Shown: positions 1 through 34,147, numbered from the stretch's first letter. The stretch is DNA of 34,147 bases from a bacterium (GCA_016936735.1 JAFGXH010000084.1:1-34147), one strand, 5' to 3'. Translations and numbers: made by a program. The notes: generated by a model from the letters alone, not told the origin.

Positions 1-82
1 AAAAACATTGATTTTTCTATGTTACACAAGTTGTAATCAATAAAAACATTGATTTTTCTATGTTACACAAGTTGTAATCAAT
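1..82. repeat. Two perfect tandem copies of a 41-bp repeat at the window edge
   Basis: Bases 1-41 and 42-82 are identical, followed by A-rich sequence (83-100) with only loose resemblance. There is no spacer between copies. The junction forms a hairpin, AATCAAT (35-41), loop AAAAAC, ATTGATT (48-54), followed by a short T-run on the + strand. The first copy begins at base 1, so the array probably continues outside the window. It lies downstream of the calcium exchanger gene and could be an intergenic minisatellite or a repeated terminator-like element. The function is unknown. Confidence 0.8.
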
Positions 83-132
83 AAAAATAGTTGTAAAAAC
101 TTAAAATAGGCTAATGCAAGATTGGTATTATT

Positions 133-1092
133 TTATATATTATAAATTAAATAACCAAGATATCCAGCATATAAAAGGACAAATATAGATCCTTCAACTC
201 TATCAATTGAGCGATTTTTATCTCTTGTAAATATAAACATAAACATTAATGAGCTTGCAAATATAGCCATTAATATATCAATGTTAGTTGATGCTGTAAG
301 TTTTATTGGGGTTATAATCGAGCTAATTCCTAATACCATAAACACATTAAAAATATTGCTTCCAACAACATTTCCAATAGCAATATCACTGTTTTTCTTT
401 GTTGCAGCAATAACTGATGTTACAAGTTCAGGAAGAGATGTTCCAAGTGCAACAATTGTTAATCCAATAAATTTTTCACTCATTCCAAAATCTTTTGCAA
501 TAGATACTGCTGAATCTACAATAAGTTTTCCACCTAAAAATAGTCCTAAAACTCCACCTAAAATAAAAATAATTGCTAAAAAAGTTTTAATTTGAGGAAT
601 ATCAACCTCATCATCACCACCATCTTTAGCAATACTAAAAGAGTAGTAGAGGAAAACAACAAAAAAGGCTAAAAGAACAATACCATCACTTCTGGTAAGT
701 ACAGATTCAGATGCTCTGTCTATTAAAACATCATTACCTAAAACAAAAACCATAACAACTGCAAGTAAACTAAGTGGAACCTCAATCCAAGTTGTATTTT
801 TTTGAACAGATAGCGGATATATTATGGCTGTTACCCCTAAAATAATCATTACATTAATAATATTACTTCCAATAATATTACCAACAGCTAAATCTGTTGT
901 TCCTTTAACAGCTGAAAGTATATTTACAATAAGCTCTGGTGCAGATGTTCCAAATGCAACAATTGTCATACCAATAACAAGTGGAGATATTTTTGCTTTG
1001 TTTGCAACTGCAACAGCACCATCAACAAGTTTATCACCACTCATAATAAGAATAACAAAACCAACAACTAATAGAATAAAATTTAATACCAT
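133..1092 (-). CDS. Calcium/sodium antiporter, CaCA (YrbG/CaxA) family
   Basis: A 319-aa inner-membrane cation exchanger that probably extrudes Ca2+ using Na+ or H+ (family knowledge). The protein shows the internal duplication typical of the family. The first alpha repeat has AFGTSAPEL at about residues 46-54 and GNIIGSNIIN at 71-80. The second has GTSLPELVTS at about 217-226 and GNVVGSNIFN at 240-249. About ten hydrophobic segments are visible, and a charged middle loop near residues 155-167 separates the halves. Length is normal and the gene looks intact. The start is supported by GAGGAG five bases before the ATG. It lies downstream of the rnf operon on the same strand with a gap of about 124 bp that holds a terminator-like hairpin, so it is probably a separate transcript. 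Ion specificity cannot be read from sequence. Confidence 0.93.
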   Translation of the reverse strand: MVLNFILLVVGFVILIMSGDKLVDGAVAVANKAKISPLVIGMTIVAFGTSAPELIVNILSAVKGTTDLAVGNIIGSNIINVMIILGVTAIIYPLSVQKNTTWIEVPLSLLAVVMVFVLGNDVLIDRASESVLTRSDGIVLLAFFVVFLYYSFSIAKDGGDDEVDIPQIKTFLAIIFILGGVLGLFLGGKLIVDSAVSIAKDFGMSEKFIGLTIVALGTSLPELVTSVIAATKKNSDIAIGNVVGSNIFNVFMVLGISSIITPIKLTASTNIDILMAIFASSLMFMFIFTRDKNRSIDRVEGSIFVLLYAGYLGYLIYNI

Positions 1093-1126
1093 AACTCCTC
1101 ATAAAAAATTAGTAATAAAACCTATA

Positions 1127-1147
1127 AAAAAGATGAAATATCTTTTT
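1127..1147 (-). terminator. Probable intrinsic terminator of the rnf operon
   Basis: On the minus strand, 70-90 bases after the rnfA stop, AAAAAGAT and ATCTTTTT form an 8-bp stem around a 5-base loop, and the T-run continues one base further. A second inverted repeat, AACTATT-CA-AATAGTT (1150-1165, + strand), lies just before it. The stem is A/T-only, so strength is uncertain. Confidence 0.45.
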
Positions 1148-1216
1148 AAAACTATTCAAATAGTTAAAAAATATACTACATTTTTTATTTTTTGTCTATT
1201 AATTGATTAAAAAAGT

Positions 1217-1789
1217 TTAAACAAGACCAGCAAAACCCATAAAAGCAAGTGATATAAGACCAGCTGTTATCAATGCAATAGGAACCCCTTTCATTCCTTT
1301 GGGAACATCCATTCCATCAAGATGTTCTCTTAATCCTGCAAAAATAATAAGAGCTAACGCAAAACCAATTGCTGTTGATGATGCAAAAACAACACTTTTA
1401 ACAAGATTATAATCTTTTTGAATTGCAAGAATTGCAATTCCAAGAACAGCACAGTTTGTTGTTATAAGTGGTAAAAATATCCCTAATGCCTGATATAGTG
1501 AAGGTGATATTTTTTTTAATATAATCTCAACCATTTGAACTAATGAGGCAATAACAAGAATAAATGTTATTGTTTGCATAAACTCAATTCCAAATGGAAC
1601 TAAAATAGTTTTTTGGATTGTCCAAGTCACAATTGTTGCAATGGTCATAACAAAAAGAACTGCACCACCCATTCCAGCAGATGTTGATATTTTACTTGAA
1701 ACACCTAAAAATGGGCAAATACCTAAAAACTGTGCAAATACAACATTATTTACAAATATTGCAGCAATAATAATTACAATATATTCCAT
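1217..1789 (-). CDS. rnfA: Rnf electron transport complex subunit RnfA (RsxA)
   Basis: A 190-aa integral membrane subunit of the Rnf complex, which couples electron transfer between ferredoxin and NAD+ to ion pumping across the inner membrane. Six hydrophobic segments fit the family. The conserved cysteines are present: C25 in FLGICPFLG near the N-terminus and C113 in [10 protein letters not shown]. By homology these help hold an Fe-S centre between RnfA and RnfE. It is the last gene of rnfBCDGEA, 9 bp after rnfE. The start is supported by a purine-rich AGGGGGAG just upstream, which overlaps the end of rnfE. It is the paralogue of RnfE encoded next door. Length and motifs are complete. Confidence 0.97.
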
Positions 1790-1798
1790 AATCTCCCC

Positions 1799-2386
1799 CT
1801 AAGCCTTTTTGATTTTATTTACAATTGCAATTAAAAAACCTAAAGCAATAAATGCTCCTGGAGGCATTACAAAAAGTAACATTGTATTTGCATTCTCTGG
1901 TAGAAATCTAAAATCGAAAATAGAACCACTTCCTAAAATCTCTCTAACAGCTCCTAAAAGGGTTAATGCTAAAGTAAATCCCAATCCCATTCCAATTCCA
2001 TCTATAATTGATGCAATTGGTGAATTTTTTGATGCAAATGCCTCTGCACGACCAAGAATAATACAGTTTACAACAATAAGAGGAATAAATATTCCCAATT
2101 GAGAGTGAAGTGCTGGTAAATATGCAGCCATTGATAAATCAACTATTGTTACAAAAGAGGCAATAATAACAATAAAGGCTGGAATTCTAACTTTGTCAGG
2201 AATTAGTGATTTTACTGATGATACAACTAAATTTGATGCAATTAATACAAACATTGTTGCTAAACCCATACCTAAACCATTTTTAGCAGATGTTGTAACT
2301 CCCAATGTTGGACACATTCCTAAAAGAAGAACAAAAACTGGATTCTCTTTTATTATCCCTTTGGTAAACTCTTTAATAATACTCAT
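1799..2386 (-). CDS. rnfE: Rnf electron transport complex subunit RnfE (RsxE)
   Basis: A 195-aa polytopic membrane subunit, paralogous to RnfA and inverted relative to it in the complex. It starts with the family N-terminus and has C25 in LLGMCPTLG and C108 in IVVNCIILG, the positions equivalent to C25 and C113 of RnfA. The conserved GRAEAFA follows the second cysteine. Its start overlaps the stop of rnfG by 4 bp (ATGA type), indicating translational coupling. Length is slightly below the enterobacterial RsxE (about 230 aa) but typical of shorter RnfE proteins. No defects are seen. Confidence 0.97.
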
Positions 2387-2952
2387 TGTTTACCCCCTTT
2401 TTTTAAACCATTAAATGCTCGTTGAACAGCATCACCAAATGCCCTTGAACTTATTGTGGATGCTGTTATTGCATCAACATCACCACCATCTTTTTTTACT
2501 TTTACATTGAAATTATCAAGATTTTTACCATTAAATTGATTTTTAAAAGAGTCTTTCTCCATTTTACTTCCTAAACCTGGAGTCTCTTTATGCTCCAATA
2601 CTGATATATTATTAATTGTATCATCTGGTAAAAATCCAATCATTAACCAAAATTCACCACTAAATCCCTTTTTTGTAAAGGTTTTTATAGCTGTTCCAAC
2701 TAAAATACCATCTTTTTTAGCTGGATAGAACTCTAATCCATCAAAACCCTCTACTGTATATTTTTCAGCATCTGGGTTATTATTGAATAAAGGTACAACC
2801 TCTTTAATTGCTGCAAGTTTTTTCTCTAATTTTGATTTTGTTATTGGGCCAAGTGTTGCCTTATATGTAAAACCAAGAGATAGTGCAGCAATTGCAGATA
2901 TAAGTGTTAAAGATAATAACATACCAACTAAAGTGGACTCTTTTTTAGCCAT
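2383..2952 (-). CDS. rnfG: Rnf complex FMN-binding subunit RnfG (RsxG)
   Basis: A 189-aa protein with one N-terminal membrane segment (about residues 9-29) and a periplasmic FMN-binding domain. [10 protein letters not shown] (121-130) is the conserved loop of the domain. D160-AITAST, with T166, fits the ApbE flavinylation motif (D-x-x-S/T-G/A-A/S-T), so T166 is the predicted covalent FMN site. The motif has Ala and Ser where Gly and Ala are most common, a tolerated variation in my recollection. The start overlaps the end of rnfD by 8 bp, and its binding site GGGGAGGTG lies inside the last rnfD codons. The apbE gene upstream would supply the flavin transferase. Confidence 0.96.
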
Positions 2953-3952
2953 TTTTCACCTCCCCAAAACGTTTTGGTTTGAATGCAATATTGATTAGTG
3001 GAACAAGTGCATTCATTATTAGTATAGCAAAAGAGACTCCCTCTGGATATGCACCAAATAGACGGATTAATATTGTGATTAATCCTGCACCAGTACCAAA
3101 AAATATCATTCCCAATTTACTCATAGGAGATGTTACCATATCAGTTGCCATAAAAAAAGCTCCAAGAAGAATACCTCCAGTTAAAAGATGGTATAGTGGA
3201 TCTACATATTTTTCTGGTTGAATTAACCAAAATACTCCACTAAAAAGGGCAACAGTTCCCAAAAAAGAGATTGGTATATGCCAAGTTATTATTTTTTTAT
3301 ATAAAAGATATAATCCACCTACAATAAGAGCTAAAGCAGAAACCTCACCAACAGAACCACCTATCGCACCAAAAAGTGCATCTAAATGAGATGGTGCATG
3401 TTTCATAATTTCAGCAATTGGTTCACCTTTTGCAACCCCCTCTTTTATTAATCCAAGGGGTGTTGCACCAGTTAAAGCATCTGGAATAGATAACATTGTT
3501 CTTGTATCAAGTGGTCGTGGCCAACTTGTCATCTCAACTGGAAATGAGACAAGAAGAAAAACACGCCCAACTAATGCTGGATTAAATGGATTTTTCCCTA
3601 ATCCACCAAATGAGAGTTTTGCAATTCCAATTGCAACTAAAGCACCTACTCCAACCATCCAAATGGGAAGAGAGCTTGGTAGATTGAATCCAAGAAGAAT
3701 ACCTGTGACAATAGCAGAACCATCTTTTACTGTTGACTCAATATTAAGGAGAAATTTCTGAATTAAATATTCAAATATTACACAGAATATAACTGAAAAT
3801 ATTACAACTTTTAGTGCTCCAATACCATAAAACCATGCTGAAGCCAAAAGAGCTGGAAGCATTGCTATAACAACACCATACATAATTGACTCAATGGAGT
3901 CTTTACCCTTTATATGTGGTGAGTGTGAAATTATTAGTTGTGATTGACCCAT
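2945..3952 (-). CDS. rnfD: Rnf complex subunit RnfD (RsxD)
   Basis: A 335-aa inner-membrane subunit of the NqrB/RnfD family with about ten membrane segments. The covalent flavin motif is DALTGATPLGL at residues 158-168, with T164 the predicted FMN attachment site. The conserved LGKNPFNPALVGR lies at 118-130, and GAFFMATDMVTSP is present in the C-terminal half. Together with RnfG it carries electrons across the membrane in current models. It lies 15 bp after rnfC and overlaps rnfG. The length and all visible motifs are normal. Confidence 0.97.
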   Translation of the reverse strand: MGQSQLIISHSPHIKGKDSIESIMYGVVIAMLPALLASAWFYGIGALKVVIFSVIFCVIFEYLIQKFLLNIESTVKDGSAIVTGILLGFNLPSSLPIWMVGVGALVAIGIAKLSFGGLGKNPFNPALVGRVFLLVSFPVEMTSWPRPLDTRTMLSIPDALTGATPLGLIKEGVAKGEPIAEIMKHAPSHLDALFGAIGGSVGEVSALALIVGGLYLLYKKIITWHIPISFLGTVALFSGVFWLIQPEKYVDPLYHLLTGGILLGAFFMATDMVTSPMSKLGMIFFGTGAGLITILIRLFGAYPEGVSFAILIMNALVPLINIAFKPKRFGEVKNG

Positions 3953-3967
3953 TTTTATCCTCTTAAA

Positions 3968-5308
3968 CTATTTTTGTACCCTTTTTCTTCTAAGTGTATT
4001 AACCTCACCTTTACCAACTCTTATAATATCTAAAAGAGGTCTATTTGCTGGGCAAGTATAGCTACAGGAACCACACTCAATACAATCCATAATTCCCTCT
4101 TTTTCAGATGATTCAAATAGTTTTCTATTTGCTAAATTTTCAAGTAGATAAGGAGCAAGACCCATTGGACAAACCATTGTACAACGTGCACATCTAATAC
4201 AATTTTTTGAAGTTTTTCTGGAGGCCTCTTTTTTATCAATTAAAAGAATTCCAGATGTTCCTTTTGTTACTGGTGCAGATAGATTGCTTAATGCTTTTCC
4301 CATCATTGGACCACCATTAATAACTTTTGCAACTGTTTCAGGAAGACCACCAACAGCCTCAATTAGAGATTCAATAGGGGTTCCAATTCTTACAAGAAAA
4401 TTTGATGGCTCTTTTACACTATCACCTGTTACAGTTACAACTCTCTCTATAAGTGGTTTATTTTTATAAAGTGCTTCATAAACTGCAAAAGCTGTTCCAA
4501 CATTTTGAACAACACAACCAACCTCAATTGGAAGTTTTCCAGATGGAACCTCTCTTTTAATAAGAGCATCAATAAGTTGTTTTTCACCACCTTGAGGATA
4601 TTGAACTTTTAAAGGAACAACCTCTACTCCAGAGTAGTTTTTTGATAGTTTTTGAAGATGTTCAATTGCATCTTTTTTATTATTTTCGATACCAATTAGT
4701 GCTTTTTTTGTATTTAAAGTTTTCATCATGATGGAGATTCCTTTAAGAATCTCATCTCCTTTCTCTAACATTAAACGATGATCTGATGTCAAATATGGTT
4801 CACACTCTACACCATTAATAATAAGATACTCTGCTGTTTTTCCTTCTGGAACACTCATTTTAACATGGCTAGGAAAAGTTGCTCCACCTAAACCAACAAT
4901 TCCAGCCTCTCTCATTTTCTGTTTTACCTCTTCAGGAGAGAACTCTTTTGTTGTGTTTGGATCTGAATCACTTATATTATCGCACCAAATCTCCTCATCT
5001 GCTCTATCAATAACAATAACTTTTTTAGGATATCCAGAGGAGTCTACAATCTCATCAATTTTAGCTATTTTTCCTGTAATACTTGAGTGTATATTAGCTG
5101 AAATAAAACCCTCTCCTTTTGCTATAAGTTGACCAGTTTTAACATTTTCACCTTTTGCAACAAGAACTGTTGCAGGAGCACCAATATGTTGTGAAACAGG
5201 TATATAGACAGTTTTTGGAAGTGGAAAATTTTTAATAGGAGAGTTTGCAGATAGTTTTCCCTCTTTTGGATGAATTCCACCTAATTTAAATGTTTTTAAT
5301 ATACTCAT
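3968..5308 (-). CDS. rnfC: Rnf complex subunit RnfC (RsxC), NADH-binding, 2x[4Fe-4S]
   Basis: A 446-aa peripheral cytoplasmic subunit thought to be the NAD(H)/FMN site of Rnf. The N-terminal barrel-sandwich region starts [21 protein letters not shown] (139-150) is the Rossmann-like NADH/FMN-binding loop shared with NuoF, followed by NGVECEPY. The C-terminus has two ferredoxin cluster motifs, C370-x2-C373-x2-C376-x3-C380-P and C409-x2-C412-x2-C415-x3-C419-P. It is a compact form that lacks the long Ala/Lys-rich C-terminal extension of E. coli RsxC (about 740 aa). It overlaps rnfB by 4 bp. Confidence 0.97.
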
Positions 5309-6297
5309 TTCTCCTCCACAACCAACTCTTTTTTATCTGAGTTATTTTCACTATCAGATGCTTTAGTTTTATTCTCATTGTTATTCATGTTTTTTTGAGT
5401 GGAGTTTGGAGTGTTAAGTGAATCTTTTTTGTTTAACTCAATTTTCTCTTTTTTATCTGTAGATTCAATTTTTTTTGGTTCGGGAAAATTTATAGCAAGA
5501 ATAGCACCAGTTGGACAAACAGGAACACATTTTTTGCAAAGTTTACATTTTTCAAAATCGATATATGCTAAGTTATTTTCAAGAACTATAGCATCAAAAG
5601 GACACTCTTTAACACATTTTCCACAACCAATACATGCAGCAGAACAGTTTTTCTTTGCAACAGCCCCTTTCTCTTTATTAATACAAGAAACAAAGACTCT
5701 TTTATTTTTCTTGCCCTTATTCCTAAGCTCAATAATTGAGCGAGGACAGGCAACAACACAATTATTACAAGCAGTACATTTCTCTTCATCAACAATAGGA
5801 AGACCTGTTTCGGAAGAGATTTTAATTGCATCAAAAGGACAAGATGTAACACAATCTCCAAGTCCAAGACAACCATTTGGGCAACCACCTGGTCCTGCAT
5901 AAAGCATGTGAGCAGATTTACAGCTTGAAACTCCATCAAATTGATTTTTAGCTGGAGAGTTTTTAAAAGAGCCAGAGCATCTAACAACAGCAACCATTGG
6001 CTCTTTCTCTTGTGCTGTTAGGCCCATTATCTCTGCAATCTGTTTCATTAACTCATTTCCACCAACTGGGCAGAAAAAACCATCAAGAGATCTGTTTTTA
6101 ACAATTCCCTCTGCAAAATTTCTACATCCTGCATAACCACATCCACCACAGTTTGCAGATGGAAGAATCTCATTCACCTCATCTATTTTAGGATCCTCTT
6201 CAACTTTAAATTTTTTTGCTGCACCAAAAAGTAGAACAGCAGCAAAAAAACCGATTCCCCCAAGAGAGACAAGGGATGCTACAATAATAGTGTCCAT
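5305..6297 (-). CDS. rnfB: Rnf complex ferredoxin subunit RnfB (RsxB), long form
   Basis: A 330-aa protein with one N-terminal membrane segment (about 4-26) and a cytoplasmic multi-cluster part, the entry point for electrons from ferredoxin. The N-terminal cluster domain has C50, C53, C58 and C76 ([10 protein letters not shown]). Then come C139/C143/C149/C153 (the GLGDC-CPFDAI type typical of long RnfB) and three ferredoxin motifs at C174-C184, C222-C232 and C251-C261. Residues 275-330 form a charged, Asn/Lys/Glu-rich low-complexity tail with no fold that I recognise. The start has AGGAG six bases upstream. It heads the rnfBCDGEA block, 106 bp after rseC, with a palindrome in that gap. Confidence 0.96.
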
Positions 6298-6321
6298 TTG
6301 TAACTCCTATACACCTTTATC

Positions 6322-6338
6322 ATTTGAAAATTTCAAAT
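6322..6338. promoter_or_regulatory. Palindrome between rseC and rnfB (operator candidate)
   Basis: ATTTGAAAATTTCAAAT is a perfect 8-1-8 inverted repeat 24 bp upstream of the rnfB start. No T-run follows on either strand, so it does not look like an intrinsic terminator. It could be a binding site for a dimeric regulator or an mRNA hairpin that separates rseC from rnfB expression. No known regulator box was matched with confidence. Confidence 0.35.
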
Positions 6339-6403
6339 CAAGATATCTATTTTAAAAAAATATAAATAAAATTTATCTAACTATTTTAAGTTACGCAAAA
6401 TTT

Positions 6404-6844
6404 TTAAAGGGGATGAGATATATTTTCATCACCAGCCTTTCTAATTATAAATTGGAAAGTATTTTTCCATCTTTTTCTTAAAAAATATAAAGATAAATAG
6501 TATATTACTAAAAACAGAAGAGACACAACTGCAGCAATAAGCTCTGTAAATATAGCAGATGATATAAGTAAAGCAGTTATAACAACAATAAAGGGTAATA
6601 GATATCCTAAAAATAGAGCTAAAAAACCAAGTTTTTGCTCCATTTGAACAATAACTTTATCACCTTTATTAAAAATCTCTCCATTCGTTGCTTTTGCCTC
6701 AATCACTTTCTCTTTTAAATCAGCAATAGAGCAGGCACCTTTTGCATGACAGGAGGCACAGGCAGATTTTGTAATAACAGAGACAATAATTTTATCATCA
6801 ATAATATTTTCAACCACACCAAAATGTTCAATAACCTCTCTCAT
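6404..6844 (-). CDS. rseC: RseC/MucC family protein
   Basis: A protein of 146 aa (147 if begun at 6847) of the SoxR-reducing system protein RseC family, which in many bacteria is encoded next to rnf/rsx genes. The N-terminal soluble part has C30-x2-C33-x5-C39 (numbered from 6847), the conserved cysteine cluster of the family. Two adjacent membrane segments follow at about 73-100 and 103-123, then a basic C-terminal tail. The second of two consecutive ATG codons (6842-6844) is the better start, because AGGA stands 5 bases before it and only 2 before the first. It precedes rnfB by 106 bp, as in Bacteroidetes-type rseC-rnfBCDGEA loci. Its molecular role with Rnf is not settled. Confidence 0.88.
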   Translation of the reverse strand: MREVIEHFGVVENIIDDKIIVSVITKSACASCHAKGACSIADLKEKVIEAKATNGEIFNKGDKVIVQMEQKLGFLALFLGYLLPFIVVITALLISSAIFTELIAAVVSLLFLVIYYLSLYFLRKRWKNTFQFIIRKAGDENISHPL

Positions 6845-6892
6845 CATAATCCTTATCTTAAAAAACTAGATATTTATCAATAACTGTATTGT

Positions 6893-6920
6893 TAGCAAAT
6901 AATATTATGGAAATTTGCTA
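6893..6920. promoter_or_regulatory. Inverted repeat upstream of rseC-rnf (operator candidate)
   Basis: TAGCAAAT (6893-6900) and ATTTGCTA (6913-6920) are perfect 8-bp inverted arms separated by 12 bp, 46-76 bp upstream of the rseC start. No T-run follows on the minus strand, so a protein-binding site near the operon promoter is more likely than a terminator of apbE. The spacing of about two helical turns suits a dimeric repressor or activator. Confidence 0.35.
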
Positions 6921-6956
6921 TAATAAATACAATAATTACCATTTTACACTCTTTAG

Positions 6957-6978
6957 TTTGAATATATTTTTATTCAAA
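6957..6978 (-). other. A/T-rich hairpin just downstream of apbE
   Basis: TTTGAATA and TATTCAAA form an 8-bp stem around TATTTT, 22 bases after the apbE stop. It might be a weak terminator or 3' mRNA-stabilising hairpin for apbE, but no T-run follows on the minus strand. Confidence 0.25.
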
Positions 6979-7000
6979 TAAAATAATATAGCTGAAGTAT

Positions 7001-7966
7001 TTATGGAAAATACTCTTTTAAATTAAGAGACTTTCCAGATAAAAGATATAGTTTAACATTAAACTTTTTCATAATCTTTTTTATGAAATCTTCATCATAA
7101 TGACGAACTGATATTGCTGTTGCAAGAGTATCTGCAATAGTTGCATTATCAGCAATAACTGTGACTGAATGAGCTCCATCAACTGGATATCCTGTTTTAG
7201 GGTCTATAATATGTGAATATTTTTTCCCATCTTTAATAAAATATCTCTCATAGTCACCAGAAGTCGCACTACTATAACACGATTTATTATCAAATTCAAT
7301 TATTTTGAAAAATTCATTTTTTTTAAAAGGGTCTTTTATTCCCAATTTCCAATTTTTTCCCCTTTTTTTTCCACAAACAAGAATATCACCACCATAATTT
7401 ATTAAGTAGTTTTTTTGATTATATTTTTTTAAAATAAGAGAGGTTTTATCAATTGCAGCACCTTTTGCAACTCCACCAACATCAATTTTTACCCCCTCTT
7501 TTTTTGTTGAAACACTATTTTTATTACAATCTACATTTAATAAATCAATACCAATTAGTTTTTTATATTTTATAACATCACTATCTGTTGGAACACTCTC
7601 TTTTTCAATATCCCATAAAAAACCCTCACTTTTATATGTTATATCAAATGCTCCATCTGTATCTTTTGCAAATTGAATAGATTTCTCAATAATTTGACAT
7701 AATTCATTGGATATTTGAATCTCTTTTTGATATCCAACCCTATTTATTTCAGATATTTTACTTTCAGGATTATGATAGCTTGCCTCTTTTTCAAACTCTC
7801 TTATATAATTTTTAATCTCCTCCTCTAATTTGAGGTTTTTAGAGCCCTCATAAGTAATAGATAGTGATGTTCCCATTCCCCAAAAGGATATTGTTTGAAA
7901 CTCTACCTCTCTTTTTGAACAGGAGATAAAAGTAAAGAGTATTAAAAAAAACACTATTTTTTTCAT
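7001..7966 (-). CDS. apbE: FAD:protein FMN transferase ApbE (lipoprotein)
   Basis: A 321-aa flavin transferase that moves FMN from FAD onto Thr in (S/T)GA(T)-type motifs; here the obvious clients are RnfG T166 and RnfD T164. The N-terminus is a lipoprotein signal with lipobox FISC (C16), so it acts on the periplasmic face. Family motifs are present: DGAFDIT (104-110), KIDVGGVAKGAAID (160-173), INYGGDILVCG (189-199), the HIIDPKTGYPV loop (252-262) and IADNATIADTLATA (271-284), with metal-binding Asp/Thr near 279-283. AGGA lies 5 bases before the start. It is 154 bp upstream of rseC on the same strand, so co-expression with rnf is plausible, though the gap holds two inverted repeats. Confidence 0.96.
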   Translation of the reverse strand: MKKIVFFLILFTFISCSKREVEFQTISFWGMGTSLSITYEGSKNLKLEEEIKNYIREFEKEASYHNPESKISEINRVGYQKEIQISNELCQIIEKSIQFAKDTDGAFDITYKSEGFLWDIEKESVPTDSDVIKYKKLIGIDLLNVDCNKNSVSTKKEGVKIDVGGVAKGAAIDKTSLILKKYNQKNYLINYGGDILVCGKKRGKNWKLGIKDPFKKNEFFKIIEFDNKSCYSSATSGDYERYFIKDGKKYSHIIDPKTGYPVDGAHSVTVIADNATIADTLATAISVRHYDEDFIKKIMKKFNVKLYLLSGKSLNLKEYFP

Positions 7967-8152
7967 AAAAATCCTAAAAATATTTTAATTTTTTAAAATT
8001 AAAAAACAGATATTAAGGCAATAAAACATAAAAAATACTTATAATATAAAAATACCATTAAATCAAGATATTAAAGCATTGTAATATTGGTTTATAAAAA
8101 TATAAAAAACAGTTTAAAACTGAAATTGAGTATCTCTCTTAAATTTAATTAT

Positions 8153-8181
8153 TTGACAATTCTAATAAAAACAATTAAAAA
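8153..8181 (+). promoter_or_regulatory. Candidate sigma70 promoter of the aminotransferase gene
   Basis: TTGACA (8153-8158), a 17-bp spacer and TAAAAA (8176-8181). The -35 is perfect and the -10 is weak. It lies 30 bp upstream of the start codon in the divergent gap with apbE. Transcription would begin near 8188, leaving room for the GAGG ribosome site at 8204. Confidence 0.4.
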
Positions 8182-8211
8182 GATAGAGCTTTTTATTTTT
8201 TATGAGGTGAA

Positions 8212-9435
8212 ATGAATATTTATAAATTAATATCAAAACGTTTTGGTGGAGAGGAGTTTGGTAAAAATAGTGGTGAGTATAAATTTGGGAAAATAAAAAG
8301 TGCCAAAGAGGAGGCAATGAGAAGGAGTCCTGAAATTCCTATTATAGACCTTGGTATTGGTGAACCAGATGGAATGCCAGAGCAACCAATTATTGATAAA
8401 CTTTATGAAGAGAGTATGGTTTATTCAAATCGTGGATATGCAGATAATGGTTGTGAAGAGTTTAAAATAGCTGCAATTAAATATATGAAAGATGTTTATG
8501 GTGTTGATGGATTGGACTTATCAAAAGAGATAACCCATGCAATTGGTAGTAAAAATGCTTTTGCATTTTTCCCTGCTGCTTTTATTGACACTGATGATTA
8601 TGCCCTTATAACATCTCCAGGCTATCCTGTTTTAGGTGCTCATACAGAGTGGATGGGTGGAAAAGTCTATCCTCTTCCCTTATTAGAGGAGAATAGTTTT
8701 TTACCAGATTTAGATAATATTCCTCAAGATGTTTTAGATAGAGCTAAAATACTATATCTTAACTATCCAAACAATCCAACTGGAGCTATTGCAACAAAAG
8801 AGTTTTATAAAAAAGTTGTTAAATTTGCAAAAGAGAATAATGTTTTTGTTATTGCAGATGCAGCCTATGGTGATTTACAATTTGTTGGAGAAACACTAAG
8901 TTTTCTATCAATTGAGGGAGCAAAAGAGGTTGGTGTTGAGGTTCATTCACTATCAAAAGCTTTTAATATGACTGGTTGGAGATTAGCTTTTGTTGTTGGA
9001 AACTCTTTAGGATTAGATCTTTTTAAACACTCAAAAAATAATTATGATTCAGGACAATTTTTAGCAATTCAAAAGGCTGGAGTATTTGCTCTTCAACATC
9101 CAGAGTTTACAAAACCAATTCGTGAAAAATATTTAAGACGTCATAAAAAGCTTGTTGAGATATTAAAATCAATTGGTTTTGATGCAAAAGTACCTGGAGG
9201 AACATTTTTCCTTTATCTTCCAATACCCAAAGGGGTAAAAGATGGAATTACCTTTAATTCAGGAGAGGATTTTTGTCAATATCTTATAAAAGAGCTTCAT
9301 ATATCAAGTGTTCCTTGGGATGAAGAGGGAGCCTTTATCCGATTTTCTGTAACATTTGAGACCCAAAATAGAACAGAGGATGATGTTTTTACTGAATTAA
9401 AACGTAGACTCGAATCTGTTAGCTTCTATTTTTAA
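8212..9435 (+). CDS. dapL: LL-diaminopimelate aminotransferase-like class I aminotransferase
   Basis: A 407-aa PLP enzyme of fold type I. The N-terminus (RFGGEEFGKN, then IIDLGIGEPDGMP at 44-56) resembles LL-diaminopimelate aminotransferases, which convert tetrahydrodipicolinate directly to LL-DAP for lysine and peptidoglycan. Cofactor motifs are present: NYPNNPTG (184-191), D216-A-A-Y219, and SLSKAFNMTGWR with PLP lysine K249. An Arg for substrate carboxylate binding is in the IRFSVTFE region near the C-terminus. The start has GAGGTGA 4-8 bases before the ATG. It stands alone between apbE (divergent) and the rpn nuclease gene (convergent). A general aspartate aminotransferase role cannot be excluded from sequence alone. 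Confidence 0.8.
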   Translation: MNIYKLISKRFGGEEFGKNSGEYKFGKIKSAKEEAMRRSPEIPIIDLGIGEPDGMPEQPIIDKLYEESMVYSNRGYADNGCEEFKIAAIKYMKDVYGVDGLDLSKEITHAIGSKNAFAFFPAAFIDTDDYALITSPGYPVLGAHTEWMGGKVYPLPLLEENSFLPDLDNIPQDVLDRAKILYLNYPNNPTGAIATKEFYKKVVKFAKENNVFVIADAAYGDLQFVGETLSFLSIEGAKEVGVEVHSLSKAFNMTGWRLAFVVGNSLGLDLFKHSKNNYDSGQFLAIQKAGVFALQHPEFTKPIREKYLRRHKKLVEILKSIGFDAKVPGGTFFLYLPIPKGVKDGITFNSGEDFCQYLIKELHISSVPWDEEGAFIRFSVTFETQNRTEDDVFTELKRRLESVSFYF

Positions 9436-9460
9436 TTTTTTATTAAAATAAAAAAAGCTT

Positions 9461-10426
9461 TTAACTCTCCATCTCTTTTTTTATTCTTTCAATCTCCTCT
9501 ATTGAAAGCTCTGTTATTTCTGAAATATCTTCAATAGAGGAGCCTTTTTTTAACATTTTTTTTGCAATCTCAATTTTACCTTCAATCTTACCTTCAATTT
9601 TACCCTCAATCTTTCCCTCTTCTTTTCCTTTTTTAAAGCCTTCGTTTTCGGCAGTATCAATAACATTATGCAAGTCTCTGTAAACTTTTAAACTTTGAAA
9701 ATAACTATCTTTATCCTCTTTTGGTAAATTAAGATATTCAGCTTTTTTAAAAGCATCTATTATTACTTTTTCATCTTTATAAATTAAAGGAATATCATCC
9801 AAACTATCAAGATTTTTCAGAAAATAGAACCATTTGTCTAAGTAAGTTACAAGCTCACTCTCTTTTTTGTTAAATTTTGGCATCTCAACAAAGGCAAATG
9901 TTAATTTGTCATAAAAAATATTATTATGTTGATCTTTTAGTTTCACAATGTGTAGATAACTCTCTTTTACTATCTCAATCTCATTTTTTGTTGCTTCAGA
10001 AAACTCAAAATCTAATATTCCAACACAATAGACAGCTTTTAGTTTAAAGTTCCAACTTTTTTTACTATTTCTCTCTTTTTCATCAGAATATGCACCTTTT
10101 ACACCCTGCTCCTGAATTGGAAAAGAGGAGTAATAAACCATTCTATCTTTAAACCAGTTCTGTTTTGCTTTTTGTAACTCAACAATAATATGATTTCCAC
10201 CCTCATCTAAACAGTAGATATCATAAATTGCTTTTCTGTCTATTATATTTAATCCTAATTTTTCTAAATTTTTAAACTCTAAGTCAACTATTTTATCTTT
10301 TTTTTCTAACTCTAAAAAGGCATTTAAAAATGAGATTAATTGAGGTTTACTGTTCTCTTCACCAAATAGTTTTTTAAAACCAAAATCGGTAAATGGATTG
10401 ATATATCTCCCAAAATCAGAACACAT
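9461..10426 (-). CDS. Rpn family PD-(D/E)XK nuclease (transposase_31-like)
   Basis: A 321-aa protein of the recombination-promoting nuclease/putative transposase family. These are RecA-independent DNA nucleases that are often multicopy and were once annotated as transposases. It opens with the family signature RYINPFTDFGFKKLFGEE (residues 7-24). D69 and the E83-L-Q85 of IIVELQKAKQ (81-89) fit the nuclease core. Residues about 90-250 are the usual family body. The C-terminus has a tandem GKIE repeat (271-286) and a helical tail, KKMLKKGSSIEDISEITELS, as in other Rpn proteins. The start has AGGAG six bases upstream. No terminal inverted repeats or target duplications were seen, so it need not be mobile now. 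Confidence 0.88.
   Translation of the reverse strand: MCSDFGRYINPFTDFGFKKLFGEENSKPQLISFLNAFLELEKKDKIVDLEFKNLEKLGLNIIDRKAIYDIYCLDEGGNHIIVELQKAKQNWFKDRMVYYSSFPIQEQGVKGAYSDEKERNSKKSWNFKLKAVYCVGILDFEFSEATKNEIEIVKESYLHIVKLKDQHNNIFYDKLTFAFVEMPKFNKKESELVTYLDKWFYFLKNLDSLDDIPLIYKDEKVIIDAFKKAEYLNLPKEDKDSYFQSLKVYRDLHNVIDTAENEGFKKGKEEGKIEGKIEGKIEGKIEIAKKMLKKGSSIEDISEITELSIEEIERIKKEMES
9569..9616 (-). repeat. Four tandem 12-bp units inside the Rpn nuclease gene
   Basis: The minus strand encodes GKIE four times in a row (residues 271-286), preceded by related GKEE. Units differ only by synonymous changes. Gain or loss of units stays in frame, so linker length could vary between strains. The location at the start of the C-terminal helical region is typical of the family. 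Confidence 0.85.
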
Positions 10427-10575
10427 TTTAAACTCCTACAAATCTACTCACTCCTATTATATTATATATCTAAATTTTTGCAATTGTTTTTCTTAAATAA
10501 AAAATATTTTAATAGTTGACTTTTGAATAAATATTTTTAACAATCAGTATGTTATAAACTGCTATTTGAGGAGTT

Positions 10576-11667
10576 ATGGCTAAAAAATCTATGAACAAAT
10601 CTAAATTTGGTCTTGCACCAGGTACAGCAGTATTTACAGGGATAAAAAAAACAGATAATCTAAATATAACAGTTACTCAATATTCAGAAAAAAGCTATGA
10701 AGAGATAGTTTTTAATACTATAGATGATTTAAAAAACTATATAAAATCTATTGATTCAAAAAAGGGAGAGAAAAATAGTTTAAATATATGGATTAATATA
10801 GATGGAATTCATGATGAAAAATTTATTGAGGAGTTAACTCTAAATTTTAACATTCATAAACTTACAATTGAGGATATTTTAAGTGTTGGTCAAAGAGCAA
10901 AAATAGAGATTCATTCAGACTATATTCATGTTGTAACAAGAGTTTTTAATTTTAACTCTATTGAGAAAAATATAGAGGATGAACAGTTAACTATTATCAG
11001 AAAAGATAGATTTATTATAACATTTCAAGAGAGAGAGACAGATATTTTTAATGGCTTAAAAAAGAGAATAAAAGAGGGAATTGGAACAATAAGAAAACGT
11101 GGCTCAGACTATCTTTTATATGCTATTTTAGATTCAATTACAGACCATTATATCGTTATATCTGAACAGTTTAATGATAAATTAGATTCACTTGAGACAG
11201 AACTGTTTGAAAATGGGGATAATGTAAAGTTAGAACAGCTTTATAAAGTTAGAAGAGAGGTTATTCTTTTTAAAAGATCTATATCTCCAATGAGAGAGGT
11301 TGTTAACTCTTTTGAAAAACTTGATGAGCCAATAGTCTCAAATGATATAAAACTATTTATTCGAGATCTTTATGACCATACAATAATGGTTGTTGATTCA
11401 ACAGATAGTTTAAGAGAGAGTATATATGCACTATTAGATCTGTATATGAATAATATATCAAACAAAACAAATGAGATAATGAAAGTTTTAACAATTATGG
11501 CCTCAATATTTATACCATTAACATTTATAGCAGGAGTATATGGTATGAATTTTGATAATATGCCAGAGTTACATACTAACTATGGATATTTTGTTATTTT
11601 GGCTATAATGGTTTCTGTTTTGATTTTTATGATACTTTATTTTAAACGAAAAAAATGGATTAAATAG
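10576..11667 (+). CDS. corA: Magnesium/cobalt transporter CorA
   Basis: A 363-aa CorA-type divalent cation channel. It has a long cytoplasmic alpha/beta and helical domain, then two C-terminal membrane helices (about 304-322 and 338-356). The signature YGMNFDNMPELH carries the GMN selectivity motif at 323-325, right after the first helix. The C-terminus is basic (KRKKWIK), as expected. The N-terminal LTIEDILSVGQRAKIE matches the TVEDxL.xxQRPK-type family segment. The start is supported by GAGGAG four bases before the ATG. It is monocistronic: the upstream neighbour is divergent and a hairpin follows the stop. Mg2+ is the most likely substrate. Confidence 0.95.
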   Translation: MAKKSMNKSKFGLAPGTAVFTGIKKTDNLNITVTQYSEKSYEEIVFNTIDDLKNYIKSIDSKKGEKNSLNIWINIDGIHDEKFIEELTLNFNIHKLTIEDILSVGQRAKIEIHSDYIHVVTRVFNFNSIEKNIEDEQLTIIRKDRFIITFQERETDIFNGLKKRIKEGIGTIRKRGSDYLLYAILDSITDHYIVISEQFNDKLDSLETELFENGDNVKLEQLYKVRREVILFKRSISPMREVVNSFEKLDEPIVSNDIKLFIRDLYDHTIMVVDSTDSLRESIYALLDLYMNNISNKTNEIMKVLTIMASIFIPLTFIAGVYGMNFDNMPELHTNYGYFVILAIMVSVLIFMILYFKRKKWIK

Positions 11668-11669
11668 TT

Positions 11670-11697
11670 ACTAAATAGCTATTTATTTTAGTTTTTA
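11670..11697 (+). terminator. Possible terminator after corA
   Basis: The palindrome AAATAGCTATTT (11673-11684) sits within a wider pair ACTAAA/TTTAGT and is followed by TTTTATAA, three bases after the corA stop. The stem is A/T-rich, so this is a weak call. Confidence 0.35.
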
Positions 11698-11925
11698 TAA
11701 ACTACACAAAATAAAAGTTTGTTTTAAAATCATATTTTTTTCACAAAAAGTTGCAAATAAATTAAAATTAGGATAGAGTCAGACTATTAATGAGTTTAAT
11801 AATTTAAACTTTAGTTATAATTTAAATCATTTTTTTATTGATAATAAATTATCTATTTAACTTTAGTTTGTAATAAATTGCTGTTTGTTTCTTTATATTA
11901 AATAAATTCTTTTATGAGGTTTAAA

Positions 11926-14900
11926 ATGAGAAAACTTTTTTATCTTTTTATGATTTTCTCAACTATTTTTTGGAGTTGTGATGATGAAAAAAATAGTTCA
12001 ACAACAGTAGCAGAACCAATATTCTCACCTCAATCGGGTGAATATGATGAGGGAGTATCAATAACAATATCTCAAGAGAAAAACTATGATATTTTATACA
12101 CAACAAATGGTGATGATCCTAAAACTTTAGGTATAAAATATGTTGCACCACTAACACTTCAAGCGGGAACATATACAGTTAAAGCTATTGCAAAAGATGG
12201 TTTAAACTACTCAAAAGAGGTTAGCTCTAGTTATGTGATAAAAGAGAGAGTTGAGGAGAATAATCTTGTTATAAACTTTTATAAACCAGATAGTTGGGGT
12301 AGCTCTGTAAATATATACTTTTGGGATACCACTCCAGCAACAGACTCTATTCTCTGGCCAGGTTTAGTAATGAGTAACTCTAGTGGTAATTGGTATAGCT
12401 ATACTATTCAAAATGTAGTTTTTGCTAATATTATTTTTAATGATGGAGTGAATCAAACAGATGATTTAACTAGAGCTAAAAATGGTTGGTTTAAAAATGG
12501 TATTTGGTATGACTTTAATCCTGACACCCCTTGTGATTCTGTTCTATGCTCAAATCATGGTGAATGTGTTGTTGAGGATAACTCTCCAAAATGTAATTGT
12601 GAAGAGGGTTACTATGCAGATGGATTAAGTTGTGTTCAAGATATTGTTAATTTATGTGAAAATATAACTTGTGGAGGTTTTGGAGAGTGTGTTGTTGAGA
12701 ATAGTTCTCCAAAATGTAACTGCAATGAGGGATACTATGCAGATGGATTAAATTGTGTTCAGGATGTTGTTAACTATTGTGAAAATATAAACTGTAGTGG
12801 TTATGGAGTTTGTGTTGTTGAGAATAGTGCTCCAAAATGTAACTGTAATGATGGCTATCACTCAAGTGGTTTAAGCTGTATTCCTGATTGGAATGGATTA
12901 GCAGTTCATTTTAAAAAGCCTTCCGATTGGAGCAATTCAGTAAATATTCACTATTGGAACACTAATCCAGATGTTGGAGAGACAACTTGGCCTGGAGTTT
13001 TAATGGAATCTGTTGGAGATGGATGGTATTTCTATCTTATAGAGGGTGCAGATAGTGCAAAAATTGTTTTTAATGATGGTTCAGGAAAACAGACAACAGA
13101 TTTAACAAGATCTAGTGAGGGTTGGTATAAAGATGGTGCTTGGTATGATCAAGACCCAGAGCAAGCAGAGATTCCAGTTATAACAGCATCTCCTATTGCA
13201 GGAGTATATCCAGAAACTCAGAATGTAACACTTAGAGGAAGTAACTCTGATGATATAATCTACTACACAATAGACTCTACAGAGCCATCAACATCTAGTT
13301 TAGTTTATCAAAACCAGATAGTTGTTGATAGAACAATGGAGATTCGTGCTTTTGGTGTTAATAGAGACTCTGTTAGAGGAGCTATTTCTCGATTCTCTTT
13401 TACAATTGACCAGAATATGGATATAACTCCACCGCAAATTGTTGCATCTCTTCAACCAGGTGTTTATCCAAACCCAATAGATGTAACGTTCACTATAACA
13501 GATAACAAAGGGGGAGTTACAAAATCCTACTATACACTAGATAACTCGACTCCAAATATATCCTCATCACAAATATATACACAAGGGGATTCACTTAATG
13601 GATTAACTGGAGCATCTATAACTATCTCTGAAACAAAAACAGTTAAATTTTTAGTTGTTGATGCAGCTGGAAATGAGACTACAAGAAATTTTACTTATAG
13701 AATTGGAGAGCAACCTCTTGGTGACTTTAGAGAAGAGACAATATACTTCCTATTAACAGCTCGTTTTTATGATGGAGACCCCTCAAACAACTATTTTAAT
13801 AGAGATAGAATACATTTTGATGAGAATGGAGTTGCAACAGACCCTCACTGGAGAGGAGATTTTAAAGGTCTTATTCAAAAACTTGATTATATTGCAGAGA
13901 TGGGATTTACTGCAATATGGATTACTCCTCCTGTTGAGAATAGAAGTGGTTTAGATTATCATGGATATCATGCTTATGATTGGTATCAAATTGATAAAAG
14001 ACTTGAATCTCCTGATGCAACATATCAAGATTTTATAAATGAGGCACATGCGAGAGGAATCAAAGTTATTCAAGATGTTGTTATAAATCACTCCTCTCAA
14101 TATGGTATCAGAGGTCAAGTTTGGATTCCTCATCTTCCTATAAAATATTATGTTCCTCAAGGTTCAACACAAGGAAGCATTGATAATGGACCATATCAGG
14201 GAAATTTAGGAGATTATAAATCTTTATATAGAGATGATAATGATAATCCTGTTGCTCCAGAGTGGTTTAGAGAGAGACATAACTCTGATGCAGAGGGAGT
14301 TGTTTCTCTTGTAGATCCAAAAACAGATACAACAGTTCCATTAGCTGGTTATAATCCAAATAGATTTTTTGGAATAGATTTAGCAGACTTAACATCTCTA
14401 TCTGAATGGTATCATCAATCAGGTTTTATGGCTGGAGGAGATTGGGAAAACCCATCTGCAATACAGCAAAAGCATTTAGCAGGAGACTGTATAGATCTTG
14501 CAACAGAGAATCAAAATGTTAAAGATTATCTTAATGGTGCAATTCATCAATATTTAGATATGGGAATTGATGCAATAAGATTAGACACAGTAAAACATCT
14601 TGAAAGGGGTAATCTTCTTGAGTATGTTAACAACTGGAAAGCATATAGACCTGGACTATTTGTTTTTGGTGAGAATTTAGTAAAAGGGACAGGTTGGGGA
14701 AACCTTTTTGGTGATGATAATGGTCCATCAGATTTAAGACCTTGGTGGTATACAAGAACAGGAAACGATTTATACTCACCATCAGGAGATGATTCAGGCT
14801 TCTCTGTTTTAGACTTTGGTCTATTTTCAACATTTAGAGATAATGTAAGTCGTGGAAGTTATGGTGGAATTGGTGGAGTGTTAACAAGAGACTATGTTTA

Positions 14901-15546
14901 TGGTGATGCAACAAAACTTATAACATTTCTTCAGAATCATGATGTTGGTCCAGATAATGATTTTAGAGATAGATTTAGAGGGGAGCAGTGGATGGCAGCT
15001 GCTGCATACAATCTTCTTTGGACAATTAGAGGAATTCCCTGTTTATATTATGGTGAAGAGATTGAGTTTCAAAAAGGGATGCCTCAGGATATAGTTGGAA
15101 ATAGTGACACACTTGAAACAACTGGTCGTGCATACTTTGGAGACTATTTAGAGGCAGGAGTAATAAATACAACTAAATCTCATCCTTTATTTCAACATAT
15201 AAAAAGATTAAATGAGATAAGAAGAGCAACTCCAGCTCTACAAAAAGGGGTTATGGGTGATGTAAATGAGTGGGGTTCAGGAATAAGTTTTACAAGAAAC
15301 TATAATAATGGTGAAAGTTATGTTGCTGTAGGTTTATCTGTTGGAGATCCAAACAATATCACTCTTAATGGAGAGACAATTACAATAAGGAATGTTAAAA
15401 AGGGTCATTATGTAGATGCTGTAACAGGGAACAGTATTGATGTGAAGGGGGATTCAATAACATTTTTTGTTAAAAAGAACTCTGCTGGGATATATATTCT
15501 AAATGGTTCAGGAAAAATAGGAAAAGATGGTAAGTATCTTAAATGA
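11926..15546 (+). CDS. Multimodular lipoprotein alpha-amylase (GH13) with starch-binding and EGF-like domains
   Basis: About 1206 aa; residue numbers below count from this start. The earlier ATG at 11914 is better read as part of the ribosome site, because its GAGG lies 8 bases before ATG 11926. The N-terminus is a lipoprotein-like signal (C18 in IFWSCDD; not a classical lipobox). Order: chitobiase-C-like module (about 29-107), starch-binding CBM25/26-like module (116-198), three EGF-like repeats (200-317), second CBM (321-408), two more chitobiase-C-like modules (414-496 and 501-596), and GH13 catalytic barrel (603 to about 1185). GH13 regions are intact: DVVINH (717-722), nucleophile D887 in AIRLDT, acid/base E916 in FGEN and D1006 in NHD. 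It probably degrades starch or glycogen at the cell surface. A palindrome terminator-like element follows. Confidence 0.9.
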   Translation: MRKLFYLFMIFSTIFWSCDDEKNSSTTVAEPIFSPQSGEYDEGVSITISQEKNYDILYTTNGDDPKTLGIKYVAPLTLQAGTYTVKAIAKDGLNYSKEVSSSYVIKERVEENNLVINFYKPDSWGSSVNIYFWDTTPATDSILWPGLVMSNSSGNWYSYTIQNVVFANIIFNDGVNQTDDLTRAKNGWFKNGIWYDFNPDTPCDSVLCSNHGECVVEDNSPKCNCEEGYYADGLSCVQDIVNLCENITCGGFGECVVENSSPKCNCNEGYYADGLNCVQDVVNYCENINCSGYGVCVVENSAPKCNCNDGYHSSGLSCIPDWNGLAVHFKKPSDWSNSVNIHYWNTNPDVGETTWPGVLMESVGDGWYFYLIEGADSAKIVFNDGSGKQTTDLTRSSEGWYKDGAWYDQDPEQAEIPVITASPIAGVYPETQNVTLRGSNSDDIIYYTIDSTEPSTSSLVYQNQIVVDRTMEIRAFGVNRDSVRGAISRFSFTIDQNMDITPPQIVASLQPGVYPNPIDVTFTITDNKGGVTKSYYTLDNSTPNISSSQIYTQGDSLNGLTGASITISETKTVKFLVVDAAGNETTRNFTYRIGEQPLGDFREETIYFLLTARFYDGDPSNNYFNRDRIHFDENGVATDPHWRGDFKGLIQKLDYIAEMGFTAIWITPPVENRSGLDYHGYHAYDWYQIDKRLESPDATYQDFINEAHARGIKVIQDVVINHSSQYGIRGQVWIPHLPIKYYVPQGSTQGSIDNGPYQGNLGDYKSLYRDDNDNPVAPEWFRERHNSDAEGVVSLVDPKTDTTVPLAGYNPNRFFGIDLADLTSLSEWYHQSGFMAGGDWENPSAIQQKHLAGDCIDLATENQNVKDYLNGAIHQYLDMGIDAIRLDTVKHLERGNLLEYVNNWKAYRPGLFVFGENLVKGTGWGNLFGDDNGPSDLRPWWYTRTGNDLYSPSGDDSGFSVLDFGLFSTFRDNVSRGSYGGIGGVLTRDYVYGDATKLITFLQNHDVGPDNDFRDRFRGEQWMAAAAYNLLWTIRGIPCLYYGEEIEFQKGMPQDIVGNSDTLETTGRAYFGDYLEAGVINTTKSHPLFQHIKRLNEIRRATPALQKGVMGDVNEWGSGISFTRNYNNGESYVAVGLSVGDPNNITLNGETITIRNVKKGHYVDAVTGNSIDVKGDSITFFVKKNSAGIYILNGSGKIGKDGKYLK

Positions 15547-15574
15547 TATCTCTGATTTACTCTTTTCTTTGTTG

Positions 15575-15594
15575 GGAACAAAAATTTTTGTTCC
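15575..15594. terminator. Perfect 20-bp palindrome after the amylase gene, terminator candidate
   Basis: GGAACAAAAATTTTTGTTCC lies 29 bp after the amylase stop and is followed on the + strand by TTTAGATTTTTCTT. The outer GGAACAAA/TTTGTTCC can form a stem with a small A/T loop, and the trailing T-rich stretch fits an intrinsic terminator acting on the amylase transcript. Confidence 0.5.
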
Positions 15595-15740
15595 TTTAGA
15601 TTTTTCTTAATAATCAAGTAATCTTAAATTCATACCTTTTTGTAATCTATTTTTATCTTTTAGTAAAAACTAAATATTAATCATAATTGATGTAAATAAT
15701 AAAACTATCCTCTTTTTTTATAAAAATTATTTAAATTTAA

Positions 15741-16028
15741 GCATAAGAAAAGAGTTATAAGGCATAGGAAAAGAGTTCTAAGGCATAAGAAAAGAGTTAT
15801 AAGGCATAGGAAAAGAGTTCTAAGGCATAAGAAAAGAGTTCCAAGGCATAAGAAAAGAGTTCCAAGGCATAAGAAAAGAGTTCCGAGGCATAAGAAAAGA
15901 GTTCCAAGGCATAAGAAAAGAGTTCCAAGGCATAAAAAAAGAGTTCCAAGGCATAAGAAAAGAGTTCTAAGGCATAAGAAAAGAGTTCCAAGGCATAGGA
16001 AAAGAGTTCTAAGGCATAGGAAAAGAGT
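15741..16028. repeat. Minisatellite: 13 full 21-bp units plus a partial unit
   Basis: Units begin GCATAAG or GCATAGG, continue AAAAGAGTT and end CCAAG, CTAAG or ATAAG. Boundaries fall at 15741, 15762, 15783 and every 21 bp to 16014, where the last copy breaks down. Units 1-2 equal units 3-4, showing a 42-bp higher-order duplication, and unit 13 equals units 2 and 4. The + strand is purine-rich. Because 21 is a multiple of three, the minus strand stays open from 16078 to 15797 and would encode a repeating heptapeptide ELFSYAL; units 1 and 3 carry a TAA in that frame. Confidence 0.95.
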
Positions 16029-16069
16029 AAAAGAGTTGGAGAGGGAGTTAAAAAGTAAGTAAAACTCCC

Positions 16070-16125
16070 CATCACCACCTTGAAGTGGACTCCTTAAAAA
16101 TGCTTTGCATTTTTAGGATGCAAGG
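16070..16125. other. Compact hairpin region with two mutually exclusive stems
   Basis: TAAAAATGC (16095-16103), loop TTT and GCATTTTTA (16107-16115) form a strong 9-bp stem, extended by CC/GG after a bulge. The second arm can instead pair as CTTTGCAT (16103-16110) with ATGCAAGG (16118-16125). A shorter CCAC/GTGG inverted repeat (16075-16088) lies beside it. It is about 95 bp past the 3' end of the Glt-like operon (minus strand) and could take part in termination or be a small structured RNA. No T-run follows immediately. Confidence 0.4.
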
Positions 16126-16219
16126 GGAAAAGAAAAAAACAGTTATTTTTTTAAATTTCAAATTTGGCTGAATAGTTACTTTAATTTAGCTTTAAATTTG
16201 TATCAATAGTTTTATGAAA

Positions 16220-17149
16220 TCAGAATGTATATTTAACACTAGCTGATGTTGAGACTCCAACAGCATCAAAACCAGTTGTATAATTTCCTGAAACATATGC
16301 AAGAAAAGAGAAGTGTTTAAGTAAGAAGTAGTACTCTATTCCCAATAAACCACCTGCCTGAATTTTCATTCCATCCATATCAAGTGATTCATCAATCATA
16401 AAAACTCCACCACCTAAAGAGATGTGAAAATTAAACCTATCAGTGTGATATAAATGATAATTTAATGCTAAACCAGCTCCCTTTCCATTTAAATCACTTG
16501 AGTATAAAATTCCCTGTTCATCTTTAACTTTTCCACCAATCATCATTGATGAGGCATAAATCTCTCCAGAGAATTTTTCTGAAAAATCAAAACCAAAAGA
16601 GATTTTATACTCTCCACCAATTAAATCCTGTTCAGCTAACTCTTTTCCATTAACTTTAGGAGAGAATAGCATTAGTGTTCCATAAGAGAGTTTAAAATAA
16701 CCACCACGTTCAATATAGCTTATTGGTTTAGTAACAATTTTAACCTCCTCTTTTACAGTGGTTGTTTTTTTGTTAGCATTTGGATCAACCTCTTCTATAT
16801 CAAATTTCATCTCCTCTTGGGTTATTTTTCCTTCACTTTTAAGTTCTCCCTCATCAAAAGAGAATCCCTCTTCTGTTGCAAAATCCATACCACCTTCAGA
16901 ACCAAAATCTATACCAGAAGAGTCACCACTATTTGATACTGCAGTTGTGTTACTATTTTCACCCTCTTCTGTTTTAGTTTCTGCTGTTACCTCCTCTGTT
17001 TTCACAGAATCAGATTTATCATCCTTTTTGGTTTCAGTAGTTGTCTCTTCATCACCAAATGTCATTCCCTCATCACCAAAGTCCATTTGAGCCATTAGTG
17101 TAAATGGAGAAAAAATTAGTATGAATATAAAAAGATAAATATATTTCAT
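16220..17149 (-). CDS. Secreted acidic-linker protein with C-terminal outer-membrane-barrel-like domain
   Basis: A 309-aa protein of unknown exact function. It has a signal peptide (residues 1-20, cleavage near LMAQ), then an acidic low-complexity segment (about 21-125) rich in Asp, Glu, Thr and Ser with repeated FGDE/FGSE/FATE-like motifs. The C-terminal half (about 145-309) shows alternating hydrophobic patterns of beta strands and ends in KYTF with a terminal Phe, the usual outer-membrane assembly signal. It is the last gene of the Glt-like block, 15 bp after the FHA/PglI-like gene, with GAGG before the start. By position it may be the outer-membrane component of the machine, as GltA, GltB or GltC are in myxobacteria; that is inference, not a sequence match. 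Confidence 0.75.
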   Translation of the reverse strand: MKYIYLFIFILIFSPFTLMAQMDFGDEGMTFGDEETTTETKKDDKSDSVKTEEVTAETKTEEGENSNTTAVSNSGDSSGIDFGSEGGMDFATEEGFSFDEGELKSEGKITQEEMKFDIEEVDPNANKKTTTVKEEVKIVTKPISYIERGGYFKLSYGTLMLFSPKVNGKELAEQDLIGGEYKISFGFDFSEKFSGEIYASSMMIGGKVKDEQGILYSSDLNGKGAGLALNYHLYHTDRFNFHISLGGGVFMIDESLDMDGMKIQAGGLLGIEYYFLLKHFSFLAYVSGNYTTGFDAVGVSTSASVKYTF

Positions 17150-17164
17150 GAATACCTCAAAATA

Positions 17165-19084
17165 TTAGTTTGAGTGGAAATTAAATGGGAATATGACAAG
17201 AGCAAATCCACCTCCCAATGGTTCAGGAAAACGCCACTTTTTAATACGTTGAACAAGACAACTTTGAACAGCATTATCTTTTAAAGTTCCCCCATCAATA
17301 TTAGCTGCAACAACCTCACCCTGTGGATTAATTTTCCATTTTACAGTTATTGAACCAGCAAGTTCTGGTTTTCTTGTTAACTCTTTTTCATAACAGTAAC
17401 GAACCTCCATAAGATGTTTGTTAACAACTCTTTGAATCTGTTCTTTTGTTAAGTTTCCTGTTATAGAACCGCTATCAGTTGTGATTTTCAGTTTTCTATT
17501 AACTTTTTTATTACTAATATTGGAGATACCAATATTACCTCCACCACCCCAATTACCACCACCTGTAGCTGGACCACCAGCTCCAAGACCTGTACCACCA
17601 CCACCAGGACCTGTACCACCACCACGAATTCCAGGTGCACCACTATTTCCTGATGATATATCAGAGTTATCACTTAAGCGAAGGTCATCATCTTGGATTC
17701 CACCATAAGTTCCACCTCCACCTAAACCACCCATACTTTTACCAACTTTAAAAATACCAGTAGAACGAACAATTCTTTTATCTTGAACCTGTTTTTGTGT
17801 TAAACCAGCAACATTAAAATTTGTTGCATTAAATTCAACATTCTTTGAATTTTTGTTATTTGCTGTAAACTCTGTTTTTGCTAATTTAGTATCTGTAACA
17901 TCAAATTTAACAACAGGTTTTACTTTCTCCTCTTCAGGTGTATCAAGAATTACTCGTGCATATCTATCTGGAATCTCATTCAATTGCTCAATAGAGAATG
18001 ATTCAATATCTGGTGGCATTAAAAACAGCAATGCAAGTAATGCTAAGTGAAACAGGGTTGAAACAACATTGAATTTTAAATTAAAAGAGTCAAGTAATCC
18101 AAAAAGTGAAAATTTTGATGATGATTCCAAAACAGGAACAGATGATATTTCAAATCTATGATCTCCAGTTTCAAAAGCTATTTTGGTTTTATGAATTAAT
18201 CTTATTGCTCCATGATACTCACTTTTTGTTGCTGCTTTATGAGCCTGTAATAACTCCTCTAAGTTATAAGACTCAGAACCCTCAATATATTTAACACCAT
18301 TTAAAAGAAAATATACATTAAACCCCTTTTCATTTGAGGGATCACTAATTGTAAATGATTTATTATTTGGTAAATTCTCTTTTGTAACATAAAAATCATC
18401 ATTAGGATCTTCACCAATAGTTACAATTTTTGGTGTTTTATAAAGAATGGCAGACATCATATTTCCCTGCCAATAATGTTTTATCTCAAGCCCCTTTCCA
18501 ACAACTTTTTGAAGAAGAATTCCATCCTCTGGCTCTAAGTTAAAATATGGATTAGAGATTCTATCCTCTGCTCTACGTTGAATCTCTGAATGAGATTCAG
18601 TTGAATTATCCAATAGTGAGTTAGCAGATTTTACTGATGAGGATGGAATTGTAGATATAACCTCTCTAATTCCGCTTGTTTCATCATTTTCAAATGGTAA
18701 ATCCTCATCCTCTAAATCATCTGTTGGTTCTGTTGAGATAAGAGAAAGATCTTTTTGTGGGAAAAATTTAAGGGTCCAATCACCAATAGTTATCTCATCC
18801 CCCTCTTTTAACTCTATTTTTCCTGAAAAATCTGTTCCATTATAGAGTGTTTTAGAAGCTCCCATCATCATTAATGAGAAAATACCTTCATGATTCTCTA
18901 TTGTTGAATGTAATCTAGGCATATCTGGGTCATCAATTCTAATATGAGATGTACTCATTCTACCAATTCTTAATATTCCCTGATAGGCTATTTGAGAATC
19001 TTTTTCTGGTGTTTCACAAAACAAAAGTAACTGTTCAACTACACCACCCTTAATTAATTGAACAGATATAAATGATTGATCCAT
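17165..19084 (-). CDS. FHA-TM-glycine-rich-AgmX/PglI C-terminal domain protein (GltG-like)
   Basis: A 639-aa protein bridging cytoplasm and periplasm. The N-terminal FHA phosphothreonine-binding domain (about 38-108) has RIGR, SHIRIDD, RLHSTIE and NG at the expected places. A second domain (about 205-315) resembles a degraded FHA or linker. One membrane segment lies at 338-357, then a periplasmic stretch with a Gly-rich linker (about 450-518). The C-terminus (540-637) is the AgmX/PglI TonB-like domain, with VRYCYEKEL (C564), GSITVKWKINPQGEV and SCLVQRIKKWRFP (C609), a possible disulfide pair. This architecture matches myxobacterial GltG/PglI, which is thought to connect the inner-membrane motor to periplasmic and outer-membrane parts. 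AGAGGAAG precedes the start. Confidence 0.87.
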   Translation of the reverse strand: MDQSFISVQLIKGGVVEQLLLFCETPEKDSQIAYQGILRIGRMSTSHIRIDDPDMPRLHSTIENHEGIFSLMMMGASKTLYNGTDFSGKIELKEGDEITIGDWTLKFFPQKDLSLISTEPTDDLEDEDLPFENDETSGIREVISTIPSSSVKSANSLLDNSTESHSEIQRRAEDRISNPYFNLEPEDGILLQKVVGKGLEIKHYWQGNMMSAILYKTPKIVTIGEDPNDDFYVTKENLPNNKSFTISDPSNEKGFNVYFLLNGVKYIEGSESYNLEELLQAHKAATKSEYHGAIRLIHKTKIAFETGDHRFEISSVPVLESSSKFSLFGLLDSFNLKFNVVSTLFHLALLALLFLMPPDIESFSIEQLNEIPDRYARVILDTPEEEKVKPVVKFDVTDTKLAKTEFTANNKNSKNVEFNATNFNVAGLTQKQVQDKRIVRSTGIFKVGKSMGGLGGGGTYGGIQDDDLRLSDNSDISSGNSGAPGIRGGGTGPGGGGTGLGAGGPATGGGNWGGGGNIGISNISNKKVNRKLKITTDSGSITGNLTKEQIQRVVNKHLMEVRYCYEKELTRKPELAGSITVKWKINPQGEVVAANIDGGTLKDNAVQSCLVQRIKKWRFPEPLGGGFALVIFPFNFHSN

Positions 19085-19092
19085 GCTTCCTC

Positions 19093-19344
19093 TTATAATT
19101 CATCAACTGAGTTTGATAATTCTGGTAAAAAGTCTTCACGTGGCCTTATTTGTGTTTTTGCCTTAGATGTATTCAAAGAGTCAATTCTTGATCCTGCTGG
19201 TTTTGTTTTTGTTCCAGAGATATCTGCAGCATCAAAGTCAAAAACTTTTGTATTGTCATCAGATCCACCCTCTTCATCAGCAAATAAGAGTGTACCAAAG
19301 GAGAAAAGTGATAAAATTAAAAAAATCAATCCAAGTTTTTTCAT
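19093..19344 (-). CDS. Small secreted protein of the Glt-like operon
   Basis: An 83-aa protein with a signal peptide (1-22, cleavage near LLFA-DE) and a short, mostly polar mature part. A KVFDFDAADISGTKTKP segment lies at about residues 33-49 and is followed by a basic/acidic tail. It looks unstructured. Its ribosome site TAGGAGGG overlaps the stop of the preceding TPR lipoprotein gene, and it ends 8 bp before the FHA/PglI-like gene, so it is firmly part of the operon. Its position between GltE-like and GltG-like genes is where myxobacteria carry the small gltF, but I cannot confirm homology by eye. Confidence 0.75.
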   Translation of the reverse strand: MKKLGLIFLILSLFSFGTLLFADEEGGSDDNTKVFDFDAADISGTKTKPAGSRIDSLNTSKAKTQIRPREDFLPELSNSVDEL

Positions 19345-19353
19345 AACACCCTC

Positions 19354-20574
19354 CTACATATTTTCCATCTCTTTCATATCTTTTATCATTTGTTCACAAT
19401 GTTGGATATTAGTTGAGATGTCTATTGTTCCATTATGTTTTTTATACTCCTTAAATGCTTTAATCGCCTCTTCTGGTTTTCCCATGTATTTTTGATAGAG
19501 AATTCCCTTATTGTAATAGGCATCTTTATAATTAGATGCAATAGCGATTATTTTATCATACTCTTCCAACGATTTTTCAAAATTTTTTGCCATTCTTAAA
19601 GATATAGCATAAAGATTTCTATAAAGAACATATGATGGGTATTTCTCAACAAGTTTTGCTAAATATGTTGTGGCCTGATTTCCAGCATTATGTTTCATAA
19701 AAAGTATAGATAAAACAAGATTTGCATCAATATTATATGGATCTAATGATAGAGCCTGTTTATAGGCAGCCATCATTTTTGAAGACTCCTGCATTGTTTC
19801 AAATAGTTTTGCAAGAATAACATATAAGGATGCTTTTTTTGTTGGTTCTTGAGAGTAACTAATTGCTAAATTTATTGTTTTCTCAGCAAGAGCATATTTT
19901 TTTGTTAAAATATAGAGATATGCTAAAGATCTGTATGCAGGAATACTTAACTGATTAAATGAGAGAATCAATCTTATTTGAACCAACGCTTCACTATATT
20001 TTTGAGACATAATAAGTAAAACAGCATAGTTACTTAACAGATTTTCATCCACTTTTTTATCTGTTTTTAGTTTAGATATAAGTGGTTTATATATCTCAAT
20101 AACCTCTGAAATTTTATTAAGTTTATATCCTAAATATGCCAAATTGGTAAAAGCCTTATTTAAAGGATCTTTTTTAACTAATTTTAGGTAGTAATCATAA
20201 GAGTTTTGATATTGCTCTAAAATAAGAGAGAGTGTTGCAATATTAAACATAATCTCAGAGACACCCTCAATTTTTCTATTAATTTCTGAGAGTTGAGATA
20301 TATACTCTAATGGTTGAGCTGATTGAGAGTTTAAATCTATCTCATATTTTTGCATTATAGAGTTAAACTGCTCAATAATTTCATCTTTTGAGATTTGAGG
20401 TTCTTTCTGTTTCTCAGCCTCCTCTTGCTGTTTCTTTAAGAGCTCTTGTCTCTCTTTTTCAGCTTTCTCTTTCATCTCAAACTCTTTTTTATCATCCTTT
20501 TTCTTCTCTACTTTTGTTGTTCCACAAGAGACTACAAAAATAGCCAATATAGCATATAAGACAACTTTTTTCAT
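19354..20574 (-). CDS. TPR lipoprotein (GltE/AglT-like)
   Basis: A 406-aa protein with a lipoprotein signal (lipobox VVSC, C17). A highly charged Lys/Glu coiled-coil segment follows (about 24-62), then a series of tetratricopeptide repeats from about 95 to the end. Clear repeat consensus residues include NIATLSLILEQYQNSYDYYL, AYRSLAYLYILTKKYALAEK and DAYYNKGILYQKYMGKPEEA. Lipid anchoring and TPRs suggest a periplasmic scaffold at a membrane. The start overlaps the end of the 1061-aa TPR gene by 4 bp, and the small secreted gene follows after 9 bp. Lipoprotein TPR plus context suggests the counterpart of AglT/GltE of Myxococcus; this is an inference from architecture and order. Confidence 0.85.
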   Translation of the reverse strand: MKKVVLYAILAIFVVSCGTTKVEKKKDDKKEFEMKEKAEKERQELLKKQQEEAEKQKEPQISKDEIIEQFNSIMQKYEIDLNSQSAQPLEYISQLSEINRKIEGVSEIMFNIATLSLILEQYQNSYDYYLKLVKKDPLNKAFTNLAYLGYKLNKISEVIEIYKPLISKLKTDKKVDENLLSNYAVLLIMSQKYSEALVQIRLILSFNQLSIPAYRSLAYLYILTKKYALAEKTINLAISYSQEPTKKASLYVILAKLFETMQESSKMMAAYKQALSLDPYNIDANLVLSILFMKHNAGNQATTYLAKLVEKYPSYVLYRNLYAISLRMAKNFEKSLEEYDKIIAIASNYKDAYYNKGILYQKYMGKPEEAIKAFKEYKKHNGTIDISTNIQHCEQMIKDMKEMENM

Positions 20575-23500
20575 TTTTTGTTCCCTTCTTTTTCAATTTT
20601 TACAATTGGTTGCTCTTTTTCAAAAAGAATATCTCTAAAATCAACAGTTGTATACTGTTCCTCAAAATTAGCTTTAAATGCTGCTGGATCAATTTTTAGC
20701 ATCATCTCTATTGATTTATCAACCCATTCATTAAAAATCTCATTTTTCATTGCAATCTCATAGCATTTAAAATAGGCATTAAAAGCCTCTTGTTCTAAAG
20801 GATAAACATACACCTGCATTAAATCCTGTTTATACATCTCTTTTTGATCTGCTGTTAATTTTGGAGGAATTGGAGAATTTTCTATATCTTTTGCAAAATC
20901 ATAAGTTAGAGATGCAATTTTATAAAAATATGCAATAGACCAATATGCACTTCCAAACTCTCTTGCAGCATCATTATAATCTTTTGTTAATTTCTGTTTA
21001 AGCTCTATTTTCTTTTTCAAAGCAGCAGCCATTTTTGCTTCAGGAAGCTCTAGTTTTATTGACTTAAATGAGTTATAAAGTTTTTCTAACTCATTAAACT
21101 GTTGCTCTGCTAAAAGTTTTTTAGATGTTTTTAAAAGCTTCTTCTCTCTATCTTTTAATTTTTCATAAAAATCAAAACCATCACGCTGTTTTTTAGCTGC
21201 AGAACTATCACGTCCTAATTTCTGATAAGCATTTGCTATTTTAAATTGAAGCTCTATTTTTGAATCAAGAGTTAAAAATGGAAAGTAGTCTTTTTCAAAT
21301 TTATCCCAAAAAGATAGTGCTGATTTCCAATCTCCAATTTTTTCTATATTTTCACCCTGTTTTAAAACCCATCTCCAAGCCTCTTTACTTTTCATTTTTT
21401 TACTTCGAATATAGAGGTCTATTAACTCATTAGCTTTTTTTAGTGTATCAGACTCCTCAATAGCCTCATTAAAATCAATAGCAGTTGTTAATGCTATTTG
21501 AGCATTCTTATCTTTTGGATATTTTAAATAGTATTTCTCATACAAATCTGCAGCATCTTTAAATCTTGCAATACCTTGATAGTTTTGAGCAAGAAAGAAA
21601 AGAACATCCTTCATCTCTTTTCTATCCTCAAACTCTTTTTTAGATACCATCTCCTCTCTAACTCTGATAGTATCTTGAATATATCCTGCATTTTCATACA
21701 TTAGAGAGCTGTTATAAAGAGAGTAAAATGCTCTTTGTGATTTTGGATATTTTTTATAAAAGTCATAATATGCCTCTGCAGCCTCAATATATGTTTTTTT
21801 CTCCTCAAGCTCTTTTGGAGACATAAATGCCAAAGCCTCAACATTATCTTGAAGTTGAGCAATAAATTTAGCTGAGAGATGTTTTTTATTTTTAATAAAA
21901 TCATTTATCCAATACAACATTTTTGTATACTCTTTTCTTGTGTTATAAACATCAAGAAGAAGACTTGCTGCAGGTTCATAGGCATCAGATCCAACATATT
22001 TTGTAACAATCTCTTCGAAAACTGGAATAGATTTTTCAAAATTGCATGCCTCATAATATATTTGAGCAGAGTTAAATTTTGCAGTTGCTAACTCTTTTGA
22101 TTCGGGATTATGCTCTATAAAAATCTCAATTAGTTTCACAAATTGATCTTGACGTCTTGTAAGTTTTTGAGGTTTTGGATCTTTTTGTTTATGACATTGT
22201 CCCTGTTGAGATGATTTAGATTTTGCCTTCTCCTCTTTAATAAAATTTGAGTAGATAGCAAGTGCATTTGTAACAGCATCTTCAACAAGATTTGCTGTTT
22301 TCTTTCCATCTTTACTTGTTATAATGTCAATATAAACATCAATTGCATTTTGTGGTTGAAACAGTTGTTCATCAAGAAGTACCGCATATTGAAAAAGCAT
22401 CTGATAATAGTCATCATAATCTCTAAAAAGCTTTTGATACTCATTATAAAATTTAACAGCAATTTTCAAATCAGTATCATTTTTTGTGTCCTGAGCCTGT
22501 TTATGGTATGATGTTGCTAACTCTTTAATCATTCCCTCTAACTCATTTCTTAATTTATCAAACTCTTTATCACCTTGATACTGTTTATCTATTTTTTGTA
22601 GAAATTCACTTGCCTCAATTGCAGAGACTATTAAGTTTTTAATCTTTCCAAGAGATATTGATGCCTCAAGAATAGAGACATGAAATCTAAACATTTTAAT
22701 CTCATCAACCTCTAACTCTAAAAGACGTCTATAAACAAATATAGCCTCCTCATATTTACCCTGTCTATCTTTATAAACAGTTCCTAATTTATCAAGATAC
22801 TCTAAGTGAGATGGATTACCAAAAAGTTTTTCAAAAACAACCTCAGCTTTATCAGGAGAGGCAAATTGAGAATAGATAAAAACTAAGTCCATTTTTACTT
22901 GATCTATAAACTTCTCATTTGGATCACCACCCCTTAAAATCTGAACAAACATATCAAAAGCCTTTTTAGGCTCTTGTAGGTTAAATTCACACCATCCTAA
23001 TTTATAATAGGCATAGTTATAAAGCTCTGAATCCTGATACTGAACAACTTTTGAGTATGCTTTTTTCGCTGTTTCCATATCATCTCCAACGAAATAGTAC
23101 TCTCCAAGAGCAAGAAATGCATCTGGAATAAATTGTGAGTCAGGATAATCTTTTGCAAGCTGTTTATATATTTTAATAGACATTGTTGATTGTTTCATCT
23201 CCTCAAGAGTATGAGCCCAAGCAAACAAAACTGCATCTACTGCCTCATATGCAGGAAATGTTTTATAAATAAGTGCATAAGTATCTACAGCTTTTTGAGT
23301 TGTTTCCATAGAGCGTCTTAAGTAAGACTCTTTCTCTTTTTTAAACTCCTCCTCTTGAGCTTTGTCTTTTGGTTCAACATCATCAAAAGACATACCTTTT
23401 AACCAAAGTCCTTTAGCTTTTTTACGATACATTTCAGCTAATTTTAGCATATATGCAGGTTTTTGAGTATCCTCATCATCCATATCTTCAAGAAGCTCTT

Positions 23501-23756
23501 CTGTATTTATAATCTGCTTTTCAACAAGCTCTAATTTCTCAATCTCTTTCTTTTTTATGAAATCCTCTTGAGTGATTTTTTTCTTTGTTCCCTCCTCTTT
23601 TTTATCTCTTTTAAAAACTTTAAGTTCTGCACCCTTTTTTTTCTCTCCACCCATTTTAAGTTCAACATTCTCAACTTTATTGAGTTTAATATCCTCTTTT
23701 TGTGCAAAAACTAAGCTTGCAGTTAAAATAGTTAGTAGGACGGTAAAAAATCTCAT
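20571..23756 (-). CDS. Very long secreted TPR protein (GltD/AgmU-like)
   Basis: A 1061-aa protein with a signal peptide (about 1-18, SLVFA-QKED), a charged region (20-100) and then TPR-type helical repeats over most of its length. Examples are AYYKLGWCEFNLQEPKKAFD, AKFNSAQIYYEACNFEKSIP and ALTTAIDFNEAIEESDTL. Length and composition resemble AgmU/GltD, the long periplasmic TPR protein of the gliding machine, which is about 1200 aa in Myxococcus. GAGGAATGAG precedes the ATG. The gap to the upstream TPR gene is 80 bp and the downstream overlap is 4 bp, so it belongs to the same transcript or has its own promoter in the gap. The family role is inferred from architecture and neighbours. Confidence 0.85.
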   Translation of the reverse strand: MRFFTVLLTILTASLVFAQKEDIKLNKVENVELKMGGEKKKGAELKVFKRDKKEEGTKKKITQEDFIKKKEIEKLELVEKQIINTEELLEDMDDEDTQKPAYMLKLAEMYRKKAKGLWLKGMSFDDVEPKDKAQEEEFKKEKESYLRRSMETTQKAVDTYALIYKTFPAYEAVDAVLFAWAHTLEEMKQSTMSIKIYKQLAKDYPDSQFIPDAFLALGEYYFVGDDMETAKKAYSKVVQYQDSELYNYAYYKLGWCEFNLQEPKKAFDMFVQILRGGDPNEKFIDQVKMDLVFIYSQFASPDKAEVVFEKLFGNPSHLEYLDKLGTVYKDRQGKYEEAIFVYRRLLELEVDEIKMFRFHVSILEASISLGKIKNLIVSAIEASEFLQKIDKQYQGDKEFDKLRNELEGMIKELATSYHKQAQDTKNDTDLKIAVKFYNEYQKLFRDYDDYYQMLFQYAVLLDEQLFQPQNAIDVYIDIITSKDGKKTANLVEDAVTNALAIYSNFIKEEKAKSKSSQQGQCHKQKDPKPQKLTRRQDQFVKLIEIFIEHNPESKELATAKFNSAQIYYEACNFEKSIPVFEEIVTKYVGSDAYEPAASLLLDVYNTRKEYTKMLYWINDFIKNKKHLSAKFIAQLQDNVEALAFMSPKELEEKKTYIEAAEAYYDFYKKYPKSQRAFYSLYNSSLMYENAGYIQDTIRVREEMVSKKEFEDRKEMKDVLFFLAQNYQGIARFKDAADLYEKYYLKYPKDKNAQIALTTAIDFNEAIEESDTLKKANELIDLYIRSKKMKSKEAWRWVLKQGENIEKIGDWKSALSFWDKFEKDYFPFLTLDSKIELQFKIANAYQKLGRDSSAAKKQRDGFDFYEKLKDREKKLLKTSKKLLAEQQFNELEKLYNSFKSIKLELPEAKMAAALKKKIELKQKLTKDYNDAAREFGSAYWSIAYFYKIASLTYDFAKDIENSPIPPKLTADQKEMYKQDLMQVYVYPLEQEAFNAYFKCYEIAMKNEIFNEWVDKSIEMMLKIDPAAFKANFEEQYTTVDFRDILFEKEQPIVKIEKEGNKK

Positions 23757-23836
23757 CTCATTCCTCTTTTAGTGATTGTAAAACTAAAAAAAATTAATAA
23801 CCAACAAATTTATGAAATAATACATTAGTGATTTTA

Positions 23837-25414
23837 CTATTTCTTTTTACATTGAGATACTATTGGATATAAATAGTATCCTAGCTCATCTTTCCAATAC
23901 TCCCCTTCAAAAGGCCAGTAAATATGGTCTTCAGGAGTTGATAATATAATTTTCTCTTTATCTAACTCAAAATACTCATTCTCATTGATTTTAAGAGAGA
24001 TAAGCTCTTTTGTAACTGTATCCTCTTTTATCTCAAGAATTGCTTGTGTAATAACCCTTGCATCTGTCAAAAGTTTTTTAATTGTATTAACAACTCTTTT
24101 GAATCTACTAAGAGATATCTCTCCAATCTCTGTTTCAATATTTTTTTTCTCATCATCTAGAATTTTTTGTATTGATTTCGCAAATGGAGTATTAAGAAAA
24201 ACAGGTTTTTTCTTTTTGATTAAAGCAATCTCTTTATCAATTGTTTTCATCTCTACAAATTTCTTTTTAATAGATTTATCCTTCAAGGCAATGTTAAGAA
24301 CCCATTGAAGTTTTGGATCAGATGTCTCTTTTCTTGATTTTGAAATAACATTATAAAACTCAAAGGGTGTTTTTGCAGATTTGATAAATTGTGTTAATGT
24401 TTTTCTAACAGGACGATACTCATCTAGAAATTTTTTAACAATTTTATTTGACTCTTGATAATCACAATTATTGTAATAAATAAGAGCCTCAATTATATAT
24501 TTTTCTGGATAAAAGGCTTTGTAAAATGATGGAGAACGTAATGTAACTAAATTACCAAGAGATTTTGCATAGTCACCTTTCATTAAAAATGCCCAACTAG
24601 ATTCAAAAATCCCATCAAGCCACTGTTCTGAAAAACGTGGAATTTTATTAAAGTATAATATTGATAAATCATAATCTTTTTGCTGATAATAGACTCTAGC
24701 AATACCAATAATTGAGAGTTCAACAAGTTTTAAATGCTCTAATTCATTTAAGATTTTTCCTTTATAATCAATAATCTCCTTAAAATTCTCGATTGAAACA
24801 TTTCCTTTTCCCAAACGAGCATATAATACACCTAAAAGATATCTTGATTTAAGATAATCGGAACTCTCTTTCGGTAAAAGTTTTAAATATTGAACAGCCT
24901 TAGCAAAATTCCCTTTTTGATAATTATATTTTCCTGCTAAAAAATATAGACTTTGTTTATATTTTTGAGGAACAACTTTTGGATCATATTGGGATATATT
25001 TGCAAGAAGTTTCTCATTTTGAATATACTTTGACAAATCGGAAAGATATTTCAATGCTGCATTAAAAAAAGGAGATTGATCTCCATCTTTAATTGCAAGA
25101 TCAAAATAGAAAAGAGCAAGATAGTAAAACTTCTCTTTTCTCATAGCTTTTCCAAGATTAAAATATGCCTCATTGTAACTTGCTTGATACTCTGGATTCT
25201 CAATAACTTTATAAAACTGATTTGCAGCACTTAAATATTTCCCCTTTTCATAGGCTTTTTTTCCAAGTTCAAGCATTTTTCTTGCTTCTGGTTGCTCTTC
25301 AAAAACCTGTTTTACCTCTTCAGAGTCAAAATTAAACTCATCATTTGTAAAATCCATTGAGTATATTGATGAATTTAAAAGTAGTGATAATACTAAAATA
25401 TAGACATTACGCAT
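23837..25414 (-). CDS. Secreted TPR protein
   Basis: About 525 aa from ATG 25414. The ATG at 25426 is less likely, because its ATGAGG supplies the ribosome site for the second ATG six bases on. The signal peptide is MRNVYILVLSLLLNSSIYS. TPR-like repeats follow from about residue 40 to 330, for example KKAYEKGKYLSAANQFYKVI, AYFNLGKAMRKEKFYYLALF and SLYFLAGKYNYQKGNFAKAV. The C-terminal 200 residues are Lys/Glu/Ile-rich and helical, possibly coiled-coil. It is the second gene of the block and lies 11 bp after the 223-aa gene. I do not recognise a specific orthologue; a periplasmic scaffold role within the Glt/Nfs-like machine is likely from context. Confidence 0.78.
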   Translation of the reverse strand: MRNVYILVLSLLLNSSIYSMDFTNDEFNFDSEEVKQVFEEQPEARKMLELGKKAYEKGKYLSAANQFYKVIENPEYQASYNEAYFNLGKAMRKEKFYYLALFYFDLAIKDGDQSPFFNAALKYLSDLSKYIQNEKLLANISQYDPKVVPQKYKQSLYFLAGKYNYQKGNFAKAVQYLKLLPKESSDYLKSRYLLGVLYARLGKGNVSIENFKEIIDYKGKILNELEHLKLVELSIIGIARVYYQQKDYDLSILYFNKIPRFSEQWLDGIFESSWAFLMKGDYAKSLGNLVTLRSPSFYKAFYPEKYIIEALIYYNNCDYQESNKIVKKFLDEYRPVRKTLTQFIKSAKTPFEFYNVISKSRKETSDPKLQWVLNIALKDKSIKKKFVEMKTIDKEIALIKKKKPVFLNTPFAKSIQKILDDEKKNIETEIGEISLSRFKRVVNTIKKLLTDARVITQAILEIKEDTVTKELISLKINENEYFELDKEKIILSTPEDHIYWPFEGEYWKDELGYYLYPIVSQCKKK

Positions 25415-25425
25415 AACATACCTCA

Positions 25426-26097
25426 TTAAGGAAAAAACAGACTAATTCCCATATAAACATTTAGAAAATGAGACATAACTTTTGCAGTCTGCTTCTCATT
25501 CCCAGAAACTATAATATTTTTGTAGTATTCTGTATATATATGGTCTTTTATCTCAAATCTAAATGCAAGCCAATTAGAAAGATAATATTTTTGTCCTAAT
25601 CCAATATTCATACTCAATGCATCTGTTACATTGGTTTTTAAATATCCTAACCCTGATGTTAAATATAACTCGAAGTATAGAATTGAGTAATCTAAAAATG
25701 AAAATTTACCAGATATAGGAATCCAAACGAAATTTAAATCCCCAAAATACTCATAAAAAGCTAATTCAGGAGCAGTATTACTCTCTTTTTGAAGCTCTTT
25801 TGCAGATGCTTGGTCTATTGTTCTTGAGACTCCACCAAAAAGCTCAATATAGAAATTCTCTTGAAAATGAAATCCAAGTGCCCCTGCAAAACTAAATGTT
25901 TGCAAAAAAGGGTCATTTATTGATATTCCAAATGCAGGAAAAAGCTCCACTTTATTTTTATTTTGGATTATCTTTTTTTGGATTACATTAATTGCATCGA
26001 TTTTCTCCTCTTTTTCAAGTTTTTGAACAGCAATATCCTCGCCCAAAAGAGATAAAGAGTTAATGAGGAAAAGGGCAAAAAACAGTATTCGGTTCAC
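25426..26097 (-). CDS. Small outer-membrane beta-barrel-like protein
   Basis: A 223-aa protein beginning with GTG at 26097; ribosome site only weakly visible (GGGGTAG). The signal peptide is at 1-19 (LSLLG-ED). A short charged stretch of about 35 residues follows. The rest, from about residue 50, shows alternating aromatic/hydrophobic strands such as FSFAGALGFHFQENFYIELFG and YSILYFELYLTSGLGYL. The chain ends with SLFFP, compatible with an eight-strand outer-membrane barrel of the kind seen in gliding-cluster proteins. It is the first gene of the block; its stop overlaps the region of the next gene's ribosome site. The exact family is not recognised. Confidence 0.7.
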   Translation of the reverse strand: MNRILFFALFLINSLSLLGEDIAVQKLEKEEKIDAINVIQKKIIQNKNKVELFPAFGISINDPFLQTFSFAGALGFHFQENFYIELFGGVSRTIDQASAKELQKESNTAPELAFYEYFGDLNFVWIPISGKFSFLDYSILYFELYLTSGLGYLKTNVTDALSMNIGLGQKYYLSNWLAFRFEIKDHIYTEYYKNIIVSGNEKQTAKVMSHFLNVYMGISLFFP

Positions 26098-26176
26098 AAC
26101 TACCCCGCTATATAGAACAACAAATCATAACAAATCAAAATTCTAAAAGCAATAAATTTTTACTTTTTTTATTAAC

Positions 26177-26193
26177 TTGATGGAATTCATCAA
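26177..26193. promoter_or_regulatory. Palindrome in the divergent gap upstream of the Glt-like operon
   Basis: TTGATGGAATTCATCAA has 6-bp inverted arms (TTGATG/CATCAA) around GAATT. It lies between the first gene of the minus-strand block (starting 26097) and the plus-strand membrane gene, where an operator serving either or both would be expected. No regulator is assigned. Confidence 0.3.
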
Positions 26194-26232
26194 AACATAA
26201 CTCTGTTTTTTATTGTATTTTTTATTTTTCTA

Positions 26233-26238
26233 TATAAT
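26233..26238 (+). promoter_or_regulatory. Candidate -10 element of the 26272 gene
   Basis: A perfect TATAAT lies at 26233-26238, with only a poor -35 (TTATTG at 26210-26215, 17-bp spacing). Transcription would begin near 26245, just past the ATG at 26242, which favours the downstream starts at 26272 or 26275. Confidence 0.3.
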
Positions 26239-26271
26239 ATAATGGGATATATTTATCTGTGTTTAGGGTTA

Positions 26272-27036
26272 ATGATGATAAAAGGGTTACAACCATTTCT
26301 ATTTGGTTCTTTATTTATTCTCCTATTCCTTACAATTACTACTACAATCTCATTTATTTTGATGAATAATGGATTAGTCTATCTTATTGGTGGTGTATTG
26401 GGTTCATTTGGTGGTGGATTTTTTATATATCGTTTTGCTAAACCAATATCACCATTAACATCCATAGTTATAGTTCCAATTATGTTTGCTGGTATTTTTT
26501 TAAGTGAATATATTGATATAAAAGTGACAAAAATTGAGTTTAATAGAACTCCATCATCTATCAAATTGGATACATCTATTAAAATATTTGAATTAATAGA
26601 TTACAAAATTTTAACTAAAATGATCTCAAAATATAGTTTTACAAGAAGAGAAAAAGATAGAGTTTTTCACAAAACAGTTTGTACAATTCCTATTGTTAAT
26701 AGTGATTGGGTTATAAATAATCAAATAGATCTTTTTGCAGTTTGTGAAAAAGATAATTGTAGTAGTTGTTTTTCGGAAAATCAAAAATTTGGAAAAATTG
26801 TTAAACTAGAAACATCAGATAATTTTAAATCATACATAGAATCAGTAAAAAATGGAGCTAAAAAAAACAGTTTGAATATAAAAATAGATAAGTTGATTTT
26901 TGTTGAATTAATTGAAGATATTGATCAATATGCCCAGAAAAAAAGAGATTCAGGCATAATAATATTTTTATCACTGCTATTTATATGGAATTTTATATCT
27001 ATATTCTCTTTTAAAAAAGGAAAAGAGAATATTTAA
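26272..27036 (+). CDS. Unknown membrane protein with a Cys motif
   Basis: A protein of about 254 aa (264 if begun at 26242); no family recognised. The N-terminal part carries three hydrophobic segments (QPFLFGSLFILLFLTITTT, LVYLIGGVLGSFGGGFFIY and SPLTSIVIVPIMFAGIFLS). A soluble part of about 140 residues follows, then a last membrane segment near the C-terminus (IIIFLSLLFIWNFISIFSF) and a basic tail. The soluble part contains CEKDNCSSC, a possible metal or disulfide site. The start at 26272 is preferred because the TATAAT at 26233 would put the transcription start at about 26245, and AGGG lies before the ATG pair. The gene is alone, divergent from the Glt-like block and convergent with rpoZ. 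Confidence 0.6.
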   Translation: MMIKGLQPFLFGSLFILLFLTITTTISFILMNNGLVYLIGGVLGSFGGGFFIYRFAKPISPLTSIVIVPIMFAGIFLSEYIDIKVTKIEFNRTPSSIKLDTSIKIFELIDYKILTKMISKYSFTRREKDRVFHKTVCTIPIVNSDWVINNQIDLFAVCEKDNCSSCFSENQKFGKIVKLETSDNFKSYIESVKNGAKKNSLNIKIDKLIFVELIEDIDQYAQKKRDSGIIIFLSLLFIWNFISIFSFKKGKENI

Positions 27037-27103
27037 AAATACAATCCCTCTTTCAAAAAATATTGTTATATCATTTTCATAAAGTAGATATTACAGAAGA
27101 ATA

Positions 27104-27382
27104 TTATAAAAGGGTTGCATCAATTTCAGGTTTTCTAATTTTTGTAGCATAAACTTTGCGAAACTCATCAAAACTTTCACGAAGTTCCTCTTCAACATCT
27201 CTTGTAAAACGAACATAACCTGCAGCAATCTCTCTAAGAGCTATTACTGGTAATTTATTATCACTTTCAATTTTTGGATCTGCACCTTTTAAAAGCATAC
27301 GAGTTCTTTTTGCAGCAAGAATAACAAGGGCAAAACGGTTATTAATTTTTGATAAACAATCTTCTATTGTAACACGTGCCAT
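27104..27382 (-). CDS. rpoZ: RNA polymerase omega subunit
   Basis: A 92-aa small subunit that helps assemble RNA polymerase and in many bacteria is part of the ppGpp response. It has the typical N-terminus [29 protein letters not shown] (given here as family core segments 2-18 and 19-30), followed by [15 protein letters not shown], the conserved central motif. The C-terminus is slightly longer and charged compared with E. coli. GGAGG lies 5 bases before the ATG. It is monocistronic between two plus-strand genes; the usual neighbours gmk and spoT are not adjacent. Confidence 0.93.
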
Positions 27383-27579
27383 AATACCTCCATCTCAACA
27401 ATCAGATATTATACGTTTTTTTATTGTAAAATCAACAAATAAAAATAGATTTTATTTATGATAAAAAATATTCAAACAACCCAATTTGTAAAATAACTTA
27501 ATAAAAGATTTTAAAACAACTTGCATTTACTAAATTCAAGTTGATTTTTAACTATTTTTTGCTTCAACTAAACAACAAA

Positions 27580-27608
27580 TTGACATTTATTCTGTTTTTT
27601 CTTATACT
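27580..27608 (+). promoter_or_regulatory. Strong sigma70 promoter of the Cys-rich lipoprotein gene
   Basis: TTGACA (27580-27585), a 17-bp spacer and TATACT (27603-27608). Transcription would start near 27615. Because the -10 overlaps the upstream in-frame TTG at 27608, translation must start later, at ATG 27635, which has GAGG 7 bases before it. Confidence 0.75.
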
Positions 27609-27634
27609 TGTATGAAGAGATTTTGAGGTTTGAT

Positions 27635-30600
27635 ATGTTAAAAATTGTTTTTCTGTTATTTATATCCATCTTTTTTGTTGCCTGTGATAGTGGCTCTGAG
27701 ATTGAAAAAAACAAACCAGATGGAAGTAGTTGTGAATATGATTCAAATTGCATCTCTACCTCTATTTGTGATAGAACTTTGAGTATTTGTACAGCAATAA
27801 AAAATAGCTCATCAACAGTAAAATGTCTTCATAACTCCGATTGTGATGATAAATGTGATGGTTCTCCATGTCAGTGTTTAAGTGGATTATGTAGAGAGTA
27901 TAATCCATGTTCTGCAAACCCATGTTTAGCACTAAATGATCCTAATAGAGAGGGATGCTCCATTGTTGGTGATAGTTATGAGTGTGTTTGCTCTGATGGG
28001 TTCGTATTAATAAGTGGAAGATGTACACTTGAGTGTGCATTTGGAAGGCCAAATGACACAAATGATGGATGTATTTGCAATACTGGATATGTTTATGATG
28101 AGGAGACTCAAAAATGTATTTATGATTGTAGTGCAAAACCATTCTCTCATCCAAATGAGACAAATAATGGTTGTCTCTGTAATGAAAACTATCTTCCAGA
28201 GGGAAACTCCTGTTTTTATGATTGTAGTACTCAATCTCATTCAGAAAGAAATTCAACAAATGATGGTTGTGATTGTGTAATTGGCTATGTTGAAAGTTTC
28301 GGATTATGCTGTCAAGATAACTCAACAAATATAAATGGAACTTGCAAATGTAATACAGGATATCATCAAGAGGGAGAATTGTGTGTTTTAAGTACTCCTT
28401 GTAACCCAAACCCTTGTACAGAAAGTAATAAAAATCAATGTTCAATAAATGGAGAAAATTTTATCTGTAGTTGTAATGATGGATATCATGAAGATGGTGG
28501 ATTATGTTGTCCAGAATACTATAGTAACCAAAATGGAGTTTGCACCTCTGATTATACATATTGTGGAAGTGATTTAGATTGTTTAGCTGGTGATATGTGT
28601 GTAATTCAATCAAGAGATGAGGAGCTTGTATCCTATTGTGTTATTCCATCAAATGATGGAAAGAGTGGTGGTGTTGCTTGTGAAACAGATTCTGATTGTC
28701 AGTCAGGAACATGTATTCAAAGTTCAAATGGAAAATATTGTGCTCAATTATGTAATAGTTCGAACTCATCTAATGTTTGTCAAGATGCTTGTATTATAGA
28801 GGGAACTGCTCAACAGGCTGATTGTTTAGTTGATTCAACTCTTGGTTTCACAAGAGCAAAATGTATATGCTCTGAACCATATACTGCAATGGGAGATGAG
28901 TGTATAATTCTTTCAGCTTTAAGGGGAGATGAGTGTGGTAAATTACCAGAGTTAGAGATAAAATCAAGTGGAATATATATTGCAAATACATCAGATTACA
29001 CAAATAAAAATGATAATACTGGTGGATGTCAAACTGGAGGTGGAAATGATGTTGTTTTTAAAATGGTTCTTGAAAAAGCAGGAACTGTAACATTGGAGAT
29101 TGCAGATTCAACAATCCCTCTTCCTGGAGCAATTATTGATGATACAGTTCTTTATGTGAAATCTACCTGTGAAGGCTCTAATATTGCTTGTAATGATGAT
29201 ATATCTACAGGTGTTAGAAGAAGTAAAATATCTCAAACTTTTGAAGCAGGAACATATTATATTTTTGTTGATGGATATCGCACAACAGATGTTGGTTGGT
29301 TTGCATTAATTGCTAATATAGTACCTCTTTCCTGTAAAAATGGAACATCTTGTTTACAAGAAAATATTGAAATCAATAATATTTCAGATGATTTTAATGT
29401 TTGTAAACCTACAAGTGATGGAAGTGGTTTAATCACAAGATGTTATGCTCAAGATGATTGCTCTGATGGTAGAGTTTGTCGTTTCAATGGTTCAACAATA
29501 AGTAGTGTTTTTCTTGGTTGTAATCTCAATCAAACAAACTACATTATGGATTATGAAACCTATGTGGCTGGTAAAGATTGCCGAACAGGTTTAAGAAAAA
29601 CATCAAATAATGAGTGTAGAGCCTTCTGTAAGACCCAAGAGGATTGTAGAGTGGGTTATGATTGTAACTCTTTTTCAGTTAGTTTAACAGGTGGTACATA
29701 TAATAGTAGTGTAGATAACTATAAACTTTGTGATTTAAGAGATGGTGTCTCTCTTTGTAAAAGAGATGGAGATTGCTCTGTTGATAATTTTTGTATGGTT
29801 GATGATAATAAAGATAATCGACTATACTCCAGATGTAAATATAGAAGAAATGGTTTTGAAACAGCAAATATTGGAACAAACTGTTCAACAGGTGCATATA
29901 AAAACTGTTATAATTATGCCTGTTATCAACCAGGATATGAGGGAAATAGCTCATTTCAAGCAACACCATATTGTACTGCAACTTGTGCAACAAATAGTGA
30001 TTGTCCTGATACATATGAGTGTACAGATGGAAATATAATATATCCTAAAGAGGAGTTTGTTAATACAGCTGTTTGTAAGCCAAATGATTTAACAAATTGT
30101 ATAACATCTTCAATGAATGTATGTGTAAAAAATAGAACTCTTTGTACATCAAATAGTAGCTGTTCAAATGGAGAGATATGTACAATCTCTGCAAATAATC
30201 AATCAAATGGTCACTATCTCTACTGTTCTCCAGAGATTGGAGCCAAAAATAATGGTGAAAGTTGTACAACTGGAACAGAGTGTAAAAGTGGTATATGTTA
30301 TATAAAAGATGCTGCAAGACCATCTGAAAGAGTTTGTATAGCTCCATGTACAGAAACTTCACAATGTTCTGATCATGGTCAGGGTTATGACTGTTTATCA
30401 CAATACATATCATATCAACTTATTAAAACAGCTCAAAATCTTTGTGTTCCATATTGTGCAGATGACTCAGAGTGTTTTAATGGAGAGGTTTGTAAATTAT
30501 CCTTAAATAATCAAGGAACAGCTCTTGTTTCATATTGTGGTTCTAGTGTTGGAACAAAAGCAATTGGAGATAGTTGTAGTAGTGATAGTGAATGTATTCA

Positions 30601-30706
30601 TGGAGCCTGCTCATCATCAAAATGTGTCGCACCATGTACATCTGGAACCTTCTCATCAGTAACACATGGTGGTTTTACTACAAACTATAATGTTTGTGGA
30701 TTATAA
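27635..30706 (+). CDS. Giant cysteine-rich EGF-like lipoprotein with PPC-like domain
   Basis: About 1023 aa. The start at 27635 is set by the promoter and by GAGG. A lipoprotein signal (lipobox FVAC, C17) is followed by a long chain of Cys-rich modules. The N-terminal half has EGF-like repeats (for example NPCLALNDPN with CSDGFVLISGRC, and NPCTESNKNQ with CSCNDGYHEDGG) and DxDC/C-type knots. Residues about 433-565 form a pre-peptidase-C-terminal (PPC)-like beta domain (DVVFKMVLEKAGTVTLEI, GTYYIFVDGY). The rest is further Cys-rich repeats with a recurring CxxDSDC-SGxC pattern. It is probably exported and surface-exposed, perhaps in adhesion or binding. Such proteins are common in Myxococcota/Bradymonadota. 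No catalytic domain is recognised. Confidence 0.82.
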   Translation: MLKIVFLLFISIFFVACDSGSEIEKNKPDGSSCEYDSNCISTSICDRTLSICTAIKNSSSTVKCLHNSDCDDKCDGSPCQCLSGLCREYNPCSANPCLALNDPNREGCSIVGDSYECVCSDGFVLISGRCTLECAFGRPNDTNDGCICNTGYVYDEETQKCIYDCSAKPFSHPNETNNGCLCNENYLPEGNSCFYDCSTQSHSERNSTNDGCDCVIGYVESFGLCCQDNSTNINGTCKCNTGYHQEGELCVLSTPCNPNPCTESNKNQCSINGENFICSCNDGYHEDGGLCCPEYYSNQNGVCTSDYTYCGSDLDCLAGDMCVIQSRDEELVSYCVIPSNDGKSGGVACETDSDCQSGTCIQSSNGKYCAQLCNSSNSSNVCQDACIIEGTAQQADCLVDSTLGFTRAKCICSEPYTAMGDECIILSALRGDECGKLPELEIKSSGIYIANTSDYTNKNDNTGGCQTGGGNDVVFKMVLEKAGTVTLEIADSTIPLPGAIIDDTVLYVKSTCEGSNIACNDDISTGVRRSKISQTFEAGTYYIFVDGYRTTDVGWFALIANIVPLSCKNGTSCLQENIEINNISDDFNVCKPTSDGSGLITRCYAQDDCSDGRVCRFNGSTISSVFLGCNLNQTNYIMDYETYVAGKDCRTGLRKTSNNECRAFCKTQEDCRVGYDCNSFSVSLTGGTYNSSVDNYKLCDLRDGVSLCKRDGDCSVDNFCMVDDNKDNRLYSRCKYRRNGFETANIGTNCSTGAYKNCYNYACYQPGYEGNSSFQATPYCTATCATNSDCPDTYECTDGNIIYPKEEFVNTAVCKPNDLTNCITSSMNVCVKNRTLCTSNSSCSNGEICTISANNQSNGHYLYCSPEIGAKNNGESCTTGTECKSGICYIKDAARPSERVCIAPCTETSQCSDHGQGYDCLSQYISYQLIKTAQNLCVPYCADDSECFNGEVCKLSLNNQGTALVSYCGSSVGTKAIGDSCSSDSECIHGACSSSKCVAPCTSGTFSSVTHGGFTTNYNVCGL

Positions 30707-30746
30707 TTATATTATCTGTTCAATATCTCTTTTTTATGGTTAAATT

Positions 30747-31772
30747 ATGTTAAAATCTGTTTTTACTCTTGGACCATCCTCCAATAAAGAGAATACGATT
30801 ATTGAGTTATTAAAAAATGCAGATAGATTTAGACTAAATGCATCTCATCTTACATCTGAAGAGCTATTTTTATGGCTAAATAAACTTGACTCCATTTTTA
30901 AAAGAGTTAATAAAACAGTTCCTGTTATTATTGATCTTCAGGGTGCAAAAATGAGAATTGGAGATATTGAAAAAAAAGAGCATTTACCCCAATTTGTTTA
31001 TATCTACTATAATAATAAAAAAATAGATAATACTAAAAATATTGATCTATTTTTGGAAAAAAACAATATCTCTGATAAAAAATATATTTTAGAAAATATA
31101 TTTGAAATACCAACTCCTCATAAAGAGCTTTTTGAAGAGTTGCAAAAAAACGAACTATTATCTCTAAATGATAATAGAGTTATCATTAAAGTTTTAGAAA
31201 AAAGTGAAGACTCTCTTCTCTGTAAAGTTATTCAAAATGGTCCAATATCCTCAAAAAAAGGGATAAATAGAGTTCAGCATCCAATTTTTTATAAAAATAT
31301 TACAGAATCAGATAAAAATGCAATTGAGATTGGATTAAAATTTGATTTTACTCAATTTGCATTCTCATTTACCTTAACAGGTAATGAGAGAGAGTTTTTT
31401 AAAAATATTGATAGATATTTTATTGCAAAAATTGAGTCTGAAGACTCTTTTGAAAATCTAAACACCATTGATAACAATTTTGATGAAATATGGCTTTGTC
31501 GTGGTGATTTAGGGGCACAGGTTGGATTAAATAATTTAGGAAATGTCTGTAAAAAATTTGTATCTAAAATATAAGATTTAAAAAAAGATTTTTTTATAGC
31601 AAGAGAGGTTTTTGAATATCTAACTATTGCTAAGACTCCAACAAGAACAGAGATTGTTGGATTAGATTATATAAAACATGAGGGATATAAAGGAGTTGTA
31701 TTTTCAAATGAGACTGCAATTGGAATAAATCCTGAAAAAGTATCATATTGGTGGTATTTTTTAAATAAATAG
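30747..31772 (+). pseudogene. Pyruvate kinase barrel-like gene interrupted by one in-frame TAA
   Basis: The frame runs for 341 codons with a single TAA at 31572-31574 (codon 276). Homology continues in the same frame on both sides. Before it are TLGPSS, RLNASH, IIDLQGAKMRIG, IAKIESED and CRGDLG, matching pyruvate kinase barrel motifs. After it come REVFEYLTIAKTPTRTEI and GYKGVVFSNETAIG, matching the family PTRAEV and SxETAIG segments. The usual SFVR is SFTL here and the C-terminal regulatory domain is missing, so the intact protein would be a short, divergent barrel. The TAA could be a nonsense mutation, a sequencing error or a recoded codon. No clear ribosome site precedes the ATG. If the gene is dead, another pyruvate kinase must exist elsewhere. 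Confidence 0.75.
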
Positions 31773-31900
31773 AGCTATATTACTACTAAATTTTCAAAAT
31801 ATAAAAAATAGATAGCTATTTTGTCATTTATTCTTGTTTTTATAAATAAAATCTATTATACTTGAGACTAAGTAACTCTTAATATTTTTAAAGGATTTTT

Positions 31901-32500
31901 ATGTTTAAATTAATAGGAATTACTGGTGTAATTGCATCAGGAAAAACAACAGTATCAAATTATATAAAAGAGAAAGGTTATAATATAATTGAAGCAGATA
32001 CTCTTGCAAGAGTTGCTGTTGAAAAAAATTCACAAGGATTAAAAAAAATAAAAGAGGAGTTTGGAGAGGAGGTTATTCAAGAGAATGGAGAATTAAATCG
32101 TAAAAAATTAAAAGAGATTATATTTAATGATGAGACTTTAAGAAGAAAATTAAACTCAATTATCCATCCAGAGATTGAATCAATTTTTCAAAAAAAACTT
32201 AAAGAGTTTAAAGATGCTGGAGAAAAGATTGTTTTTTATGATGTTCCTCTCCTTTTTGAAACTGGAATGGAGTGGATGTTTGACTCTATAATAGTTGTTT
32301 TTGTTCCTGAATCAATATCTTTAGAAAGACTTATTAAAAGAGATAATTTATCAGAAGAGTTTGCATTAAAAATTATCAAATCACAAATTCCTGCTGAAAA
32401 TAAAATTAAAATGGCTAATTATGTAATTAATAATAGTAAATCTATTGAAAATACATTTGAACAGCTTGAAAAAATCATCTCAAATATACACCAAAACTAA
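31901..32500 (+). CDS. coaE: Dephospho-CoA kinase
   Basis: A 199-aa cytoplasmic enzyme for the last step of coenzyme A synthesis, phosphorylating dephospho-CoA with ATP. The Walker A loop is GVIASGKTT (residues 8-16) and is followed by the family motif EADTLAR. LNSIIHPEIESIF and FYDVPLLFETGME are the conserved substrate-side segments. The C-terminal part has YVINNSKSIENTFEQLEKII, the standard ending. Length is normal. AAGGA lies 5 bases before the ATG. It is probably its own transcript, 128 bp after the interrupted pyruvate-kinase-like gene. Confidence 0.95.
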   Translation: MFKLIGITGVIASGKTTVSNYIKEKGYNIIEADTLARVAVEKNSQGLKKIKEEFGEEVIQENGELNRKKLKEIIFNDETLRRKLNSIIHPEIESIFQKKLKEFKDAGEKIVFYDVPLLFETGMEWMFDSIIVVFVPESISLERLIKRDNLSEEFALKIIKSQIPAENKIKMANYVINNSKSIENTFEQLEKIISNIHQN

Positions 32501-32584
32501 AAGATAGAGGATTATCAAGAAAATAGCTAAATACAAGAAATGAATAGAATATTGTTAAAAATTAGAAAACAATCAATTTTTTAT

Positions 32585-32617
32585 AACTAAAATATAAAAA
32601 ATAGTTCTTTTTTTTTT
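32585..32617 (+). terminator. Weak terminator candidate after coaE
   Basis: AACTA (32585-32589) and TAGTT (32602-32606) can pair around an A-rich loop, followed by a run of ten T (32608-32617). The stem is only 5 bp, so this is weak. It lies 85 bp after the coaE stop. Confidence 0.25.
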
Positions 32618-32697
32618 AAAAATAGAATATAATAAATTGTTTGAGAAAACTTTATTTTAAAATAGACGTCTATGAGAAAATAGATTTTGGAGGTGTT

Positions 32698-34147
32698 ATG
32701 AGGTATATTATTCTTTTTTCTTTTTTTATTGCATTTTTAATAAATGCAGCAGATTTTGATACTGGCAAAAAATATTGTCAGGAGAAATCCTATAAACTTT
32801 GTAAAACAGAGTTGGAGTCTTTTTTAAAAACTAATCCTAAAACTCCAAAGATTAGAGAGATAAACTCTCTTTTAGCTAAAGCCTATATAAAATTACGAGA
32901 GTATAATAGGGCTTTTCAGATTTTTCAAAAATTTGAAAAAGAGGCTATTAATGATAAAATAGCTGGAGAGATTTTTCTTGATTATTCAGATTATGTAACA
33001 GTCTATTATGGATTATATGACTCAAAATGGAGTAAAAAAAATCTTCAACTATTAAAAAATGCTAATCAAATAGGCATGGATAAAAAAATAATTATTGAGA
33101 GAGTTTTCAAAGGATGGGAATTTTTGATGTATTATACCTATGATAAATCAAAAATGGCAATATATTCTGAATATGATGCTTTTCTTAAAAAACTTTTAAA
33201 AAGCGATGATGATTATGCAAGATACTATTTTAAAAAAGGGGTGTTTTATCAAAATGGTTATGATAGGACAATAAAATGGAATGAGTCTCAAAAGTTGGCA
33301 ATATCCAATTGGGAAAAAGTCATAAAAGAGTTTCCAAAAGGGAAATATTATAATGATTCTATTCTATATTTATCAAATTCATACTCTCAAAAACAGGATT
33401 TTATATCTGCTTTAAAAATTTTAGAGGAGGCTATAAAAAAAACTTTGGTAACAACCAGCTTTTATATAACTTTGGGAAATAGAGTTGCAGAGATAAAAAA
33501 TCCAAGATTAAATATCTCTAATAATTATACTTTTTTACCAAATAATAAACCATCTATTAATCTCTCTTGGAGAAATATAGATAAAGCAAATTTCAAACTA
33601 TATAAAATATCAAATATTGTTGATGTTTTGAAAAAAAATAGCATTCCATATAATGCCTATAATCTTAATCAAAATCTTCATAAAGTCTCAGATGCAGATT
33701 TGAAAGAGGTAAAATCTTGGGAAGAGAAACTTATTGATAAAAAAGATTATAAATATCAATCAAAAGAGCTCATTTTAGATGTTTTGCCAGCAGGAACATA
33801 TATTCTGAAGGGAGAATCAAAAGGAATAAAAACAAATGTTTTAATAAATGTAACTGAGAATGCAATTGTATTAAAAGTTAGTCCAGATAAGGGGCTTGTT
33901 TATGTGACTCATGCAATGACAGGAGAACCAATTATCAACTCTGATGTTTTAGTTTCAAGTTATAGATACAACTATACAGGTAGAAAGTATGAAACAAAAG
34001 TTATAGAGGGAAAAACAGATGATAGTGGAGTTTTTGCATTTGATATTCCTGATAATAACTTAAGAAACTACTACTCACCATCTCTTCAAGCAATATCTGA
34101 GAAAAATGGGAATGTTGCAATGACAAGTGGTTATGGTGGTTACTACT
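32698..34147 (+). CDS. Large secreted protein, TPR-like then MG2/alpha-2-macroglobulin-like; partial, runs off the window
   Basis: The first 483 codons are open to the window end with no stop. The start has GGAGG four bases upstream. A signal peptide at about 1-18 ends near LINA. Residues about 20-260 are helical with TPR-like pairs, such as LLAKAYIKLREYNRAFQIFQ and SILYLSNSYSQKQDFISALK. Residues about 270-395 hold SLSWRNIDKANFKLYKIS and LPAGTYILKGESKG, typical of the N-terminal part of bacterial alpha-2-macroglobulin-like proteins. VYVTHAMTGEPIINSDVLVSS and TDDSGVFAFDIP (about 397-445) look like an MG2 domain. The full protein is probably well over 1000 aa. The thioester motif, if present, lies outside the window. 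A role in protease defence or envelope structure is inference. Confidence 0.75.
   Translation, partial: MRYIILFSFFIAFLINAADFDTGKKYCQEKSYKLCKTELESFLKTNPKTPKIREINSLLAKAYIKLREYNRAFQIFQKFEKEAINDKIAGEIFLDYSDYVTVYYGLYDSKWSKKNLQLLKNANQIGMDKKIIIERVFKGWEFLMYYTYDKSKMAIYSEYDAFLKKLLKSDDDYARYYFKKGVFYQNGYDRTIKWNESQKLAISNWEKVIKEFPKGKYYNDSILYLSNSYSQKQDFISALKILEEAIKKTLVTTSFYITLGNRVAEIKNPRLNISNNYTFLPNNKPSINLSWRNIDKANFKLYKISNIVDVLKKNSIPYNAYNLNQNLHKVSDADLKEVKSWEEKLIDKKDYKYQSKELILDVLPAGTYILKGESKGIKTNVLINVTENAIVLKVSPDKGLVYVTHAMTGEPIINSDVLVSSYRYNYTGRKYETKVIEGKTDDSGVFAFDIPDNNLRNYYSPSLQAISEKNGNVAMTSGYGGYY

Follow-up and report, generated by a model that had tools for sequence, protein, structure and literature searches.

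A seven-gene operon of the Glt/Nfs family in a genome of candidate phylum UBP6 as the putative transducer of an Agl-Glt-type machine

Seven same-strand genes in a 34,147-nt stretch of DNA (hereafter the window) from an uncultured, very AT-rich bacterium raise the question of whether they encode an envelope machine related to the Glt gliding and Nfs spore-coat complexes of myxobacteria and, if so, where its motor is encoded and what it moves. An earlier note had proposed such a relationship and had suggested comparing gene order across low-GC Myxococcota-like genomes. The operon is of the myxobacterial type, but the host genome (G000), a metagenome assembly of 3.59 Mb in 380 contigs (93% complete), is assigned to UBP6, a candidate phylum without cultured members, and not to the Myxococcota. 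Our literature search turned up no publication on Glt machinery in UBP6.

Gene content and conservation of the operon

The seven ORFs were confirmed on the minus strand between positions 16220 and 26097, in the order GltA/B-C-D-E-F-G-H (Table 1), and they are tightly packed, as had been claimed, with spacings ranging from -4 to +80 bp (A/B-C, overlap of 1 bp; C-D, gap of 80 bp; D-E, overlap of 4 bp; E-F, F-G and G-H, gaps of 9, 8 and 15 bp, respectively). GAGG-like ribosome sites lie upstream of D, F, G and H, and a promoter scan did no better than on shuffled sequence. The intact block is also present in a second species (G001, 78-92% identity per protein) and in a second genus (G002, 37-67% identity per protein), where its flanks are not conserved save for one divergent neighbour. 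This recurrence in the face of differing flanks, together with the match of five of the seven products to gliding profiles, argues that the grouping is more than chance; the gene-order comparison suggested in the earlier note thus went against a fortuitous neighbourhood, a reading that we rejected on the conserved gene order and the profile scores. The divergent neighbour has its counterpart at the same position in G001, and none was found near the operon in G002, its linkage to the operon being confined to the genus.

Table 1. Features of the operon and its divergent neighbour, in coordinate order
Feature	Coordinates	Strand	Evidence
GltH/CglE, 309 aa, signal peptide	16220..17149	-	NF033755 gliding_CglE 4.2e-18, 65.8 bits vs cut-off 70
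Predicted 8-stranded barrel of GltH, residues 150-308	16226..16702	-	AlphaFold, mostly confident
GltG (PglI), 639 aa	17165..19084	-	NF033760 gliding_GltG 3.1e-67; NF033768 tail 9.5e-31
AgmX/PglI C-terminal tail of GltG, residues 545-636	17177..17452	-	NF033768
FHA domain of GltG, residues 39-101	18782..18970	-	PF00498 1.7e-9; alignment of 38 GltG
GltF/CglF, 83-aa secreted protein, G-x(3)-KP motif	19093..19344	-	NF033764 gliding_CglF 1.2e-6, below cut-off
GltE (AglT) homologue, 406-aa TPR lipoprotein, lipobox VVSC	19354..20574	-	NF033758 gliding_GltE 6.3e-8; position
GltD (AgmU) homologue, secreted TPR protein, 1061 aa	20571..23756	-	BLASTP 2e-56 to G055 Glt-locus D
GltC, periplasmic TPR protein, 529 aa	23837..25426	-	NF033756 gliding_GltC 5.6e-85; trees
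GltA/B-type OM barrel, 223 aa, signal peptide	25426..26097	-	TIGR04565 OMP_myx_plus 1.2e-26, above cut-off
Predicted 8-stranded barrel of GltA/B, residues 50-222	25432..25950	-	AlphaFold mean pLDDT 79.5
Divergent neighbour, 264-aa membrane protein	26242..27036	+	75% identical copy, same position in G001 (L042)

The five products that match NCBIfam profiles named after gliding machines are GltC, GltE (weakly), CglF/GltF, GltG and CglE/GltH. The curated cut-offs were reached only by the OMP_myx_plus match and by the GltG tail, all Glt equivalog models scoring below theirs (GltC, 286 bits vs 450; GltG, 228 bits vs 650), which is unsurprising in a distant lineage. The periplasmic TPR set that marks a Glt transducer (GltC, GltD and GltE) is present, as are GltF and GltH, both below their profile cut-offs. 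A second barrel beside GltC, making up a GltA and GltB pair, was not found in the operon, which has a single A/B barrel; more barrels of this family are encoded on contigs C43 and C298 of the same genome.

The individual products agree with their first description. TPRs were found in three proteins, among them the 1061-aa one and the lipoprotein, whose lipobox was read from the sequence. No GltD model of NCBIfam matched the 1061-aa protein; a profile of its family retrieves most full-length myxobacterial GltD (1e-90 to 1e-145). Similarly, the weak NF033758 match of GltE is outscored by a general TPR lipoprotein model, and its family profile retrieves myxobacterial GltE; its TPR match to PorW/SprE, from the T9SS gliding apparatus of Bacteroidetes, is weak and far below the cut-off of that model. 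The small secreted protein was likewise recovered, as an ORF with a CglF match, and its motif is conserved and shared with the GltF encoded by type I operons in other families of UBP6, described below. Both barrel-like proteins are predicted by AlphaFold to form 8-stranded barrels: GltA/B is nearest to OmpW/OmpA-type barrels among solved structures (Foldseek), and GltH, closest to OmpA-like structures, has a long acidic disordered N-terminal part, its low mean pLDDT (64.7) being due to the disorder of residues 21-145.

The description of GltG as an FHA-TM-Gly-rich-AgmX/PglI protein also held: a cytoplasmic FHA domain is followed by one TM helix and a Gly-rich periplasmic linker, both read from the sequence, and by the tail, in which C564 and C609 are invariant in 38/38 aligned GltG. 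Within the FHA domain, the usual V-S-R-x-H is replaced by M-P-R-L-H, so that phosphothreonine binding may perhaps be altered. PDB searches with GltG and GltC returned nothing beyond generic TPR or unrelated matches. Altogether, profiles, gene order and phylogeny agree in supporting the assignment of the operon to the Glt/Nfs family, as the earlier note had claimed, and the search that it proposed as a check placed the FHA and TPR proteins with Glt families rather than with unrelated systems.

Phylogenetic placement and the type I and type II operons

In trees whose full support values come from short searches, and in which some rows are long or compositionally different, the window family groups with Myxococcota Glt in GltC (support 89), and in the concatenation of C, D and G (2079 columns) it falls within the myxobacterial Glt clade, next to the Glt locus of the Myxococcota genome G055 (SH-aLRT 99%) and apart from the Glt-like operons without FHA that other UBP6 families carry. 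When LG+G4 was applied to a reduced set of rows, the enclosing clade obtained 100% and a single UBP6 clade was rejected (p-AU 0.005); a smaller, careful tree of GltC alone did not reject it (p-AU 0.073). The G055 Glt locus scores above the equivalog cut-offs (GltG, 1033 vs 650 bits; GltJ, 908 vs 450 bits) and includes a GltI-like ORF of 4123 aa. A paralogue on contig C28 of G055, probably its Nfs, branches outside the clade of window and Glt in a tree built without the named M. xanthus Nfs. Of the 38 GltG, Pfam detects the FHA domain in 29; in the alignment it occurs in the window family and in the Myxococcota/Bdellovibrionota type and in none of the other UBP6 or type II proteins, a distribution that splits in the same way as the C+D+G tree. 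Exchange between phyla is the simplest reading of tree and FHA split, which suggests that a gliding-type Glt crossed between phyla; differential loss of duplicated systems is a possible alternative.

In UBP6 families f2-f4, two adjacent operons are present in most genomes whose contigs are adequate. The type I operon has the same A-C-D-E-F-G-H order as the window operon, but its GltG, of about 470 aa, lacks the FHA domain; it is usually followed by a murI-like gene and by the motor-bearing type II operon. The latter, also without FHA, reads A-C-D-E-F-ExbB-ExbD-ExbD-G-H, followed in many genomes by a large barrel (BBP2-type), an OPX protein and Wzc, and differs from the window operon, to whose A-C-D-E-F-G set it is paralogous, by the ExbB-ExbD-ExbD genes that in UBP6 sit between F and G. 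In the window family, type II lies on contigs other than that of the window: it is contiguous in G001 (A-C-D-E-F-ExbB-ExbD-ExbD-G), split across C358 and C33 in G000, and in G002 reads D-E-F-ExbB-ExbD-ExbD-G followed by a BBP2_2 barrel, OPX (Poly_export, 9.4e-16; SLBB), Wzc (GNVR, AAA_31, Wzz) and Wzy_C. A type II relative with a large barrel and OPX is also present in G055, on C49.

Motors and other gliding-related genes of the host

As had been observed, no motor genes (AglQRS/TolQR-like) are encoded in the window, and the suggestion that the motor might be encoded elsewhere is upheld by two AglRQS-type sets on other contigs of G000. Among the nine MotA/ExbB-family proteins of this genome, two (C284 and C33) are followed by two ExbD genes; these two fall, in a short tree search that resolved parts of the clade weakly, within the Agl-type ExbB clade, together with two G055 motors and those belonging to Glt loci of Bdellovibrionota. 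Both sets lie within other Glt-like operons. No free-standing aglRQS cluster was found among the contigs; the assembly, being 93% complete, may lack such a cluster, gltI or a further A/B barrel that the organism has. An unlinked motor is normal for the clade, since motor genes were found in the fetched flanks of 0/31 myxobacterial-type loci with long GltG.

The genome search that had been proposed alongside recovered MglA in addition to the motors, but not AglZ. MglA (a secure match, at 2.7e-80) is about 64% identical to the Myxococcus query, the percentage being approximate, and a Roadblock MglB adjoins it on C2. GltJ-like zinc-ribbon/GYF/tail proteins are encoded on C25 (2.9e-26) and C88 (1.4e-21). 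The candidates for GltI, giant TPR ORFs roughly 3.8 kaa long, show weak similarity, and a search with a 2900-aa part of the 4123-aa protein gave mostly TPR cross-matches. CglB, like AglZ, was not identified in G000; a 410-aa lipoprotein adjoining the second GltC (L037) looked VWA/CglB-like by eye and gave a blank Pfam scan. PilT is present in G000 and in 28/28 UBP6 genomes searched, and MglA may for this reason act with type IV pili. MglA was undetectable in eight genomes of a single genus, 96-99% complete, which retain type I and, so far as their contigs permit, type II. Members of this genus are named from rumen or gut samples.

Gliding, polymer transport or a static role

Compared with the Agl-Glt machine (Luciano et al. 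2011, PMC3169522), the operon has homologues of GltA/B, C, D, E, F, G and H, with similar lengths for GltG (639 vs 640 aa) and GltF (83 vs 89 aa), the same FHA-TM-Gly-rich-tail GltG, motor genes located elsewhere and a place in the Glt clade with G055. It differs in that its genes lie together in a single operon, where Myxococcus has the clusters G1 and G2; in that a single A/B barrel takes the place of GltA and GltB, with GltI, GltJ and GltK absent from the operon; and in its host, an uncultured, very AT-rich member of another phylum in which no free-standing aglRQS was found. With the Nfs spore-coat complex (Wartel et al. 2013, PMC3858216) it shares a single A-H cluster, in the published nfsA-H gene order, and a motor borrowed from elsewhere, but it has one barrel in place of NfsA and NfsB, and the probable Nfs of G055 lies outside its clade.

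On balance, we lean towards the operon encoding the part of an Agl-Glt machine that spans the envelope and transmits force but has no motor of its own, the motor acting in trans and MglA-steered gliding being the most likely outcome. We infer the assembly of the complex, the choice of motor and gliding itself. An AglRQS-type proton-driven inner-membrane motor, most likely the ExbB-ExbD-ExbD of the sister operon on C33 and otherwise the C284 set, would engage GltG; its motion would be relayed by the periplasmic arm and tail of GltG to the TPR proteins GltC, GltD and GltE and GltF, and from these to GltA/B and GltH, the barrels of the outer membrane, which would pull an adhesin or polymer on the surface along the cell. 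Together with MglA/MglB and the GltJ-like proteins, this could result in MglA-steered surface gliding. Several observations run against gliding: the scores below the Glt equivalog cut-offs, the weak GltI candidates, the failure to identify CglB or AglZ, the presence of PilT, and other UBP6 genomes that retain Glt-like operons without MglA.

The same complex could instead serve Nfs-like transport, in which the sister-operon motor moves or shapes a secreted surface polysaccharide (coat, capsule or slime) while the cell remains stationary. We hold this to be a plausible competitor, appreciably less probable than gliding. The nfs-like gene order in a single contiguous cluster fits it, as does the type II sister operon, which joins a motor to a Glt-like set, a barrel, OPX and Wzz/tyrosine-kinase (plus Wzy in G002); moreover, types I and II adjoin in other UBP6 families, and the eight MglA-less genomes retain type I. 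However, the type I operons of those genomes lack the FHA domain and are separate from that of the window in the tree, the G055 C28 locus falls outside the clade of window and Glt, and MglAB and GltJ-like genes do occur in the window family, so that, from what the sequences offer, gliding is preferred as the probable role. A static or unrelated envelope role, in which a core Glt complex serves to connect the membranes or to assemble outer-membrane proteins and transports nothing directionally, seems unlikely to us: the literature describes Glt/Agl cores of unknown function from bacteria for which gliding is not known, and the operon has no linked motor, but Agl-type motors are encoded in the same genome and GltG retains its TM, Gly-rich and tail architecture. 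Least probable by far is energy coupling of the TonB/ExbB or Tol-Pal kind, with GltG merely a TonB protein. Its tail does match TIGR01352 TonB weakly (0.0017), and there are YbgF-type TPR matches; we rejected this reading because the dedicated Glt profiles score far stronger and the gene order is conserved, and separate ExbB-ExbD-TolA-like and ExbB-ExbD-TonB-like sets, judged by gene order and length, lie on C218 and C239.

Beyond gliding as the preferred role of the window operon, it is tempting to speculate, although we regard it as rather doubtful, that UBP6 possesses a machine in which an AglRQS-type motor, a Glt scaffold and an OPX exporter, co-encoded in type II, work with a window-type Glt transducer, coupling secretion to surface transport, and that the window family would have added an exchanged, myxobacterial-type, FHA- and MglA-linked Glt that gives rise to gliding. 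According to a 2011 survey (PMC3169522), Delta- and Gammaproteobacteria and Fibrobacter have the Agl/Glt core, and only Myxococcales and Bdellovibrionales have a fuller set; the occurrence in UBP6 of an A-H set together with MglAB, GltJ-like genes and two motors of the Agl type widens the range of candidate gliders. The type II motor-exporter operon, in turn, provides a concrete genetic link for testing whether such motors move polymer. In M. xanthus, the locus tag of a gltD paralogue (MXAN_1922, cluster G4) is close to those of the BPS export genes (MXAN_1915/1916), and a linkage between motor/Glt and exporter genes may therefore exist in that species as well.

Further Glt-like genes and operons

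The genome holds a further Glt-like operon with its own ExbB-ExbD-ExbD motor, in which the genes follow the order motor-F-G-barrel-C-D-barrel. An orphan GltG paralogue shares 50-54% identity with the GltG of the window and has an FHA-like N-terminus, and no other glt genes were found near it on its contig. Weak similarity to GltI, a protein of the Myxococcus gliding machine, was observed in a very long TPR-rich open frame, and a second MglA-like GTPase was about 45% identical to the Myxococcus MglA sequence used as query.

Coordinates of the features described, including Rnf-type genes of the window
Feature	Region	Positions	Remarks
Orphan GltG paralogue	L034	9851-11758	contig C164
Further Glt-like operon	L038	3245-12911	contig C284
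410-aa lipoprotein	L037	4686-5918	adjoins second A/B barrel and GltC paralogue
Second MglA-like GTPase	L083	5028-5705	contig C333
TPR-rich open frame, 3837 residues	L250	3319-14829	contig C218
21-bp tandem array	window	15741-16028	13.7 copies, 94% matching
24-bp tandem array	L039	5014-5185	end of contig C33
Rnf-type genes	window	1217-7966	recognized by eye only
RseC-like protein, among Rnf-type genes	window	6404-6847	recognized by eye only
ApbE-like protein, among Rnf-type genes	window	7001-7966	recognized by eye only

The lipoprotein beside the second GltC

This lipoprotein is kept in both the second species (G001) and the second genus (G002), and in the latter it is followed by D- and E-like genes. 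A Pfam scan of the protein gave no match. By eye, it appeared von Willebrand A-like and CglB-like.

Tandem repeats and contig ends

The 21-bp array lies ~190 bp downstream of gltH, and arrays built of close copies of its unit occur on two other contigs of the same genome (C81 and C241). The type II operon, the Glt-like set with an ExbB-ExbD-ExbD motor between F and G, breaks off at the contig end where the 24-bp array is located; arrays of this kind may explain some of the contig ends.
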